NCBI GenBank assembly: GCA_020073705.1
Contig: JAIQES010000022.1
Coordinates: 1-63,797 of the forward strand
Direction: 5' to 3'
Length of the DNA stretch: 63,797 bases
DNA from: Terriglobia bacterium
GTDB lineage: Bacteria > Acidobacteriota > Terriglobia > Acidiferrales > UBA7541
Below the pieces are notes generated by a model, which did not search any database, was not told where the DNA came from, and saw only the letters and a program-made list of their open reading frames with translations. This document shows, in pieces, positions 1-63,797 of this stretch (the stretch's first letter is position 1; every line of letters starts with the position of its first letter). The translations under genes were made by a program, and so were the position numbers.

Positions 1-212
1 TTATTCTCGCCAAGAGCGGCATCATTAAAGATACCGATGTCATGGATAAGAACAGTCTGGTGGAAGTCCAGATGCCGAATCGTCATGGGTTCTATCCTGA
101 CCCTCCACAAGACAAGCCGGATGATAAGGACGGCACTTGGCTACCCCTTTGGGAGCACGCACCTGGGGCGAAACCTGGGGCGAAACCTGCGGCGAAACCT
201 GCGGCGAAATGA
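1..212 (+). CDS. SoxD-like cytochrome c, C-terminal part (5' truncated)
   Basis: The reading frame is open from base 3 and stops with TGA at 210-212, leaving about 69 C-terminal residues. The sequence aligns closely with the C-terminus of the cytochrome c encoded at 60290-60946 (shared stretches DVMDKN, VQMPNRHGFYPDPP, WLP). It is therefore the end of a second copy of that c-type cytochrome, which in the other copy follows a sulfite dehydrogenase gene. The extreme C-terminus is a low-complexity run of Gly/Ala-Lys-Pro repeats, longer than in the other copy. The heme motif is outside the window. The identification rests on the paralogue; the function (electron acceptor for a SoxC-like sulfite dehydrogenase) is inferred. 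Confidence 0.8.
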   Translation, partial: ILAKSGIIKDTDVMDKNSLVEVQMPNRHGFYPDPPQDKPDDKDGTWLPLWEHAPGAKPGAKPAAKPAAK

Positions 213-306
213 CAAGGCCTTCGCTGTTCGATAGGAAGGACGAAACCCTAGATCGCTGTTAAAAGCTTCCGAATCACTAATTCGGTTCGGTTGGGAAATT
301 AGCGCT
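3..306 (+). repeat. Left copy of an inverted duplication (soxD tail plus downstream DNA)
   Basis: This segment is repeated in reverse orientation at 60176-60475. The match covers the last 61-69 codons of the cytochrome gene and continues past the stop codon. Around 213-241 it is nearly identical, with weaker blocks near 258-276 and 294-306. Conservation beyond the stop indicates duplication of a DNA segment rather than just protein homology. The left end runs off the window. Confidence 0.8.
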
Positions 307-469
307 AATATCATCGCGCCAGAATCTGCGCGTGGCGTTTCACCTTCTCTTAACGCAGCCACATAGTCGGATAATACCACTCCTATAGATCAACACGGAG
401 TTGCGATACCCGGTTTGCGGGCACCACGTCCTTGATGCCTTTCAAGGGCGGGACTCTTGGTTTGATTTC

Positions 470-1105
470 CTATGCCCAAAGTCCCAGGCGGGAGAATTCA
501 GACAGGAGTTCGCCGGGCGAAGTGAAGTGGAACCCAGTCATGCCCAGACTGGCTGCGGCGGCGGCATTTTCTCTTATGTCATCGATGTACAGGGCTTCCT
601 CGGGGGAGGCGTCTACTTCGCGCAACGCGTGGTAATAGATCGTAGGAGCGGGCTTGCATGTTCCGACTCGGCAGGAATAGACGCGTGCAGGAAAATGGCG
701 GACAAATGGAAACGTGGCTTCGATGTGAGCAACGTGGATAGGGTCCGTGTTCGAAAGCAGGGCCAGGCGATATCTCGTTGCGAGGCGTTCAAACAGCGAT
801 TCCGGCAGAATCGTCACAGGATCGAGCACGCGGTTCCAACTCCCGCAGAATTCCTCGAAACTCAATGACAATTGAAATGTTGCGGAGAGATGCTTGTGCC
901 AATTCCTCGGTGTCATCCGGCCTTCCTGCCAATCGGCCCAATGTGGATCGCTCACGAGCGCCTTCCACACCTGGTCGGGAGAAAGGCCGGCATGTTTGCC
1001 GAATGTGCCAAACGAGCGAGCCAAATCGACGTGGATAATGACGCGGCCAATGTCGAATATGATCGCTCGGGGTGGTTCGTGAATTGGACCGCCAAGAATC
1101 GGCAC
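470..1105 (-). CDS. HAD-family hydrolase
   Basis: A 211-residue haloacid dehalogenase-like hydrolase. Visible motifs are the nucleophile motif I near the N-terminus (FDIGRV, with an Asp-x-Gly-x-Val pattern), motif II (LLSNTD), the motif III Lys in KPAPTIYY, and motif IV (YIDDIREN). The size and the EALYIDD and TGFHF patterns fit the epoxide hydrolase/dehalogenase-like subfamily; the substrate cannot be told. I chose the GTG at 1105: the open frame continues upstream to 1306, but that stretch lies inside the DedA gene and looks like a shadow. The GTG starts two bases after the DedA stop, so the two genes probably form one transcript. Confidence 0.85.
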   Translation of the reverse strand: MPILGGPIHEPPRAIIFDIGRVIIHVDLARSFGTFGKHAGLSPDQVWKALVSDPHWADWQEGRMTPRNWHKHLSATFQLSLSFEEFCGSWNRVLDPVTILPESLFERLATRYRLALLSNTDPIHVAHIEATFPFVRHFPARVYSCRVGTCKPAPTIYYHALREVDASPEEALYIDDIRENAAAAASLGMTGFHFTSPGELLSEFSRLGLWA

Positions 1106-1107
1106 GG

Positions 1108-1779
1108 CTATTCTTGCTCGGATTGGACGACGGGGACAGCGGGAGCAACTCTGGGCGCCCTGGAGGACCTCGCGCGCAGCACGCTGATGATCGCCGGAAG
1201 CAGCGAAAGGAGAATGACAGCGCCGATGACGTAATGGATACGCCCGCCAATGTTGGGGATGATTGAGCCCAGAAAATAGCCAGCCAGGATCATGCTCCCC
1301 ACCCACAGGATGCCGCCAGCCACATCAAATACGAAATAGCGCCCGTAGGGCATCCAGGCAGCGCCGGCCACCGGCGGACAGAATGTGCGAACGATGGGCA
1401 CGAAACGCGCGAGGATGACGGTCTTGCCGCCATATTTTTCATAGAACTGGTGCGCACGATCCAGATGCCGCCTTCGGAAGACCAGGGAATCCTTGCGGCG
1501 ATAAAGAGCCTGCCCTGCTTTCCGGCCGATCCAGTAGCCGATCTGATCCCCAACAATCGCGCACAGAGGAACAAGCGCGAGTAATTCCGCAAGGTGTAGG
1601 TGCCCGGTAGCGGCGAAGACGCCTGCGGTGACCAGCAGCGAATCACCGGGAAGAAAAAATCCGACGAAGAAGCCCGTCTCGATGAAGACGATCACGCATA
1701 CTAGCAGCGTGCCGCCCCACTCAATCAGGCCCTGGACGTTGAACAGGAAGTGAAAAAAATGCTCGAGCGATCCAATCAT
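1108..1779 (-). CDS. DedA/VTT-domain membrane protein
   Basis: A 223-residue integral membrane protein of the DedA (SNARE-associated) family, whose members are implicated in lipid-carrier flipping and membrane homeostasis. Diagnostic motifs are FLPGDSLL in the N-terminal re-entrant region and ARFVPIVRTFCPP in the middle, with hydrophobic segments around residues 20-60 and 140-200. The C-terminal tail is Arg/Pro-rich and probably cytoplasmic. The gene is followed almost without gap by the HAD hydrolase. Length is typical for the family. Confidence 0.9.
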   Translation of the reverse strand: MIGSLEHFFHFLFNVQGLIEWGGTLLVCVIVFIETGFFVGFFLPGDSLLVTAGVFAATGHLHLAELLALVPLCAIVGDQIGYWIGRKAGQALYRRKDSLVFRRRHLDRAHQFYEKYGGKTVILARFVPIVRTFCPPVAGAAWMPYGRYFVFDVAGGILWVGSMILAGYFLGSIIPNIGGRIHYVIGAVILLSLLPAIISVLRARSSRAPRVAPAVPVVQSEQE

Positions 1780-1930
1780 GAATAACTGTCACCGTGGCGA
1801 GCCGAGTCTCCCGACGGAGGCGCAAACAAGCTCCACCCTATACGATAACAGAAAAGCAACGGATCTTCGCTGGAGAGTTGCCACTCGAAAGCCAACATGA
1901 CAATGAACGCTCTCAGTTGGTGGGCAGTCA

Positions 1931-2848
1931 TCATGACACGAGACGATTTTCCACTTTGCCGAGTGTTTCTCCCGCACCCCGTTGTGGGGATCGCCGTGCG
2001 AGCAATTCGCGAACATACGGCAGTGCGAGGCGCATCGCCTCGGCGCCCGCGGCATGAGCTTCCTCAACGCGCGAGAAATCATCCCAGTCGATCTGCTGAA
2101 CTTCGGGTTCGAGAATCACGTCTGCTTGCCTGGTCCAAGAGGGGGTCATCTTCTTATTGTGCGAAGTCTGCGGATACCGACTGAACACTTGAACGACGTT
2201 GCTGGATGAAGACGCGCTGCTCCCGCTCAAGCCCACAGCCACCCCCAGCACGCAGCTCGCGTTCATCCGTGCAGCTACCAAGGTCGGCACGGGAGTCACG
2301 ATGCAGCCGTCAGCGAGCCTGCGGCCTTCGTGTTCCACCGGTTGGAATAGCCCCGGAAATGCGCAGGTGGCGCGAATGGCGACATCCAGGGGGCCTCTGG
2401 TGAAAATATGCGGCGCACAGGTGTCGAGATCGGTAGTGACAATCGCCGTCGGGATGGAAAGTTCCTCAACTCGGGTGGAATGGAACCATTCGCGAATGAA
2501 CTGGCCGATACGGTCGTTGTTGGCTATTTCCGGCCGCGACTTGCGAAAACGGATGAAGTCGCGAATCCGCACGCGACGCCCGAGTCTGCAGAGTTCGTGG
2601 ATGGGAATCCCGTCAGCATACGCAGCGCCGAGCAGGCTCCCAATACTGGTGCCGGCGATCGCGGCGATAGGAATCCGTTCCTGTTCAAGAATTTCGAGGA
2701 CACCCAAATGTGCGAACCCGCGGGAGAAGCCGCCGCTCAATGCGAGCGCGACGCCTGCTGTATTATTGGCACACGATTGCCCGCGGCGGTACAACGGATC
2801 GCCCGATTGATCCGCCGAGTTGGCCCCTGGCCCGCGCAGAACTGTCAT
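1931..2848 (-). CDS. Patatin-like phospholipase
   Basis: A 305-residue patatin-type acyl hydrolase (RssA-like). The glycine-rich oxyanion-hole segment (LSGGFSRGFAHLG) is at about residues 37-50, the nucleophile elbow is GTSIG, and the catalytic dyad Asp lies in ADGC. About 30 residues precede the domain and show no signal peptide. It likely cleaves acyl esters of membrane lipids. The C-terminal third (after about residue 215) is less typical and contains a Ser-rich stretch. It stands alone, separated by about 150 bp from the DedA gene on the same strand. Confidence 0.88.
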   Translation of the reverse strand: MTVLRGPGANSADQSGDPLYRRGQSCANNTAGVALALSGGFSRGFAHLGVLEILEQERIPIAAIAGTSIGSLLGAAYADGIPIHELCRLGRRVRIRDFIRFRKSRPEIANNDRIGQFIREWFHSTRVEELSIPTAIVTTDLDTCAPHIFTRGPLDVAIRATCAFPGLFQPVEHEGRRLADGCIVTPVPTLVAARMNASCVLGVAVGLSGSSASSSSNVVQVFSRYPQTSHNKKMTPSWTRQADVILEPEVQQIDWDDFSRVEEAHAAGAEAMRLALPYVRELLARRSPQRGAGETLGKVENRLVS

Positions 2849-3070
2849 AAATTCAGTCTGACTGCTTGATCGGGAGATAACAATAAAGCAGAAGAACTAG
2901 GCCTCAGTACTCGGGTACCACATATCAGGCTGGGAAAGATTGTGCCGCAACCGCCAACAGTACTTTTCTCCTATGGCTTTGAGGCTTCTGTACCATTGTG
3001 GAACACGAGCGCGGGATGAAAAATGACAAGTGTTCGGATGCAACTTAATCGACCTGAGGGGGTCATTACC

Positions 3071-3280
3071 ATGCCAAGCCCTTACACATCGTGGGTGGGC
3101 CAGGCAGTCGTCCTGCAAGTGGCGACTGGGGATTTGCGCGTGCCGCTACGTGGAGTCATTGTCGGCGAGTCGGAAGGCGCAGTTCGGTTTCGCATCGGAG
3201 ATGGCTGGGACATCGATATCTACAAGCCGATGATTCTGGCCGTGGAGCAAGACAATTGGGCCAGCATCATCATGAACTAG
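3071..3280 (+). CDS. Small conserved hypothetical protein (69 aa)
   Basis: A 69-residue protein beginning MPSPYTSWVGQ, containing a beta-rich stretch (VVLQVATGDLRVPLRG) and ending near AVEQDNW. I associate this family with Acidobacteriota; its function is unknown. Two in-frame starts exist, at 3023 and 3071. I prefer 3071 because a GAGGGGG ribosome-binding site sits about 10 bases upstream. The composition suggests a small soluble beta-barrel protein. It is followed after 9 bases by another small gene on the same strand, so the two are probably co-transcribed. Confidence 0.7.
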   Translation: MPSPYTSWVGQAVVLQVATGDLRVPLRGVIVGESEGAVRFRIGDGWDIDIYKPMILAVEQDNWASIIMN

Positions 3281-3289
3281 GCGTTATTA

Positions 3290-3490
3290 ATGATGAGCGA
3301 GCCAACTCGAAAAAATATTGACGAAGGCCGGGCGGCTGTTTTGCTTGGCTTGACCAGAGATCAATTGCGGCAGTTATGCGAAAATTCCGGCCTGGGGTGT
3401 GAGGAATCCGGCAAGACCTCCGGGCATCGGGTCTTTACATACGAGGAATTATACCGGCTTTGCCGCTTAGTAATGCAGTCTGCGGAATAG
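3290..3490 (+). CDS. Small MerR-like helix-turn-helix protein
   Basis: A 66-residue protein whose length matches a single winged helix-turn-helix of the MerR/excisionase type (GRAAVLLGLTRDQLRQL, then a wing GHRVFTYEELYRLCRLV). It contains three Cys residues. No effector domain is present, so it would be a minimal DNA-binding protein. It lies 9 bases after the 69-aa hypothetical gene and is followed by a strong hairpin at 3540-3578. Function is unknown beyond likely DNA binding. Confidence 0.65.
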   Translation: MMSEPTRKNIDEGRAAVLLGLTRDQLRQLCENSGLGCEESGKTSGHRVFTYEELYRLCRLVMQSAE

Positions 3491-3539
3491 CCAAATCTGA
3501 TATTGAATTTACTCCGGCCCCGCCTCTGTTTCAACCCCC

Positions 3540-3578
3540 AGGCCCCGGGTTTGCATCCCCCTGACGAACCCGGGGCCT
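3540..3578. terminator. Strong hairpin between convergent genes
   Basis: A perfect 12-bp inverted repeat (AGGCCCCGGGTT at 3540-3551 and its complement at 3567-3578) with a 15-nt loop lies between a plus-strand and a minus-strand gene. Only a weak T-rich tail follows. Its position suggests a bidirectional transcription terminator. Confidence 0.7.
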
Positions 3579-3696
3579 TCTCCTCCCAAGATGTAACCCT
3601 CCTGGAATTAGCCCTGTGCCCGCAGAAGCGTGGGGAATGACGACGAACATTTGCGTGATGCCCTCAGTGCTCTTTGCCACCAGGGGCGCATAACTC

Positions 3697-4884
3697 CTAG
3701 CGTGGCCAGCCCGGCGGAGCATCCAGATACGACGCATCAAGATCGCCTAACGAAATACAGCCGAGCAGCTTCATGGTCCGCTCCAAATCAGCGCGTAAGA
3801 TCGCCAGAGCTCTCGCGACACCCACTTCTCCAGCGGCGGCGAGTCCATAGGCATAAGCGCGCCCGACCAAAACTGCGCGCGCTCCCAGGCAAATTGCTTT
3901 AACGATGTCGCTGCCTCGACGCACGCCCCCGTCCATTAACACTTCGGCCCGGCCATCCACAGCCTTCACGACTTCCGGCAGCGCTCGCAACGTCGCTGAT
4001 ACGCCGTCAAGCTGGCGGCCACCGTGATTGGAGACAACGACGCCTGCCGCTCCTACATCAATGGCCCGGCGAGCGTCGTCACCCGTGAGGACGCCTTTGA
4101 CAACAATAGGGCCCGGCCACATGACGCGCAGCCACTGAAAATCCCGCCAAGTCACAACAGAATCTGCCAGCGCGGCGGCAACGTTGATCAGCGACATCGG
4201 CCCGTGGCCCGGAATGACAATATTGGGAAGCTTATGGATACCGCCGTCTAGTAAGAAGGCAGTCAGCCATTTTGGGTGAGCAAGAAATTGCGAAAGATGG
4301 GGAATCATGGCGCGTATGTCGCCGCTCATAAGTTCCCCAGTCCCGTTCCGGATGTCACGCTCGCGCATCCCTGCCGTGCCTGTATCGATGGTGACGAACA
4401 AGGCTGAGAAACCCGCGAGCCGAGCTCGTTCAATCGCAGCCTCAGCGGCCTCGCGTCCACCCACCAAATAGAGTTGATACCAGACCGGCCCCGATGAAGA
4501 TGCTTTGACGTCTTCCAGCTTGTGCCCGGAAATCGTCGAAAGAATGTACGCAGTCCCCGCACGGCCAGCTCCTCGAGCGGCGGCACGTTCGCCATCAGGA
4601 TGCATGAGGCGGCTGTAACCTACCGGGGCAAGGATGGCAGGGAAAGATAGTTCGGCGCCCAAAACTCTCGCGCGAAAATCACAATGCGGCACCGCAACCG
4701 CATTCCGCGGCCGGAAGGTCACGGTTTCGAACGCGCGGCAATTCTCCCGCAGTGTGACCTCGCCCTCGGCACCTCCGTCAAGATAGTCGAAGACCGCGGC
4801 CGGCAAACGACGGCGGGCCAAGCGCCGCAAGTCATCGATGTTAACGACATGGGGTGGTGCGACAGCTCGTGTTAGTCTAGACAT
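3697..4884 (-). CDS. FMN-dependent alpha-hydroxy acid dehydrogenase
   Basis: A 395-residue flavoenzyme of the LldD/glycolate oxidase/lactate monooxygenase family, which oxidises L-2-hydroxy acids using FMN. Visible features are the N-terminal FDYLDGGAE segment, the flavin-binding APVGYSRLMHPDGE region, YQLYLVGGRE, the catalytic HGGRQLDG motif with its active-site His, and the C-terminal phosphate-binding MDGGVRRGSD and LVGRAYAYGL. The open frame extends to 5070, but the ATG at 4884 has a GGGAG Shine-Dalgarno and starts where homologues start. Lactate or another hydroxy acid is the likely substrate. No transporter or regulator is adjacent. Confidence 0.9.
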   Translation of the reverse strand: MSRLTRAVAPPHVVNIDDLRRLARRRLPAAVFDYLDGGAEGEVTLRENCRAFETVTFRPRNAVAVPHCDFRARVLGAELSFPAILAPVGYSRLMHPDGERAAARGAGRAGTAYILSTISGHKLEDVKASSSGPVWYQLYLVGGREAAEAAIERARLAGFSALFVTIDTGTAGMRERDIRNGTGELMSGDIRAMIPHLSQFLAHPKWLTAFLLDGGIHKLPNIVIPGHGPMSLINVAAALADSVVTWRDFQWLRVMWPGPIVVKGVLTGDDARRAIDVGAAGVVVSNHGGRQLDGVSATLRALPEVVKAVDGRAEVLMDGGVRRGSDIVKAICLGARAVLVGRAYAYGLAAAGEVGVARALAILRADLERTMKLLGCISLGDLDASYLDAPPGWPR

Positions 4885-5106
4885 TTCACTCCCGGTCCGG
4901 CCAAGCGGCCGGACTCGATGGTACGTCGTCCATGTTGCTTTATCATGCTGGCACGCATTGTACTCTAGCGTCACCTCCGGAAAAATGAAACTCCAAACCC
5001 CCGCCTTTCTTGAGGCGGTGGCTTTTGTTTGCTGTTGCTCCCGTTCTTCACGCCAGTTACAATCCGTCACACAGACGGTCGGAAGCGGTCAACAAGGAGG
5101 TCTCCA

Positions 5107-6654
5107 ATGAGCAGCGATTTTGACATCGGTCAACGGCTGGGAGACTACGAAATACTCGGCGTGCTCGGTGCCGGAGGCATGGGCAAAGTCTATAAGGTGC
5201 GGAATGTGATCTCCGACCGCATCGAGGCCATGAAGGTTCTTCTGGCGAACCTCGCCGTCCAGAAGGAGTTGGCCGACCGTTTCCTTCGCGAAATCAAGCT
5301 CCTCGCCAGTCTCGATCATCCCAATATCGCCGCGCTTCGCACCGCACTCACACTCGATAACCAGCTTGTGATGATTATGGAGTACGTGGAGGGTGTGACG
5401 CTGGCGTCGCGCCTTCTGCAAGGAACGATTCCGCCCGCCGATGCCGTGAACTACACGGGCCAGGTGCTCGGCGCGTTGAGCTATGCGCATCGTTTGAACG
5501 TGATCCACCGCGACGTCAAGCCAGCCAACATGATGCTCACTCCCCAGGGTGTCGTGAAACTCATGGATTTCGGCATCGCTCGCCCGAACGACAAAGCCTC
5601 GATGACCGTCACCGGCACCACGCTCGGGTCGCTCAACTACATGTCGCCCGAGCAGGTGAAAGGCGAGCCGGTCGACGCGCGCTCCGACTTGTATTCGCTG
5701 GGCGTGTCGCTCTACGAGATGGTCACCGGAAAGCTTCCGTTCCGCGGCCCCAGCGACTATTCCCTGATGGCAGCGCACCTTCAGGAGCCGCCGCAGCCTC
5801 CCATCGCCTTGCGCCCCGATCTGCCCAAGGGGTTGAGCGACATCATTCTCATGGCCATGGCCAAAGAACCCAAGGATCGATTCCAGTCGGCGGAGGCTTG
5901 CCAGAATGCTTTGAAGAGCGTGCTGACGAGCCTCGGCATACCAGCCGCCATCCCCGTCCCTGCCGTTCGAGCCACAGGCGCGGCACTATCCTCAGCGGCG
6001 CCACCGCTTGCAGTTGCGAGCGTCGAATCGCGTCCGTCGGTCGCCGCCCCGCCGCCAAGCAGCCGCCGGGGCCTTTACATGGCACTGGGCGGCCTGATTG
6101 TCGTCGGCATTCTTGCCGCTGCGGCTTTCTATGTGCCGCGCAGGATCGGGACGCAAGCCAACACCAGTCCGGCCAACTCATCGTCATCCTCGCAGACCGT
6201 CACCGAGCCGGTCGTTGCACCTGCCCCTACTCCGTTGTCCGAGCCGGCTCTTTCACCAGCGCCGTCGCCCACTCCAGCCGCGACGTCGCAAGATAATTCC
6301 GCTGCTGCACAAGAGAAGCTTGCGGCCGCCAAGAAGGCGCAGGAAGAGGCCGACGCGAAAGCCGCTGAGGAAGCGAAGCAGAAGGCCGCCGAGCTTGCCG
6401 ATGCGGAGCGGCAATCCGACCAACTGGCCAGCCGCGCCGCTGCGATTTCGCAAAGCCTGGACAATTTGCAGCGTGCGCAAAGCGCCCAAGGATTTGGGCT
6501 GCGTGGAGATATCGTCCAATCCCAGGCTCGGATGCAGACGAGCTTGTCGAGGGCGCAAGCGGCGCTGGAGGAAAAGGACGGCGCCAAGGCCAAGCCATTC
6601 TTGGATGCGGCGGAGGTGGAAGCCTCCAAGCTCGAGAGGTTCCTGGGACGCTAG
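5107..6654 (+). CDS. Membrane serine/threonine protein kinase
   Basis: A 515-residue Hanks-type kinase. The kinase domain spans about residues 12-280: P-loop GAGGMGKV (21-28), catalytic Lys in MKVLL (about 43), HRDVKPAN (134-141), DFG (154-156) and the APE-equivalent MSPEQ. A Pro-rich linker is followed by one transmembrane helix at about residues 322-343, then an extracytoplasmic Pro/Thr-rich stretch and an Ala/Lys/Glu-rich coiled coil (about 400-470). There are no PASTA repeats. The start is set by a perfect AAGGAGG six bases upstream of ATG 5107. It is transcribed divergently from the hydroxyacid dehydrogenase. Confidence 0.92.
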   Translation: MSSDFDIGQRLGDYEILGVLGAGGMGKVYKVRNVISDRIEAMKVLLANLAVQKELADRFLREIKLLASLDHPNIAALRTALTLDNQLVMIMEYVEGVTLASRLLQGTIPPADAVNYTGQVLGALSYAHRLNVIHRDVKPANMMLTPQGVVKLMDFGIARPNDKASMTVTGTTLGSLNYMSPEQVKGEPVDARSDLYSLGVSLYEMVTGKLPFRGPSDYSLMAAHLQEPPQPPIALRPDLPKGLSDIILMAMAKEPKDRFQSAEACQNALKSVLTSLGIPAAIPVPAVRATGAALSSAAPPLAVASVESRPSVAAPPPSSRRGLYMALGGLIVVGILAAAAFYVPRRIGTQANTSPANSSSSSQTVTEPVVAPAPTPLSEPALSPAPSPTPAATSQDNSAAAQEKLAAAKKAQEEADAKAAEEAKQKAAELADAERQSDQLASRAAAISQSLDNLQRAQSAQGFGLRGDIVQSQARMQTSLSRAQAALEEKDGAKAKPFLDAAEVEASKLERFLGR

Positions 6655-6671
6655 CCTTATCATTGCGGCTT

Positions 6672-6819
6672 TAGCAGGCTGCGGAAAAACTCTTTGGGAT
6701 CCCCTCAGGGGTTGAAACCCCTGAGGGAAATGCAGGCTTTATGTCGCGGCTGATGGTTCGCTTGACCTCGCCACAAGAGCCGCGACCCGCACGGCTTCGA
6801 CCATTTTTCCGCAAGCTGC
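6672..6819. mobile_element. Putative 144-bp MITE with TA target duplication
   Basis: The intergenic DNA carries imperfect terminal inverted repeats: GCAGGCTGCGGAAAAA starting at 6674 and its counterpart ending at 6817, matching at about 15 of 18 positions. Each end is bounded by TA (6672-6673 and 6818-6819). Inside is a perfect 12-bp inverted repeat with a 2-nt loop (6702-6713 and 6716-6727). No coding capacity is seen. The structure fits a miniature element mobilised by an IS630/Tc1-mariner type transposase, none of which is in the window. Confidence 0.5.
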
Positions 6820-6938
6820 TAGGATTTCCGCGCGCGACGTGGAGCATACCTGGTTTTCGTTTGACACGATTCCCCCTTATGACGACACTAGGCAGCCGAT
6901 TCCTGTAATTTGACGACCTCTCTGTTACCGGAAGGTCT

Positions 6939-8747
6939 ATGACGCTGACGCTGCTCGACTGGGCCGTGATCACCGGGTACCTGCTGCTCATGCTCCTGCT
7001 CGGGCTTTATTTCCGGCGGCGATCGAGCCAGAGCACAGAGGACTATTTCGTATCGGGGCGACAGGTCACTTGGTGGCTGGCAGGAACGTCCATGGTCGCG
7101 ACGACGTTCGCGGCGGATACGCCGCTGGTGGTGACTGGCCTGGTTTACACGCAAGGCGTGGCGGGGAACTGGCTCTGGTGGAGTTTTCTTCCGTCGGGAA
7201 TGATGACCGTGTTCCTGTTTGCGCGGCTGTGGAGGCGGTCGGGGCTGCTCACCGATGTGCAGTTCGCTGAAATGCGCTATGCGGGGAAGCCCGCGGCATT
7301 TCTGCGCGGCTTTCGCGCGGTCTATCTCGGTCTATTGATGAACTGTCTCATTCTGGGTTGGGTGACCAAGGCCATGACGAGCATCGTGGGTTCGGCGCTC
7401 GGAAAGAGTGAAACCACAAGCCTTGCCATTTGCGTGTTGTTTTTGATTCCTTTCACGGGTTTTTATGTTTCGCTTGGCGGGCTCTGGGGTGTGTTGTGGA
7501 CTGACCTGTTTCAGTTCGTGCTGAAAATGGCCGTCGTCATTGCGGTCGCGTATTACGGTGTTGCCGCCGCCGGGGGAATGCCAGCAATGCTTGCGAAACT
7601 TGCGGCGATGCGGGCGGCGGCGGGCCCTGGGGCTTCTAACATCACCGGAATGTTTCCTGACTTTTCGCGCGGGCTCACGGCCGAGGCAATTTGGACGCTG
7701 CCGGTGCTGACCTTTTTGGTGCATCTGTGTGTGCAGTGGTGGGCGTTCTGGTATCCGGGTGCGGAACCGGGCGGCGGCGGATATATTGCGCAGCGGATTT
7801 TCAGCGCACGGGATGAGCGGCACGGCCTGCTTTCCGTATTGTGGTTCAACATAGCGCACTACGCCCTGCGTCCCTGGCCGTGGATCCTTACAGCGCTCGC
7901 GGCCGCCGCGCTATATCCCGGATTGGAGCATCCGGAATCGGGCTACATGCTCGTCGCGACCACATACATGCCACACGCGTTGCGCGGGATTTTGATGGCG
8001 GGATTCATGGCCGCATTCATGTCCACGATTGCAACGCAGCTCAATTGGGGCAGTTCGTACCTGGTGGAGGACTTCTACCGGCGGTTCATTCGGCGCGACG
8101 CTGGGGAAAAACATTACGTGAACGTTTCGCGGATCGCGACTCTGCTGCTGGTGGCTGCGTCGGCATATGTATCGGCCAAGCTGGCCACGATCAGCCAGGG
8201 TTGGGAAGTGGTGCTCGAGGTCGGCGCGGGGACCGGCGGCGTTTACCTACTCCGCTGGTACTGGTGGCGCATCAATGCATGGAGCGAAATTTCGGCGATG
8301 GCGACAGCCCTGGTCATGACGCTGGCGCTGCACAAGTGGCCCATTTTCGACGGCAGTGCGCCGGTGATCTTCGCGAAGACGACGCTCACGACCACGGCGG
8401 TAACAACGGCCGTCTGGGTTCTGGTAACACTGCTGACGCCCGCCGAGCCGGACGACGTTCTGCTTCGTTTCTACCGGAAAGTCCGGCCGCACGCGGCCGG
8501 ATGGCGTCACATCGCCGTGCTCACTCCGGAGTTGCCACAAACCCGCGACCTCGGCCGGAATCTGCTGGCGTGGGTGCTGGGCTGCGCGATGGTGTATGCG
8601 ACGCTGTTCGGCGTCGGTAAACTGTGCTTCGGTCAGGTCCGCACAGCAACCGTGCTGTTGGGATCGGCCGTTGTTTGCGCGGGGCTGCTCTACCGTGATA
8701 TATCACAGCGCGTAGGCGCTGGTTCCTCGGAAGGTGCGGATGCGTGA
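6939..8747 (+). CDS. Sodium:solute symporter family transporter
   Basis: A 602-residue polytopic membrane protein of the SSS family. The N-terminus shows the typical first helix, then RRRSSQSTEDYFVSGR and the discontinuous TM1 segment with AGTSMVATTFAADTP. About 13-15 hydrophobic segments follow. Members import sugars, amino acids, carboxylates or urea with sodium; the substrate is not evident. It is the first gene of a co-directional run; the next gene overlaps its end by 8 bases. A putative MITE lies about 120 bp upstream, where a promoter might be expected. Confidence 0.88.
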   Translation: MTLTLLDWAVITGYLLLMLLLGLYFRRRSSQSTEDYFVSGRQVTWWLAGTSMVATTFAADTPLVVTGLVYTQGVAGNWLWWSFLPSGMMTVFLFARLWRRSGLLTDVQFAEMRYAGKPAAFLRGFRAVYLGLLMNCLILGWVTKAMTSIVGSALGKSETTSLAICVLFLIPFTGFYVSLGGLWGVLWTDLFQFVLKMAVVIAVAYYGVAAAGGMPAMLAKLAAMRAAAGPGASNITGMFPDFSRGLTAEAIWTLPVLTFLVHLCVQWWAFWYPGAEPGGGGYIAQRIFSARDERHGLLSVLWFNIAHYALRPWPWILTALAAAALYPGLEHPESGYMLVATTYMPHALRGILMAGFMAAFMSTIATQLNWGSSYLVEDFYRRFIRRDAGEKHYVNVSRIATLLLVAASAYVSAKLATISQGWEVVLEVGAGTGGVYLLRWYWWRINAWSEISAMATALVMTLALHKWPIFDGSAPVIFAKTTLTTTAVTTAVWVLVTLLTPAEPDDVLLRFYRKVRPHAAGWRHIAVLTPELPQTRDLGRNLLAWVLGCAMVYATLFGVGKLCFGQVRTATVLLGSAVVCAGLLYRDISQRVGAGSSEGADA

Positions 8748-9969
8748 CAGTGGCGTGCCGGGGCTCTCGGGTAAGGGCCAAGCTCATGCGGTGACAGCAT
8801 CCTTCCTCGGATGGACTCTCGACGCATTTGACTTCTTCGTTGTTGTCTTCCTAATTGATAGGCTCGCTGCAGCTTTTCATGTAGGGAAAACAGCGATCAT
8901 ATCTTCGTTGTTTGTGACACTGGTGATGCGCCCTGTGGGCGCGCTCATCTTCGGTCTGCTCACCGACCGTTTTGGCCGGCGTATCCCTTTGATGACCAAT
9001 GTGGTTTTCTTTTCCGTGGTTGAGCTGTTGTGCGGATTCTCACCCAATCTTACATTCTTCCTGGTGATGCGTGCGCTCTATGGTATCGGGATGGGCGGGG
9101 AGTGGGGCATTGGGGCGTCGCTGGCGATGGAATCAGTTCCGCCGCGGTGGCGGGGGATTCTCTCCGGGATATTGCAGAGCGGCTATTCGGTCGGGTACTT
9201 GCTTGCCGCAGTGGTGGCGCGTTTGGTCCTGCCGACTTGGGGCTGGCGGCCGATGTTCTGGCTGGGCGGCCTGCCGGCACTCCTGGCGTTCTATATCAGC
9301 TCGCGTGTGCCCGAGTCGGAAGCGTGGAAGCAACATCGCGCGCCATCGACAGGCGCAGTCCTCAAGATCGTCGCCACTCAGTGGAAAAGCTTCCTCTATC
9401 TCATGCTGCTGATGACGTTCATGATGTTTCTTTCGCACGGCACGCAAGACCTCTATCCAGATTTCCTCGGCAGCGTGCACAAGCTAGCCCCGGCAATGCA
9501 ATCGTATATGGCCATCCTTTACAATATCGGTGCCATCATCGGTGCCATCGCCTTTGGAATGGTTTCAGAAAGGGCCGGCCGGCGGCGCACCATGATCATG
9601 GCATTGGTGCTTTCATTGACCATGATTCCGTTTTGGGCGTTTGGTGGCTCGCTCGTTGTGCTGGCAATCGGCGCTTTTCTGATGCAGGCCGGAGTACAAG
9701 GCGCGTGGGGAGTTATTCCCGTGCACTTGACCGAGCTTTCAGCGGATGAAACGCGCGGGTTGGTCCCAGGGCTCGCGTATCAGCTTGGGATTCTCATTGC
9801 CGCACCAACCAATACGGTTGAGTTCATGTTGCGAGAGCATGTGGGCTACCAGTGGGCGCTTGCGGGATTTGAAATCGTCACCATCGCTGTGCTTATCGTG
9901 ACCATTTCGCTCGGAAAGGAACGGCGCGGGCGGAGCTTTCACCGGCCCGCGGTGCCTGCTTCGTCTTGA
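8740..9969 (+). CDS. MFS transporter (metabolite:H+ symporter type)
   Basis: A 409-residue, 12-helix major facilitator. Helix 1 contains GWTLDAFDFFVV, and the loop 2-3 signature is LTDRFGRRIPL. Residues GIGMGGEWGIG in helix 4 resemble carboxylate/sialate symporters of the MHS and NanT/Jen type. A GTG at 8734 is also in frame, but ATG 8740 lies 6-7 bases after an AAGG ribosome-binding site and is preferred. It overlaps the symporter gene, implying translational coupling. An organic acid is the probable substrate. Confidence 0.87.
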   Translation: MRDSGVPGLSGKGQAHAVTASFLGWTLDAFDFFVVVFLIDRLAAAFHVGKTAIISSLFVTLVMRPVGALIFGLLTDRFGRRIPLMTNVVFFSVVELLCGFSPNLTFFLVMRALYGIGMGGEWGIGASLAMESVPPRWRGILSGILQSGYSVGYLLAAVVARLVLPTWGWRPMFWLGGLPALLAFYISSRVPESEAWKQHRAPSTGAVLKIVATQWKSFLYLMLLMTFMMFLSHGTQDLYPDFLGSVHKLAPAMQSYMAILYNIGAIIGAIAFGMVSERAGRRRTMIMALVLSLTMIPFWAFGGSLVVLAIGAFLMQAGVQGAWGVIPVHLTELSADETRGLVPGLAYQLGILIAAPTNTVEFMLREHVGYQWALAGFEIVTIAVLIVTISLGKERRGRSFHRPAVPASS

Positions 9970-9972
9970 AGG

Positions 9973-11295
9973 ATGATCGACGTACGCAAAGAAATCGCCG
10001 CTGCCCCACTGGGTCGTCATCATTTCCTGATCGGGTCGCTGATTGCCCTCATCGTGTTCTTCGATGGCTACGACACGTTCAATGCCGCCTATGTGATCCA
10101 CTACGTCATGAAGCCGTGGCATTTGCTCGAAGGCCAGGCGGGGCTGCTGGTTTCGAGCGGCATGTTCGGCTTCCTGGTTTCTTCGGTCTGCCAGGGAAAA
10201 CTCTCGGATAGATACGGACGCCGCGGAACGCTGCTCGGCGCCTTGTGGCTCGCCAGCTTGGGCAGCATTGCTACTGCCCTGCTTGCCAATTCGTTCACCA
10301 GTTTTTGTGCGGCTCGATTTCTCACCGGGCTTGGGCTGGGAGTGTTATTGCCGGTCGGCGTGACTTACATGAAGGAGTGGGCGCCGGCCCGCCTCGGCAA
10401 TACCTTCTCCACCTGGGGTTGGACACTCGGCTTCAGCTGCGGCGGAATCATGGCATCGGTCATCGGCGTTTTCATGACCCCTCGCTATGGTTGGCAGGCG
10501 CTCTACTATGTGGCGTCGCTTTCAGCAGTTCTGGCTGTAATCTGTCATTGGGCCCTTCCGGAAACATTGCCGTTTCTGGCGCTGCGAGGCCAAATGCGAG
10601 AAGTGGCGCGGGGCCTCGCCCGTCTGAATCCCGCTTCAGCCTCCCTCTACCTCGATCCAGCTGTGGGGTTCGTACTGCCGGAGCCGAACGATCGAATCGC
10701 ATCCATTTCGTTTCTGCTTTCCGAGCGCTACCGTTCCACCACACTGGCCGTATGGGCAGCCACGTTCTTCGTCCAGTTTGGAATCTACGACCTCACCGGG
10801 TGGGTTCCTAGCACCATGATACGGCGTGGCGAAACGTTCGCAGCGAGCTTCGGCTTCGGCGCCTTGATCCTGTTCATGAATTTTGCGGGGTGCCTGGTGT
10901 GCAGCTACGTCGCGGACCGCGCCATTAAGGCTCGGTGGACCATGTTCATCTGGTGGTTGGTGGGCGCGCTGGCCATGTTCCCTATCGCATTCGCAAATCT
11001 GCACTGGCTCAATTTGGCCTGTGTGGCCGCCGGCGGTTTCTTCATTCTCGGCGGCCAAGGCGCGCTCAACAATTTCACTGCAGGATGGTACGATACCGAA
11101 GTACGCGGAACCGCGGTCGGCATGATGTTGGGCATCGGCCGGGCCGGCGCTGTTCTCGGGCCGTTTATTACTGGCGTTCTTCAGCAGTGGTTCGCCAGTT
11201 CGCGAGTCCTGTTTCTGGCCATCGCGATCGCAGTTCTTTTGGGCGCCTTCGCAATTCTATCCGCCGGGGCGCCTTCTCGAAGAAGTCATCTATGA
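9973..11295 (+). CDS. MFS transporter (aromatic acid:H+ symporter type)
   Basis: A 440-residue, 12-helix major facilitator separated by 3 bases from the preceding carrier. Helix 1 has FFDGYDTFN, the DGxD signature of the aromatic acid:H+ symporter family, and the loop 2-3 motif is KLSDRYGRRGTL. Helix 4-5 shows GLGLGVLLPVGVTYMKEW. Two different MFS carriers in one operon suggest uptake or export of related acids. The exact ligand is not predictable. Confidence 0.87.
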   Translation: MIDVRKEIAAAPLGRHHFLIGSLIALIVFFDGYDTFNAAYVIHYVMKPWHLLEGQAGLLVSSGMFGFLVSSVCQGKLSDRYGRRGTLLGALWLASLGSIATALLANSFTSFCAARFLTGLGLGVLLPVGVTYMKEWAPARLGNTFSTWGWTLGFSCGGIMASVIGVFMTPRYGWQALYYVASLSAVLAVICHWALPETLPFLALRGQMREVARGLARLNPASASLYLDPAVGFVLPEPNDRIASISFLLSERYRSTTLAVWAATFFVQFGIYDLTGWVPSTMIRRGETFAASFGFGALILFMNFAGCLVCSYVADRAIKARWTMFIWWLVGALAMFPIAFANLHWLNLACVAAGGFFILGGQGALNNFTAGWYDTEVRGTAVGMMLGIGRAGAVLGPFITGVLQQWFASSRVLFLAIAIAVLLGAFAILSAGAPSRRSHL

Positions 11296-11354
11296 ACAAC
11301 CTTGCTGCATCGAATGTAGAAGCGGCTTGTTTTCCAGGTGGAGAGGAAAAAAGG

Positions 11355-12455
11355 ATGCCCACACAATACCGAGCCGACCATGTCGGAAGCTTTCTGAGAC
11401 CGCCTGAGCTGTTGGCGGCACGCCGGAATGCTTCGGTGAATGCCGCACAGTTGCGCGCCATCGAGGACCTTCATATCCAGCGTGTACTGGCGAAGCAGAA
11501 GGATCTGGGATTCGAGATCTTTACCGACGGCGAGCTCCGCCGGCGCAATTTCATGAGTGATCTTACGGATGCGGTCGAGGGATTCGACCTGGGCGACGCC
11601 GTCTCGCGGGCGTGGAAAGCCGGAGACGCCGGGGAGGCTCCGGTCAGCCGCGTGACGGGGATCGTGACCGCAAAGCTGCGGCAGGTCCGCCCGCTCACCG
11701 GGCATGAGCTTCCGTTCCTGAAGAAAAACAGCCCGGGCGCCATCAAGATGACGCTGCCGAGCGCCACGCAGTTTCCGGCGATTGCCTTCAAGAGCGGCGT
11801 GACGGACAAGGTGTATCAGGACCGCTCCGCGCTGCTATGGGACATCGTCGGCATTATGAAGACGGACCTCGCCAAACTTTCCACCGATGGCGTGAGCTAT
11901 ATTCAGATTGATGCCCCGCGCTACAGCTATTTCATGGATCCCAAGTGGCGCGAGTGGATCCGCACGGAGATGAAGGTCGAGCCGGATGCGATGTTCGAAG
12001 AATCGATCCGCGCCGACAATGCCTGTTTCGAAGCGGCGCGACGCCCGGGCGTTACCGTGGCCATTCACCTCTGCCGCGGCAATAATCGCAGCCACTGGTA
12101 CGCCGAAGGCGGTTACGACGCCGTCGCCGAGAAACTGTTCGGCACGCTGGCGGTGGACCGCTTCCTGCTCGAATACGACGACGAGCGCTCGGGAACATTC
12201 GAGCCGCTGCGCTTCGTGCCCCGCGGAAAGACGGTCGTCCTCGGCCTGGTCAGCTCCAAGCTGACAAAGCTGGAAAGCGGCGACGAACTCATCCAACGGA
12301 TCAAGAAAGCCTCCCGATACGTTCCTTTGGAGAACCTTGCGTTGAGCCCGCAATGCGGCTTCGCTTCCACCATGGAAGGGAATTTGCTTACTGAAGACGA
12401 ACAGTGGGCCAAGCTGCGCCTGGTCGTGGAGACCGCGCGCCGCGTATGGAGCTGA
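11355..12455 (+). CDS. MetE C-terminal-like methyltransferase family protein
   Basis: A 366-residue protein of the cobalamin-independent methionine synthase C-terminal-domain family, which also contains epoxyalkane:coenzyme M transferase-like enzymes. It begins MPTQYRADHVGSFLRPPEL, the classic N-terminus of this single-domain group. The zinc ligands are recognisable as His and Cys in IHLCRGNN and a distal Cys in SPQCGF, with acidic residues in LEYDDE. It likely transfers a methyl or alkyl group to a thiol. The frame is open far upstream inside the MFS gene, but ATG 11355 is chosen because it restores the family N-terminus. It is the last gene of the four-gene transport operon. Confidence 0.82.
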   Translation: MPTQYRADHVGSFLRPPELLAARRNASVNAAQLRAIEDLHIQRVLAKQKDLGFEIFTDGELRRRNFMSDLTDAVEGFDLGDAVSRAWKAGDAGEAPVSRVTGIVTAKLRQVRPLTGHELPFLKKNSPGAIKMTLPSATQFPAIAFKSGVTDKVYQDRSALLWDIVGIMKTDLAKLSTDGVSYIQIDAPRYSYFMDPKWREWIRTEMKVEPDAMFEESIRADNACFEAARRPGVTVAIHLCRGNNRSHWYAEGGYDAVAEKLFGTLAVDRFLLEYDDERSGTFEPLRFVPRGKTVVLGLVSSKLTKLESGDELIQRIKKASRYVPLENLALSPQCGFASTMEGNLLTEDEQWAKLRLVVETARRVWS

Positions 12456-12923
12456 GCATCCGCGGAAATCAGTAAACGTTTTCCAATTCGCCAAGATCTT
12501 CATGGCGCAGGAGCAACACATGCGCGCCGCTATTGACGCCGCAGATGCCGCCAAAGCCTCCTGGGCAGCGACACCTTCCTCCGACGGGCGGCAGGAGGAA
12601 ATACGGCTCGAAAGATAAAAACAACAGTGTTCATGCCTCGAAAGAACTGAAAATTTCCATTCGCTGTTCTGTCTGGTTTCACATCGCTACGTCTGGCAGT
12701 CCGGCTTGTACCTCTTGATTGACATGACCAGCCTTCCTCCTCGTAAGAGATTCTCTCTCACTTCGGCTGGTACAAGAATCCCCGGTCAGGTCACTACCGA
12801 GGTGAGGAGAAGCGCTCAGAGCAGTCCGCTGGCGTTATTTCGAAGGGGTCTGGGTCAGGAGCTCGGACACGCGTAAAGGCCCTTGGGCCACACAGCTAGG
12901 AGGTATCACAGGCAGAGATGGGG
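12456..12923. other. 468-bp intergenic region with a possible aldehyde dehydrogenase remnant
   Basis: No intact gene is seen. A 38-codon frame (12502-12618, plus strand) reads like an internal piece of a vanillin/aldehyde dehydrogenase N-terminal half (AAIDAADAAKASWAATP) and then stops. This may be a decayed fragment, since such enzymes often neighbour aromatic acid carriers. A small inverted repeat (TTCCTCC at 12576-12582 and its complement at 12594-12600) could end the upstream operon. The remainder up to the LuxR gene shows nothing recognisable. Confidence 0.35.
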
Positions 12924-13583
12924 TCAGGCCACCCTCGAGATGCGTGTCAGGTCAATCACCTGCAAGCGATCACCTGCCCCAACGCGCCGCATGATTCCGT
13001 GGATGTGGTTCTTTACAGTTTGTTCGGAAAGGTTTAAGTGCGATGCAATCTCCTTATTCGTCAGCCCTTGAGCGATCAAGGGAACAATCTGTTGTTGTCG
13101 TCGAGTCAACCCGAACTCGAGTTTAATTCGCGCGCTTGGAATAGCAGTCCATTGCCGCGAAAAAGATCGGAATAGATATGCACAAAGATGAGGAGGGCAG
13201 ACAGCTTGCCCTTGGGCTACCGCTTGTACCCCGGACACGACCTCTGCGGCGGAAGCATCTTTCAGTATGTAACCCATGGCTCCAGCTCCCACGCATTCCA
13301 GAAAAATCTCTTGATCGTTATCCATACCAATCAGGACCATCTTCACATTTGGAACTTCACTCGCAATTTTGGATATAAATGTGCTGTCCGACAGCCGCGC
13401 AATAACGGAATCCAGAATCAGAACGTCAGCGCCTGTGGCATTAACGGAGGAAGTAGTATCAGGGACGCACGGGGAGACACCGCAGACATAGAAATCTCCT
13501 CTCTTGCTGAGAAGTCTGACAAGAGCCTCACGCAACAGTCGGTTCGCTGCCACCAAGAAGACGGATGCCTTATGGTGCTCCAT
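12924..13583 (-). CDS. LuxR-family response-regulator-like transcription factor
   Basis: A 219-residue protein with an N-terminal receiver-like domain (about 5-125) and a C-terminal LuxR/NarL helix-turn-helix (about 150-215; LTRRQQQIVPLIAQGLTNKEIA, then LNLSEQTVKNHI). The putative phospho-acceptor Asp is in LILDSV (about residue 58). The acidic pair that normally binds magnesium near the N-terminus is replaced by AANR, so phosphorylation may be altered or absent. No histidine kinase is adjacent. A GTGA-N6-TCAT palindrome lies 37 bases upstream of the start. Confidence 0.88.
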   Translation of the reverse strand: MEHHKASVFLVAANRLLREALVRLLSKRGDFYVCGVSPCVPDTTSSVNATGADVLILDSVIARLSDSTFISKIASEVPNVKMVLIGMDNDQEIFLECVGAGAMGYILKDASAAEVVSGVQAVAQGQAVCPPHLCAYLFRSFSRQWTAIPSARIKLEFGLTRRQQQIVPLIAQGLTNKEIASHLNLSEQTVKNHIHGIMRRVGAGDRLQVIDLTRISRVA

Positions 13584-13619
13584 TTTACCCTCAGAGGAAC
13601 ACCTAAGTAATAGGCCCAG

Positions 13620-13633
13620 GTGATCTATATCAT
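13620..13633. promoter_or_regulatory. CRP/FNR-like palindrome upstream of the LuxR gene
   Basis: GTGATCTATATCAT fits GTGA-N6-TCAC at seven of eight conserved positions. It lies 37 bp upstream of the minus-strand LuxR-type gene. Three other genes in the window have similar sites. This is inference from sequence pattern only. Confidence 0.35.
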
Positions 13634-13642
13634 GAAATTACG

Positions 13643-13942
13643 TTGGCAGCACCAATCATTTTGTTATTCATCGGTTACACAGACCTGAGGCACACGTTTG
13701 CAACCCGGCTGGTGCGAGCGGGCGTGGACCTCATCACCGTTCAGCACCTTCTAGGGCATGCTAGAATTTCTATGACTGCGCGCTATGCACATTCGCTTGC
13801 CGATGATAAAATAGCCGCCGTTAGGCGTCTGGATTTAGCTGCTGTTTGTTCCTTACCGGACCCTAATCGGACTCCGGTACCAATCTCGACTGAGGCTGGT
13901 AACGGAAATAAAGTTTTACCTGCCATGACGTTGGGCCTGTAG
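13643..13942 (+). pseudogene. Truncated tyrosine recombinase (integrase) C-terminus
   Basis: The last 80 or so residues carry the end of a tyrosine recombinase: [17 protein letters not shown] with the catalytic HxxR, then [15 protein letters not shown] with the second His and the nucleophile Tyr. The N-terminal DNA-binding half and the first catalytic Arg are absent, and the first 10-12 codons look unrelated. The frame runs 10 bases into tRNA-Ile. It appears to be a relic of an element that integrated at or near that tRNA. It is not closely related to the intact integrase at 41867. Confidence 0.8.
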
Positions 13943-14009
13943 CTCAGGTGGCTAGAGCGCACCCCTGATAAGGGTGAGGTCGACTGTTCAAGTCAGTCCA
14001 GGCCCACCA
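13933..14009 (+). tRNA. tRNA-Ile (GAT)
   Basis: A complete cloverleaf with acceptor GGGCCTG pairing to CAGGCCC, a D-arm with AGCTCAGGTGG, anticodon stem-loop CCCCTGATAAGGG (anticodon GAT), T-arm GTTCAAGTC and an encoded 3' CCA. The sequence closely resembles bacterial tRNA-Ile-GAT. It lies outside any rRNA operon here. An integrase remnant overlaps its 5' end. Confidence 0.95.
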
Positions 14010-14374
14010 GATTTTTCAATCACTCAGCAATTGGATTTCCTCGCGCATACTGTAGTCCGGCGCGGGTTTCGGAGAGGTATTGATGTCGAATTCTTGGCCA
14101 GGTAGCGTGTGTCCGAAGTCTCACGTACCCTGTTCCTGACTGGTACCCCCGTACCCTTGACCTGCTGGAAAAACGTCCCTTATAGTCGCAAATGTGCAGA
14201 AATTTTGCGGGACGAGTGTCATTTTGGTGATATGTGGTTGCGCATGTCCCGAATGATTGGTGGCCCATCTGCCGCTGATACGGATTTGTTTTCATTGTTT
14301 TGCAGTGTGGGCTTTCGCAGGCCTCTCTGGAGCGCACTGCGAATTTCCTGCCCGGTGGTGGTGAGCCTGAGTTG
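14010..14374. other. Intergenic region, nothing recognised
   Basis: About 365 bp between tRNA-Ile and the large sensor gene. I see no convincing gene, repeat or RNA; it presumably contains the promoter of the sensor gene. Confidence 0.4.
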
Positions 14375-17300
14375 ATGACGTCAGACAGCACTATTGCGAT
14401 CACCCTGCTGATGGCCTCAGCACTGACTTCCGGGTTCTTTGCCTACATGCACAGCTTGAGGCGTCAGGCATACCTGATGCTGTGGAGCGCCGGCTGGTGC
14501 CTGCTGGCACTGCACTACCTAAGTCCCGGGCTTGGACCCTGGGTGGCCGTCGCGCCATGGCAATCGGCGGTGAACCAGTGGTTGCTGGCTGCGGCGGCGC
14601 TGTTGTTTTTCAGCACGGCGCGAGTGTATGCGGAAGCACAGCCATGGGTCCGTCTTCAGATTGCGGCGGGAGCTTTCTTCATGCTCTGGACGGCCGCGTT
14701 CTATCTGCACACCGTCAATGTTTCCCCGCAACTGGGTGTCGGGGTGGTGTTGTTCGGGGTCGCATGGGCGTTCTTTCAAGAAAGCCGCCGTCAGGAGACG
14801 TTTGCCGATTTACTGCTGGCGATCTCGTTCCTCAGCTGGGGCGTGATTCTGATCGGAGAACTGCTGCTTAGCCCCGGCGTGGCCGATTCGTTGCGTGCGT
14901 TGGAGATTCTGCCGCAACTATTTGCCGCGGCGCTGATGGTGGTGGGACTGTATGAAGAAGAAAAGCGCCGCGTTGAACACAACATGCTCGCGCTTTCGAA
15001 TGTAAACCTGGCGACGTCCGGTTTTGTCGGCGCGGGAATTCAACAGATGCTTTCGCTCGCGCTCGAACGAGTGCTGGGCGCTGTATGCGTGCCAGCCGGA
15101 GCGCTATTCCTGCACCACGGCAGCCCGCAAGGTCCGACCTCCGTGGTTGCCGTAGGGCTGACGGAAAACTTCTGCGCTGCCTCACAGGAAGAGGGGTTGG
15201 ACGATCATTTAGTGGACCTGGTGTCTCGGTTGGGCGGCCTGGTCGTATTCCGCGACTTGGGCCGGGATGCTTCCTGGGCAGCGCTAGAAGGCGATGAGGC
15301 CTTTCGGCGCTTCCGCCAGCTTGCCATGAGCCAGCGCCTCCGCACGGTCGTCGGGATCAGCCTGCAAGCCAAGGACCAGCCGTTCGGTGTGCTGTTCCTC
15401 GGCACGCCCGAGAGCCGGCGATTTACGGCAGCCGAGCTGCGTTTGCTGCTTGCGTTGGGTCATCAAATTGGCATGTCGGTCGAGAACAGTTACCTTATCC
15501 AGCAAACATCGCGCCGCTCCGAAGAGCTTCATGTGCTTAACGAAATCGGCCGCGCGCTGAGCTCCACCCTCGATCCGGAAGCGCTTTTTGAAACCATTCT
15601 GTCTGAGATGAAACGTTTGGTCGAAGTCGACTATTTCTACATTGCATTGCATGATCCGGTCCGCAACGAAATCCGCTTCGAGGTCGATGTTCGTGACGGC
15701 GTGGCCCAGCCCAAAAGGTCCCGGCCTTGTGGTGACCAGCACTTGACCGAATATGTGATGGGCACGCGCCAGCCTCTGTTGATTCGCGAGAATTACGCGG
15801 AAGAATTGCGCAAGATCGGCCTGAACTCGCGGGTTGAGCACGGCTGTTTCTGCGGCGTGCCTCTGTTGCTCTATGAACGAGCCATCGGGGTCATGGCGGT
15901 GGGGAGCCCCCGGGAGCGCGTGTTTGACACCGGCCATTTGGAGATGATGCGCGTGCTGGCGAGCGAAGCGGTCATTGCTCTGGAGAATGCGCGGCTGTTC
16001 CGCGAAGAACGAACGGACTCGCGCCACCTTTCCCTGCTCAACAACGTTTCGCGCAACGTCATTGCGACGTTCAACCCGGATGAAATGCTTGCTAAGATCG
16101 CCGAAGAACTCGAAGAAGGCATGGACTATTCTCACATCGGCATCGGGCTGTTGGATTATTCGAACCAGGAAATCGTCGTCCAGGCCGAGGCCGGTCGCCG
16201 CAAGGGAGCCCGCGGACGCCGTCTGGGATGGGACGGAAATGTGGTGGGCCGCGTCGCGCGCACCGGGCAGATGGCTGTCGTGACCTATCTGGACTCATCA
16301 GACGTCCCATGCGAGCCGGTGCTCGAAGGTTCCATCTCCGCCATCGCGCTACCGATCGTGTACGCGGACCAGTTGCACGGCGTATTGTACGTTGAAACCG
16401 ATCAGTGCTCGGACTTTAGTCAGGAAGAAATCCTGTTCCTCGGCACGCTTGCGGACCTGATTTCAGGTGCGCTCCACAATGCCTTGGCCTTCCAGAAGGC
16501 GCAAGAACAGGCTATCACCGACGGATTGACCGGAGTGAAGACCTATCGGTTCTTCATGGAAGCGCTTTCGGCCGAATGGAAACGCTCGACGCGGGGCGGC
16601 CGGTCGTTTTCGGTGGTTCTGATGGATCTGGACCGTTTCAAGTTCGTCAACGATTTTTATGGTCACTTGGATGGGGACCTCCTGCTTCAGCGCGTGGCAC
16701 ACATTCTGGATCAAAATTGCCGCCGCTCGGACGTGGTCGCGCGATACGGCGGCGACGAGTTTGTCGTCCTGATGCCAGAAACCGACGCCGAGCAGAGCCA
16801 TCAGATCGCAACGAAGCTCCGCTCGTGGATTGCCGCCGATCCCGTGCTGTGCGAGAAGAACGTCACTTCCAGCTTCGGTGTGGCGACCTTCCCGGTGCAC
16901 GGATCGACACCGCAGGAATTGATCCAGGTCGCCGATGCCTCGATGTATCTTTCCAAGCATCAGGGCGGCAACGCGGTCTCCTCCGCGGATCATTTCAATC
17001 CGGACGACTCGAAACAGTGGAAGCGTGACGTGCTCGAAGCCTACCTTGGCGTTACACTCAAGCGCTTGTTCGCCACCGGACCCGATGCCTTCGTGGAAAT
17101 CTATGGCCGGATCGAGCAGTTCGCCAGATCGCTCTCCGAAACTGAACACACGATGTCGCGCCCGGATGGCAACAGCGATCTGAAAAACTCTGCGTCGTCG
17201 TTCGAGCCCTTACCACTTGCCGTGATGGACACTCTGGTGTCGCTCGCGCTGGCCGTGGATGCAAAAGATCGGTTCACTCAGGGCCACTCCCAGAAAGTGT

Positions 17301-17824
17301 CCGGTTATTCGGTCTTGATCGCGGAAGCCATCGGCCTCAATGGCTCGGAAATCGAGGAAATTCGTCTCGGAAGCATGCTGCATGATGTCGGCAAGGTTGG
17401 TATTTTGGAATCCATCCTGAATAAGAACGGCCCGCTCAATCCCGAAGAGTGGGAGGCGATGAAAAGGCACGCAGAATATGGAGCCAAGCTGCTCGAACCT
17501 CTGCGCGGCACTGAACGGATCCGCAAGATAGTCGCCCATCATCACGAGTTCTTCGACGGGTCGGGCTATCCGGATGGACTGGCCAGCGGACAGATCCCGC
17601 TGGGCGCTCGCATCGTCGCCATCGCCGACGCGTACGACACGCTCACTTCCGAGCGCACCTACAAGAAAGCCTGCACCCCGGAGGAGGCGTTCCTAGAGCT
17701 CGAGCGCTGCGGCAGCGCGCAGTTTGATCCCGAACTGGTACGCATGTTTGTGTCGTGTTTGCGCCATCGGCCGAATCCTCTAATTGAGCCCGTTCTCGCC
17801 CCCGAACGCGAAGTCCTCAGCTAA
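14375..17824 (+). CDS. Membrane-anchored GAF-GGDEF-HD-GYP sensor (1149 aa)
   Basis: A very large c-di-GMP protein. The N-terminal 210 or so residues form about seven hydrophobic segments (a 7TM-like sensor). Three GAF-type modules follow (about 235-385, 400-540 and 555-700). A GGDEF domain comes next with an intact RYGGDEF at about residue 790. A linker of about 150 residues leads to a C-terminal HD-GYP domain with HDVGKVG (about 1002) and HHHEFFDGSGYP (about 1055). It could therefore both make and hydrolyse c-di-GMP. Start ATG 14375 was chosen over 14300 because the membrane segment begins right after it; the ribosome-binding site is weak. It is a single gene with no partner nearby. Confidence 0.9.
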   Translation: MTSDSTIAITLLMASALTSGFFAYMHSLRRQAYLMLWSAGWCLLALHYLSPGLGPWVAVAPWQSAVNQWLLAAAALLFFSTARVYAEAQPWVRLQIAAGAFFMLWTAAFYLHTVNVSPQLGVGVVLFGVAWAFFQESRRQETFADLLLAISFLSWGVILIGELLLSPGVADSLRALEILPQLFAAALMVVGLYEEEKRRVEHNMLALSNVNLATSGFVGAGIQQMLSLALERVLGAVCVPAGALFLHHGSPQGPTSVVAVGLTENFCAASQEEGLDDHLVDLVSRLGGLVVFRDLGRDASWAALEGDEAFRRFRQLAMSQRLRTVVGISLQAKDQPFGVLFLGTPESRRFTAAELRLLLALGHQIGMSVENSYLIQQTSRRSEELHVLNEIGRALSSTLDPEALFETILSEMKRLVEVDYFYIALHDPVRNEIRFEVDVRDGVAQPKRSRPCGDQHLTEYVMGTRQPLLIRENYAEELRKIGLNSRVEHGCFCGVPLLLYERAIGVMAVGSPRERVFDTGHLEMMRVLASEAVIALENARLFREERTDSRHLSLLNNVSRNVIATFNPDEMLAKIAEELEEGMDYSHIGIGLLDYSNQEIVVQAEAGRRKGARGRRLGWDGNVVGRVARTGQMAVVTYLDSSDVPCEPVLEGSISAIALPIVYADQLHGVLYVETDQCSDFSQEEILFLGTLADLISGALHNALAFQKAQEQAITDGLTGVKTYRFFMEALSAEWKRSTRGGRSFSVVLMDLDRFKFVNDFYGHLDGDLLLQRVAHILDQNCRRSDVVARYGGDEFVVLMPETDAEQSHQIATKLRSWIAADPVLCEKNVTSSFGVATFPVHGSTPQELIQVADASMYLSKHQGGNAVSSADHFNPDDSKQWKRDVLEAYLGVTLKRLFATGPDAFVEIYGRIEQFARSLSETEHTMSRPDGNSDLKNSASSFEPLPLAVMDTLVSLALAVDAKDRFTQGHSQKVSGYSVLIAEAIGLNGSEIEEIRLGSMLHDVGKVGILESILNKNGPLNPEEWEAMKRHAEYGAKLLEPLRGTERIRKIVAHHHEFFDGSGYPDGLASGQIPLGARIVAIADAYDTLTSERTYKKACTPEEAFLELERCGSAQFDPELVRMFVSCLRHRPNPLIEPVLAPEREVLS

Positions 17825-18016
17825 CAACCCTTCTTGGATTTCCACGACGCGTTCTCCGTGCTAGTGCCGTTCCGATTGCCTGCCGTGCATCGGCTATGCA
17901 TGCCTTCCATAAGAGCTGTCACGGAGAAAGAGAGCGGGCTTGTTTCGCCGGCGGCGATTGCGTAGAATCGCGATTCTTCTTGCTGGGGGAACCGAACCAG
18001 CCTTACGGAGAACAGA

Positions 18017-19015
18017 ATGTCCAGACGTATCGCGGCAAAAATTACCGGTGTGAGCGGGTATGTGCCGCCCCGGGTGATGTCCAACGCCGAGTTCGAGAAG
18101 CTCGTAGAAACCACCGACACGTGGATCCAGGAGCGAACCGGCATCCGCGAGCGTCACGTCGTCGAAAAAGGTGTTGCGACGTCGGATCTGGCGACGGCCG
18201 CCGCCAGGCAGCTCCTCAAGTGCAGAAACGTGCCGGCGGAAGAAATCGACCTGATCGTGGTCGCCAGCGTAACGCCGGACATGATGTTTCCGGCGACCGC
18301 CTGCCTGGTCCAAAACAACCTCGGCGCCACGCGCGCGTGGGGCTTTGATCTTTCTGCGGCGTGCTCCGGGTTTCTCTACGCGCTGACCGTCGGCGCACAA
18401 TTCGTCGGCTCGGGAACGCAGGGAAAAGCGCTGGTCATCGGTAGCGATGTCATGACTTCCATCCTGGATTACCAGGACCGCGCGACGTGCGTGCTGTTTG
18501 GCGATGGCGCAGGCGCGGTCCTGCTGGAGCCAACCGACCGCGACGATGAGGGTATTCTCGACTTCGTGCATGATGTGGACGGCTCAGGCGGGAAATTCCT
18601 CTATATGCCCGGCGGCGGCTCGCTCCACCCATCCTCACATGAGACTGTCGACAAAAGGATGCACTATATCCACCAGGAGGGCGCTCAGGTCTTCAAGTAC
18701 GCCGTGCGGCGTACGGCTGAACTTGCGTGCGAGTTGTTGAAGCGGAACGGCTTCACGAGCAAGGATTTGGCGCTGGTTGTACCACACCAGGCCAACCTGC
18801 GGATTATCCGCGCCATGCAGGAACGGCTCGGCGTGGACGATTCGAAAATAATGATCAATATCGAACGCTACGGTAATACCACGGCAGGGACCATACCCCT
18901 TGGATTGCGCGATGCCGTCGAACAAGGCAGGCTGAAAAAGGGAGATCTCGTGCTGCTTATTGCGGTCGGCGCGGGATACACTGCGGGGGGCATCCTACTC
19001 CGCTGGGCCTATTAA
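18017..19015 (+). CDS. fabH: Beta-ketoacyl-ACP synthase III
   Basis: A 332-residue FabH, which condenses acetyl-CoA (or another acyl-CoA starter) with malonyl-ACP to start fatty acid synthesis. The catalytic triad is complete: Cys116 in SAACSG, His in VPHQANLRI and Asn in ERYGNTTA. The N-terminal [15 protein letters not shown] is also typical. A GGAG ribosome-binding site precedes the ATG. It is not next to other fab genes, so it may be a housekeeping copy outside the cluster or serve a special starter unit. Confidence 0.95.
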
Positions 19016-19055
19016 TTTCTCAAACTGGGATGAGCACAAAGTGTGGGGGGCTTTT

Positions 19056-19448
19056 TTAGATCCCGCGAATTTGGGCGGCGCGGGCCTTATTGCGCTCCAA
19101 GTGCTGGTCCACGCGTACCGCGACGTAGCGTGAGCAGGTAGCCATCTCACCGTTGGCCCAGTTGGCCATTGCAGGGATCAGACTGCCGAGCTTCTCAACC
19201 ACTGAGTAGTAGGCCCGCACGGGGCGGAAAGCACCGTTGGAGCCACGTAAATTCTGGGCTAAGTCATGTAGGCTCAATATGCTACGGAAATCTCGGGCGC
19301 CGATTTCCGGAGCGGTGATGCCGGCTGCTATGCGGACGCGGTCGGAAATATCTTGCACAGCAACTCTAGAAATCATGGCGCGCCAATAATAAAGTGCGAA
19401 CCTGACGAAGACTGCTGCGGAGACCATGAATAGAATTGCGGCGATCAT
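19056..19448 (-). CDS. Hypothetical membrane-anchored protein
   Basis: A 130-residue protein with one N-terminal hydrophobic helix (about residues 2-22, MIAAILFMVSAAVFVRFAL), then a soluble mostly helical domain rich in Arg and Ala. The open frame extends to 19577, but the upstream part is Arg/Cys/Trp-rich and unlikely to be coding; the ATG at 19448 places the helix at the N-terminus. It is convergent with fabH. No recognised domain. Confidence 0.55.
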   Translation of the reverse strand: MIAAILFMVSAAVFVRFALYYWRAMISRVAVQDISDRVRIAAGITAPEIGARDFRSILSLHDLAQNLRGSNGAFRPVRAYYSVVEKLGSLIPAMANWANGEMATCSRYVAVRVDQHLERNKARAAQIRGI

Positions 19449-19621
19449 GACGAAGGACCCTTTTCCAATTACAACATAATGTCTCCGACCGCACGGCACA
19501 ATGGACCTCGTGTACCACTCGACTTTCCTACGAGTACTGCATGACCAAATGAACCGATGATTTGCAAGAAATACCATTTGGAATCCAACGTTTGTGACCT
19601 TCGCAGCGCATCAATCATAAT

Positions 19622-19880
19622 CACTTTATTTCAAGAGAAATATGCATGCGCCGCAGATGATTGTGGTCGCCAGACGCGCCACGTTTAGCCACTCTCGATA
19701 AGCCCCATCGAGAACTGTTTGACGCTGATCGAGGATGAGCGCAGTTCTCCGCAGTGAACCCTAGCTGGCGGCCGCAAAGCCAAGCGGAGTGGCGATGTTC
19801 CTCGTGGTACCAATGGAAGAACCCCTGCGGGAAGGCCCGGATGTCCACAGGGCGGTGCTCGGCTGTGCAATCGAGAGCTG
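19622..19880 (-). pseudogene. Decayed IS3-type transposase fragment
   Basis: On the minus strand, split over two frames, the sequence resembles the last part of an IS3-family OrfB integrase. RPVDIRAFPQGFFHWYHEEH followed by RHSA matches the conserved region around the third catalytic residue and the HWYN-HRHS signature. A frame shift then continues with ALRPPARVHCGEL, resembling the TP-x-x-VHYG segment. No terminal repeats or intact frame remain. This occupies most of the 460-bp gap between flanking genes. Confidence 0.6.
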
Positions 19881-19911
19881 ATACGGGTAAGATAAGAATT
19901 GAGGATAACGG

Positions 19912-21228
19912 ATGATGTTTCACGAAGCCTTAGTGTTTCTTGGAGTTCTGGCAGCAGCCGCGGGGCTTTCGCTCGCGTTTCTCTCGCAGCGGTACTGGTT
20001 TGCGCGTGCGTGGAGGTTCGCGGGGCGCATTCGCCGGCCGGCATGGCGCAATGGGTTACGCGCCGCCGTACTCGCGGTGCTGGCGGCGGTCGCACTCGTT
20101 GCTCTTGGCGGCATTGCGAGAAACCTGCGGGACACAATTTCCCGCGGCTCATGGGTGACGGCATTCTTTGGCCTGTGGCTGGTGAGCTCGACCTTTGCGT
20201 ACCTGTTCATCAAGCTCGTTGCCGGCGCAGAGTGGTCATGGCGGCGCTTGCGTTCGGCGTTTTCGGCCACGCCGCCCATTCCGGCCACCTCTGCCGCCGG
20301 GGCGGAGACAATCGATCATTCGCGCCGCTACTTCTTTCAGGCCGCAGGGTTCCTGGCTGGTGCGGTGCCTTTCGTAAGCGCTGCGTATGGCTTTGTGGCT
20401 GAACGGCTGCGGTTCGAGGTCCGCCAGGTCGAAATTCCCATTGCGAATCTTCCGGAGGGACTCGACTGCCTGCGCATCGTGCAGCTCAGCGATATTCACG
20501 TCGGTTCGTACATGCCGGTCCAGCAGGTGCGCCGCGCCGTGGGCATGGCCAATGAGCTGGGCGGCGACCTGGTGGTTGTCACTGGGGATTTTCTGACCGG
20601 GAGGACCGACCCGCTCGAGGACTGCATCGCCGAGCTTTCGCGGCTGCGCGCGCCGTTAGGTGTTTGGGGCTGCAACGGCAACCATGAGGTTTACGCGGGA
20701 GTCGAAAGGGACGCTGCTGCATTGTTCCATCGATTCGGAATGAAGCTGCTTCGCCAAGAAAACGCCGAATTGCGCTGGCAGGGAAGCGCATTCAACCTGA
20801 TCGGCGTGGATTACCAGCGCCAGCGTGAGTCTGGCGGCATTCGGGTGCCGATGCTGGCCGGTGTCGAACCGCTGGTCCGCCGCGACATTCCAAATGTTCT
20901 GCTCTCGCACAATCCGAATTCCTTCCCGCGCGCCGCCGAGCTGGGCATTGAGCTGTCGCTGGCGGGCCATACGCACGGTGGCCAAGTGCGCGTCGAAATC
21001 CTCGATCATCGCTGGAGCCCGGCGCAATTCCTCACGCCGTATGTCGCGGGCCTCTACCAGCGGCCTCTGTTCGCACCGGAATATCTCGACGACACGCAAC
21101 CTTTCTCTCAATTTGCCAATACTCCGCCGAGCTACATCTACGTCAATCGCGGCCTAGGAACCATCGGCGCGCCCGTGCGCCTGGGCGTTCCGCCAGAAAT
21201 TGCGCTGCTGACCCTCCGCCGAGTCTGA
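19912..21228 (+). CDS. Membrane-bound metallophosphoesterase
   Basis: A 438-residue protein with three hydrophobic N-terminal segments (about 5-25, 45-65, 80-105), a further hydrophobic stretch after SRRYFFQ (about 140-165), then a calcineurin-like phosphoesterase domain. Metal-binding motifs are LSDIHVG, VTGDFL, GNHE, LSHNP and GHTHGGQ in order. It resembles the YkuE/YaeI group acting on lipid-linked phosphates such as UDP-diacylglucosamine-like substrates; the actual substrate is unknown. It stands alone between an IS remnant and thiC. Confidence 0.88.
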   Translation: MMFHEALVFLGVLAAAAGLSLAFLSQRYWFARAWRFAGRIRRPAWRNGLRAAVLAVLAAVALVALGGIARNLRDTISRGSWVTAFFGLWLVSSTFAYLFIKLVAGAEWSWRRLRSAFSATPPIPATSAAGAETIDHSRRYFFQAAGFLAGAVPFVSAAYGFVAERLRFEVRQVEIPIANLPEGLDCLRIVQLSDIHVGSYMPVQQVRRAVGMANELGGDLVVVTGDFLTGRTDPLEDCIAELSRLRAPLGVWGCNGNHEVYAGVERDAAALFHRFGMKLLRQENAELRWQGSAFNLIGVDYQRQRESGGIRVPMLAGVEPLVRRDIPNVLLSHNPNSFPRAAELGIELSLAGHTHGGQVRVEILDHRWSPAQFLTPYVAGLYQRPLFAPEYLDDTQPFSQFANTPPSYIYVNRGLGTIGAPVRLGVPPEIALLTLRRV

Positions 21229-21309
21229 TTCGACCGCGCTACTCACAAGCGATGTGCCGGTCGCGCGCAGGTGGGTGCGGGTTGCTGTGCGCGCGGGGCA
21301 GTGCGATAA

Positions 21310-22776
<1,467 letters not shown>

Positions 22777-22845
22777 GAAGCCGGATCTTCAACGAAAGCC
22801 CCCGGCGTGGGCCGGGACCTCTATTGCAAAGTCTCGAATTTTCAA

Positions 22846-23535
22846 ATGTCCGAATCTGACTCCAACGAGAAGTTGCGCGTGGAATTCAACCGCTGGGCTG
22901 AAAGTGGTTGGGGCGAGGGGATGGAAGAAGATCACCTGCCCATCACGCTGCCGGTTCTGGATCTGATGCAACTGTTGCCGGACGACAACGTCCTCGACAT
23001 GGGCTGCGGCGCGGGTTGGCTGGCGCGGCTTCTCTCCGAGCGCGTGCCGGAAGGCCGCGTCGTCGGTATGGACATCTCCGATGAAATGGTGCGCCGCGCG
23101 CGAAGGAATTACGTCGCTTTCGACAACACGATGTTCGTGATCGGCGGCGCGGATGAGATTCCCTGGGACGCCAATTTCTTCACGCGAGCGATTTCGGTCG
23201 AATCCGCTTACTACTGGCCCGATCCGGCGCGCGCCCTGCGCGAGATTCTTCGTGTGCTGCGCGAAGGCGGGTCGGCGTGGGTCCTGATCAACTACTATCG
23301 CGACAATCCACATTGCCATCAGTGGGCTGAGCAGTTTGCAACTCCCGCGCACCTGCTAAGCGCCGAGGAGTGGGCCGCGATGTTCCGCGATGCGGGCTTT
23401 ACAAACGTCGCGCATCGCCGCATCGCCGATCCCACCCCCGTGCCCGAATCTTACACGGGCCGGTGGTTCCGCGACGCCGCGCAACTTCGTGCCTTCCGCG
23501 AAGCGGGGGCCTTGCTCGTCCGCGGAACGAAGTGA
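22846..23535 (+). CDS. Class I SAM-dependent methyltransferase
   Basis: A 229-residue methyltransferase of the Methyltransf_11 type. SAM-binding motif I is VLDMGCGAGWLARLL, motif II is GMDISDEMVRRA, and the post-motif region has REILRVLREGG. The acceptor is not predictable. Start is uncertain: GTG 22807 is also in frame, and neither start has a clear ribosome-binding site. It follows thiC by 70-110 bp on the same strand and may share its transcript. Confidence 0.85.
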   Translation: MSESDSNEKLRVEFNRWAESGWGEGMEEDHLPITLPVLDLMQLLPDDNVLDMGCGAGWLARLLSERVPEGRVVGMDISDEMVRRARRNYVAFDNTMFVIGGADEIPWDANFFTRAISVESAYYWPDPARALREILRVLREGGSAWVLINYYRDNPHCHQWAEQFATPAHLLSAEEWAAMFRDAGFTNVAHRRIADPTPVPESYTGRWFRDAAQLRAFREAGALLVRGTK

Positions 23536-23647
23536 CGAGTGCAATCTTGAATCAGAACGAGGATCATGCTTCAATATCCCGGGCGTAAGCCACACTCAAA
23601 ATAGCGCCTATTCCGGTGGCGCGCGAAACCGCTCGGGGGGAGCCGAA

Positions 23648-24613
23648 ATGAGAAAATTCGTTGGGGTTTTGGTGCTTGCTTTACTGGCTTTACTGATTGT
23701 TCCTTTTGTCGCAGCTCAGTCTCCGCAACAAGCATCGGGCAGGGATCTTTCATGGGTTTTTCCTGTCGCCGACAAGGTTCAACCCGCAGCAGCAGAGGAT
23801 TCAGCGCCAAGACACGTGCCGGGCAGCTCCAAGGCGTATACGCCTGCGCAGATTGACGATCTCTTCAATCCGCCAGACTGGTTTCCCGAGGAGCACGGCC
23901 CGCTGCCGTCGATCGTTGCGCATGGAATTGCTGATAAGGCGCCAGCTTGCGGCTCCTGCCATCTTATGTCGGGGCTTGGCCATCCGGAATCCTCCAACCT
24001 TGCAGGCCTGAACGCCACATATCTCATGCGAGAAATGGCCGATTTTAAGAGCGGTGTTAGAGAAGACAAGGCACGGATGAACAAACTAGCCAAAGAGGTA
24101 TCGGAAGAGGACTCGCGTGCGGCGGCCGAGTGGTTTGCTGCCTTGGAAGCCAAGGTTTGGGTGAAAGTCGTCGAAAGCAAAACCGCGCCGAAGACTTACG
24201 TCACTAAGTCACGTATGCGTCTCCCACTGCCAAGCGGCGGTACCGAGCCGATCGGCAAGCGCATCATCGAAGTGCCGGAAGATCCGGCGAGGACGACCAG
24301 CCGGGACCCACATTCCGGCTTTATCGCTTATGTGCCGGTTGGCAGCCTGGCGAAAGGTAAATCTTTGGTGGAGAATGGCGGCGCGGGCAAGACGATCCAA
24401 TGTTCTATCTGTCACGGCAAGACTTTAAAAGGTCTGGGCGAAGTTCCCAAGATCGTAGGGGTTTCCCCCGAATATATTGCTCGCCAAATGTACGGGTTTC
24501 AGACCGAAACCAGAGCCGGCTCGCTGGACGTGCTGATGAAACAGGTCGTTGAGCACCTGAACGATGACGACATCCTGGCGATATCGGCTTATCTGGCATC
24601 GCAGAAGCCGTAG
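23648..24613 (+). CDS. Secreted diheme cytochrome c
   Basis: A 321-residue periplasmic protein with an N-terminal signal peptide (hydrophobic 6-22, cleavage near VAA-QS). Two heme-binding motifs are present, CGSCH at 101-105 and CSICH at 252-256, indicating two class I cytochrome domains. It would carry electrons in the periplasm. ATG 23648 follows a GGGGGAG ribosome-binding site; the longer upstream frame is a shadow of the methyltransferase gene. It is followed by nuoB and a Rieske protein, though about 170 bp separates it from nuoB. Confidence 0.88.
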   Translation: MRKFVGVLVLALLALLIVPFVAAQSPQQASGRDLSWVFPVADKVQPAAAEDSAPRHVPGSSKAYTPAQIDDLFNPPDWFPEEHGPLPSIVAHGIADKAPACGSCHLMSGLGHPESSNLAGLNATYLMREMADFKSGVREDKARMNKLAKEVSEEDSRAAAEWFAALEAKVWVKVVESKTAPKTYVTKSRMRLPLPSGGTEPIGKRIIEVPEDPARTTSRDPHSGFIAYVPVGSLAKGKSLVENGGAGKTIQCSICHGKTLKGLGEVPKIVGVSPEYIARQMYGFQTETRAGSLDVLMKQVVEHLNDDDILAISAYLASQKP

Positions 24614-24785
24614 GAAGAAGATCCGTCTGCGTCATCGGATCAAAATGGCATTTATCGTTGCCGGTTAGAGGGCACATCAATAATCGGGCGCGGCTCCCGC
24701 TTCACGGTTAGATGGCATTCGCCGTTTGACTCGCCCTGCCAGGGATGGATATACTCGCGACTCTTACGGGACCAAGAGGAGATAC

Positions 24786-25346
24786 ATGGGCGTCCTCGAT
24801 CAACGCTTCGAAAAGAACTTCATGATTTCTTCGGTGGACTATGTCTTCAACTGGGCGCGGAAGTCCGCGATCTGGCCGCTGACGTTCGGCCTGGCGTGTT
24901 GCGCGATCGAAATGATCGCCGCGACCACGTCGCGCTTCGACATTGCGCGGTTTGGCGCCGAAGTGTTTCGCCCCTCTCCGCGCCAGTCCGACCTGATGAT
25001 CGTGGCCGGCACGGTAACTCTGAAGATGGCGCCGGTGCTCAAGCGCGTCTGGGATCAGATGCCCGACCCCAAGTGGTGTATCTCAATGGGGGCGTGCTCG
25101 AGCGTAGGTGGGCCCTTTAACGCCTATCCAGTGCTGCAGGGCGTGGATCGAATCGTTCCCGTGGACGTTTATGTCATTGGCTGCCCGCCGCGGCCTGAGG
25201 GCTTGCTTTATGCCCTGCTGAAGCTTCAGGACAAGATTGACCAGATGTCCCTGGCCAAGCGGCCGACCGAGATTCGGCTGCACACAGGCATGGTTGAGGA
25301 TTTCAAACGCAACGTGATGGTTGCGCAGACGCCTTCGCCACGCTAG
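24786..25346 (+). CDS. nuoB: NADH-quinone oxidoreductase subunit B
   Basis: A 186-residue NuoB/PSST homologue, the subunit holding the N2 cluster next to the quinone site of complex I. Cluster ligands are the tandem Cys in GLACCAIE, Cys in GACSSVGG and Cys in GCPPRPE. An AAGAGGAG sequence precedes ATG 24786. The other nuo genes do not follow; a Rieske gene does. It may be a scattered complex I gene or an additional copy. Confidence 0.95.
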
Positions 25347-25401
25347 GCCGATCCTCTGGCGGCTGGAACCACATTCAAAATTGTGCTGAAGGAGCTGGCC
25401 G

Positions 25402-25707
25402 ATGGGTTTTGTACGCGCCGCAAGGAAGGACGAAATCCCTGCGGGATCAATCCGTGAATTTCAAGTTGACGGCTTGACGCTGGCCATTGCGAACGTCGGG
25501 GACAAGTTCTACGCCATCCATAACACCTGCCTGCATCGTGGTGGGCCGCTCGGACAGGGAGAACTCCATGGTGTGGCTGTAACGTGCCCCTGGCACGGCT
25601 GGCAGTACGATGTGACCTCAGGCAAGCTCGTCATGAATCAGGCAATTGGGGTGAAAACCTACGGCATAGAAGTGCGCGGTGACGACCTCTGGATCGATGC
25701 GGAGTAA
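25402..25707 (+). CDS. Rieske [2Fe-2S] ferredoxin-like protein
   Basis: A 101-residue soluble Rieske protein. The two ligand boxes, CLHRGGPL and CPWHGWQY, provide the Cys-His/Cys-His pairs. It resembles the small ferredoxin components of dioxygenase systems or NirD-like subunits. No oxygenase partner is adjacent. GGAG lies upstream of the ATG, and the gene sits 55 bp after nuoB, so co-transcription is likely. Confidence 0.9.
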   Translation: MGFVRAARKDEIPAGSIREFQVDGLTLAIANVGDKFYAIHNTCLHRGGPLGQGELHGVAVTCPWHGWQYDVTSGKLVMNQAIGVKTYGIEVRGDDLWIDAE

Positions 25708-25979
25708 TGCTTTTCCTCAACCGTGTCTTCAATTTTTTCGTAACCAACTCTATAGTAAGGACATCTGAGAAGTGTCAGAGTCTCGGTGGACCATTCTTGC
25801 TGAGTCTTAGCGCCGGGCTTGTGCATCGAAGGTAAAGGATTGATGGGTCAGACTTTACCACTCGACAAATTAAGGCTGCCAATTTTTACGAAATTTCTAC
25901 AAATCAGCCTAAGTCCCGTGTATAGTGTCCGCCCGGCTAGATTTGGGTAAGGCACATTTGTTCTTGAAGGACGTACAGT

Positions 25980-26444
25980 TTGACGACGATTCGCCCACCA
26001 GAAAAGCGGAACCACTGGATGTTTTCAGTGAATCCGCATCAGTATCATTGGGATACGCTTTTTGTGAAGGGTAAGGAGATGTGGCGAGGGGCGGGCACGC
26101 GCCCGGACGCGCTTCGCGCGCTCAAGCAGGTGCGCAAAGGCGACCGCGTGCTCTGTTATCACGCCGCCCCCGAGCGCGCCCTCTACGCGATTGCGGAAGT
26201 TACCCGCGATCCTTACCCGGACCCACATGACCTGGAATCGAAGATGCTCGTGGCCGACCTGCGCGCGATGGAGCGATTACCCCGGCAGGTCAGATTAGAT
26301 GAGCTCCGGGGCAACCCCGCAGTGCGGAAGCTGAAGTTCCTGAAGAACGTCCGTTTGGTCATCTCTCCCGTCACAGAGGAAGAGTACCAGGAGATCCTGC
26401 GCATGGCCGGCATCGTCGCGACTCCGGGCCTCCCGCTGCCGTAA
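25980..26444 (+). CDS. EVE-domain protein
   Basis: A 154-residue EVE domain (PUA-related fold; binds modified bases in nucleic acids). Typical features are the N-terminal HWMFSVNPHQYHWD, KGDRVLCYHAAPERALYAIAEV and the C-terminal LRMAG region. The best start is TTG 25980, eight bases after GAAGGA; an ATG at 26019 is possible but would trim the first strand. It precedes mutM by about 90 bp on the same strand, which fits a role with modified or damaged DNA or RNA bases. Confidence 0.85.
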   Translation: MTTIRPPEKRNHWMFSVNPHQYHWDTLFVKGKEMWRGAGTRPDALRALKQVRKGDRVLCYHAAPERALYAIAEVTRDPYPDPHDLESKMLVADLRAMERLPRQVRLDELRGNPAVRKLKFLKNVRLVISPVTEEEYQEILRMAGIVATPGLPLP

Positions 26445-26531
26445 TCCAGCATTCCTGCCTATAGGTTTAGATTCTTCAAGCCAGGACCGTAGTTCAGGAC
26501 ATGACTGTGATATTTTCGATAGGGCCCGCGA

Positions 26532-27407
26532 ATGCCTGAACTTCCCGAGGTCGAAACTGTCGTACGCGGATTGCGCGCATCGCTGCCCGGCCGCATCATT
26601 CTCGACGTTCGTCTCGGCAAGACGGACTTCATCGATGACCCGGTCGCGCTGGCGGAACAGTTGCCCGGCGCGCGAATCGCGGACATCTCGCGTCTTGGCA
26701 AGTTTGTCTGCATGGAGCTTGTGCCCGGTGGGCCCGCAGCCAGTTCCGAGGCACGCCTCCACCTGATCGTTCACCTCGGGATGACCGGCCAGCTCACCAC
26801 ACGCCATCCTGCCGACCCGGTCGCGCCGCACACGCACGTTTTTTTCGCGCTCGATGATGGCCGCGAACTGCGCTACACCGACATCCGGCGTTTCGGGCGC
26901 ATCCTCCTAATTCCGGAATCCCGGATTGCCGTGTTTCGAGGCCGACTCGGATCCGAGCCGCTCGAAACCACCCTGGAAGAATTCCGCGCACGATTCGGTT
27001 TGCGGCGCGCGCGAATCAAGGCCCTGCTGCTCGATCAGGGTCTTCTCCGCGGTGTGGGCAATATCTATGCTGACGAAAGCCTGTTCCGCGCGCGTATTCA
27101 TCCGGCCCGCATTGCTGCCCGTCTTACACAAACTCAGCTTGCAACGCTCCATCGCGCTGTCCGCGAGGTTCTTACGGCCGCGATCCGTTTGCGGGGCTCC
27201 TCGATTTCCGATTACGTGGATTCTGACGGGAATCGTGGCGAATTTCAGCGGCGCCATCGCGTCTACCGGCGGGAAGGAAAGCCCTGTGTTCGTTGTGGGG
27301 AAAAAATCCGCCGTGTGATCGTCGCGGGGCGAAGCAGCTATTTCTGCCCGCGTTGCCAGCCCCCGCCCCGGGCGCAAAAATCACGGCACCCGGTCAAAAG
27401 GACGTGA
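26532..27407 (+). CDS. mutM: Formamidopyrimidine-DNA glycosylase
   Basis: A 291-residue Fpg/MutM removing oxidised purines such as 8-oxoguanine. The catalytic N-terminal Pro and Glu are present (MPELPEVE), the helix-two-turn-helix region contains GVGNIYADE, and a C-terminal zinc finger has CVRCG and CPRC. The C-terminal tail is about 15 residues longer than usual and basic. It is convergent with the ATPase gene downstream. Confidence 0.96.
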   Translation: MPELPEVETVVRGLRASLPGRIILDVRLGKTDFIDDPVALAEQLPGARIADISRLGKFVCMELVPGGPAASSEARLHLIVHLGMTGQLTTRHPADPVAPHTHVFFALDDGRELRYTDIRRFGRILLIPESRIAVFRGRLGSEPLETTLEEFRARFGLRRARIKALLLDQGLLRGVGNIYADESLFRARIHPARIAARLTQTQLATLHRAVREVLTAAIRLRGSSISDYVDSDGNRGEFQRRHRVYRREGKPCVRCGEKIRRVIVAGRSSYFCPRCQPPPRAQKSRHPVKRT

Positions 27408-27425
27408 AAGTGAAGCTGGGGAAGC

Positions 27426-28007
27426 TTAGCGCGCAGCGGCGGCTTGGACGCGCATCGCCGGGCGCAGCAACGGCGCCGAGGCTGCGAAGATCATCTCGCC
27501 CCATACTCGGCGGTCCCGCCGGTCGAGCCACAGCACGCGGTCATGCAGCGCGCGGAACGGTGGCTCGGACAGCATTTCCCCGATCAGGTCATGAATACGC
27601 TCCTGGAATTCGAGGTTTTCCGAGCGGAAGCCGTCGGGCGGGATACCGTCCGCCATCGGCGGTACGTAGACGAGCAGGGAGTAGCTTTCCATCCACCACC
27701 TGAGCCATTGCTCGAGTTGCGTCTGCCGTCCGAATCTATTGACTAGGTAGCAGTAACCGTCCAATACGGCGCGGTCGCAGATGAGATGCGGCGAGTGGGA
27801 GGTGGCTTCCAGTTCGCTGGCGATCTGCGCGTGCAGTATCCAGAGCTGCCCTTCGAGCGTTGCCCCCTCATTCACCGGGAACGGCGACCGCCGCGCCACT
27901 TCCGTCACCAGCTCGACGTCGAAGTCAGCCTTCTTCAGGAGGGAACAAATTTCGTAGGCGAGTGTGGTCTTGCCAACGCCGTGTGTGCCGATCAGTGCAA
28001 GTTTCAA
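27426..28007 (-). CDS. NadR/Ttd14-like P-loop ATPase
   Basis: A 193-residue P-loop protein with Walker A GTHGVGKTT at the very N-terminus and a kinase-like LID/Walker B region (LICDRAVLDG). It resembles the AAA_28 family, which includes NadR kinase domains and phosphoinositide-binding Ttd14. The substrate is unknown. The frame starts at TTG 28031, but the second TTG at 28007 is preferred: it follows GAGG at suitable spacing and gives the usual MKLALIG-type N-terminus. Confidence 0.78.
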   Translation of the reverse strand: MKLALIGTHGVGKTTLAYEICSLLKKADFDVELVTEVARRSPFPVNEGATLEGQLWILHAQIASELEATSHSPHLICDRAVLDGYCYLVNRFGRQTQLEQWLRWWMESYSLLVYVPPMADGIPPDGFRSENLEFQERIHDLIGEMLSEPPFRALHDRVLWLDRRDRRVWGEMIFAASAPLLRPAMRVQAAAAR

Positions 28008-28124
28008 GGTCTGGGCTACCTCAAGACTCAACCTTCTAACACAGTTTGACGCAAATGCAGCTGTGGAAATCGTTCTGCAGAATCCAGGCGCTTCGGGTTA
28101 GAATCGCGCGCTCGGAGGAATAAC

Positions 28125-28574
28125 TTGCGCGCCGTCGTCCAGCGTGTCACTCGGGCTCGCGTCACCGTGGACGCTCGCGTGGCCGGGGAAATTGAAACGG
28201 GCATGTTGGTTATGCTCGGCGTCGGCCGCGAGGATTCCTCGGAATCCGCGCTGTATCTCGCGGATAAAATTGCCAACCTGCGCATCTTCGCCGACGATGC
28301 GGGCAAGATGAACCGGTCTCTGCTCGACATGGGTGGGTCCGCATTGGTCGTCTCCCAATTCACGCTCTACGGGGATACGCGCGGCGGCCGCCGGCCGTCG
28401 TACATTCAGGCCGCGCCACCCGAAGACGCGAACCGGCTTTATGAAGAGTTCGTTCGATGTTTGCGTTCGTTGGGAATACGGGTTGAAACCGGCGTCTTCC
28501 AGGCCCGTATGAAAGTCGAGTTGGTCAACGATGGTCCGGTAACGATCCTGCTCGACTCCGAGAAAACGATTTGA
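28125..28574 (+). CDS. dtd: D-aminoacyl-tRNA deacylase
   Basis: A 149-residue DTD that hydrolyses D-amino acids mischarged on tRNA. Signature motifs SQFTLYGD and NDGPVT (the Gly-cisPro pair) are present. It starts at TTG 28125, seven bases after GGAGGA. Divergent from the P-loop ATPase gene. Confidence 0.96.
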
Positions 28575-28649
28575 GGTGCGCAGCCGGATGCCTGCCCCCG
28601 ATTATACCGGATTGGCATTTCTATCTTGAAACGATATAATCGTGATTGA

Positions 28650-29120
28650 ATGAAAGGCTCCATGAGTTTGGTCGAATTCCGTGCGCTGGCGGAATTCCGC
28701 TATCGGATCCGGGTGTTTTTGAATGGCAGCGAGCAGGCGGCCCGCGTCGCGGGTCTTGAGCCGCAACAATACCTGTTATTGCTGGCGCTGCGCGGGCTTC
28801 CGCCCGGCTGGAAGGCTACGATTCGAGAACTCGCCGAGCGCATGCAGCTTCGCCATCACAGCGTCGTGGAGTTGGTTGACCGCCTGGAGCGCCGGCAGTT
28901 GCTGCGAAGGGAGCGATCGAGAACGGACCGCCGGCAAGTGATCGTGCACCTGACGGCTCGCGGCGAAAAGATTCTGTCGCGTCTTGCCCGGCAGCGCATT
29001 GCGGAGCTTCGTTCGGCGGCGCCAGCTCTGGTGCGCGCGCTCACTGCGGCAATTCGGTCGGTGCGGGCGAAGATGCCGAGCCCTCTGGGCATGGGCGAAC
29101 GCCAGTCATCGGCCAAATAA
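28650..29120 (+). CDS. MarR-family transcriptional regulator
   Basis: A 156-residue winged helix protein with the MarR pattern: recognition region ATIRELAERMQLRHHSVVEL and wing DRLERRQLLRRERSRTDRR. The C-terminal tail is basic and probably disordered. The CLC gene follows 60 bp downstream on the same strand and may be its target or operon partner; no operator was identified. Confidence 0.87.
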   Translation: MKGSMSLVEFRALAEFRYRIRVFLNGSEQAARVAGLEPQQYLLLLALRGLPPGWKATIRELAERMQLRHHSVVELVDRLERRQLLRRERSRTDRRQVIVHLTARGEKILSRLARQRIAELRSAAPALVRALTAAIRSVRAKMPSPLGMGERQSSAK

Positions 29121-29180
29121 AATGCCAGGCGCGAGGCGCGGCAAACACATCTATTTTAACCCGGGCTTGCCGTTTCCGAA

Positions 29181-30986
29181 GTGAAAAAGAAAATCCCGAA
29201 TGAACTGCGAAAGGACTTTGCGTGGATGAGTGAAACTGGCGATCTGCCTGCCGTCTTGTGGTGGAAAGCACCGCTGCGCTGGTGGGCTTCACACTTCGCG
29301 CAACGCGAAGAGAGGGTGTTGCTGGTCCTGAGCATATTGATCGGCGCCCTTACGGGTTTGGCGGTCGTTGCGTTCATTCTCCTCACAGAACGGCTCGGGA
29401 TGCGGCTGTACCCAGTGGGCAGTGCTGCCTGGCGTCGCGTCCTGATCCCCGTCGGGGGCTCGCTGGCCATGGGTTACTTGTTGTTCCGCTATTTTCCGGA
29501 TGCGCGGGGTAGCGGAGTACCCCAAACAAAAGCTGCGCTCTTTGCCCGCGAAGGCGTCATTACCTTGCGCACGGTGTTGGGAAAATTCTTTTGCACTTCA
29601 GCCACGCTTGCCAGTGGAATCCCCTTAGGACGGGAAGGACCTTCCGTCCAAGTCGGCTCCGGCATGGCTTCGGTGCTGGGCCGCCGCCTTGGACTGCGGC
29701 CCGAGTACGTGAAGGCGCTCATTCCGGTCGGAGCATCAGCCGCGATCGCAGCGGCGTTCAACACACCCTTAGCCGCTGTTTTGTTTTCGCTCGAAGAAAT
29801 CATGGGTGATCTCAATGCGCCCGTGCTGGGCTCAGTCGTACTGGCATCAGCAACTTCCTGATTGGTACTGCGCCTGATGCTTGGCAACAATCCTCTTTTT
29901 TCCGTTCCCCAATACGAGTTGGTCCATCCGCTGGAGTTCGGAATCTATGCAATTCTTGGAGTGATTGGCGGCCTAGTGTCAGTGACGTTCACCAAGCTCT
30001 TGCTAGGCATGCGGGAACGTTTCCTGCGACTGCCGGCTTGGACCTGCTGGTTTCAGCCTGTCGCGGGGGGCCTGGTGGCAGGGCTGATTGCGTGGCGCCT
30101 GCCACAGGTCCTGGGCGTGGGGTATGGATACGTCGGCGATGCCTTGAACGGCAAGATGGCCTTCGAATTGATGGCTTTGCTGGTTGTCTTTAAACTTGTT
30201 GCAGTGACCACGAGTTATGCTTCGGGCAGCGCCGGCGGTATTTTTGGCCCCAGCTTGTTTATTGGGGCAATGTTGGGGGGCACGGTTGGAAGTGTGGCGC
30301 ATCACTTTTTGCCGGCTTATACAGCGGCGCCTGGGGCCTATGCTCTCGTCGGGATGGGCACACTTTTCGCCGGCATCGTGCGCGCTCCAATGACGTCCGT
30401 ACTGATGATCTTTGAGACCACGCATGACTATGCCGTCATCGTCCCGTTGATGATTTCGAATATGGTGAGCTTCTTTATCTCCTCCCGGATGCAGCGGCAA
30501 CCCATCTACGAAGCCCTGGCGATACAAGATGGAATCCACTTGCCCGGTGCGGAGACGCACCGCCGCCACGGCCAACGCCAAGTATCTCAAGCGATGCGCG
30601 AGGCCAAGGAGGTTATGCAGTCACACATGACGGTGCGGGAGGCCTTCGAACGAGCGCAAAAAACCGAATTTCACTCCTGGCCGGTGATCGATGAACGAGG
30701 CGTAGTGGGCATTGTTGGCCTAACCCGGCTCGAACAGGCCATCGCTCACGGCGAAGGGATCAAGCATCTGAGAGACCTAGTCGGCGCGCTGGATTTTCCC
30801 CACGTCCACGCGGACCAACCGCTTCATGTGGCGCTCGAACGTATGGGCGCAGCCAAGCTGGATGTCCTTCCAGTTGTTAGCCGAGCGAGCATTCATCATC
30901 TGATGGGAGTTGTCGTCTTGCCGGATGTTCTAAGTTCGTATGGGGTTAAGGGGCGCGAATCAGACCGATCGCCAGATTCCGTCTAG
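29181..30986 (+). pseudogene. CLC-type chloride channel/transporter interrupted by one in-frame TGA
   Basis: Two adjacent frames in the same phase (29181-29861 and 29862-30986) together encode a complete 601-residue CLC protein with a C-terminal CBS pair. Conserved segments are GSGVPQTK, GREGPSVQVGSG and GSAGGIFGPSLFIG. The only interruption is TGA at 29859-29861, between SATS and LVLRLMLG, where homologues usually have Trp. One base change (TGG to TGA) would explain it: either a recent nonsense mutation, a sequencing error, or readthrough. Codon use and motifs on both sides are intact, so decay, if real, is very recent. GTG 29181 or ATG 29226 could be the start. Confidence 0.85.
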
Positions 30987-31035
30987 TGTCGTTCCAACTA
31001 ATTTCGGGTAATATCCGGCCATGTAGAGCAAACGG

Positions 31036-32811
31036 CTAAAATCCTCCTCCGCCACCGCCGCCGAACCCGCCGCCCGAAGATCCGCCACCGCCGAAACCTG
31101 AGCCGCCGCTGCTCCTGGGCGCCGACACCATGACGGAACTCGCGCGCGTCGTCATCCTGTCCAGGCTGCTGACGAACAGCATGGTCTGAAATCCGCCGCC
31201 GTAATAAGCGCCCTGATACCAGGATGGCGGCTGCGTGTAAATGTTCCGAAACGCGCCGACCCATTTTTTCTCGACGCCCAGCGCCATGGCAAACGGCAGA
31301 AACTTCTCGAACGTCTCCGGCGTCTGGCTGATCCGGTCCATGCGGTCGGCTTCCACGTGCGTCAGAAAATCCTCGAAGCCGAGTACGCCTGCCAGCGCCT
31401 TCGCGCCCGCGGCTGTCCGCGCCGGCATGAACCAGCCGAACCCGATGACAATCGCAGCCGAAACGAAAGCCGCGATGGCAAACGGCGCCACCGCCATTCC
31501 CATTTTTTGTGAAAGCGCGTTACCGATGAAGAACAGCAGCACGCCAATGGCGATCCCGCCGCCCACGAATCCGTTTCGCACGTAGTCCGGCCGATGCTGG
31601 AAGTCGCCGCGCTCCATCAGGGCGTCGAAGATGCTGTCTTTGATGCCGGGGAGATTCTTGTAGAACTGATTCTGTAAGGCGGAAAGCTCGACGTCGGTCT
31701 CGGCTCCATTCGCGAAAATACCCGCGAGTAATACCAACTCATGCGCCTTCAGACCTTTCCACTCCGACGGCTTCTTTTTCATGTGAAACACGTACTCTTT
31801 GTTTGAGTAGAGCCCCAGCATGTGGTTTTGGTCTTTTTCCTCGATCACCAGGTAGCCGCGCACGGCCAGGTCCACGATGGTTGCTGTAATATCGCGCATG
31901 CCCGCGTCGTCGTCCACCAGCGTGCCTGCCTCGGCTGGGGTCATCCCTTCGGGCGGAGCGTATTGCACTGCGACAGGGCCGGCTCGCGGATCACGGCCTC
32001 GCGTGTACCACAGCCAGAACATGAAGAGGAAAATGGGAACAGGAAAAAATACCGGCCAATTGCTTTCGAGGAATTGATTGACCAGCTCGCTTGTCCCGGG
32101 TTCTTTCACAAAGCCCTTGTCCCAGCCAACAACGACGGTCAGCCCTTCGTGGAAGGCGAGCGGCTGCAGCATGGACACGTTCACGCTGTTTGCGGACGTC
32201 ACCACGTCGGCGTTCTGGGCGCGCGAACCGTATGCCCCGGTGAATTCAAGCGCCCGGATTCCAGTCACGCCCGGCGGCAGAAGGATCTGCGCGCTGGCGT
32301 TCTCGATCGGGACGTCCCATTCGTCACCGGTCACGTTCCAGTAGAGTTCGTCATGGTCTTCAAAGAATTTCAGGCCGTTGCTGACGCGGTAGTGCAGAAC
32401 GATCGTGCGGACGGCATCGTTTGCATCATCGACGTAGATCTTCCATTTCAGATAGTGCCGGTCGCGCGAGGATTCGACTTTGAGCGGCTGTCCGGCGGCA
32501 TCGGTTGCGCCCTCAAATTTCACGAACAAGGTGTAGTTGAAACCCTGCGGCGTTGTATATTCGACGGGAATCGTGCGGTAGAGGCCGTGCCACGATCCGA
32601 TGAAGTGGGCCTCGATCGTTTCCGTGACATCAAGTGCGGAATCTGACTGAACGAATATCTCCGCCGAGAATTTCTGAATCTTGAGCTGCCGCGCTGCCGC
32701 GGGTGCCGCCAGCGAAAATACCATTGCGGCAAACAGCGCTGCACTGCCCAACAAATGACCCCACACGATATGGCGGATCTTGCCTGCTGCGTTCGTCTCG
32801 GGGGTCCCCAT
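31036..32811 (-). CDS. DUF2207 membrane protein
   Basis: A 591-residue protein with a signal peptide or first helix (about 18-40), a large extracytoplasmic DUF2207 domain (about 45-255), a transmembrane helix (FFPVPIFLFMFWLWY), a cytoplasmic helical part, two further helices (about 420-470), and a C-terminal Gly/Ser-rich tail ending in a poly-Gly run. It pairs with LemA, whose gene ends 5 bases upstream, an arrangement common in bacteria. The function is not established; envelope-related roles have been proposed for LemA. Confidence 0.88.
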   Translation of the reverse strand: MGTPETNAAGKIRHIVWGHLLGSAALFAAMVFSLAAPAAARQLKIQKFSAEIFVQSDSALDVTETIEAHFIGSWHGLYRTIPVEYTTPQGFNYTLFVKFEGATDAAGQPLKVESSRDRHYLKWKIYVDDANDAVRTIVLHYRVSNGLKFFEDHDELYWNVTGDEWDVPIENASAQILLPPGVTGIRALEFTGAYGSRAQNADVVTSANSVNVSMLQPLAFHEGLTVVVGWDKGFVKEPGTSELVNQFLESNWPVFFPVPIFLFMFWLWYTRGRDPRAGPVAVQYAPPEGMTPAEAGTLVDDDAGMRDITATIVDLAVRGYLVIEEKDQNHMLGLYSNKEYVFHMKKKPSEWKGLKAHELVLLAGIFANGAETDVELSALQNQFYKNLPGIKDSIFDALMERGDFQHRPDYVRNGFVGGGIAIGVLLFFIGNALSQKMGMAVAPFAIAAFVSAAIVIGFGWFMPARTAAGAKALAGVLGFEDFLTHVEADRMDRISQTPETFEKFLPFAMALGVEKKWVGAFRNIYTQPPSWYQGAYYGGGFQTMLFVSSLDRMTTRASSVMVSAPRSSGGSGFGGGGSSGGGFGGGGGGGF

Positions 32812-32816
32812 TGCGG

Positions 32817-33380
32817 CTATGCGCCAGTTGCCCCGAAACTGACCTTCGGCACTTCGCGCTCGGCGGAGGCGCTCACCTGGAAAAATTCCCGCTCCTTGAA
32901 GTGGCCCATGGCGGCAACGATGTTGGAAGGAAACTGCTCGATCATCGTATTGAAGTCGCGAACGACCGCGTTGTAGTACCGGCGCGCATTCTGGAGCGTG
33001 TCTTCGATTTGGTTCAGCGTGTTCTGCAACTGCGTGAAGCTCTCGACGGCCCGTAGTTGCGGATACGCCTCGGCCAGAGCGAACAATTGCCGCAACGCGC
33101 CGGTAAGCATGCCCTCAGCCTCGCCCTTGGCCGCGGGGCCCTGCGCGGACATCGCTTGGTTCCGCGCGGCGACGACGGCTTCGAACGTGCCTTTTTCGTG
33201 CGCCGCGTAGCCCTTCACCGTCTCAACGACATTGGGGATCAGGTCGTACCGGCGCTTGAGCTGCACGTCGATGTCCGACCAGGCGTTGTCGCATTGCACC
33301 TTCAGCCGCACCAGGCCGTTGTACGCCGTCATGAGATACAAAACCAGACCTACCACCACTACGATCAGGACAATCAACAT
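32817..33380 (-). CDS. lemA: LemA family protein
   Basis: A 187-residue protein with one N-terminal membrane helix (MLIVLIVVVVGLVLYLMTAYN), then the LemA helical domain with VQCDNAWSDIDVQLKRRYDL and the C-terminal FQVSASAEREVPKVSF. The length is the family norm. It is the first gene of a two-gene operon with the DUF2207 protein. Confidence 0.93.
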   Translation of the reverse strand: MLIVLIVVVVGLVLYLMTAYNGLVRLKVQCDNAWSDIDVQLKRRYDLIPNVVETVKGYAAHEKGTFEAVVAARNQAMSAQGPAAKGEAEGMLTGALRQLFALAEAYPQLRAVESFTQLQNTLNQIEDTLQNARRYYNAVVRDFNTMIEQFPSNIVAAMGHFKEREFFQVSASAEREVPKVSFGATGA

Positions 33381-33570
33381 AGAGGACCTTCTTAGGCTCC
33401 GATGAAACCGGCCATTCGGATTCCTGAGCAGACTATATGCGCGCCCGTGCGCCCTGTAAAGTGCCAGTCAGATTCGATGTGCGGAAAGGATTGCTGGAAA
33501 CTTTTTGATGTTTTATTCCCATATGCGATTCGTGTGATAATGTAAGCTTATTTGGAGGTCGGCATCACCG

Positions 33571-33732
33571 ATGCGACCCAAGAAACCGCGTCGCAAAGAA
33601 GCGCAAAATGGCCGTGAGCAACGGGATGCGCAATTTGCACTTCAAGCAGCAGACAGAATACGCAGCATGGAGCACTGCTTGTTTTCACTGCTTCTGCAAG
33701 ACGATCTTATGAGGCAGACCGCCGAATGGTGA
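33571..33732 (+). CDS. Small basic protein translationally coupled to a PilZ gene
   Basis: A 53-residue frame starting ATG at 33571, 11 bases after a GGAGGT ribosome-binding site, and ending TGA at 33730-33732. Its stop overlaps the ATG (33726) of the PilZ gene, an arrangement typical of translational coupling. The first 20 residues are strongly basic (RPKKPRRKEAQ), then a Gln/Ala-rich helix and a short hydrophobic patch. No known family is recognised. Confidence 0.55.
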   Translation: MRPKKPRRKEAQNGREQRDAQFALQAADRIRSMEHCLFSLLLQDDLMRQTAEW

Positions 33733-34562
33733 ATTTTCAGCATAAGTTACGGATTGAAGTTTTCGGGACGGACCTCGATGGACGTCAATTCATCGAACAG
33801 ACTCAAACTCTGACGATTACTCGCGACGGCGCGACCATCCCCTTGGCGTACAAGCTATCCCCCGAATCCGAGTTGATTGTTCGCAATCTGGTGACCAACG
33901 AAAAAGCGGTCGCTCGCGTAGCGGACCTTATCCAGGACGCCAATTTTGCTCAGGTGTATGGTGTTGCTTTCATCGATCCGTCAGTAAATCTACGGCAGAT
34001 AGATTTCCCGGAAGTGCAGTTCCCAAAGACGGTTATCATGGAGTGCAGCCGTTGTCACGCCGTTGACGCTATTTTGCTTAGTGAAATTGAAATGGAGATT
34101 TTGGAATCGAAGCAAACCCTAACGCGGTACTGCGAGTGCAGAAAGTCCTCAACGATCTGGAAGCAGACGGATCGAAGAGTAACAGAACGAAGGGCCACAG
34201 AACGCGAAGTGAGCGATCGGCAGCCAACAATCTCTCCTCCTATAGAGGAATCGACTGCACCAGACCCGCACGAAAGACGAAGAAATAAACGTACGGCCAT
34301 GAATGTCCCTGCCTGCATTCGGTCCAATGGTAAGGAGGTAGTCGTCGAGTGTGAAGACGTGTCTTGCGATGGCTTCCGCTTCAAGAGCCGGACCGCATAT
34401 CCGGCAGGGTTATCAATAGAAGCAGCGGCTCCATATGCGAAAAGTAGCGTCAACATATTTGTAAGTGCTCTAATCGCTTATCAACAGGAATTGTCCGGCG
34501 GGTTCTACAGACACGGCGTGGCTTACGTAGCGTCCATCACGAAACCTAGCTCAAAATCCTAA
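33726..34562 (+). CDS. PilZ-domain protein
   Basis: A 278-residue protein. The C-terminal part (about 185-275) has PilZ signatures: the RRxxR-type motif in ERRRNKR and DVSCDGFRF (DxSxxG), which together bind c-di-GMP in this family. The N-terminal part contains Cys pairs (ECSRCH and YCECRK), suggesting a small zinc knuckle, and an Arg/Glu-rich linker. It overlaps the upstream 53-aa gene and is followed 6 bases later by another PilZ-like gene, so the three form an operon. Confidence 0.8.
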   Translation: MVNFQHKLRIEVFGTDLDGRQFIEQTQTLTITRDGATIPLAYKLSPESELIVRNLVTNEKAVARVADLIQDANFAQVYGVAFIDPSVNLRQIDFPEVQFPKTVIMECSRCHAVDAILLSEIEMEILESKQTLTRYCECRKSSTIWKQTDRRVTERRATEREVSDRQPTISPPIEESTAPDPHERRRNKRTAMNVPACIRSNGKEVVVECEDVSCDGFRFKSRTAYPAGLSIEAAAPYAKSSVNIFVSALIAYQQELSGGFYRHGVAYVASITKPSSKS

Positions 34563-34568
34563 TTCAGC

Positions 34569-35000
34569 ATGACCGGACCAAGTAGGGGGCGCACTTCAAT
34601 GGAAGACAAGATACAAGAGGGATCAGCAAAAACAGTCAATCCCGACAAAAAATTAACACGCCTGAGTAGTCGAGTCATAATTGGCATTCCGATCGAAATA
34701 GTCACCAGGGATCCAACAGACAAGGTCTTGGTGGTAGATGCCAAGACGCTCGTGGTGAATGCTTGCGGTTGTAGAATCCTATTACAAAGACCGATCGAAC
34801 CTGATTCCAAAGTCCTTCTGATTCATAAGCTTACGCACGACGAAATCAGTTGTCGCGTTGTAGTGTGCAGAAAGCAAACGAAAACCGACTATTATGAAAT
34901 TGGCATTTCGTTCGAAAAACCGTTCCCAAGGTTTTGGGGTATCAACTTTCCGCCTGATGATTGGGATCCCTCGACTCGCAAGAGGGCTGTGCGAACCTAG
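34569..35000 (+). CDS. PilZ-like protein, degenerate c-di-GMP motif
   Basis: A 143-residue protein ending in FWGINFPPDDW, a motif I associate with PilZ-like proteins of Acidobacteriota. The central beta-strand pattern (VLVVDAKTLVVNACGCRILL) corresponds to a PilZ barrel, but the RxxxR and DxSxxG residues are not clear, so nucleotide binding is doubtful. Neither the ATG at 34569 nor the one at 34599 has a good ribosome-binding site. Probably co-transcribed with the upstream PilZ gene. Confidence 0.68.
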   Translation: MTGPSRGRTSMEDKIQEGSAKTVNPDKKLTRLSSRVIIGIPIEIVTRDPTDKVLVVDAKTLVVNACGCRILLQRPIEPDSKVLLIHKLTHDEISCRVVVCRKQTKTDYYEIGISFEKPFPRFWGINFPPDDWDPSTRKRAVRT

Positions 35001-35472
35001 TTATAGATCAGCGGACAGATTGCAGCGACTTGCAGGAGCGAGGGCAAGTGGGTGCTCCGGGACTCCGATAGTAGAATTTCGGTCTGTCGAAGACTGAAAA
35101 CTTACCTCAAGGAGAAGAACCTGTCGCAATAACCCCTGATGTAGCGCAGCTTGATCTGCCCGCCGATCTTCAACTGAGCCCAGTATATTGATTATTCCTC
35201 GGCCCGCTACTCTCACAAGATGTATATTTGTCCTTTATTCATCCTCCCTGATTATCCGGTGTGTTATTAACTCTATCGGATAATAGACTATAGGCCAAAA
35301 CAGTACCTTCGTACCAGTTTGCTTTCGATATCGAGAGATCATTCTTTAATAGACGGAGTATCTACCCTGCTAGAAAAGTTGTTCGGGTCAGGGCTATGCC
35401 AAATGGCAGAACGATATTCCTATGCGTTATTGGTAAACGACCAGCGATGGAATTGCGTAGGAGCGTAAAAAA
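35001..35472. other. Intergenic region, nothing recognised
   Basis: About 470 bp, more AT-rich than its surroundings. No convincing gene or RNA was found. It separates the PilZ operon from the HD-GYP gene and presumably holds the latter's promoter. Confidence 0.4.
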
Positions 35473-36432
35473 ATGAGAAGCAAACTATGGTCCCGCTGGG
35501 CCACAATCAACAAGGAACTCATCTTAATCTTTGCGATCATTGCCTCTACGGGGCTGATCAACTTATTCATTGGGGGGCAGAGATTAATCCTAACTTTCTA
35601 CAACATCCCAACCGTGTTTGCAGCTTATTACCTGGGGCGGCGCCAGGCAGTCCTGGCCGCTTTGGGCTCGGTCCTGTTTGTTGCTTGGGTGAATTTGACC
35701 AACCCGATGATTCTCGGTGAAAGGGCGATCGATACAAACAATTTACTTGTTTGGTCGGACTTGGCAGTTTGGGCGGGGTTCTTGTTAGTTTGTGCGTACG
35801 CTATCGGAACCCTTTACGAGCACGCCCAACGAAGACTGAATGAGTTGCGCGAGACCTACTACGGCCTCCTGCAGATCCTAAGTCAGATAGTGTCTAACGA
35901 TAAGTACACGCAAAATCATTCTTACAGAGTCTCTGTTTACGCGACGCAGATTGCCGCCGAAATGGGGTTCAGTGATGACAGAATCGAAGACGTCCGAGCC
36001 GCGGCATTGCTGCACGATATTGGTAAGGTCGAAACGACCAGGAGTATCCTGCATAAGGCTGCAAGGCTTACCGATGAAGAAATCAAGGAAATCAGGACCC
36101 ATGTTAAAAAAGGCGTCGCAATCCTGAACCCGGTCGGCGGGTCGCTCCGGCGCATACTGCCTATCATCCTGGCACATCACGATAAGTTCGATGGTTCTGG
36201 CTATAATCCTGCCAAGGGCGAAGAGATTCCACTCGAGGCTCGCATCTTGAGTGTCGCTGATGTGTTTGATTCATTGGTGAGTGATCGTCCATACCGCAAG
36301 GCATTGTCTCCTTTTGAAGCGCGCGACATCATTGTGCAAGGCATCGATAAAGATTTTGATCCCAAAGTTGTTCGGGCTTTCGAAGCGGCTTTTCGAGAAC
36401 AAAGATTGGAAGTGTCTGAAGTCTTGGTCTGA
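35473..36432 (+). CDS. Membrane HD-GYP phosphodiesterase
   Basis: A 319-residue protein. The N-terminus has about four hydrophobic segments (15-110), a short linker, and an HD-GYP domain (about 135-310) with LLHDIGKV and HHDKFDGSGYNP. An extra Asn separates Tyr and Pro in the GYP signature. It probably hydrolyses c-di-GMP, although the altered signature leaves some doubt. Neighbouring PilZ genes suggest a local c-di-GMP circuit. Confidence 0.88.
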   Translation: MRSKLWSRWATINKELILIFAIIASTGLINLFIGGQRLILTFYNIPTVFAAYYLGRRQAVLAALGSVLFVAWVNLTNPMILGERAIDTNNLLVWSDLAVWAGFLLVCAYAIGTLYEHAQRRLNELRETYYGLLQILSQIVSNDKYTQNHSYRVSVYATQIAAEMGFSDDRIEDVRAAALLHDIGKVETTRSILHKAARLTDEEIKEIRTHVKKGVAILNPVGGSLRRILPIILAHHDKFDGSGYNPAKGEEIPLEARILSVADVFDSLVSDRPYRKALSPFEARDIIVQGIDKDFDPKVVRAFEAAFREQRLEVSEVLV

Positions 36433-36692
36433 AACCATCGGAAACTGGCTACACATTGCTTGTTGAAAAAAGAGGCGAGTTGAAGTCAATGGAAATTGCG
36501 ATATGTTTGTTGCCGATATTGAGACTGTACTTATGCGACTACCTGTCCAATCATCTGGCTTAACATGTGGAGTGCCGTCCCCCCGGTTTGTGGCGAAGAA
36601 GATGTTCGCAGGATGGCCAAGGCAAATGTTGCAAATGGCGGTAGGCGCCGAATACTCGTGCATATGAAAATCACACCGATGGGAGCAAAGCC

Positions 36693-37793
36693 TTGACAAC
36701 TTCACGATCCACTACAGGGCTGAACCTCGGGAAAGAGCGTGCTATTGAAACGCAGACCGAGACAGTCAGGGTCACAGGCGCCAACACCCATGGAGTCATA
36801 TTCAGGCATTCTGCCGATCTACTGGTACTCGACGGCCGTCATTGCGTGTGCCGATCCACATCCCAGCCTGAAATCGGCAGTTGGGTTATGGTCGAATTCA
36901 ATCATGAAATGAGTCAGGGGAAATCTGACATCGTCCAGGGAATTGTCATATCAAACGAGCCCGACGGGGAAGCGGGCGAGTCTTATCAAGTTGCCCTTGA
37001 ATTGGAAACTCCGCAACGTATGCGCGTGGGGCCCAAGCGAGAGGAATCCCAGGCGACAGTTCGAGAACCGCAGGAGCTGACCGTCCCTGTTATCAAGGCA
37101 GAATCAAAGGAGAAGTTCGAGACCGCACCCTCTGCAGCTCCGCCGCAACCCAAACCGGAAGCCAACGCCCAAGAACACTCGGACCCGTTTCCCAACACAG
37201 TTCCTGTGGGCGTTCTGGCTAGCCGTGACGTTGTCCCTAACACATCGGTCGAGATATTAACAACATTACAAGAAACCATAAAATCGGCTGTCGCGGCAGA
37301 AGCCACCCGCCAGTCTGGTGTGCTCAAGAGTTGGCTCTCCAGCGAGTTAGACAAACGTTCACAATCAATCGCTTCTCCGGCTACAGAAAATACGATCCGA
37401 GAAGCTGTCGGAAGGCAGATCTCACTCAACTATCAGACTGCCATCCAGACCATCAATAGCGATTTAGTCCGTCAACTTGGGACCTGGATTACCAAAAACA
37501 CAGAAGTGCAGACTTATTTGAAAAGTATGGCAAAAAATCTGTTCAATGAGCAGACGGAACTTTTCCAAGCGTCACTGGTGAAGATCAGTCTCACTACGCT
37601 CGAGGAGATCCTGCGCGGCATTACATTCGAGGAATGCAATGGCCTGCTTTGCTCGAAGTGCTCGCGAGAGATGGCCCAAACGTTCCTTTACTGTCCCTAT
37701 TGTGGAACCCAGCAGTGCGCAACTGATGTTCCCGATCCCATTCCGGTCGATGCCGGTCGTCTTTGGTTAGGCGAGCCGAAGCTGAGATCGTGA
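36693..37793 (+). CDS. PilZ-like N-terminus with C-terminal zinc ribbon
   Basis: A 366-residue protein starting at TTG 36693, about 8 bases after GGAG. The first 100 residues resemble a PilZ-type beta barrel (GVIFRHSADLLVLDGRHCVC). A Pro/Glu-rich disordered linker (about 110-170) follows, then a long helical region, and near the C-terminus a zinc ribbon with CSKC and CPYC. The domain order is unusual. Function unknown; likely a signalling or scaffolding protein related to its PilZ and HD-GYP neighbours. Confidence 0.68.
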   Translation: MTTSRSTTGLNLGKERAIETQTETVRVTGANTHGVIFRHSADLLVLDGRHCVCRSTSQPEIGSWVMVEFNHEMSQGKSDIVQGIVISNEPDGEAGESYQVALELETPQRMRVGPKREESQATVREPQELTVPVIKAESKEKFETAPSAAPPQPKPEANAQEHSDPFPNTVPVGVLASRDVVPNTSVEILTTLQETIKSAVAAEATRQSGVLKSWLSSELDKRSQSIASPATENTIREAVGRQISLNYQTAIQTINSDLVRQLGTWITKNTEVQTYLKSMAKNLFNEQTELFQASLVKISLTTLEEILRGITFEECNGLLCSKCSREMAQTFLYCPYCGTQQCATDVPDPIPVDAGRLWLGEPKLRS

Positions 37794-38081
37794 CCTTCTG
37801 CTCTTGGTCGGTGGCTAAGCAAGCGCTTTCTCGAGCGGCGATCCACTGTGATCTCGTTTACCAGTCCTTTCCAATTTGTCAGCGATTCCTTCACTTCTCC
37901 CTCTTGCCACGATGATGTAAGGGGCAGATGCGGTGCCAAAGACGCAAGCTGCAGGCCACAAGAAACAGAGGACTTACTTGGCGCGCACACCATAGAGTTT
38001 GCCGAAGTGTGAAGTCTGTTCGAATGTGAAACTAAAGAGTGCTTGGCCTGCGGGGGATTAGAACGTTCATGTGGCCGCCGA

Positions 38082-39512
38082 TTACATAGCCGCTGGGTCG
38101 GCTGGTTTCTTCCCGGATCGTTTCAGGAACCGATACAGACTCGTGCGGCCGATGCCGAGCAATTGGGCGGCGCGGACGCGGTTGCCTTTGCACATCTCGA
38201 GTACACGCCGGATGTGCTGTCGCCGGACTTCATTCAGAGGAATTGGGCGCCAGGAGTCCTGGGGATGCCCGCTCTGGCTGCTCGGTTTCTGCAGGTTTTC
38301 GGGGAGGTCATCAACGTCAATGAATTCATTTACGGATGTAAGGCATGCGCAGGAAATGACATTTTCCAGTTCACGGACATTGCCGGGCCAGGAGTGCTGG
38401 AGCAGGACGGCTTGTGTCCGCCGGGTTAACCCTTGAATCTGCTTGCTGTAAGCCTGGTTGTATTTCTTGAGAAAGAATTGGACGAGCAATGGAATGTCAT
38501 CCAAACGCTCGCTCAGGCTGGGAACGCGGATCTGAATTGTGCTGAGGCGGTAAAAGAGATCCTCGCGGAACCGGCCGGCGAGGACTTCCGCGCGTAAATC
38601 GCGGTTCGTCGCGGCAATCAGGCGCACATCCACGTGACGGACTTCCGGTGAACCGACGCGCTGGATTTCCCGGTTCTGAATGACGCGGAGCAGTTTGGCC
38701 TGCATCGGGAGCGATGTCTCTCCGACTTCGTCGAGAAAGACGGCGCCGCCGTTGGCGTATTCGAACAGGCCGGGGCGCGTGTCGGTCGCTCCGGTGAAGG
38801 AGCCGCGCATGTGACCGAAAAGCTGGCTCTCCAGCAGCGTGTCCACCATGGCGGAACAGTTGCAAACCGCGAAGCGCTGCTGGGCAACCGAACTCATCTG
38901 GTGGATGGATTTGGCGACCAATTCCTTGCCGGTGCCGGTCGCGCCGATCAATAGAACATTGGTGTAATGGCGCGCAATCTTGCGGACCATCTCGAAAACT
39001 TCCAGCATGGCCGGACTCCTGCCAACAACCCCGTGGAACTCCAGGTCGGTGAGGAGCTGTTGATCGAGGGTGCGGATACGCTTGCGGCGATGGAACGATT
39101 CAGCAAGCTCTTCCAAGGATTTCTTGAGCCGCGAGCGGTCGACCGGTTTCGGAATGTAATCATAGGCCCCACGCTTAATGGCCGCGATTGCGTTGTCGAG
39201 CGAATAGAACGCGGTCATGAGGATGACGTAGACGCCAGGGTCATGGTGCAGCGCCTGTTCAAGGAACTGGAGGCCGTCCATACCGGGCATTTTGATGTCC
39301 GACATGACAACGCGCACACGGCCTTGGTCGATCATTTGGAGTGCATATTGTGGATCGCACGTGCCAATCGAACCGAAACCGAGGCAGCGAAGCGATTCCT
39401 GCAACATTTCGACCATGCCCGGCTCGTCGTCCAGGACGCATACCGTCAACGCATCTTCGGAACTCCCAGAGAGCAGACGGCCTTCCTTTACCGATGTGGT
39501 CATTGTGCTCAT
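38082..39512 (-). CDS. NtrC-type sigma-54-dependent response regulator
   Basis: A 476-residue regulator with a receiver domain (about 22-140; phospho-acceptor Asp72 in [12 protein letters not shown], conserved Lys in YIPKPV), a sigma-54 AAA+ domain (about 160-390; Walker A GATGTGKE, Walker [10 protein letters not shown]) and a C-terminal Fis-type helix-turn-helix (about 430-465). The sigma-54-contacting loop reads GSFTGA instead of the canonical GAFTGA. No histidine kinase is adjacent. No clear sigma-54 promoter (TGGCAC-N5-TTGC) was found in the flanking intergenic regions. Confidence 0.93.
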
Positions 39513-39793
39513 ATGCAGTCATGGGCAAGGACAATGCCAGAATGGTGATAGAAATGAGATCCGGTTGTTAATGGTCACGATGGGTTTTCAAGGCTGGGAT
39601 GTAATTCGCGTAACTCTAGGGAAGACAATCAATTAAGAGGAACCGAGAAGAAACTTTGCATAGTCCTCGTCCGCGTCAACTAGCGAAAACGAATGTAGAT
39701 CACGAGCCGGCACACTGGTCATGTTCCATATTGGGGCCAATCGCCCTGCGATTGTGCCAAAGATGAATTGCTGCTCGGGGCGAGCCTATCTGC

Positions 39794-40018
39794 TTAATTG
39801 AGAGCTGGGTCTTCCCTCTCGCTGAGATAGGCAAAAAACTCGAACTCTTCGGCGGGATAGCGGATGACGCCACCCAACTCTGAATCAATCTCACAATGCG
39901 TCCCGCTGGTGTAGCAAAGTTCCAGAACGCGATCAGGCGTGGACGATGTGGCGCGACGAATTTCCTCCCAGGTGGCGGGGCGGTCTTGAGCAATCACATT
40001 GATCGGTTCAGGCTTCAT
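39794..40018 (-). CDS. Small hypothetical acidic protein
   Basis: A 74-residue protein starting MKPEPINVIAQDRPATWEE, with GAGGAG eight bases upstream of ATG 40018. It has two Cys residues and an acidic C-terminus. No known family is recognised. Its start overlaps the end of the upstream gene (40008-40412), so the two are co-transcribed and probably translationally coupled. Confidence 0.58.
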   Translation of the reverse strand: MKPEPINVIAQDRPATWEEIRRATSSTPDRVLELCYTSGTHCEIDSELGGVIRYPAEEFEFFAYLSEREDPALN

Positions 40019-40412
40019 GGAGAATCTCCTCATCTTCTGGCTGCTTCGCGCTCTCCTTCGGTTCGCAGTTGCTGGCTGAATGCTCCTGTACTTGAGATGC
40101 AGTATCGTCCGTGCAGGATTCTTTTGAGCGCGGGTGCAATTGCAGCAGACTCATCTCACATTGGTCGGCGCAATTCATCGGCTGAACATTTTCAACTCGA
40201 TAGGCCACCGGCACGGAATTGCAGGAAACCCTGGGGGTGACCAGGCGGACGAAGATAATGGCGCCGTTCGGCAAGGCATGTCGCAAGAGCAGCTTCTTTT
40301 TCCCGCCTCCGGTCCAGACCAAATCAGTCTTCTCCACAAAAAAGGCGTCATTGAGGCCCCATCCTGAGACTTCAACCCGGTAGCTGCCCGAAAGACCAGT
40401 TGTTTCGCTCAT
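40008..40412 (-). CDS. Conserved hypothetical protein
   Basis: A 134-residue protein with a conserved core GSYRVEVSGWGLNDAFFVEK followed by a KKKLLLRHALPNGAIIFVRL segment; I associate this with an Acidobacteriota family found near PilZ proteins. The C-terminal third is acidic and Ser/Glu-rich, likely disordered. ATG 40412 with AGGA upstream is preferred over 40487. Function unknown. It overlaps the 74-aa gene downstream. Confidence 0.65.
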   Translation of the reverse strand: MSETTGLSGSYRVEVSGWGLNDAFFVEKTDLVWTGGGKKKLLLRHALPNGAIIFVRLVTPRVSCNSVPVAYRVENVQPMNCADQCEMSLLQLHPRSKESCTDDTASQVQEHSASNCEPKESAKQPEDEEILHEA

Positions 40413-40619
40413 TACAATCGTGCTCCTGGCGATATTTAGTGCAGCCCATGGGCCAGACCGGCGCTGTTTCACGAAACTCATATACAAGGACTTAGCCGCC
40501 TACTGGCTAGGAGATAACTGGGCTAAGTGTGCATAAATTGGGATTGGAGTGCACTTTTGAAACATTGGCGCTAGCCTGAAGAATCGAGCAAGGGTTGGGG
40601 GGGATCGCCGCTCGGTAAA

Positions 40620-41324
40620 CTAGCCATAATGAATCCCGGGATAGAGAAGCCGAAGCGCCAGCGTGAAGATGACGTTAAAGATTTTACCGAAGGCGGTCCA
40701 AGCGATCAGCAGCCCAATCATGGCGAAGCCGGATTGGCAGGTCCAATCGAGATAACGCAGCGCCGTATTCTCCGGCATCAGCAACATGATCGCGGCGTGA
40801 CCGTCAAGCGGCGGAACGGGAAGGAGATTGAATGTGCCGAGGAGCAGGTTGAGAACAAATACAATACTCAGCGCCGTGGCAACAAAAGTAGGGTCAGCGG
40901 AGTGCGCCGAGGACGTAATGTTTGTGTAGTTCGCGGTGTCGGGTGGCTGGAAGTATCCGATGGCGACACCCACGCGAATGGCGATGCCGGCCAGCAGCAT
41001 GAGCGCAAAATTTGCCGCGGGACCTGCAAGCGCCATCCACGCCGAGCGGCGCGGGTAGCGGCGCTGCCAGTTAGGATCGAACGGCGCGTTCGCCCATCCA
41101 ATCATCCATCCAGCCAGCAGGAACGACAAAATCGGCGCCACCACCATCCCGAACATCGAGCGGCGAATGTGGGGAATGGGGTTGAGCGTCACTTGGCCGC
41201 CTTCGAACGCGGTGAGGTCGCCGCCAATTTTGGCGGCGAGCGCGTGCGATGCTTCGTGGCACGTCGTCGAGAACAGAAACACGATGTACCAGATGACGCC
41301 AAGCGCAAGGTCCGGTGTGTTCAT
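40620..41324 (-). CDS. Site-2-protease-like M50 metallopeptidase
   Basis: A 234-residue membrane peptidase. The zinc motif is HEASH in the first helix, and the distal motif NLLPVPPLDG supplies the third ligand. About five or six transmembrane segments are visible. There is no PDZ domain, so it is the compact M50B type. It would cleave membrane-embedded substrates or act on a regulator; no anti-sigma factor lies nearby. It precedes the tRNA-Gln gene on the chromosome. Confidence 0.9.
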   Translation of the reverse strand: MNTPDLALGVIWYIVFLFSTTCHEASHALAAKIGGDLTAFEGGQVTLNPIPHIRRSMFGMVVAPILSFLLAGWMIGWANAPFDPNWQRRYPRRSAWMALAGPAANFALMLLAGIAIRVGVAIGYFQPPDTANYTNITSSAHSADPTFVATALSIVFVLNLLLGTFNLLPVPPLDGHAAIMLLMPENTALRYLDWTCQSGFAMIGLLIAWTAFGKIFNVIFTLALRLLYPGIHYG

Positions 41325-41346
41325 CGTCGGGTCGCAAAAAATGGAG

Positions 41347-41421
41347 TGGCTCCGGGGCCTGGACTCGAACCAGGATAACCAGCTCCAAAGGCTGGCGTGC
41401 TACCAATTGCACTACCCCGGA
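41347..41421 (-). tRNA. tRNA-Gln (TTG)
   Basis: On the minus strand the acceptor TCCGGGG pairs with CCCCGGA, the D-loop contains AATTGGTAGC, the anticodon loop is CTTTGGA (anticodon TTG), the T-loop is GTTCGAGTC, and the 3' CCA is encoded. All stems pair. Confidence 0.95.
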
Positions 41422-41653
41422 GTAATTTAAGACCAACACAGAGTAGCGTAACTGACGGAATCCGTCCATTGGACTGTTCGGGTGTGCTGCTACGATGTAG
41501 TCGTATCGTCAAGCGCCGCCTCGCCGCCTTCCGTAGAGGCGGCGTTACACAAAGTGATTCCACTTCAAGAATTCATCGCTCAGTTCAAATCACTCAGTTT
41601 GAATCTTCTTCTGACCGCAAGTTTCTGGTAGTCTGAATGAGTTCGCACGCCGC

Positions 41654-41743
41654 GGAGAGGTGTCCGAGCGGTTTAAGGAGCACGCTTGGAAAGCGTGTGT
41701 TGGGGAAACTCAACCGTGGGTTCAAATCCCACCCTCTCCGCCA
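41654..41743 (+). tRNA. tRNA-Ser (GGA), probable island attachment site
   Basis: A long-variable-arm tRNA: acceptor GGAGAGG with CCTCTCC, anticodon loop in GCTTGGAAAGC (GGA), variable arm GTTGGGGAAACTCAAC, T-loop GTTCAAATC, and encoded CCA. An intact integrase gene begins about 125 bp downstream, so its 3' end is the likely attachment site of the island. I did not find a second copy of its 3' end within the window. Confidence 0.95.
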
Positions 41744-41866
41744 TAATTTTCTAAACCATCTAAAACGAACGTGATACGTGACGTAGCCGTTCCGGGTTAC
41801 GCGCGGGTTACGGATTTAATCGCTGCAACTCCCAGGGAAAACGGTATTAGCCAAAGGGAGACAGCG

Positions 41867-42946
41867 ATGATTGGCATTTACATTCGGCTCAAAGTTGACG
41901 GAAAGCGGACGTTCAGATCGGCACCAGAGGTTCCCGGGGATTACGAATACTGGCTGAAATCTTCTTACGACGGACGTCAGAAATGGCACCGCGTGGGTCG
42001 GTACGACGGAGTTAAGAAAGCCAAGTTTTTGCTTGAGAGGGAGCAGGAGAGGAAAGAAGCCGCTCGCAAGTATGGATTGGTGGCCCCAGCTTCCTTAAGT
42101 CACGTGACGGTTGCCGAGGGAGTGGAGAAGTTCATTCAGAGAAAGATCGCGGCTGGCAAGCGACCGGGGACCGTAACCGCCTACAAATTCACGCTCGGGT
42201 TATTCAAAGAGTTCTGCCCCCATCTTTACGTTGACGAGATCACTGGGGATACCCTCCTAGACTTCGCTGCTTGGTGCCGTAAGCGCGGGGACGCGGAACG
42301 CACCGTAGCTAACCGCTTCGTTGACATCGCATCGTTCATGAAGTTCCACGGCAAGACCGGACTCGTGCCGAAATCAGACTGGCCCAAATACACCGAGCGC
42401 CGGGTGGAATCCTACACGCAGGGGGAACTGGATAAATTCTACGCTGCTGCTAAGACCGAAAAAGAGCGGCTACTCCTTGACCTGTTGATTCATTCAGGAT
42501 TCAGGATCGGTGAGATTGCTCACCTCACTTTTGGGGATGTTGATTTCACTGGAAACAAACTCCACGTTCAGCCCAAGCCGCAGTGGAACTGGGTTCCCAA
42601 AACTCACGAGTGCCGCACGGTGCGCGTACCGGGCAAAGTCATCCTCGCCCTGTCCCAATGGCGGGATAAGAACGGCGAACAGCAACTGGTCTTTCCATCA
42701 ACCGTTGGTAAGCCGGATGAGCACCTGCTAAGGATCGTGGATGACCTTGGGGAGCGAGCCGGGATCACGGGCCGACGCGATGCCCATAAGTTTCGCGCAA
42801 CATTCGCAACCAGGAACTCCGGGCGGTTCCGTCCACAGGACGTTCAGCGAATGCTTGGGCACCGGAATATCGAAACGACGATGCGGTATTTGGCCGTCAG
42901 TGACCTGGACGATGAGGAGTTTGTAAAGAAGATCGAAGCGGCATAA
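41867..42946 (+). CDS. Tyrosine recombinase (island integrase)
   Basis: A 359-residue integrase with an N-terminal SAM-like DNA-binding domain (about 80-170) and a C-terminal catalytic domain. Catalytic residues: Arg in SGFRIGEIAHL, HKFR (HxxR), GH in MLGHRNIETTMRYL, and the nucleophile Tyr. The frame reaches back to 41771, but ATG 41867, preceded by AGGGAG, gives a typical N-terminus. It lies next to tRNA-Ser, directed away from it. It should mediate integration and excision of the element that extends rightward. Confidence 0.92.
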   Translation: MIGIYIRLKVDGKRTFRSAPEVPGDYEYWLKSSYDGRQKWHRVGRYDGVKKAKFLLEREQERKEAARKYGLVAPASLSHVTVAEGVEKFIQRKIAAGKRPGTVTAYKFTLGLFKEFCPHLYVDEITGDTLLDFAAWCRKRGDAERTVANRFVDIASFMKFHGKTGLVPKSDWPKYTERRVESYTQGELDKFYAAAKTEKERLLLDLLIHSGFRIGEIAHLTFGDVDFTGNKLHVQPKPQWNWVPKTHECRTVRVPGKVILALSQWRDKNGEQQLVFPSTVGKPDEHLLRIVDDLGERAGITGRRDAHKFRATFATRNSGRFRPQDVQRMLGHRNIETTMRYLAVSDLDDEEFVKKIEAA

Positions 42947-42983
42947 ATGCCCACACTCTATTTTCTGGCGGTATTAAAGGGGT

Positions 42984-43160
42984 ATGGAACAACTTTTAAC
43001 CATTAAGGAAGCGGCCGCTGCGCTTCGTATACATCCCGATACCCTAAGACGTTGGATGGGAAAGAACGACTGTCCAACATACGTCAGGATGGGGCGGAAG
43101 ATATTCTTCCGTGAGGTAGCCCTCAGGGAATTTGTCGATAAGAAGGAAGTGGTCTGGTGA
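42984..43160 (+). CDS. Excisionase-like helix-turn-helix protein 1
   Basis: A 58-residue protein of the HTH_17/AlpA type: MEQLLTIKEAAAALRIHPDT, then LRRW and a wing (RMGRKIFFREVALREFV). An AAAGGGG ribosome-binding site lies upstream. It starts 38 bases after the integrase stop. Probable recombination directionality factor or regulator of the integrase. Confidence 0.82.
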   Translation: MEQLLTIKEAAAALRIHPDTLRRWMGKNDCPTYVRMGRKIFFREVALREFVDKKEVVW

Positions 43161-43243
43161 AGTGGGCTCATGCACACCAGATCGCTAACGTCAACGATAA
43201 GTTCGGCACTAAGCCGGGTGCCCAATCGGGGAGGATAGGATGA
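43157..43243 (+). CDS. Possible 28-aa coupled ORF
   Basis: A GTG at 43157 overlaps the TGA of the first HTH gene, and the frame ends at a TGA that overlaps the ATG of the second HTH gene (43240). The double overlap looks like translational coupling and might only serve to pass ribosomes along. No recognisable protein features. Confidence 0.25.
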   Translation: MKWAHAHQIANVNDKFGTKPGAQSGRIG

Positions 43244-43404
43244 AACTCTTAACCGTCCGCGAAGCAGCTAAGCAACTTGCTTTAGCGCCGAAGACCGTGC
43301 GCAAGCTCATCAAAACTGGCTCGCTTCGCGGCGTCAGGGTTGGTCGTCTGTGGCGCGTCGATCAGGATGAACTCGATTTATTTGTGTACCGACGTAGGAC
43401 ATGA
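43240..43404 (+). CDS. Excisionase-like helix-turn-helix protein 2
   Basis: A 54-residue protein with the same architecture as its neighbour (MKLLTVREAAKQLALAPKTV, then RKLI and a wing GVRVGRLWRVDQDELDLFV). It is preceded by a strong GGGAGG. Two paralogous excisionase-type proteins in tandem suggest one controls excision and the other transcription; which is which cannot be told. Confidence 0.82.
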   Translation: MKLLTVREAAKQLALAPKTVRKLIKTGSLRGVRVGRLWRVDQDELDLFVYRRRT

Positions 43405-43470
43405 AGCAACTCTGCCAAGTAATCGGAAGCGAAAACACCAGCTGCCGTCCAGCGGTTGCAGTTGTGTAGA

Positions 43471-44292
43471 TCATCGTCTTCTCTTTCGAGGCGATTTACC
43501 GCGCTTCTTGGCCCGCCTTCTTTGCCCGGTCTCTCGCCACCATTTGAGTGCGTGTTGTTGATGGGCATAGTCGGTGCAAGCTCCCTTTTCACAGTACTTC
43601 TGGTCTATACGCTTCTTTACGAAATAAGGGGCAGAACAGCCCGGATTTCCGCAAACGCCGATCTTCTCATCCCAATCGTCACACTTAAACAAGTAGCAGA
43701 TGAATTGCCACAAGTCATCAGTCGTCAATGAAACGTGCGACGGAAAGAAGCCAACCCTGAAAGCGCGCCCCTCAAAGTCGCCTCCGATTCCTATTAACCA
43801 TGCCCGGCGCAAAACACTCTGTCGGTCTGCAACTTCGGCAATATTTTGGGCGAAAGCAGGATGGTCTTTGCGAGCCCCATGAAACACCCCATAGGTTGTA
43901 ATGAATTTCTCGACTGCTTTCGGGTCTATTTGCAACCCCAACTCGGGCCTCGTAATTGGCTTCCCCTCCTTATTCCGTGTCGGAAGATTCGCAAGCTCCA
44001 CGTGAGGCAGTGGATGAATCGGCAGAGCAGGATCAGGGATTGCGATCATCTGGTCCAGGATCGCTATCGGGTGGGATACATGTGGCTCTGCGATTTGAGA
44101 TGTAAGATGAGCCAACTGGAGCTCACGCACGCCGTAGTTCCCAACGCGCACGCCGGGCGTCGCACGATCAGGGATCATCAGGATAGAGTCTCCGCTGGCG
44201 CCCCTCTCATCGACGTAGCTCCCGACAATACAGCCATTCTGAATGCGTGTAGTCACTGGCCGATCAAGGGAAAGGCCGACCAACGCCCTCAT
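43471..44292 (-). CDS. Zinc-finger protein, CGNR-like C-terminus
   Basis: A 273-residue protein transcribed against the rest of the island. The C-terminal part has a Cys cluster, CGNPGCSAPYF then YCEKGAC, followed by a basic tail (RRRAKKRGKSPRKRRR), resembling CGNR-type zinc fingers that bind DNA. The N-terminal part is unrecognised. The frame is open to ATG 44391, but the extra 33 residues are encoded by the GCTTGATC repeats, so I prefer ATG 44292. Its divergent position suggests an island repressor; this is inference. Confidence 0.65.
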   Translation of the reverse strand: MRALVGLSLDRPVTTRIQNGCIVGSYVDERGASGDSILMIPDRATPGVRVGNYGVRELQLAHLTSQIAEPHVSHPIAILDQMIAIPDPALPIHPLPHVELANLPTRNKEGKPITRPELGLQIDPKAVEKFITTYGVFHGARKDHPAFAQNIAEVADRQSVLRRAWLIGIGGDFEGRAFRVGFFPSHVSLTTDDLWQFICYLFKCDDWDEKIGVCGNPGCSAPYFVKKRIDQKYCEKGACTDYAHQQHALKWWRETGQRRRAKKRGKSPRKRRR

Positions 44293-44313
44293 TGCATATC
44301 TGAATTTATAAAT

Positions 44314-44454
44314 GCTTGATCGCTTTGAACCGACTTTTTGCTTGATCGTCTCTGAGCTTGATCGCTTTGAACTGACCTTTTGCTTGATCACTACGACTCC
44401 ATTGACATCAAGCGCAGCTTAAGTGAATGTTGTGCTTGATAGCTTTTGAACGAT
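44314..44454. repeat. Iteron-like GCTTGATC repeat array
   Basis: Two 42-bp tandem units (44314-44355 and 44356-44397) share GCTTGATCGCTTTGAAC and a second internal GCTTGATC. A third partial unit (GCTTGATAGC plus TTTTGAAC) starts at 44434, and one GCTTGAT lies on the opposite strand near 44405. The array is between the divergent zinc-finger gene and the rightward operon. It may be an operator for the divergent promoters or a replication origin with iterons. Confidence 0.7.
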
Positions 44455-44519
44455 TCCCTGTCTAGCAAAAGCTACCACGGGGATTGGTCCGGTGTCGAGT
44501 AAGACCTGCGAGGTTTTCA

Positions 44520-45113
44520 ATGGCTGACGTTACAAAAGTCGATTTGCTTACGATGAGTGCAAAGCAGAACACCATCGCGGAGTTGAAAGCCAAGCTAAGA
44601 GACGCGTGGCTTCGAGGCAAGGACCAGCGGGTCGAAATCGGCACGCTGCTCCTTGCATTGCGTGCGCAGGCAGAGCATGGCACGTGGGGCAAGTTGCTCG
44701 CCGAGATTGGTATCCCCGCAACCACGGCCGCAGATTACATGGTTGAGGCCAGCCGTCAAATCCACGGAATCCGTGTATTTGGGCCGCAGCCCGATCCCGA
44801 GGCCCAAGAGATGGAAGAAGCTCTCAACGCTGCGACGGTGTTGGTTAAGGGCGCAGGCCCATCTGACGATTCGCTTTCGCCAATTCCGATTGCCCAACCG
44901 AAACCAAAGCGTGCCAAGCCGCAGCTTGAGCAGCGCAGCCGAGTTAGGGGTCCGGTCTTGTATTGCACGGCTACGCAAAAGGAGGCCTACCAGGCAGCCA
45001 AGAAAGAATACAAAGAGCGGGTGTACCAGACCTTCTACGACGCCCTCATGGTAGTGATCGCCGAGCAGCAAGAGGAGGCGGCAGATGAAACTCTTGCAAC
45101 TCAATGCGGATGA
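44520..45113 (+). CDS. DUF3102-like phage/plasmid protein
   Basis: A 197-residue protein. The first 90 residues (IAELKAKLRDAWLRGKDQRV, then GTWGKLLAEIGIPATTAADYM) match the pattern of DUF3102, a helical domain common in phages and plasmids. The middle is Pro/Lys-rich and the C-terminus Glu-rich. ATG 44520 follows GAGG; the longer frame from 44484 is less likely. It is the first gene of the rightward island operon, and its end overlaps the dioxygenase gene by 29 bases. Confidence 0.68.
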   Translation: MADVTKVDLLTMSAKQNTIAELKAKLRDAWLRGKDQRVEIGTLLLALRAQAEHGTWGKLLAEIGIPATTAADYMVEASRQIHGIRVFGPQPDPEAQEMEEALNAATVLVKGAGPSDDSLSPIPIAQPKPKRAKPQLEQRSRVRGPVLYCTATQKEAYQAAKKEYKERVYQTFYDALMVVIAEQQEEAADETLATQCG

Positions 45114-45918
45114 CAAGCAGGGGGCTCTTCAACTAAAGGGCACCTATGCCAATGACACCCACTACGATCACGTGGTGGACGACGATACGGTTGTGCTGAC
45201 GCCGGACGGAGAAGTCCTCGCCGTCCTCGTCGCGGGGGTTATTTCAGCCCGCGCACGGCGCAAGGCATACAAACACCTTCGAAGCATTTACGGCATGCCG
45301 AGCAATCGCGCTACCGCTGTCTACCGTGGGTCGTCGTTGCCGCGCATTCGTAAGCGTGATGGTTCACTTTCCCGCACGCGGCAGGTCCCGCATTCCATTC
45401 TTGACCTGCTTGAGCGCAAGGGTGTGAGGGCAGATGTCCTCGGCTACTTGGACACCACTCCACGCATTCGCAAGTGCCGCTTGAGTGCGTGGTCCCTTAA
45501 CAAGCCGGAAGTGCTCCGGGGAGTGATGCCATTCGTTCATGAAGTGGACGATGTGTTTCGCAGTTGGATACCGGATCGTTACGCGGCTCAGCTTGCCGTG
45601 GTTCATCAGGTGCCAGGCTGGCACCTCCACGGAACGGCGTTCACTACCATCACCGTGAACAAGAACTTCCGCACCGCATTTCACACCGACAAGGGCGATC
45701 TGAAAGCGGGGTTCAGCTGCCTCGCCACTCTGGGAAAGTTCTCCGGTGGATTGCTGGTAATCCCTCGCTACCGGGTCGCCTTCAAGATAAGGCCGGGCAG
45801 CGTCCTGATGATGGATGCCCATGAGTTCCACGGGAACACGCAGATTGCGGGCGAGCGCATCTCCTGCGTTCTGTGCTGCCGGGAAAGGATTGCCAAATGT
45901 GGCGGAGGCGAGGCCTGA
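45085..45918 (+). CDS. TET/JBP-like 2-oxoglutarate/Fe(II) dioxygenase
   Basis: A 277-residue protein. The C-terminal half (about 165-270) is a double-stranded beta-helix of the TET/JBP type: iron ligands His200 and Asp202 in FHTDKGD, GGLLVIPRYRVAF, then DAHEFHGN with His246/His249 as the distal-ligand candidates and Arg258 in GERISCVL for 2-oxoglutarate. The N-terminal part (RKRDGSLSRTRQVP, LGYLDTTPRIRKCRLSAW) also matches phage proteins of this group. Known members oxidise 5-methylcytosine or thymine in DNA. No cytosine methyltransferase or base glycosyltransferase is nearby. ATG 45085 has GAGGAGG upstream. Substrate and role are inference. Confidence 0.78.
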   Translation: MKLLQLNADDKQGALQLKGTYANDTHYDHVVDDDTVVLTPDGEVLAVLVAGVISARARRKAYKHLRSIYGMPSNRATAVYRGSSLPRIRKRDGSLSRTRQVPHSILDLLERKGVRADVLGYLDTTPRIRKCRLSAWSLNKPEVLRGVMPFVHEVDDVFRSWIPDRYAAQLAVVHQVPGWHLHGTAFTTITVNKNFRTAFHTDKGDLKAGFSCLATLGKFSGGLLVIPRYRVAFKIRPGSVLMMDAHEFHGNTQIAGERISCVLCCRERIAKCGGGEA

Positions 45919-45987
45919 ACATCAATCTCTATTACGACATGGATTCAGATTCAAACCGGCTCTTGCACGGCTGAAAGGAGATATGGC

Positions 45988-46344
45988 GTGAATTACAAGC
46001 AGCTGATCTCTGACAGCGTACTCGCCAACAAGAGTCGCAAGCAAACGGCGCTAGATCTGAAGATTCCGCCAGGACTCTTGGACCAAGTAATCGCCAAGAT
46101 TTGGCCGAGCACACGCGGTAAGTGGACAGCGTTGCGCGAGACGCTCGGCTTGAGTCCCTGGGGACATATGCGGAACCACAATCCCTGCGTGCCAGGATTC
46201 AGGTTCGTTAAGGATTCCCAATGCAAGTCCTGTCAGCGAGCGCAGTGGTGCGGTCAGCCTATCCCCTTGAATGAGTCCGGCATGTGTTTGAACTGCGCGG
46301 CAGTACGAAAAGCCACGTCTGCGCAAGCGGAGGAAATGCAATAG
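45988..46344 (+). CDS. Small Cys-rich protein
   Basis: A 118-residue protein starting at GTG 45988, seven bases after AAAGGAG. The first 55 residues look like a helical DNA-binding segment (SRKQTALDLKIPPGLLDQVI). A Cys cluster follows (CKSCQRAQWC, then CLNC), probably a zinc site. No family is recognised. It lies between the dioxygenase and replication genes of the island. Confidence 0.6.
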   Translation: MNYKQLISDSVLANKSRKQTALDLKIPPGLLDQVIAKIWPSTRGKWTALRETLGLSPWGHMRNHNPCVPGFRFVKDSQCKSCQRAQWCGQPIPLNESGMCLNCAAVRKATSAQAEEMQ

Positions 46345-46358
46345 TCGGCGAGGCCAGA

Positions 46359-46643
46359 ATGACGACAGAAACTAAGAAGAAAGTGGCGGGCAGTCGTGTG
46401 GTTAAAGATACAAAGAACACGATTAGTGCCCGGAAGTGCGAAACCACAGTATTAAGCGACAGAGCATCCCGAACCTGCCCGTGGCTATCTCTTAGCGGGG
46501 CTATCCACGGCAGGCCGGATGCGAAAGTGGCCCCGCTAACAATCGATCATATTTGTCGGGGCTGCAAGCGACACGGCCTCAAGCGCACCGTTGGCAAGGG
46601 TTCTGTCGCTTGGAAGAACAAGCAAACACAGAGGGTGGCTTAA
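46359..46643 (+). CDS. Small hypothetical island protein
   Basis: A 94-residue basic protein from ATG 46359, preceded by GCGAGG. Its Cys residues (about 27, 40, 66 and 69) may form a loose zinc site. It ends 2 bases before the ATPase start codon, so it belongs to the island operon. Not recognised. Confidence 0.5.
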   Translation: MTTETKKKVAGSRVVKDTKNTISARKCETTVLSDRASRTCPWLSLSGAIHGRPDAKVAPLTIDHICRGCKRHGLKRTVGKGSVAWKNKQTQRVA

Positions 46644-46645
46644 GC

Positions 46646-48268
46646 ATGGAGTTTCCCGAGTTATTATCGGTTCTGCTGTACGAGGATTGTTCCGCTCATA
46701 TCCTGACTGAGGAAGCCCGGTTAAAGACGCTTGCCACCGCAAACGGCTGCAACTCGGCCCTCATCTTGTATCTGAATTACTTCAACAAGATCAAACAGTG
46801 TCCCAACCCAGAACAACTCCTGAGTCATGGGTTCAGCACGCCCAAGTTCAGCGAGGAACAGATAGCAGACGATTTGGAGCGGGCCGCTGACTACAGGAAG
46901 GCTTTCCCTCCAGGCAGCTTTGCTATGGCCTTAGAACACGCCTGGGGAGAAGCAAATCAACAATATATGTCTCATGGCTATACGACGGCTCATGGCATAG
47001 CGGGCCGCCACCTTCCCAAAGCAGTTGACCAGCGGCAGTTGAAGAAGCTCTATGGTGAGGAACAAGCTGATTGGGATTTCACAGCGTTCAGTCAGATTTG
47101 GTTGGCGGGGTATCTTGCCGCGAACCCCTTCACCAAGAAAGAAGCAGAGGAGGTGGAGGCCGCCAACGAGCATGAATATGTGCTCGCCACAGGGGTTGGA
47201 GTAGAGGACGATGAGGTCGTCAATACAACGCTCACCGCAATCAATGCCACAGACGTCAAGCCAGAGCTATTGCGATGGTTATGGCCTGATAGAATCCCCC
47301 AAGGCAAGATCTGTTGGTTCGCTGGTAAGCCGGGACTGGGAAAGTCGCTCGCTATGTTGGACCTTATCGCCCGTGTAACAACGGGAGCGGCATGGCCCGA
47401 CGGGACAAAGAACAGCTTACCTCCACAAGATGTGTTGTTGGCGGTATCGGAGGATGGTCTTGGGGATACGGTGATCCCTCGGCTCAATGCCGCAGGAGCA
47501 GACCTGGCAAGGATCAAGTTCATACATCGGGTCAAGGTCAACGAATCGCAGAGACTCCTCCAACTCAGCAATGACACCCAGTTACTGAAAAAGGCGCTAC
47601 AAGCGAATCCCAGTGTGACCTTGGTGGGGCTAGACCCCTTAACGTCTTTCTCTGGCGATGTGAACATCAATGTGGATCAGGACATTCGCCCCATCATGGA
47701 CGCGCTTTCGTCTCTCTGCAATAAGACCGGAGTAACACTCGTTGGCGTGATTCACCATAACAAGCGGAGTGACGTGGACGCCTTGCAGAAAATTCTTGGG
47801 GCTTCCTCCGTAGCAGGAGCCGCTCGTACAGCCTGGGGATTCAGCCGCGACCCCGACAACCAAAACGAGTTCTATATGTCGCTTGTTAAGAACAACCTCT
47901 CCAAGCGCCGCACAGGAATGAAGTACACGATTGGTGAGAAGACAGTTGGTGACATCCCAGCGCCGCATATCGTATGGGGAGAGGAAACAGACGCTACGGC
48001 AGACGATCTTCTTAATGCCGAACGGGATACCAGTGGCAGAGCACAGAACAAGCAGATCACATTGGCCCGTGAGTTTCTCCCTCAAGCTCTTGCTAAGGGA
48101 CCGCGCCTCGCCCAAGAGCTTTATGATGAGGCGGAGAGGGCGGGAATCTCATCGGACACTTTGAAGCGGGCCAAGCGTGAGTTGGGCGGGATAACTGTAT
48201 ATCGCATGAACAATCGTTGGACATGGAGCAATTCTAGTGATGACCCGATTCCAGACGACGTGATCTAA
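46646..48268 (+). CDS. RepA-like AAA_25 ATPase/helicase
   Basis: A 540-residue protein. The N-terminal 180 residues are helical and somewhat DnaB-N-like. A RecA-fold ATPase (about 205-400) has Walker A GKPGLGKS (about 226), Walker B LVGLDPLTSF, and the downstream block SVAGAARTAWGFSRDPDN seen in AAA_25/RepA-type proteins of plasmids and phages. The C-terminus looks like a winged helix (ELYDEAERAGISSDTLKRAK). It is probably the replication initiator or helicase of the island. ATG 46646 follows GAGGGTGG; the upstream extension overlaps the small gene. Confidence 0.83.
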   Translation: MEFPELLSVLLYEDCSAHILTEEARLKTLATANGCNSALILYLNYFNKIKQCPNPEQLLSHGFSTPKFSEEQIADDLERAADYRKAFPPGSFAMALEHAWGEANQQYMSHGYTTAHGIAGRHLPKAVDQRQLKKLYGEEQADWDFTAFSQIWLAGYLAANPFTKKEAEEVEAANEHEYVLATGVGVEDDEVVNTTLTAINATDVKPELLRWLWPDRIPQGKICWFAGKPGLGKSLAMLDLIARVTTGAAWPDGTKNSLPPQDVLLAVSEDGLGDTVIPRLNAAGADLARIKFIHRVKVNESQRLLQLSNDTQLLKKALQANPSVTLVGLDPLTSFSGDVNINVDQDIRPIMDALSSLCNKTGVTLVGVIHHNKRSDVDALQKILGASSVAGAARTAWGFSRDPDNQNEFYMSLVKNNLSKRRTGMKYTIGEKTVGDIPAPHIVWGEETDATADDLLNAERDTSGRAQNKQITLAREFLPQALAKGPRLAQELYDEAERAGISSDTLKRAKRELGGITVYRMNNRWTWSNSSDDPIPDDVI

Positions 48269-48302
48269 GGGGGCGGGCGGGTACGCCATACCCCATTACC
48301 CG

Positions 48303-48402
48303 CTTACCCCCTTACGTCCTTGGAGGAAAAGAGCCTCTAATACTAATTCTCTATTTCTTCTTCTCTTACCCGTTCAACCGAGTAAGAGCGTAAGGGGGTA
48401 AG
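48303..48402. repeat. Perfect 14-bp inverted repeat with nested hairpin after the RepA-like gene
   Basis: CTTACCCCCTTACG at 48303-48316 is exactly complementary to 48389-48402. Immediately inside the right arm is a second stem, CTCTTAC (48363-48369) with GTAAGAG (48382-48388). TTACCC-like words also recur just before the left arm. The structure lies 35 bp past the ATPase stop. It could be a terminator, an origin-like element or the end of the island. Confidence 0.7.
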
Positions 48403-48487
48403 GGTTTAAGGGCGCCCTGCCCGCTCCCTTCCAACAGCGTACGCCGCTAGCGTCCTGCAGGGTTGGCTAGCGAAGCAAAACTTTCGT

Positions 48488-48528
48488 GGCGGGCCACATT
48501 CCGAAAAGACCGTTTCTCAGGACCTATC
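48488..48528 (-). repeat. R1 palindromic repeat, copy a
   Basis: Reverse-oriented copy of the R1 family (GGGCCACATTCCG followed by TTTCTCAGGACC). It marks the left limit of the R1-rich zone, just right of the island. Confidence 0.65.
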
Positions 48529-48576
48529 CGCTCAGAGACGTGTTTTTCACAGCTGTCATTGCAGAGGAACGAAGTC

Positions 48577-49065
48577 CTACCTACCAAATAAAGTGGCTGT
48601 GAAGTACAAGAACGCAGCAAGCAATAACGTGATTACGATGACCCCACTAAAAATAAGCAATCTAAGCAAATGCCGCTTTACCGTCATCGTATCGCCCTTA
48701 TCAGGTTCAACATTGGGATTCCAAGCTGAACGGACAAGCATGCTTAGGCTCACAAGGAAGGCGAGGACCCACAGCGCGAGAAATGCTTGCCTCAGAAGGT
48801 AAAGAGTTGGAGTAAGAATGGTCGGCCCAAACCCAACCCCCTGAATCAACGCATGCAAAAACGTAAGTATCCCTACACCTATTACGAACCTTTCCCAAAA
48901 GCACGTAAACATGCGCATCAATATGAAGCATTCTGCGAGTGCGACAACGCAGAAAAGGAGGTAAAAAAGGTAAAAGTTGTTAAAGAGGCTGAAGGCAGAA
49001 TAAACTGCGCCCAAATCTCTCCAACAGAGAAACGATTCCAGTGCGGAGAACGCAACAAAGCACAA
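48577..49065 (-). CDS. Hypothetical four-helix membrane protein
   Basis: A 162-residue protein with four hydrophobic segments (about 25-48, 62-82, 88-112, 135-158). The annotated start is a TTG at 49065 and is uncertain; no ATG or GTG precedes it in frame before a stop. No known domain. It lies between two R1 repeats. Confidence 0.5.
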   Translation of the reverse strand: MCFVAFSALESFLCWRDLGAVYSAFSLFNNFYLFYLLFCVVALAECFILMRMFTCFWERFVIGVGILTFLHALIQGVGFGPTILTPTLYLLRQAFLALWVLAFLVSLSMLVRSAWNPNVEPDKGDTMTVKRHLLRLLIFSGVIVITLLLAAFLYFTATLFGR

Positions 49066-49183
49066 TGCAGTGCGTATATTCCTAACTGCACAATATCGTG
49101 CGTGGTATCCTCATTCGACTGATTTTTGGTCAAGCGAGAGTTCCTTTATTTGGTATTTGTATACACCATGAACCCCGCAGAGC

Positions 49184-49250
49184 CAAGTCCTGTGAAGTCC
49201 GCTTCTCGGAATGTGGCCTCACCGCGAAAAGCCAGTGGCCGATAATCCCG
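49184..49250 (+). repeat. R1 palindromic repeat, copy b with inverted partner arm
   Basis: AAGTCCTGTGAAGTCCGCTT followed by CTCGGAATGTGGCC, then after about 12 bases an inverted arm (CCAGTGGCCGATAATCCC). The two arms are imperfect inverted copies of each other. Confidence 0.7.
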
Positions 49251-49344
49251 TCTGTCGGGAGCTCGCCCTAAATAGGAACATGAATAGGGTCGCGACGATG
49301 ATCGTGTAGGTACGGTTCATCCGAGGCATGAACCACATTGCGGG

Positions 49345-49785
49345 TCACTCCAAATTGAAAATATCGATCACCACGTTCGTCTTGCGGTTCAACAGGACGA
49401 TGTGACCACCTATGAGCACGTGCGCGCTCTCGGGGGGCGGAGGAGGCAGACGCCGTTCGAGATCCGGAGGGCAGGGTTGAATGCGCTTTTGCAACCCTGG
49501 GGGGAGCGTGCCGCGCCGCACGAGCTGCTTTTCGAGTCCCGGCGGCAACTGGTCTTTCTTGGCAAGTCCAGGGGGGAGATTGCCTTGGTGGTCGCCGTAC
49601 CAGCTGCGGATGTCCCGATCGTGATCTTTGTAGTAGCCAGCCTGCGGATCGTCATCGCCGTGTTTCCCGTGGCCTTTCCCCTGGTCCTTCCCATGACCGT
49701 TTCCGTTCCCTTGGGCTAGTGCAAAGCTACTGGCGAGTGCGAACAGTCCCGCCGTGCAGACTAACAGCCATTTTTTGGATTTCAT
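49345..49785 (-). CDS. Secreted protein with LPPGL repeats
   Basis: A 146-residue exported protein with a signal peptide (hydrophobic about 6-23, cleavage after ALA). A Gly/His/Lys-rich segment follows, then three LPPGL repeats (LPPGLAKK, LPPGLEKQ, LPPGLQKR) and a final beta hairpin (HIVLLNRKTNVVIDIF). The pattern resembles small periplasmic proteins of the RcnB-like/anti-virulence type, but assignment is loose. ATG 49785 follows GGAGGAG at ideal spacing. Flanked by R1 repeats on both sides. Confidence 0.72.
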   Translation of the reverse strand: MKSKKWLLVCTAGLFALASSFALAQGNGNGHGKDQGKGHGKHGDDDPQAGYYKDHDRDIRSWYGDHQGNLPPGLAKKDQLPPGLEKQLVRRGTLPPGLQKRIQPCPPDLERRLPPPPPESAHVLIGGHIVLLNRKTNVVIDIFNLE

Positions 49786-49918
49786 CGTCTCCTCCGACCT
49801 CGTCGCGCTAGGATTCCAGAGTAGCAACAAAATCTGTGTGCAACAATTCTTGATTGGTAGCCGTGTTTCGGACCGGGAACCCAGAGCAGACGGGTAGTGA
49901 CCGTTACCGATGCCGGAG

Positions 49919-49952
49919 CCAACTCCTGAGAAGTCGGCTTCTCGGAATGTGG
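49919..49952 (+). repeat. R1 palindromic repeat, copy c
   Basis: CTCCTGAGAAGTCGGCTTCT followed by CGGAATGTGG; the core GAGAAG/CTTCTC forms a 6-bp hairpin with a 4-nt loop. It lies between the LPPGL gene and the tandem Usp gene. Confidence 0.65.
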
Positions 49953-50014
49953 AAAATGCTGATTTCCAGTTAATGGGATCCCACGCGGAGAGGCCTTTGA
50001 TGCCTTAAGTAGCC

Positions 50015-50884
50015 TCACACGCTCAGGACAGGGATGCGCGATTCGCGAATGATCCCATAGCCCGTGGCCCGCAGTCGGCCGCCAGCCGGGCGGCCGATAA
50101 TTAACACGTCCGCACTCGATTGCTTTGCCGAATGGCTCAACATCTTAGGGACGTCACCACTGCCGATAAACACCTCGGCCTTGATGCCAACCTCCTGCTG
50201 AAGATTTGCGAGCTGGCGGCCGGCAGAATTTACAAGAGCCTCTGTCACAGAGGGATCTACTTGGTACGCTCCAGGACCATAGATTTCCACCCCGGAGGTG
50301 ATGTGAGCAAGCGTCAGCCGGGCGCCAAATTCGGCGGCCATCTGCGCGGCCCACTGAATAGTCTTGGGGCTATGGGGGCTCAAATCTACCGCACAGAGGA
50401 TGTTGCGAATCGAAAATTCGCGGGTGGGCTCTTCTTCCAGATGGGCACCGGTCCACACGGGGCAATCGCTATCGTGAAGCACTTTCGCTGTCACCGAACC
50501 CAGGAGGAAGCGGCGAAACGCCCCGTAGCCGTGCGTCGGCATGGCGATCAAGTCGGCTTTTTCATCGCGAGCTGTTTTCACGATGGTGAGCGCCGGATCT
50601 CCTTCCAACAGCACGCGCTTAACGGCAAGACCATCGAGCTCAGACCCTAGCGCCCGATCCAGTTGTTTCTGGGCCTGGCGGATGAGTTCCTTGAGCAGAT
50701 CGCCCAGATTAGCGGGCACATAACTGCCCTCGATCATGGCCGCGGAATAGCTTAGCGGCGTCACCACGTGCAACATCACGATCTCGGAATGGAAGTGGCG
50801 GGCTAGAGTCGCAGCCTGATGAACCACACGCTTCGATGAGTCCTGGAAATCGATCGGGAGAAGAATCCTGGCAATTTTTAGCAT
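50015..50884 (-). CDS. Tandem-domain universal stress protein
   Basis: A 289-residue protein with two UspA domains (about 1-145 and 150-289). Both show the N-terminal beta strand with Asp (ARILLPIDF, NILCAVDLS). The first has a nucleotide-binding loop of the GxxGxxxxxxGS type (THGYGAFRRFLLGSVTAKV); the second is shorter (GRPAGGRLRATG). ATG 50884 is preferred to 50902, but ribosome-binding sites are weak at both. The protein probably binds ATP and acts in stress survival. It is separated from the neighbouring Cache-protein gene by a long repeat-containing gap. Confidence 0.87.
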   Translation of the reverse strand: MLKIARILLPIDFQDSSKRVVHQAATLARHFHSEIVMLHVVTPLSYSAAMIEGSYVPANLGDLLKELIRQAQKQLDRALGSELDGLAVKRVLLEGDPALTIVKTARDEKADLIAMPTHGYGAFRRFLLGSVTAKVLHDSDCPVWTGAHLEEEPTREFSIRNILCAVDLSPHSPKTIQWAAQMAAEFGARLTLAHITSGVEIYGPGAYQVDPSVTEALVNSAGRQLANLQQEVGIKAEVFIGSGDVPKMLSHSAKQSSADVLIIGRPAGGRLRATGYGIIRESRIPVLSV

Positions 50885-51050
50885 CGCGCACCCACCGAAC
50901 ATTCAGTGTGCAGTTTAGTCGGGAGGTCCACGCTGGGATTCCCGAAGAACTAAGAGTATATACCACACGGCGGATCACCCAATCCGTTGGGCAGTTCTCA
51001 TTTGATTTGCCGTTCCGCTCCGCCAACCATTCACTTCTCTGATTACTGCC

Positions 51051-51195
51051 AAGTCCTGAGAAGTCCTGTTATCGGAATGTGGCCCACTACCAAACCTTTG
51101 GTGCTCTTGCTTTGGATTGTCAGGCGATCCCCCACGGTCCCTACAAAATCACGGCGGCTGCTGGGAATTCCATTGAGACTGCCCCGTTTATCAGG
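51051..51195 (+). repeat. R1 repeat, copy d, extended 145-bp form
   Basis: Begins with the R1 core (AAGTCCTGAGAAGTCC, then TATCGGAATGTGGCCC) and continues about 110 bp with DNA that is also present after copy g (shared words GTGCTCTTGCTTT, CGATCCC, GCGGCTGCTGG). It ends with GAGACTGCCCCGTTTATCAGG, which also terminates copy f. Confidence 0.7.
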
Positions 51196-51531
51196 CGGAA
51201 TCCGGTCTGGGTAGTAGGGCCTGTTCGTAATGCGTATCTTGAAGTGCGCAATATCTTGCGGATCAGTTGCGCCTGCTGCGTATCTCAGAAAGTTCGTTGA
51301 CGTGGGAATGGCGCGGCATCGCGCCGCCGCGTTTAAAAAAAAATTGCGCCAAAGTTCCTTTCTCTCCGAAAACCGTCTGGCGCGACAGAATCGCTCAACT
51401 TTTCCAGTCCCTTGGTCTTCCACGAAATTTTCTGAATTTCCGTTATGAATTTCTCTCCGCGGGGGCTGGAACGTCCGAAATTGAGACGGCTTCGACCCAT
51501 CTCAGATTCCTTGAAACGGGGCCCCGACTTA
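51196..51531. other. Intergenic region, nothing firmly recognised
   Basis: About 335 bp between repeat R1d and the end of the Cache-protein gene. A short GC-rich hairpin (GGCGCG near 51309 with its complement) precedes an A-rich run, but its orientation does not make a clear terminator for either strand. No gene is convincing. Confidence 0.35.
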
Positions 51532-53286
51532 CTACTCCATGTAGACCCCCGACCCGAGGATGTAGGTATCCTGACCTGATTGAACCTTCCGCACGTAGGT
51601 CTGCTTACGCGCAGGCGTATTACTTCCGGGCTTATACCAGTAGTAGTCAACCCAGGCGCTGCCATTTTTCATGGCAGCGGCGATGTACTCCTGGACCAGC
51701 GCCTTCCCCTTCACATCCTTCAGGTCGATGACGTTCTTTCCTTCCAAGCTGGGTTGCGCGGGATTCACCAACTCGGTACCATTAGGGGTGTTAATGAAAA
51801 CATAGGTGTCCATAAAGACAAAGGGCCCCGTCTTGTCCCGCAATTGGCCAAAGGCTTCCTTCCCTCGGTCTGCGACGATAGTGGCCGCATGATTCACGAC
51901 ATCCTCGATGAACGCCTTGTCCATCTGCATGTTGTAGATCCCACATCCGATGACGTATTGCTTCCCAGAAGGAAAAGTAACCCGCTTCAAGAAGGTGGAC
52001 TTCCAGGTCGGAAAGATATCCCCGGGTTCGGGGTACATGTAGTGGATCCATCCCTCACCGGAAGTGCTGTCAGCTGCCTCGAGGATCATCTTGCCGATGG
52101 GCCTTCCCAGGATGTCCTTCATGCCGCTCACATTCTGCCCCTCCCCTGTGGGGTCCGCGGCATGGAAAACTCTGGTCCCGTCCATGGTCCAGACAAAGAA
52201 ATAGGTATCGTCGCGGAACCACTTGGAACCCTTCTTTCGAAACTCGGGATAAGCCTTCTCGCCTTGCTTTTCCATGACTGTTGCTCCGTCCCGGACAAGT
52301 GTCATCAGTTCCGGAGCAGTCATCTTCTTGGCGACCGAGACCGCTTTGGGAGCATCGGCCAGGTAGACACCGCAACCTACCAGCACCCATTGTTCTCCCA
52401 TCTTCGCTTTGCTCACATAAGTAGACTTCTGTGTGGAGACACTCTCTCCCGGCTTGGGCCACATATAGTCGACCCAGCCGGAACCACTGGTTTGCACCAC
52501 CTTGAGCATCTCCCGGATCAACTGCTTGCCTTGGGTGTCTTTCACGTCCAAAATGTTGCGTCCCTCTAGGTTCGGGAATGCTGGGTTGACGAGATCGACG
52601 CCACTCGGGTCGATAACGAAAATGTAGGCGTCCTTGGCGATGAAGGGACCTGTAGGGTTGTGGAAGAGGGGAAAAGCTGTTTTGCCATTCTTCTCGATCT
52701 GTCCGACGGCGTCCTTCACGGCGTCCACGACAAAGCTCTTTTCCATGCGATCGTTGTACATGCCGGCGCCGACCACGTAGCTCTTGCCGGACGGAGCCGC
52801 TACGAGCCGCACGTAGGTGCTTTTCCATCGAGGAAGAATCCCGCCTGGAACAGGCCATTGGTAGTGGTACCAGCCGTCTGGTTTGCTAGGGAGAGTCGTT
52901 GCGGCACCGATGAGGCCCCGGATGATAGGTTTCCCGTTGATGTCTTTCAGGTCCAGCTCGTTCTTGCCTTCCATCGCCGGATCGGGATGGACGAGCATGT
53001 TTCCGTTGAGATCCAGCACAAAGATATACGTCTCTTCCTGCCGCCACCGGCTGCCGGAAAGACGGAAGTCGGCAAAGGCCGCTTCCCCTTTTGTGTGGAC
53101 CAGATCCGACGCGTCGTCCACCAAAGCGACGAGTTCGTGGGTCTCCTTATGTTCGTACGCCTGATCGAGATTGGTGGCGACGGTCTGCGCGTTGCCGTTG
53201 AAGGACCCCAAAAGCACCAGAACCGCTGCAAGTGCTATGCGCCGCGGGACTAAACTTAAGAGAGAAGCCGTTCTTTGCGTGAGCAT
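51532..53286 (-). CDS. Secreted protein of four Cache-like repeats
   Basis: A 584-residue exported protein: signal peptide (about 15-34, ending NAQ), then four consecutive Cache-type sensor repeats of about 130 residues each. Each has a helix, a TYIFV/DAYIFV/DTYFFV/DTYVFI strand, an EGKN/EGRN/EGQN-type turn, a G.W..Y.WP/Y.YP segment, K(S/Q)TY or KSTF, and a closing VG.G(M/V)Y strand. Repeats 1 and 3 resemble each other, as do 2 and 4, pointing to duplication of a pair. There is no transmembrane anchor, kinase or methyl-accepting domain, so it would be a free periplasmic binding protein. A CRP/FNR-like site lies 81 bp upstream. Confidence 0.85.
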   Translation of the reverse strand: MLTQRTASLLSLVPRRIALAAVLVLLGSFNGNAQTVATNLDQAYEHKETHELVALVDDASDLVHTKGEAAFADFRLSGSRWRQEETYIFVLDLNGNMLVHPDPAMEGKNELDLKDINGKPIIRGLIGAATTLPSKPDGWYHYQWPVPGGILPRWKSTYVRLVAAPSGKSYVVGAGMYNDRMEKSFVVDAVKDAVGQIEKNGKTAFPLFHNPTGPFIAKDAYIFVIDPSGVDLVNPAFPNLEGRNILDVKDTQGKQLIREMLKVVQTSGSGWVDYMWPKPGESVSTQKSTYVSKAKMGEQWVLVGCGVYLADAPKAVSVAKKMTAPELMTLVRDGATVMEKQGEKAYPEFRKKGSKWFRDDTYFFVWTMDGTRVFHAADPTGEGQNVSGMKDILGRPIGKMILEAADSTSGEGWIHYMYPEPGDIFPTWKSTFLKRVTFPSGKQYVIGCGIYNMQMDKAFIEDVVNHAATIVADRGKEAFGQLRDKTGPFVFMDTYVFINTPNGTELVNPAQPSLEGKNVIDLKDVKGKALVQEYIAAAMKNGSAWVDYYWYKPGSNTPARKQTYVRKVQSGQDTYILGSGVYME

Positions 53287-53366
53287 TTACAGATCCTCCA
53301 TGTGCTCCGGGTATTGCCGAATAGCACCCAACATTTTTACTTTTACCAAATATCCACAAAGATGCA

Positions 53367-53380
53367 GTGATCCAGATCAC
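53367..53380. promoter_or_regulatory. CRP/FNR-like palindrome upstream of the Cache protein
   Basis: GTGATCCAGATCAC is a perfect 14-bp palindrome fitting GTGA-N6-TCAC, 81 bp upstream of the minus-strand start at 53286. The pattern is typical of CRP/FNR/DNR-family operators. Confidence 0.5.
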
Positions 53381-53610
53381 GCCCCTTTCATCCGCTGTTT
53401 CCGAATTGCCGACTATCCGGAGTTGACGAGGTTGCTTACCACGCGATACTTGTGGGATACCCGCGACACCACAATATCTGACCGGCATCACAGTCCCCAC
53501 CTCCACCGCTTATAGACTGTATTGTTAGGGAATGCCACAAGTGAACCTTTCCTCTGCGCAAAAGGTTCGAAGAGCAAAGAGATTGAGAACTCACGTTAAC
53601 GGAGGATGAA

Positions 53611-53652
53611 ATGGACACAAGAAATGAGGCGACGCAGCGGATTAGATTATAG
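53611..53652 (+). other. 13-codon ORF with strong ribosome-binding site, cut off at a repeat
   Basis: ATG 53611 follows GGAGG at ideal spacing, but the frame ends after 13 codons, exactly where repeat R1e begins. It may be a leader peptide or the 5' stump of a gene truncated by the repeat. No downstream continuation was found. Confidence 0.3.
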
Positions 53653-53735
53653 GTCCCGGGAAGTCATCTTATCGGAATGTGGCCCGGAGCGTCACAGGTC
53701 AATTCTCACATTCCGATAATCTCGTTTCTTAGGCC
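53653..53735. repeat. R1 repeat, copy e: two inverted copies
   Basis: A forward copy (CCCGGGAAGTCATCTTATCG, then GAATGTGGCCC) is followed after about 20 bp by a reverse copy (CACATTCCGATAATCTCG, then TTTCTTAGGCCC). The result is a long imperfect palindrome, similar in layout to paired REP elements. Confidence 0.7.
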
Positions 53736-53896
53736 CTGTCCGGTCCATGTGGGGGATAACTTCCGGTTAGCCCGTCATCCCAGGACTTACTCCTTCGTTT
53801 GGGCTAGAATCGATCAGCAACTATGCCACTAGGCAAGGGCGACGTGTACCCTCGACCGCCCGGCACCGCTAGACAAACAGCAGGAGAAACTCTGTG

Positions 53897-54955
53897 ATGA
53901 AGGTTCCATGGTTGGGCGTCGGACTCGTATTAATCGCTTTTGCCGCGGCATGGCCTTTCGCTGCACAGCAGGCACCCGCGTCCAAGATGCCGCCGTTGAT
54001 CGTCGAGAGACAGGGCAGTTTTTTTGTCGGTGGCCGTGACCTCTATTCGGAAACTCTATCGACCAGTCCCCTGTACCCGCCAACTGGTACCGTCACCGTA
54101 GACCAAATATACGTGCGTTATCAAATTCCTGTTGACGCGATTCGCCATCCCATCACGCTGATCCACGGCTGCTGCCTGACTGGGAAAACCTGGGAGACGA
54201 CACCGGATGGCCGGATGGGTTGGGATGAGTATTTTGTTCGCAAGGGTTACCCGACTTACGTTATCGACCAGGCTGCACGCGGGCGTTCCGCTGGAAATTC
54301 ATCGACTATCAACAGCGTTAAACTCGGTAAGACGCCGCTTAATCAGTTGCCTGCAGTGTCCGAAGTCGGGCACGAGGCCGCTTGGACCATCTTTCGTTTC
54401 GGGCCGGAGTACCCGAAGGTGTTCCCGGGCATGCAATTTCCACTCGACGCCCAAGGCGAATTTTGGAAACAAATGGTGCCGGACTGGAGCGCGTCGCTGC
54501 CGACGCCCAATCCGACGGTGCCAGCATTGTCCCAGTTGGCAGCGCGGCTCAATGGAACAATACTCGTTAGTCATTCGCAATCGGGAATCTATCCATTCCA
54601 AGCCGCTGCTCTCAGCACAAAGGGAATCGCGGGCATTGTTTCGATCGAGCCCGGCGCCTGTCCGGCGGCAAGCGGTGACCTACAGCCTTACACCAAGATG
54701 CCGATTCTGGTGCTGTTCGGGGACTATGTCGATCTCTCGCCGCGCTGGGCGCCACGACTCAAGGGATGCCAGGAATTCGTGGCGGCGGCAAACAAATCAG
54801 GCGGTAACGTTGAACTCGTTATGCTGCCTGATATCGGCATCCACGGCAATTCACACATGTTAATGCAGGACAGAAACAGCCTGGAGGTCGCGGACTGGCT
54901 GCTGGGTTGGATTGATCGCCACATCGAGCAGAAACCACAGAAAGGGGTTCGATAA
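53897..54955 (+). CDS. Secreted alpha/beta-hydrolase (esterase 713-like)
   Basis: A 352-residue exported hydrolase with a signal peptide (about 5-23). The adjacent-Cys motif HGCCLTGKTWE followed by GWDEYFVRKGYPTYVIDQ is characteristic of the esterase 713 group, where the vicinal cysteines form a disulfide near the active site. The nucleophile Ser is in SHSQSG, and a late His in GIHGNSHM is the catalytic His candidate. It probably hydrolyses small esters in the periplasm. GTG 53894 and ATG 53897 are both possible; AGGAG lies upstream. Confidence 0.85.
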   Translation: MKVPWLGVGLVLIAFAAAWPFAAQQAPASKMPPLIVERQGSFFVGGRDLYSETLSTSPLYPPTGTVTVDQIYVRYQIPVDAIRHPITLIHGCCLTGKTWETTPDGRMGWDEYFVRKGYPTYVIDQAARGRSAGNSSTINSVKLGKTPLNQLPAVSEVGHEAAWTIFRFGPEYPKVFPGMQFPLDAQGEFWKQMVPDWSASLPTPNPTVPALSQLAARLNGTILVSHSQSGIYPFQAAALSTKGIAGIVSIEPGACPAASGDLQPYTKMPILVLFGDYVDLSPRWAPRLKGCQEFVAAANKSGGNVELVMLPDIGIHGNSHMLMQDRNSLEVADWLLGWIDRHIEQKPQKGVR

Positions 54956-55140
54956 CCTTTTCTCGGATAGGTTCCAGGTCGGCAAGTGTAGAGTAGTCGC
55001 ATTCGGCCGAGGTGCTGGTCAATTGGACTAGAAACTCCCGACCCTTGCGCGAGACGTCCCGTTCCCGGCCTACCCGGACCGATTCCGGGTCGGCAAACCG
55101 TAAGTAATCCTCGGACCCCACACCACGTCACAACTCGCGC

Positions 55141-55433
55141 CAAGTCCTGTGAAGTCCTCTTCTCGGAAAGTACCTTTTGGCCCTAATTGAGGATTTGGCC
55201 AGTTACCGATAATCCCTGCGAGCTCAACCGGTCGATGCAACACCATCTAATCAGTTGATCCGACAATACTTCCTCTAGGGAACCGATCTATAAGGCTGTA
55301 CTCAATCAGAACCTAAACAGGGCAGTGTTCCGTTCACATCAACGCCCTTGAACGAATTTAGCTTCGTAGACTCCTGCACGTGGACTTCGAGCAAGTGTGG
55401 CATCGACCCATTGAGACCGCCCCGTTTATCAGG
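55141..55433 (+). repeat. R1 repeat, copy f, with 290-bp extension
   Basis: R1 core (AAGTCCTGTGAAGTCCTCTT, then CTCGGAAAGTACC), followed by an inverted arm (GGCCAGTTACCGATAATCCC). The region closes at 55408-55433 with ATTGAGACCGCCCCGTTTAT, the same terminal sequence as copy d. Between these ends it differs from copy d, being about twice as long. The rest of the gap to 55582 shows no gene. Confidence 0.6.
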
Positions 55434-55582
55434 AGTTAACCTAATAGTGAAAGACTGCTTTGCCGATCATGGCGGAGTTACTTTATCCCGGCCGTCGTTC
55501 ATAAGCACCAAGGCAGTTCTTCCTTTGCTAACAACTGAGAGGGGCGGAAGCTCCGCCCCACCCAGTGAATGGTTCTTTGGGT

Positions 55583-55900
55583 TTAGGCTGCTGCAGCAGC
55601 AATCTTGTGGTAGGTGGAGTTACAAACGTTGTAGGTGTCCACCACGGGCGTTCCCTCAATCACGTTCCCGAGGAGTTTCACCATGCGGGGGTAGGTTTCA
55701 CGATTGTACGCTTCCGCGCTTTCCGGCCCATCCCACAAAGTGATCGCGAAGGCTTCCGTTCCAGACGGGGAAACGAAGGATATTAGGTCCCGGAACCCCT
55801 TCTGTAGTCGAATGACGGGGAGGACTTCCTTTTCCTCCTTTTCGGTAAATTGGGCTACGCTGTTGGGCTTCAGATGCATAGACACTCTGCGTGCAAACAT
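55583..55900 (-). CDS. ABM-type monooxygenase-like protein
   Basis: A 105-residue protein with the antibiotic-biosynthesis-monooxygenase/dimeric ferredoxin-like fold: N-terminal strand VSMHLKPNS, helix QFTEKEEKEVLPVIRLQ, GFRDLISFVSPSGTEAFAITLWD, then a helix with SAEAYNRETYPRMVKLL. Members bind heme or small aromatics, or act as stress proteins. The start is firm: ATG 55900 has AAGGAGG upstream. It ends in a run of alanines. A CRP/FNR-like palindrome lies about 130 bp upstream. Confidence 0.8.
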   Translation of the reverse strand: MFARRVSMHLKPNSVAQFTEKEEKEVLPVIRLQKGFRDLISFVSPSGTEAFAITLWDGPESAEAYNRETYPRMVKLLGNVIEGTPVVDTYNVCNSTYHKIAAAAA

Positions 55901-56027
55901 GTCGGCCTCCTTGGATTTTCATGGCCAAGGGATGATTCAGTTAACTTCCAACTACTTAGGTCAGCTGAAGAATCCCTCAGTCCGTTAACCACGGTCCGAT
56001 GTTGCGCCTTGCTTGTACCAAAATGCC

Positions 56028-56041
56028 GTGACGCAGGTCAC
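56028..56041. promoter_or_regulatory. CRP/FNR-like palindrome upstream of the ABM gene
   Basis: GTGACGCAGGTCAC fits GTGA-N6-TCAC exactly. It is partly enclosed by a wider inverted repeat (ATGTTGCG at about 55999 and CGCAACAT at 56041). It is about 130 bp upstream of the minus-strand start at 55900. Confidence 0.45.
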
Positions 56042-56154
56042 GCAACATAGGTGCGAGCGACCAGAGAAACATCCGGGTGGCCCTTGAGCGGATCACTTAA
56101 ATGCCCCTCTTGGTGCAGTGCAATCCTAATCCGAAGCACCCCACGATTAGATAG

Positions 56155-56300
56155 ATCCCGAGAAGTCCTCTTCTCGGAACGTGGGGCACGGCCAAAACTT
56201 AGTGCTCTTGCTTTAGACTCTCAGACGATCCCTATGGTCCCGACAACATTATTGCGGCTGCTGGCTGCTAAACTTCCCAATAGACCTGCTCAATCCCACC
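56155..56300 (+). repeat. R1 repeat, copy g, extended form
   Basis: The core forms a perfect hairpin, CCGAGAAG-TCCT-CTTCTCGG. It is followed by about 110 bp similar to copy d (GTGCTCTTGCTTTAGA, CGATCCCTATGGTCCCGAC, GCGGCTGCTGG). The end is more diverged than in copies d and f. Confidence 0.7.
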
Positions 56301-56325
56301 CTGCGAATGGGATTGCACCGGGCCA

Positions 56326-56679
56326 TTAGGGTGTGGCTTGGGACTTCTTGGTAGGCTTGGCAGCCGGGGGAGGAACCGCAGGAGCCTGCGCTGCCGCCTT
56401 GCGGTTCTCGTGATACTTCCGCAGTCCTTCTTTGATCGCGGCTTTCCCAGCATCACTCATGGGCTTGCTAATCCGATTGGGATTTTCAACGGCTTTAATG
56501 GCCCGGTCAACGGCTGCTATCTGCGCTTTGAGGTCCGCTCCCGAGAGTTGCGCGGTTAGCTTGGCGAGTTCTGTCTTCAGTTCGGTGATACGGGCCGTAA
56601 TAGCCGGGTCCGCCTTATGAGTTTCTAAGGCCTTCACCAGCTTGGTTCGTTCGGCTTTCATCGTGTCGAGTAAGGTCAT
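56326..56679 (-). CDS. Coiled-coil protein with basic AP-rich tail
   Basis: A 117-residue protein. Residues 1-70 form an amphipathic coiled coil (TLLDTMKAERTKLVKALE and following), then a basic segment (MSDAGKAAIKEGLRKYHENR) and a Pro/Ala/Lys tail. ATG 56679 follows GAGAGGA. The layout (helical N-terminus followed by a short KAAI/KAQ-type basic motif) is like that of the 80-aa protein at 59844. Possibly a small nucleic-acid-associated protein; not recognised. Confidence 0.6.
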   Translation of the reverse strand: MTLLDTMKAERTKLVKALETHKADPAITARITELKTELAKLTAQLSGADLKAQIAAVDRAIKAVENPNRISKPMSDAGKAAIKEGLRKYHENRKAAAQAPAVPPPAAKPTKKSQATP

Positions 56680-57558
56680 GGTATCCTCTCGTTGCTTTAG
56701 ATTTGGCTGGCTAGTAACCAACCATGAACCGAACCATACGCGTATTTATGATAAAGTAAACAACATTTTTATCCCCATTGACTCCAATAGCCTCCAGCTA
56801 GGTAAGAACTACCTGATTAGGACAACTACGGAAGTGATTGGCGAGACTACAGATATTTTTGGTGGTTCAGGACCAGTAGTGCGTTCGCACAGGCTGAATG
56901 GGCGAGAACACGGTGAACTGAAGTGCTAATTTTGGTGGGTACTGAAGTGCTACAAAAATGGTGTCGCAGAGGATAACGTGTTGCATACCGCTACATAGCT
57001 TGTTCTCCCCTATTTCCGTTTCTCGGTGGAGAGAAGGAGTTGAACCGAGGTACGGCGCTACCGCTACCCGTGTTTCCCGAATCTTCGCAATCGGTGCACC
57101 ATCCCGGCTTGGATGTCTTGGAAGAAGTACCAAAGAAGGACGGATTATCCAGCGTTACGTTAACCCTACGCTCCCGCCCGAACCTTGACAGGCCCCAACT
57201 TCTTAGGTATCGGTCCCAACTTTCCCCGGCCCGCGCGGGGCTGAGAGTGTACCCTTTTCCGCCCACGCTGATAATAGTGCTGTTACGGCACCCGGTTACG
57301 GTCGCGCCTTTCACTTAACTGCAGTTTTTCCAACGTGTTCCGGAAGCGATTGTGGGCAACGCCACAGCCGGATGGGCAGGGATATAGAAATGTTGGTGGG
57401 GGTATGTGTCCCAACTATGGGGCGTGGCGCGAGCGCTTGGGTACTCACATAAACTATTCCAGACATTTTCCGCCTCTCCAGAATTTTTCTCAGAGGATCT
57501 TCCCGACGCAAGAATTCTATAGTTCTACTGGTTTCGATAATGCGAAATATTTAGGACT
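56680..57558. other. 879-bp region without a convincing gene
   Basis: Only short frames occur. One plus-strand frame (about 56740-56929) has a plausible protein-like C-terminus but no good start. Around 57075-57130 the words GGTGCACCATCCCGGCTTGG resemble the centre of the R2 element, so a diverged R2 copy may lie here. A GC-rich hairpin (CCGGCCCGCGCGGGGC near 57228) is present. Nothing else is recognised. Confidence 0.35.
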
Positions 57559-58095
57559 ATGGACGTGATTATTGTGGAAGGTATCTTCATTTTCGGCAAC
57601 GTTCAACAGGGCTGGTACAAGATTGGGATGTCCCAGAGCATCGAACATAAGTTTGCGGAGATCTCTGCCATCGCATCCTGTCCGCTGAAAATCTCTGCAC
57701 AATGGTCCTGTCAACGCAAGTTTTGTCGCCAACTGGTACTCCATCTACACGACTTGTTCGCCACCAAACGGATACAGGGTGAATGGTTTGCTCTGACTCC
57801 AGAAGATCTCGTTGCTGCAAACAATGTCGTGATCGCTTGGAAAGCACATATGGCTGAGCCAGAAGGTCCCCACAAGCTGGTCAAGCAAATCAATTTCGTT
57901 GTAGAGCCTGCTATGTATGAACAACTCCGTCTAGCCGCCTTCAATTCCCGCACCTCTATAAGCTCCCTGGTCCGTAGCCGCCTTACTCTGATGACAGAAG
58001 AGGACTTCCGTATTCAAGCTGTAGACCCCGCCAAAGGGAAGATTACGTTGGAGCAGATTATTCTCCTGCTCCGGAGGATCGGAGTAGGGGCCTGA
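57559..58095 (+). CDS. MUG113/T5orf172-like GIY-YIG domain fused to ribbon-helix-helix
   Basis: A 178-residue protein. Residues 8-80 resemble the GIY-YIG-type MUG113/T5orf172 domain: IFIFGN, GWYKIGMS and a final LHDLFATKRIQGEWFAL. The Glu expected a few residues before the LH motif is not seen (RQLVLHLH), so nuclease activity is doubtful. Residues 108-145 look like a ribbon-helix-helix unit (INFVVEPAMYEQLRLAAFNS followed by RTSISSLVRSRL). Such a fusion suggests a DNA-targeted nuclease or a repurposed regulator. It stands alone between repeat zones. Confidence 0.65.
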   Translation: MDVIIVEGIFIFGNVQQGWYKIGMSQSIEHKFAEISAIASCPLKISAQWSCQRKFCRQLVLHLHDLFATKRIQGEWFALTPEDLVAANNVVIAWKAHMAEPEGPHKLVKQINFVVEPAMYEQLRLAAFNSRTSISSLVRSRLTLMTEEDFRIQAVDPAKGKITLEQIILLLRRIGVGA

Positions 58096-58277
58096 ATGGA
58101 CCGCATCACCAAAGGCAGCCTAATGCTCCCCGCTTGCGGTGGAAATAATTGGGATGTCTGCGGATGACTACGATTTCGCTGTAGCCGGGGGCTCTCTCCG
58201 TACGGAATTGGCTACGCCGCGCTGCCTCAGTCGCTAGCAAATATCATCTTTTGTTTTGACGCGTGGCGCTAAGCCCA

Positions 58278-58580
58278 TTTTTCACAGGACACTTGTATCG
58301 TTCTGAATTATTGCCATTTCCGTAGGCTCCCCGTTGGATCGAGTCTTGAGCCGGGGGTGCACCACCCCGGCGTAGGTGGCGGAGAACAAGTAGGTACCAG
58401 GCACCCCGATTCTCTAAAACTCCGCCTTCTCCGTTCAGAGGCATTTTCCTCGGTCCAGTACCCCAATACTCATCTCGCGCCCGATTCTTCCTCCAGGGGT
58501 GCCTCTCTTCCTTCTGCATTCACTTCACGACCTGGGGGCGTTTTGAAAACAGGTGTGCTAGGCACCAGCCAATCCCCAAA
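58278..58580. repeat. R2 element, copy a
   Basis: A segment of about 300 bp similar to 59334-59652. Shared words include GCACCACCCCGGCGT, GGCACCCCGATT, CTAAAA, CCTCTCTTCCTTCT, TTTTGAAAACAGGTGTG and CCAATCCCCAA. On the minus strand both copies have an open frame of about 90 codons with a partly conserved peptide (KEER, RKN, GTG, NRGA). Coding status is unclear. Confidence 0.65.
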
Positions 58581-58682
58581 GATCAGGCCCGCCACCATGG
58601 AAATACTTGCTCTCGCGGAAATGACCAGCCTGAGTTTTTGAGCCACGGCGCTCTTATGCTGCAAACCGGTCGTCCACTTAAT

Positions 58683-59123
58683 TCAGAATCCGGGACGGAT
58701 CCGAACGACCTGCACGGAACATGGGGCATGGCGAACTACGGCCTCCGAAACGCTTCCCATCAGAAAGCGGGTCCAATCCTTTTCCCCATGCGAACCGAGC
58801 ATGATCAAATCAGCCTTCCATTCTTCGGCGGTATCGATGACCACAACCTTTGGGTCGCCTTGTTCAACGGCCGTCGTCACTCGAAAGCCTGCATCGCGTA
58901 GTGCTCGGGCAGTTTGCTCCACTAACGCCTCGGCTTCGCGCCGGTGTTCCTCACTCGCAACCGCAACGTCTGGTCCTAACCGCTGACTGGCAGAATAGAG
59001 CGGATAGACTTCGATCACGTGCAGCACCCGTACTTCCGTCTGGTTTGGCCGCACCTGCGCGATTAGTGTTTGCGTCGCGGCCTCAGAAAACTTGGAATTA
59101 TCAATTGCCAGTAGAACTTTCAA
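58683..59123 (-). CDS. Universal stress protein UspA
   Basis: A single-domain Usp of 146 residues. It starts MKVLLAIDNSKFSEAA and has the ATP-binding loop GSHGEKDWTRFLMGS followed by VSEAVVRHAPCSVQVV. The frame opens with GTG 59129, but AAGGGGG sits directly against that codon; TTG 59123 has the right spacing and yields the usual N-terminus, so I use it. The gene is bracketed by two direct copies of the R2 element, and a CRP/FNR-like palindrome lies about 140 bp upstream. Confidence 0.87.
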   Translation of the reverse strand: MKVLLAIDNSKFSEAATQTLIAQVRPNQTEVRVLHVIEVYPLYSASQRLGPDVAVASEEHRREAEALVEQTARALRDAGFRVTTAVEQGDPKVVVIDTAEEWKADLIMLGSHGEKDWTRFLMGSVSEAVVRHAPCSVQVVRIRPGF

Positions 59124-59260
59124 GAGCACCCCCTTTACGACTCAAGTCCAGAACTCTTGGAGACCATTCTGTGGACCCTACTCACTTCGCCTTCCCAGGT
59201 CTTCGCACGCTCGGACCTCTTTCACCCAAATCTAAGATAAGGGCATCAGTGGATGTTAAC

Positions 59261-59276
59261 GGTGATCAGTCTCACC
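59261..59276. promoter_or_regulatory. CRP/FNR-like palindrome upstream of uspA
   Basis: GGTGATCAGTCTCACC fits GTGA-N6-TCAC with one extra matching pair on each side. It is about 140 bp upstream of the minus-strand start codon. Confidence 0.4.
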
Positions 59277-59333
59277 AACATAAGTGCGTAATGTCACATC
59301 TAGAACGTCCTATAGACACCGATAATCGGGCTT

Positions 59334-59652
59334 ATCACCGAGGGGTTTGGTAATGTCGCTGCTCCTGTTGTTCAGGATTGTTGCTGGCCACGCGTATGGT
59401 TCCCTTTGGAGATGATTGGACAGCCCCGATGCACCACCCCGGCGTGGGTGTATTCAGAAAGAGCCTATGCCTGGCACCCCGATTATCTAAAAGTCCTAGA
59501 TCTCCGTTCTGAGGAATTCGCCTCACTCCAGTGCCCGAATCCTCATCTCGCCATAGATTCTTCCTCCTCGGGCATCTCTCTTCCTTCTCCACCCACTTCA
59601 TGATCTGGGGCGATTTGAAAACAGGTGTGTATGGGAGGGGCCAATCCCCAAG
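59334..59652. repeat. R2 element, copy b
   Basis: Direct repeat of 58278-58580, diverged by scattered substitutions and small indels. Together the two copies flank the uspA gene in the same orientation. Confidence 0.65.
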
Positions 59653-59843
59653 CCTATCAAATGAAGAAGGGAGTTAAGAATCGGGAGTAAGCCTCTGCGT
59701 AGATTAACTGGATGAGTCAACGCACATGCGGGTGGATTCCTCTCCCGTCTCGGGATGAAAAGCGCGAACGCGCATGTGGTGATCCGGCGGCCCGTGGTAA
59801 ACTTTCTGGCGAATATTTATTCACCTACTGGAACGGAGACAAA

Positions 59844-60086
59844 ATGGGGAACCTCGAACTAGCGGGCACAGTGAAGATGCTGCAAGGTCAGCGTGTACAA
59901 GTTCAGAAAGAACTGGCGAAGCTGGACAAAGCGATTGCGGTGCTGCGCGAACTTTCTGGCACAAACTCGGCACCGACCCAAAACGGCAAGAGGCACACTA
60001 TATCCGCTGCCGCCCGCAGAAAGATAGGAAAGGCTCAGAAGGCGCGGTGGGCAAAGGTGAAACAACAGCGGTCGGTCAAAGGATAG
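59844..60086 (+). CDS. Small basic coiled-coil protein
   Basis: An 80-residue protein with a helical N-terminal half (LAGTVKMLQGQRVQVQKELA) and a strongly basic C-terminus with SAAARRKIGKAQKARWAKVK. That ending resembles short DNA-binding motifs often seen in small Acidobacteriota proteins. ATG 59844 follows GGAGAC; the longer frame from 59712 is unlikely. Similar in layout to the 117-aa protein at 56326. Function unknown. Confidence 0.62.
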   Translation: MGNLELAGTVKMLQGQRVQVQKELAKLDKAIAVLRELSGTNSAPTQNGKRHTISAAARRKIGKAQKARWAKVKQQRSVKG

Positions 60087-60175
60087 TACCGAAGGCACGT
60101 GAATCAGCAATCCGCCTCCGCATGTAAACGCCGGAGCGAAACTAGACCGTGTCACGCCGTGAGAGCGGGTGACTG

Positions 60176-60475
60176 GCGCTAATTTCCAAATCCTGGAAAT
60201 GGGAATGCCGTGACGAAGCTACTGATTCGGAAGCTATTTTTAACAGCAGCCTAAGGTTTCGTCCTTCCTATCGAACAGCGAAGGCCTCGTCATTTCGCCG
60301 CAGATTTCGCCGCAGGTTTTGCTTGGTTCCAATAAGGTAGCCAAGAGCGGTTCTTATCCGGCGCTGCTTGTGGAGGGTCAGGATAGAATCCATGACGATT
60401 CGGCATCTGGACCTGCACCAGAGTGTTCTTATCCATAACATCGGTCTCTTTAATGATGCCATTCTTGGCCAGAAT
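60176..60475 (-). repeat. Right copy of the inverted duplication
   Basis: Reverse-oriented counterpart of bases 3-306. It covers the last 61 codons of the SoxD-like gene and about 110 bp beyond its stop; the 30 bases after the stop are nearly identical to the left copy. Confidence 0.8.
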
Positions 60476-60946
60476 CCAGGCCGTCAGAGCGTAGACATCG
60501 TCTGGGCTGAGAGTCCTCTCTGCATATTGGGGCATAGCGCGGTTGATGAAATCCCAAATCGTCGTCGCATACGGCGTATAGCTCCCTACCGTCAAATTAG
60601 CGGCAGGGGTGTTGAGTGTGCCTCTGCCTCCCACCAAAGCCCGATACGGGAACACGCCCTCTCCGTCCTTTCCATGACAAGCAACACATTTAGCGGCATA
60701 CAGCGTGGCGCCCTCCTTGGCGGTTCCGCTTCCGGGAGGGAGCTCCTTTCCGTCGGGACCTACAACATTATCCCAGGTGCGCAATTCTGCTTCCGTCGGC
60801 GTTCTCCCCACATTATAGATAGGGAGCTGCGCCATGGCTGTCCCGCACGCCAACAGAGCCATCACTGGCAGTAGAAAATTAGCTTTAGCCAGGGAAATAC
60901 GGATTCGGCAATAACGTGTTGTACAGTGCGTCTTGGATGCTCCCAT
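60290..60946 (-). CDS. SoxD-like cytochrome c
   Basis: A 218-residue exported class I cytochrome c. A hydrophobic signal segment (about 20-38, ending AMA-Q) precedes the domain; the heme motif is CVACH at 87-91, and an axial Met candidate lies in RAMPQY. The C-terminus (VQMPNRHGFYPDPP) is shared with the truncated gene at the left edge. Its start overlaps the end of the soxC-like gene by about 60 bases, so the two are co-expressed and the protein likely accepts electrons from the sulfite dehydrogenase. The exact start is uncertain. Confidence 0.88.
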   Translation of the reverse strand: MGASKTHCTTRYCRIRISLAKANFLLPVMALLACGTAMAQLPIYNVGRTPTEAELRTWDNVVGPDGKELPPGSGTAKEGATLYAAKCVACHGKDGEGVFPYRALVGGRGTLNTPAANLTVGSYTPYATTIWDFINRAMPQYAERTLSPDDVYALTAWILAKNGIIKETDVMDKNTLVQVQMPNRHGFYPDPPQAAPDKNRSWLPYWNQAKPAAKSAAK

Positions 60947-62279
60947 CTGGTTTCACTCTCCATGGCTGAATCGGATTATTGAGAAACTCCGAGATTGATG
61001 AAGTTTCCCACCATTGCTCAATTTCACTGGCTGGTATGGGGGGGGTTCTGTCATCGCCCCACAGTTTGGCTAGTTCCAGCATCGTCGGTTGAATATCGCC
61101 GTATTCGTTCGTGCAGCGGGACATTATCACCGTCTCTGTTCCGTCCCAATTCCAAGGTAGGCGGAATCGCGTCCATGCCTTGCTGAATATGGGCTGCTGA
61201 AGGTTGGCGTCCTTCCAGGTCCATCCGTTGTCAGTACTTACTTCCACTCGGCTGATCTTGCCTCGACCGCACCAAGCTATGCCGGAAATTTCATAGAAGC
61301 CGCGCCCCGGCAGTTTATGCGCGTCCGAGGGGAAGGTGATTAAGGACTTCGGTCCGACTTGAGATTCGTACCAGGTCGCCATGCCGTCCGGGTGCAAGTT
61401 GGTGTAGGCGCTGATTTCCGGCCTCAGATAATAAGGTTTGTCCACCAACTTAATGCTCCTCACGAACTTCACGTTGCAGACCCCTTGGAAGCCGGGAACG
61501 AGCAGCCTCAATGGATAACCCTGTTCGCGCCGAATGGCCTCGCCATTTTGACCGTACGCCACGATCACGTCGTCCATAGCCTTTGTGAGCGGGATGCTCT
61601 TCGCATGCCTTCCAATGTCCGACCCTTCCGCAATCAGCCAGCTCGCCCCCTTTTGCACACCGACTCCCTTGAGCAGCAAGGAAAGAGGAACCCCCGTCCA
61701 TTCGCTGGTCGAGGTCCTACCATGAACACCTTGGATTACAGTCACGTCTTTTCGCCCGCGCTTCATGTCGCCCAACAGGGATTTATAATGCGCCAAGCCA
61801 CTGTTCCCAGTGCACTCCAAAAAGTAAACTCGGGACACAGAAGGGAGGCGCTTTATTTCCTCCATGGTGAAGGTCAGGGGACGGTCCACCATGCCGTGAA
61901 TCATGAGAGTGTGCTCCCGGGGATCAATGTTGGGGAGCTTGAGATCGCGGCTGACCAAGTAATGGAATGAGGCTGGTGTGATGACTCCTATCGAATCCTG
62001 AAGGGGGGTCAGGTTTCTTAGTCCTAAGGCGCCAAGTCTTCCGATACTGTCTATGGCGACAGTTTTCTCATAGCTGGAACGCCCGCCATATAACAAATCC
62101 TGGATGGTGGGTTCGTCGGGGGTAACGCCCAACTTGGTGTCGACTTCGCCTTTGATCAAACCGGGGGTAACGCTCGCAAGTGCTTTGCCATTCACGAATG
62201 GTATCGATCCCACGGCCAAGCCGGCCAGAGCCGCGCCCCTCTTCAAAAATCCTCTTCGATCAGACAATTTGGAATTCAT
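60885..62279 (-). CDS. soxC: SoxC-like sulfite dehydrogenase, molybdenum subunit
   Basis: A 464-residue molybdopterin enzyme of the sulfite oxidase family. A Tat signal (DRRGFLKRGAALAG) directs folded export. The molybdenum-ligand Cys is at about residue 156 in YFLECTGN; further features are GRTSTSEWTGVPL, GYPLRLLVPG and the C-terminal dimerisation domain (RGKISRVEVSTDNGWTW). It oxidises sulfite or Sox-bound sulfane sulfur, passing electrons to the cytochrome encoded next. No soxXYZAB genes are in the window, so a stand-alone sulfite detoxification role is possible. AGGAGG precedes the ATG. Confidence 0.92.
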   Translation of the reverse strand: MNSKLSDRRGFLKRGAALAGLAVGSIPFVNGKALASVTPGLIKGEVDTKLGVTPDEPTIQDLLYGGRSSYEKTVAIDSIGRLGALGLRNLTPLQDSIGVITPASFHYLVSRDLKLPNIDPREHTLMIHGMVDRPLTFTMEEIKRLPSVSRVYFLECTGNSGLAHYKSLLGDMKRGRKDVTVIQGVHGRTSTSEWTGVPLSLLLKGVGVQKGASWLIAEGSDIGRHAKSIPLTKAMDDVIVAYGQNGEAIRREQGYPLRLLVPGFQGVCNVKFVRSIKLVDKPYYLRPEISAYTNLHPDGMATWYESQVGPKSLITFPSDAHKLPGRGFYEISGIAWCGRGKISRVEVSTDNGWTWKDANLQQPIFSKAWTRFRLPWNWDGTETVIMSRCTNEYGDIQPTMLELAKLWGDDRTPPIPASEIEQWWETSSISEFLNNPIQPWRVKPDGSIQDALYNTLLPNPYFPG

Positions 62280-62387
62280 GGCGGGAACCTCCTAAGCGAA
62301 TGCTCGCCGCGAACCTAGCGCTAAAGTCGATTCATGTCAAGAAATAGGTTGTAAATCTGTCGGTAGCACATAATTTGTCCGGTTGGA

Positions 62388-62660
62388 TTAACACATGAAA
62401 TGTTCGTAGCGGCCCTCGCTGAGGAACTGCATCACCTTCTTACCCGCTCGCGCCATTTGTGCCCATCGAGATTTCGTTTCGGGGTTCTGCTCAAGCCCTC
62501 GAATCTTGTTCCCTTCGAACGTGAAATCCACCTGCCGCAATCGGCGCTTCGGGGTCAGCCGAACAGGGTAATGCTCTATCTCTAGCTCGACCTCGTCGGC
62601 GTTCTCGACGAGGACTTGCCGCCAGACATCAATCAGTGATTGCTCAAAGAAAATGACCAT
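62388..62660 (-). CDS. Small hypothetical protein
   Basis: A 90-residue protein. ATG 62660 follows AGAGG; the frame runs back to 62810, but that extension overlaps the divergent gene. It contains a charged beta-rich part and a C-terminal RWAQMARAGKKVMQFL segment. No known domain; likely cytoplasmic. Divergent from the peptidase-like gene. Confidence 0.55.
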   Translation of the reverse strand: MVIFFEQSLIDVWRQVLVENADEVELEIEHYPVRLTPKRRLRQVDFTFEGNKIRGLEQNPETKSRWAQMARAGKKVMQFLSEGRYEHFMC

Positions 62661-62729
62661 TGGAAACCTCTGATCGAGGGCTGCAACCTGCTTCGAAGAT
62701 AGTTTACTATTCGACCTGAGAGGCTCACT

Positions 62730-63278
62730 ATGCCGTTGCCCAAACTCAGTGATGCACAGATTGCGTGGGTCATCCAACAGGTCGCAGCCTATATCGGCGA
62801 GCAACGCCAAATCTACATCGGCAGGGCCGTGCCTCTGGACTCTGTTCAGAAGGGGGCCTTGCTACCGTTTTCCCCGGGTTCCGCTCTGGATTCGGCGCGA
62901 GTCGTTGTGCATTCAGGGGAGCGCATCGGCAATCCGCCTTTTTACGGAGACCTCATTAGGATGTGGCTTGCAGGGAATTCTCTGCCAGATTTCGCACGCA
63001 TGGCAGCAATCACCTTTGTGGACACAATCGTTTCTCATGAGCCGTTCACCAACGAACTCCTCTTTCACGAACTGGTCCACGTTGTTCAGTATCAGAAACT
63101 CGGGTTGGCAGATTTTGCAGGCAAATATGTCAGGGGCTTTCTGGACGGCGACTCCTACGAAGCCATCCCTCTCGAAAAGAATGCGTACCAACTGGCTGCC
63201 CGATTTGCGGCAGCGCCAATGAACCTCTTTTCGGTTGAGGCAGAAGTGCAGGCGTGGATTGATGCGGGCAGGTTCTAG
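62730..63278 (+). CDS. Zincin-like HExxH metallopeptidase-type protein
   Basis: A 182-residue protein with a clear zincin motif, LLFHELVHVVQYQ, similar to DUF4157-like putative peptidases. A downstream acidic residue in SYEAIPLEKNAYQLAARFA could supply the third ligand (ExxAY pattern). There is no signal peptide. Proteolytic activity is likely but unproven. Divergent from the 90-aa gene. Confidence 0.72.
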   Translation: MPLPKLSDAQIAWVIQQVAAYIGEQRQIYIGRAVPLDSVQKGALLPFSPGSALDSARVVVHSGERIGNPPFYGDLIRMWLAGNSLPDFARMAAITFVDTIVSHEPFTNELLFHELVHVVQYQKLGLADFAGKYVRGFLDGDSYEAIPLEKNAYQLAARFAAAPMNLFSVEAEVQAWIDAGRF

Positions 63279-63441
63279 CCTGAGGGGTGTCAGCGGTCAC
63301 ATCAACGCGTGACACCAATCACTGCGTTTGCCTGAGAACCGTCGTAAAAAGGACACCGATGATGGACAGGCTCCACGGATACGGACCGTGGGCAGGGATG
63401 CCCAGCGGTTCGAAACCCCGCAGCGCACTGAGGTGGACGAA

Positions 63442-63797
63442 ATGCTTCTTGCACTTGCCGTACTACTGATTCAACCCCAGCTTGCTGCACAAATGTCCTT
63501 CTCCGCAGAGAAGATCGCTCTCATTCAGCCGTCGAATTCTGTGTCGTCAAGCGACGCAGCTTTCAGCGAGACCTCCTTGCTGTTGGCGTCAGTTTCTACG
63601 GACATGTCAGTTCAGCCGGCCGCGGGGTTCGCTTCCTCTGCTTTGCCAAATGCCCCTGAACCTGCCCCGGTGAATCCGGCGCCGGCGACCGCTCTGCTGA
63701 AGCCCAGCAAATCCATGATTGTTTCCGTTGGTGAGTTGCGCGCCGAAGAGCGCCGCAACCAGCGCCTCTGGATAGGACTCGCGATCGCCTCGCATAG
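63442..63797 (+). CDS. Secreted/membrane protein, 3' truncated by the window
   Basis: An open frame from ATG 63442 (GAGGTGG upstream) to the window edge, 118 codons. It has an N-terminal hydrophobic signal (LLALAVLLIQPQLAAQ), a Ser/Ala/Pro-rich stretch (LPNAPEPAP), then SVGELRAEERRNQRLWIGLA at the start of a probable membrane helix. I associate this pattern with an uncharacterised Acidobacteriota family. Incomplete. Confidence 0.68.
   Translation, partial: MLLALAVLLIQPQLAAQMSFSAEKIALIQPSNSVSSSDAAFSETSLLLASVSTDMSVQPAAGFASSALPNAPEPAPVNPAPATALLKPSKSMIVSVGELRAEERRNQRLWIGLAIASH

Follow-up and report, generated by a model that had tools for sequence, protein, structure and literature searches.

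Organization of the element

The window, meaning the whole stretch of 63,797 nt that was analyzed, contains an integrative element at a tRNA-Ser (GGA) gene (41654-41743, forward strand; ARAGORN and Rfam), the 3' end of which forms the left junction (attL). The first gene of the element encodes a tyrosine integrase of 391 aa (41771-42946, forward; PF00589, E = 8.8e-22). It is followed by genes for two excisionase-like HTH_17 proteins of 58 aa (42984-43160, forward; PF12728, E = 6.5e-12) and 54 aa (43240-43404, forward; PF12728, E = 9e-12) and by a divergent ORF of 306 aa (43471-44391, reverse) with a Cys-containing C-terminal stretch, which was taken from the ORF list, yielded no family match in Pfam, PHROG, PADLOC or NCBIfam, and has an uncertain start because its first 26 codons overlap repeats. 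A forward-strand run then comprises a DUF3102-like partner gene (44520-45113; phrog_1748, E = 1.9e-6), a gene for a TET/JBP dioxygenase of 277 aa plus stop (45085-45918), two small ORFs and a gene for a Rep-like AAA_25 ATPase of 540 aa (46646-48268; PF13481, E = 3.7e-28, scanned from 46553). The ORF of the partner extends from 44484; its ATG at 44520 matches the start of the relative at locus L007, and the gene overlaps the start of the TET gene by 29 nt. The first small ORF (45988-46344, forward, 118 aa) begins with GTG, preceded by an AAGGAG-type site, and matches no family above the cut-off; with several Cys residues, it is possibly a zinc protein. The second (46359-46643, forward, 94 aa; scanned as a 119-aa ORF from 46284) yielded no family match, and the Rep gene begins 2 nt past its stop codon. 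The run from the partner to Rep is operon-like, and its genes would be expected to be co-expressed.

Where the 306-aa ORF diverges from the TET run, a repeat and motif search found four TGCTTGATM motifs (44313-44441), possible iterons or an operator, two of which lie within paired near-identical 34-nt repeats and one at a repeat edge; the whole window contains six such motifs, with 1.06 expected per window. The right end of the element (48270-48529) is an inferred boundary, placed where similarity to the relics L136 and L137 of the congeneric genome G005 stops, at 48529; an interspersed repeat also ends at about 48529, near this boundary. This repeat, which has a core of the GGAATGTGG type, occurs at 48494-48523, 49180-49216, 49916-49952 and 51046-51082 (one copy inverted), and is present at many further sites in the host genome and its congeners. 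A search for attR by exact direct repeats between 41640-41790 and 43001-54000 gave none longer than 10 bp and one 10-mer, diverged or more distant sites being outside its reach. Within the Rep gene, positions 48130-48145 repeat 16 nt of the tRNA-Ser 3' end (41727-41742) in inverted orientation with 94% identity, which may be due to chance.

With its integrase at the tRNA 3' end and element sequence running from the end of the tRNA, the element is a tRNA-Ser integrative element of putative mobility. The earlier note had described an island with integrase, excisionases and a RepA-like ATPase, and Pfam confirmed all of these (PF00589, two proteins with PF12728, PF13481). It had also seen no base methyltransferase or glycosyltransferase, which agrees with the absence of any Pfam match to such families among the ten element-region proteins scanned. 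Matches to a kinase (including a 5hmU DNA kinase), to ADDT or aGPT-type transferases or to TAGT were likewise absent from the element proteins in Pfam. The PADLOC model MTase_II touched, weakly, only the HTH of the excisionase-like proteins, and PADLOC and NCBIfam together gave nothing specific for the element beyond recombinase, 2OG and HTH models.

The TET/JBP protein

The ORF at 45085-45918 matched Pfam PF12851 (Tet_JBP) with 93.3 bits (curated cut-off 34.9, E = 1.3e-26) and PHROG phrog_24024 (E = 8.2e-48), and the sequence of the solved fungal CcTet aligned with residues 185-274 at an E-value of about 6e-5. An AlphaFold model, for which a 53-row alignment served as input, had a mean pLDDT of 86.9 and a pTM of 0.84. 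The top ranks in Foldseek were CcTet, TET2, NgTET1 and CMD1. Under VIA-align the model gave a Z-score of 21.7 with human TET2 (250 residues, rmsd 3.0), 20.4 with NgTet1, 18.8 with CcTet and 17.7 with CMD1; the best fold outside the TETs was ALKBH3 (Z 14.6), and the AlkB and FTO folds ranked well below the TETs. The TET/JBP assignment of the earlier note is borne out by the profile score and by this coherent predicted TET fold, and the protein is confirmed, by family and predicted fold, as a TET/JBP 2-oxoglutarate dioxygenase. A small-molecule 2OG oxygenase was dropped as a candidate, the solved TET structures being clearly ahead of other folds.

The pattern of HxD, distal His and Arg that had been read from the sequence recurs among the relatives: the iron ligands H200, D202 and H249 are invariant across the 53 rows, and R258 is conserved in at least 90% of them. 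Of the two His residues in DAHEFHGN, H249 is likely to be the ligand rather than H246, because the TET at locus L008 keeps H249 only. D205 is the Asp at H+5 and presumably corresponds to NgTet1 D234 and TET2 N1387. The C5-methyltransferase-linked TET of phage Melnitz also has Asp at this position, so that the active-site pocket does not discriminate between thymine and 5-methylcytosine (5mC), and the residue was set aside as an uninformative discriminator.

The TET gene gives the sole Tet_JBP match in the host genome (G000, taken to be that of an acidobacterium; 3.79 Mb, 97% complete). None of 14 control genomes has such a match, and a draw of 396 genomes from the phylum gave 2, one of them being the host, which indicates that the pattern is not due to chance; among the 101 near genomes there are four, again including the host. 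A search of plasmids gave no relative of the window TET at E 0.01. Compared over 249 codons with the TET of the congener G004, dN is 0.09 and dS 0.91 (dN/dS about 0.1), which demonstrates purifying selection and, as judged from this codon comparison, a working gene.

The gene preceding TET

The earlier note had given the gene order as int-xis-DUF3102-dioxygenase-rep. The DUF3102 label failed for the window itself, where the partner had no match to Pfam DUF3102 (PF11300) at E-values up to 10, but it holds for the equivalent in G208, a genome from another family of the phylum (locus L159), in which the gene in the partner position matches PF11300 with E = 1.4e-10. The order recurs only in part, with partner and TET side by side in six loci, an integrase in G005 and G008, and AAA_25 in G208.

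A small non-ParB partner stands directly before TET in six of six Acidobacteriota loci. Ninety-nine loci, chosen for likeness to the TET set of the window, were examined for ParB; 94 had an upstream ORF in reach, and a ParB-like gene lay directly upstream of TET in 73 of these by a single-pass profile, which excluded L015, and in 74 by an iterated profile, which had drifted and taken in L015. The 74 hits contain 67 distinct sequences, near-duplicates inflating the count. The misses include five Acidobacteriota loci (L007, L008, L009, L015 and L159), all with another small partner; the remaining 16 are rows from phages, viruses or other sources, with various genes upstream. At L077, L083, L086 and L049 the gene upstream of TET has a P-loop of the form GxxxxGK[ST] (by eye), a possible kinase in the usual ParB slot.

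The partner in G004 is 67% identical to that of the window, and the partner at L015 resembles those of G005 and G008 at L008 and L009 (E = 3.8e-14). Window-type and G005-type partners show only marginal similarity (hhalign probability 3.6%, E 0.012). Profiles of window plus L007 and of L008 plus L009 plus L015 gave no cross-hit at E-values up to 10, neither profile links to G208, and the groups share only a pattern seen in alignment. When the homologous or first start codon is taken, the partner and TET frames overlap in G004, G005, G008 and G208.

Related elements in the Acidobacteriota

The window TET pairs with that of G004 (86-87% identity over 249 residues), where the contig ends inside the TET gene. 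In G008, a genome of the same family, the order after a tRNA-Ser(GCT) is integrase, a small ORF that by eye resembles an excisionase, a partner of 198 aa and TET, where the contig ends. The element in G005 has an integrase and, in one run, a DUF3102-like partner of 211 aa, TET and a 572-aa protein that fuses an AAA_18 kinase to ADDT; a Prim-Pol/D5 primase is encoded on the opposite strand. Unlike the window element, this sister element thus carries a kinase and ADDT. In Terriglobia MAG S3 (L015) the partner has 193 aa, and TET is accompanied by a primosomal-type protein. In G208, DUF3102, TET and an AAA_25/PriCT_1 protein form one short run with no kinase or ADDT directly beside it. Near this run, in opposite orientation, lies a CAP12/Pycsar TIR effector gene (L159, 5870-6985; PF10137, 4.6e-18). 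In a tree of 99 rows, to which the G208 TET does not belong, window plus L007 and L008 plus L009 branch deeply as two distinct pairs in an unresolved set that includes phage TETs, so that a single capture of TET and multiple captures are indistinguishable.

A match of 450 nt (90%), which covers the tRNA and runs 341 nt beyond it, is located at a tRNA-Ser(CGA) in G005; in G001, G002 and G004 other sequence follows their tRNA-Ser. Because G005 has the same left end at a different tRNA-Ser together with a relic of Rep and the right end, the element type is, on sequence comparison, one that inserts repeatedly. The copy at the tRNA-Ser(CGA) (L137, about 7724-8647) is decayed, with the left end and the first part of the integrase kept and the rest lost. 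The other relic (L136, 11532-12567) consists of the C-terminal half of Rep (257 aa) and the right end; genes for a permease and a UbiD-like protein (by eye) are found within a few kb of it, and the TET element of G004 adjoins similar genes, possibly a second insertion hot spot. Relatives of Rep occur in 8 of 101 genomes, among them one in a prophage-like region of G005 and one in a small integrase element of G093 (by eye), so that this type of Rep is not specific to TET elements.

Viral and phage relatives

Most of the TET relatives found, among the matches listed, are viral contigs and phages. A scan of IMG/VR yielded at least 579, of which the best 80 were kept; the GTDB contigs yielded nine, three of them the loci in G004, G005 and G008. 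A whole-record search covered 50 of 85 records (4 named phages and 46 IMG/VR contigs, with shorter contigs left out). Among these 50 TET-bearing records, to which the counts refer and of which the IMG/VR share comes from the best 80 of at least 579, ADDT, named by Pfam as amino acid:DNA transferase, was found in 27, a TAGT-like glycosyltransferase in 11 (nine over the cut-off) and a C5-cytosine methyltransferase (PF00145) in one, absences being weak evidence because many of the records are fragments. With one seed profile, a kinase-like gene was found directly downstream of TET in 5 of 95 loci, so that by this test kinase adjacency is not general.

Among the matches listed, the nearest TET outside the genus by tree path is that of L024, where ADDT, a ParB-like gene (called from a weak PHROG match and an own profile), TET and Ploopntkinase3 form a run. 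The TET of Caulobacter phage Cr30 is 41% identical over residues 114-276. Phage Melnitz has an HhaI-type C5-methyltransferase beside TET; in the 99-row tree its TET and that of phage Kharcho fall outside the window's set on long branches, which are placed unsurely. The closest TETs among the matches listed thus appear to lie in phage contexts of thymine hypermodification rather than of 5mC.

Two further arrangements were observed. In Pelagibacter phage HTVC112P (L010, 8497-9195) an FkbM-type methyltransferase (PF05050, 9.7e-14) follows ParB and TET; the genome has no ADDT or TAGT match, and FkbM is perhaps another cap for the hydroxyl. In Haloechinothrix alba (L018, 6554-8882) a ParB-like gene (below cut-off), a weakly TAGT-like gene and TET stand in a row.

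Substrate and proposed function

A profile search of the host genome gave no match to PF00145, to ADDT or to TAGT (PF20691), the last being the glycosyltransferase family that the genome search covered. The congener G005 also lacks a PF00145 match; G004 and G008, both carriers of TET, have such matches. The characterized ADDT enzymes, according to Lee and co-workers, reportedly act on phosphorylated 5hmU. In phages M6, ViI and phiW-14, the supposed common intermediate is 5hmdU, on which a 5hmdU DNA kinase acts before further modification, as set out in the accessible text of PMC6449724, and the parB-like, tet-like, aGPT-Pplase2 and 5-hmU kinase genes of Tonitrus are described in the available part of PMC11955845 as a possible thymidine hypermodification system. 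Thymine is moderately favored over 5mC as the probable substrate because the related TETs travel with ADDT or TAGT and rarely with PF00145, the host is without PF00145, the G005 element has a kinase and ADDT, and the literature on hypermodification points the same way. Hypermodification, which the earlier note had named as the known use of such enzymes, has accordingly become the preferred reading of the sequence evidence. Its suggestion of a free-standing eraser, or of an enzyme acting on host or helper-phage 5mC, has become the less likely one in view of the ADDT/TAGT context, the absence of PF00145 from the host and the kinase and ADDT of G005.

The reading put forward here, at slightly below even confidence, is that TET acts on the DNA of the element itself during replication and hydroxylates its thymines, as a minimal or helper-dependent form of phage-type hypermodification. 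TET would be made together with Rep from the replication operon of the element and would convert the thymine methyl group to that of 5-hydroxymethyluracil (5hmU) while the excised element replicates, so marking the element DNA. The DUF3102-like protein, which occupies the ParB-like slot, probably recruits or targets TET. The element's own replicating DNA is proposed as the target because TET stands in a tight run with Rep and because TET followed by AAA_25 recurs in G208. As no kinase, ADDT or TAGT was matched in the element and no ADDT or TAGT in the host, the route would stop at 5hmU in the window element unless a co-resident element or phage supplied a kinase and an amino-acid transferase; in the G005 element, which encodes kinase and ADDT on site, the pathway would continue. 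The 5hmU mark might give partial protection alone or be extended by kinase and amino-acid-transferase enzymes. By itself it would protect only modestly, since the 5hmdU-containing DNA of phage SP8 was resistant to 17 of 204 Type II enzymes, partial phosphorylation adding to the resistance, according to the accessible text of PMC7653180. Protection, regulation of replication and conflict with other elements are all candidate purposes.

The alternative that survives best, although rather unlikely, is that TET oxidizes 5mC made by the host, a helper or an invader to 5hmC, either to prepare for glycosylation or to erase the mark and so alter restriction or regulation. In its favor, TETs are best known for oxidizing 5mC, the model is most similar in fold to TET2 and NgTet1, which are 5mC oxidases, an HhaI-type methylase accompanies the distant TET of Melnitz, and PF00145 is present in G008 and in G004, whose TET is the 86-87% identical one. 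Against this, PF00145 is matched neither in the host nor in G005 and in only one of the 50 related records (IMG/VR share from the best 80 of at least 579), and the Melnitz TET falls outside the window's set, its long branch being placed unsurely. The 5mC eraser was lowered from first choice on the absence of PF00145 from the host and its rarity in the related records.

It is quite unlikely that the element is a remnant of a longer hypermodification module which has lost the partner enzymes, TET being a drifting or helper-dependent leftover. Such decay would fit the lack of the kinase and ADDT that the sister element in G005 has, the failure of the exact-repeat search to find attR and the decayed copies of the same element type in G005. 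The intact frame and iron site and the dN/dS of about 0.1 against G004 speak for a maintained gene, however, and the recurrence of DUF3102, TET and AAA_25 without kinase or ADDT directly beside them in G208 means that the short form occurs more than once.

Defence genes are common on islands, which lends some color to a last, very unlikely proposal, that TET serves defence or conflict between elements by oxidizing bases of invading phage or rival DNA or by stripping protective marks. The accessible text of PMC11404850 speculates that bacterial TETs are anti-phage enzymes, and the G208 TET has the CAP12/Pycsar TIR effector gene nearby, but no defence family was matched with weight (the PADLOC hits being generic 2OG and HTH models), TET is part of the Rep run, and the relatives among the matches listed come mostly from viral contigs and phages.

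Returning to thymine hydroxylation of the element's own DNA, a wider formulation, that non-phage Acidobacteriota elements write their own hypermodified base, with the DUF3102-like protein loading TET and the G005 element adding a phosphate and an amino acid, is offered tentatively.

Comparison with known systems

The enzyme family and the phage hypermodification pathway are already known. Burke is said to have described in 2021 phage 5mC-TETs that come with a C5-methyltransferase and a glycosyltransferase. These TETs and that of Melnitz have the Pfam family and the HxD...H site in common with the window TET; they differ in that the window element and its host are without a C5-methyltransferase match, and the Melnitz TET is distant in the tree. 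PICI and P4-like elements are small, tRNA-integrating phage satellites or islands. Like them, the window element has int, xis and a Rep or primase and no recognized capsid gene; unlike them, it has no identified capsid-hijack or terminase gene and no known helper. The kinetoplastid proteins JBP1 and JBP2 are large eukaryotic proteins with further domains, whereas the window TET has 277 aa; the family name is common to both, as would be, by analogy, the proposed thymine reaction. For JBP1/2 this reaction, from T to 5hmU in DNA, is given in the accessible text of PMC6449724.

The phage TETs of thymidine hypermodification (Tonitrus, compared by description only, Cr30 and L024) belong to the same family and have a small gene upstream of TET in a run. 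They are viruses and carry ADDT or aGPT-type enzymes, which the window element lacks; L024 and Tonitrus, moreover, have kinases and ParB-like genes, whereas the window element has the DUF3102-like partner instead. The closest parallel is found in fungi, where TET/JBP genes of unproven function reside on DNA transposons without a glycosyltransferase, as far as the accessible text of PMC12730594 goes. There the carriers are eukaryotic transposons, and here a bacterial tRNA-integrating element in a host without a detected C5-methyltransferase. In the part of the literature covered, which makes for a weak negative, no report was found that places a TET on an integrative island or a satellite in bacteria, nor one of small bacterial elements in which TET, a DUF3102-like partner and either Rep or a primase recur in order.

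DNA hypermodification is known as an anti-restriction strategy of phages, and the present reading, if true, would extend it to the wider world of mobile elements, in the form of satellite-like elements of few genes that carry the first enzyme or, as in G005, the first three activities. It would also provide a compact system for the function of TET without a full phage pathway and for the targeting of TET, natural versions with and without the kinase being available in one genus. Chemical disguise of their own DNA may be a practice of islands too, and not of phages alone.
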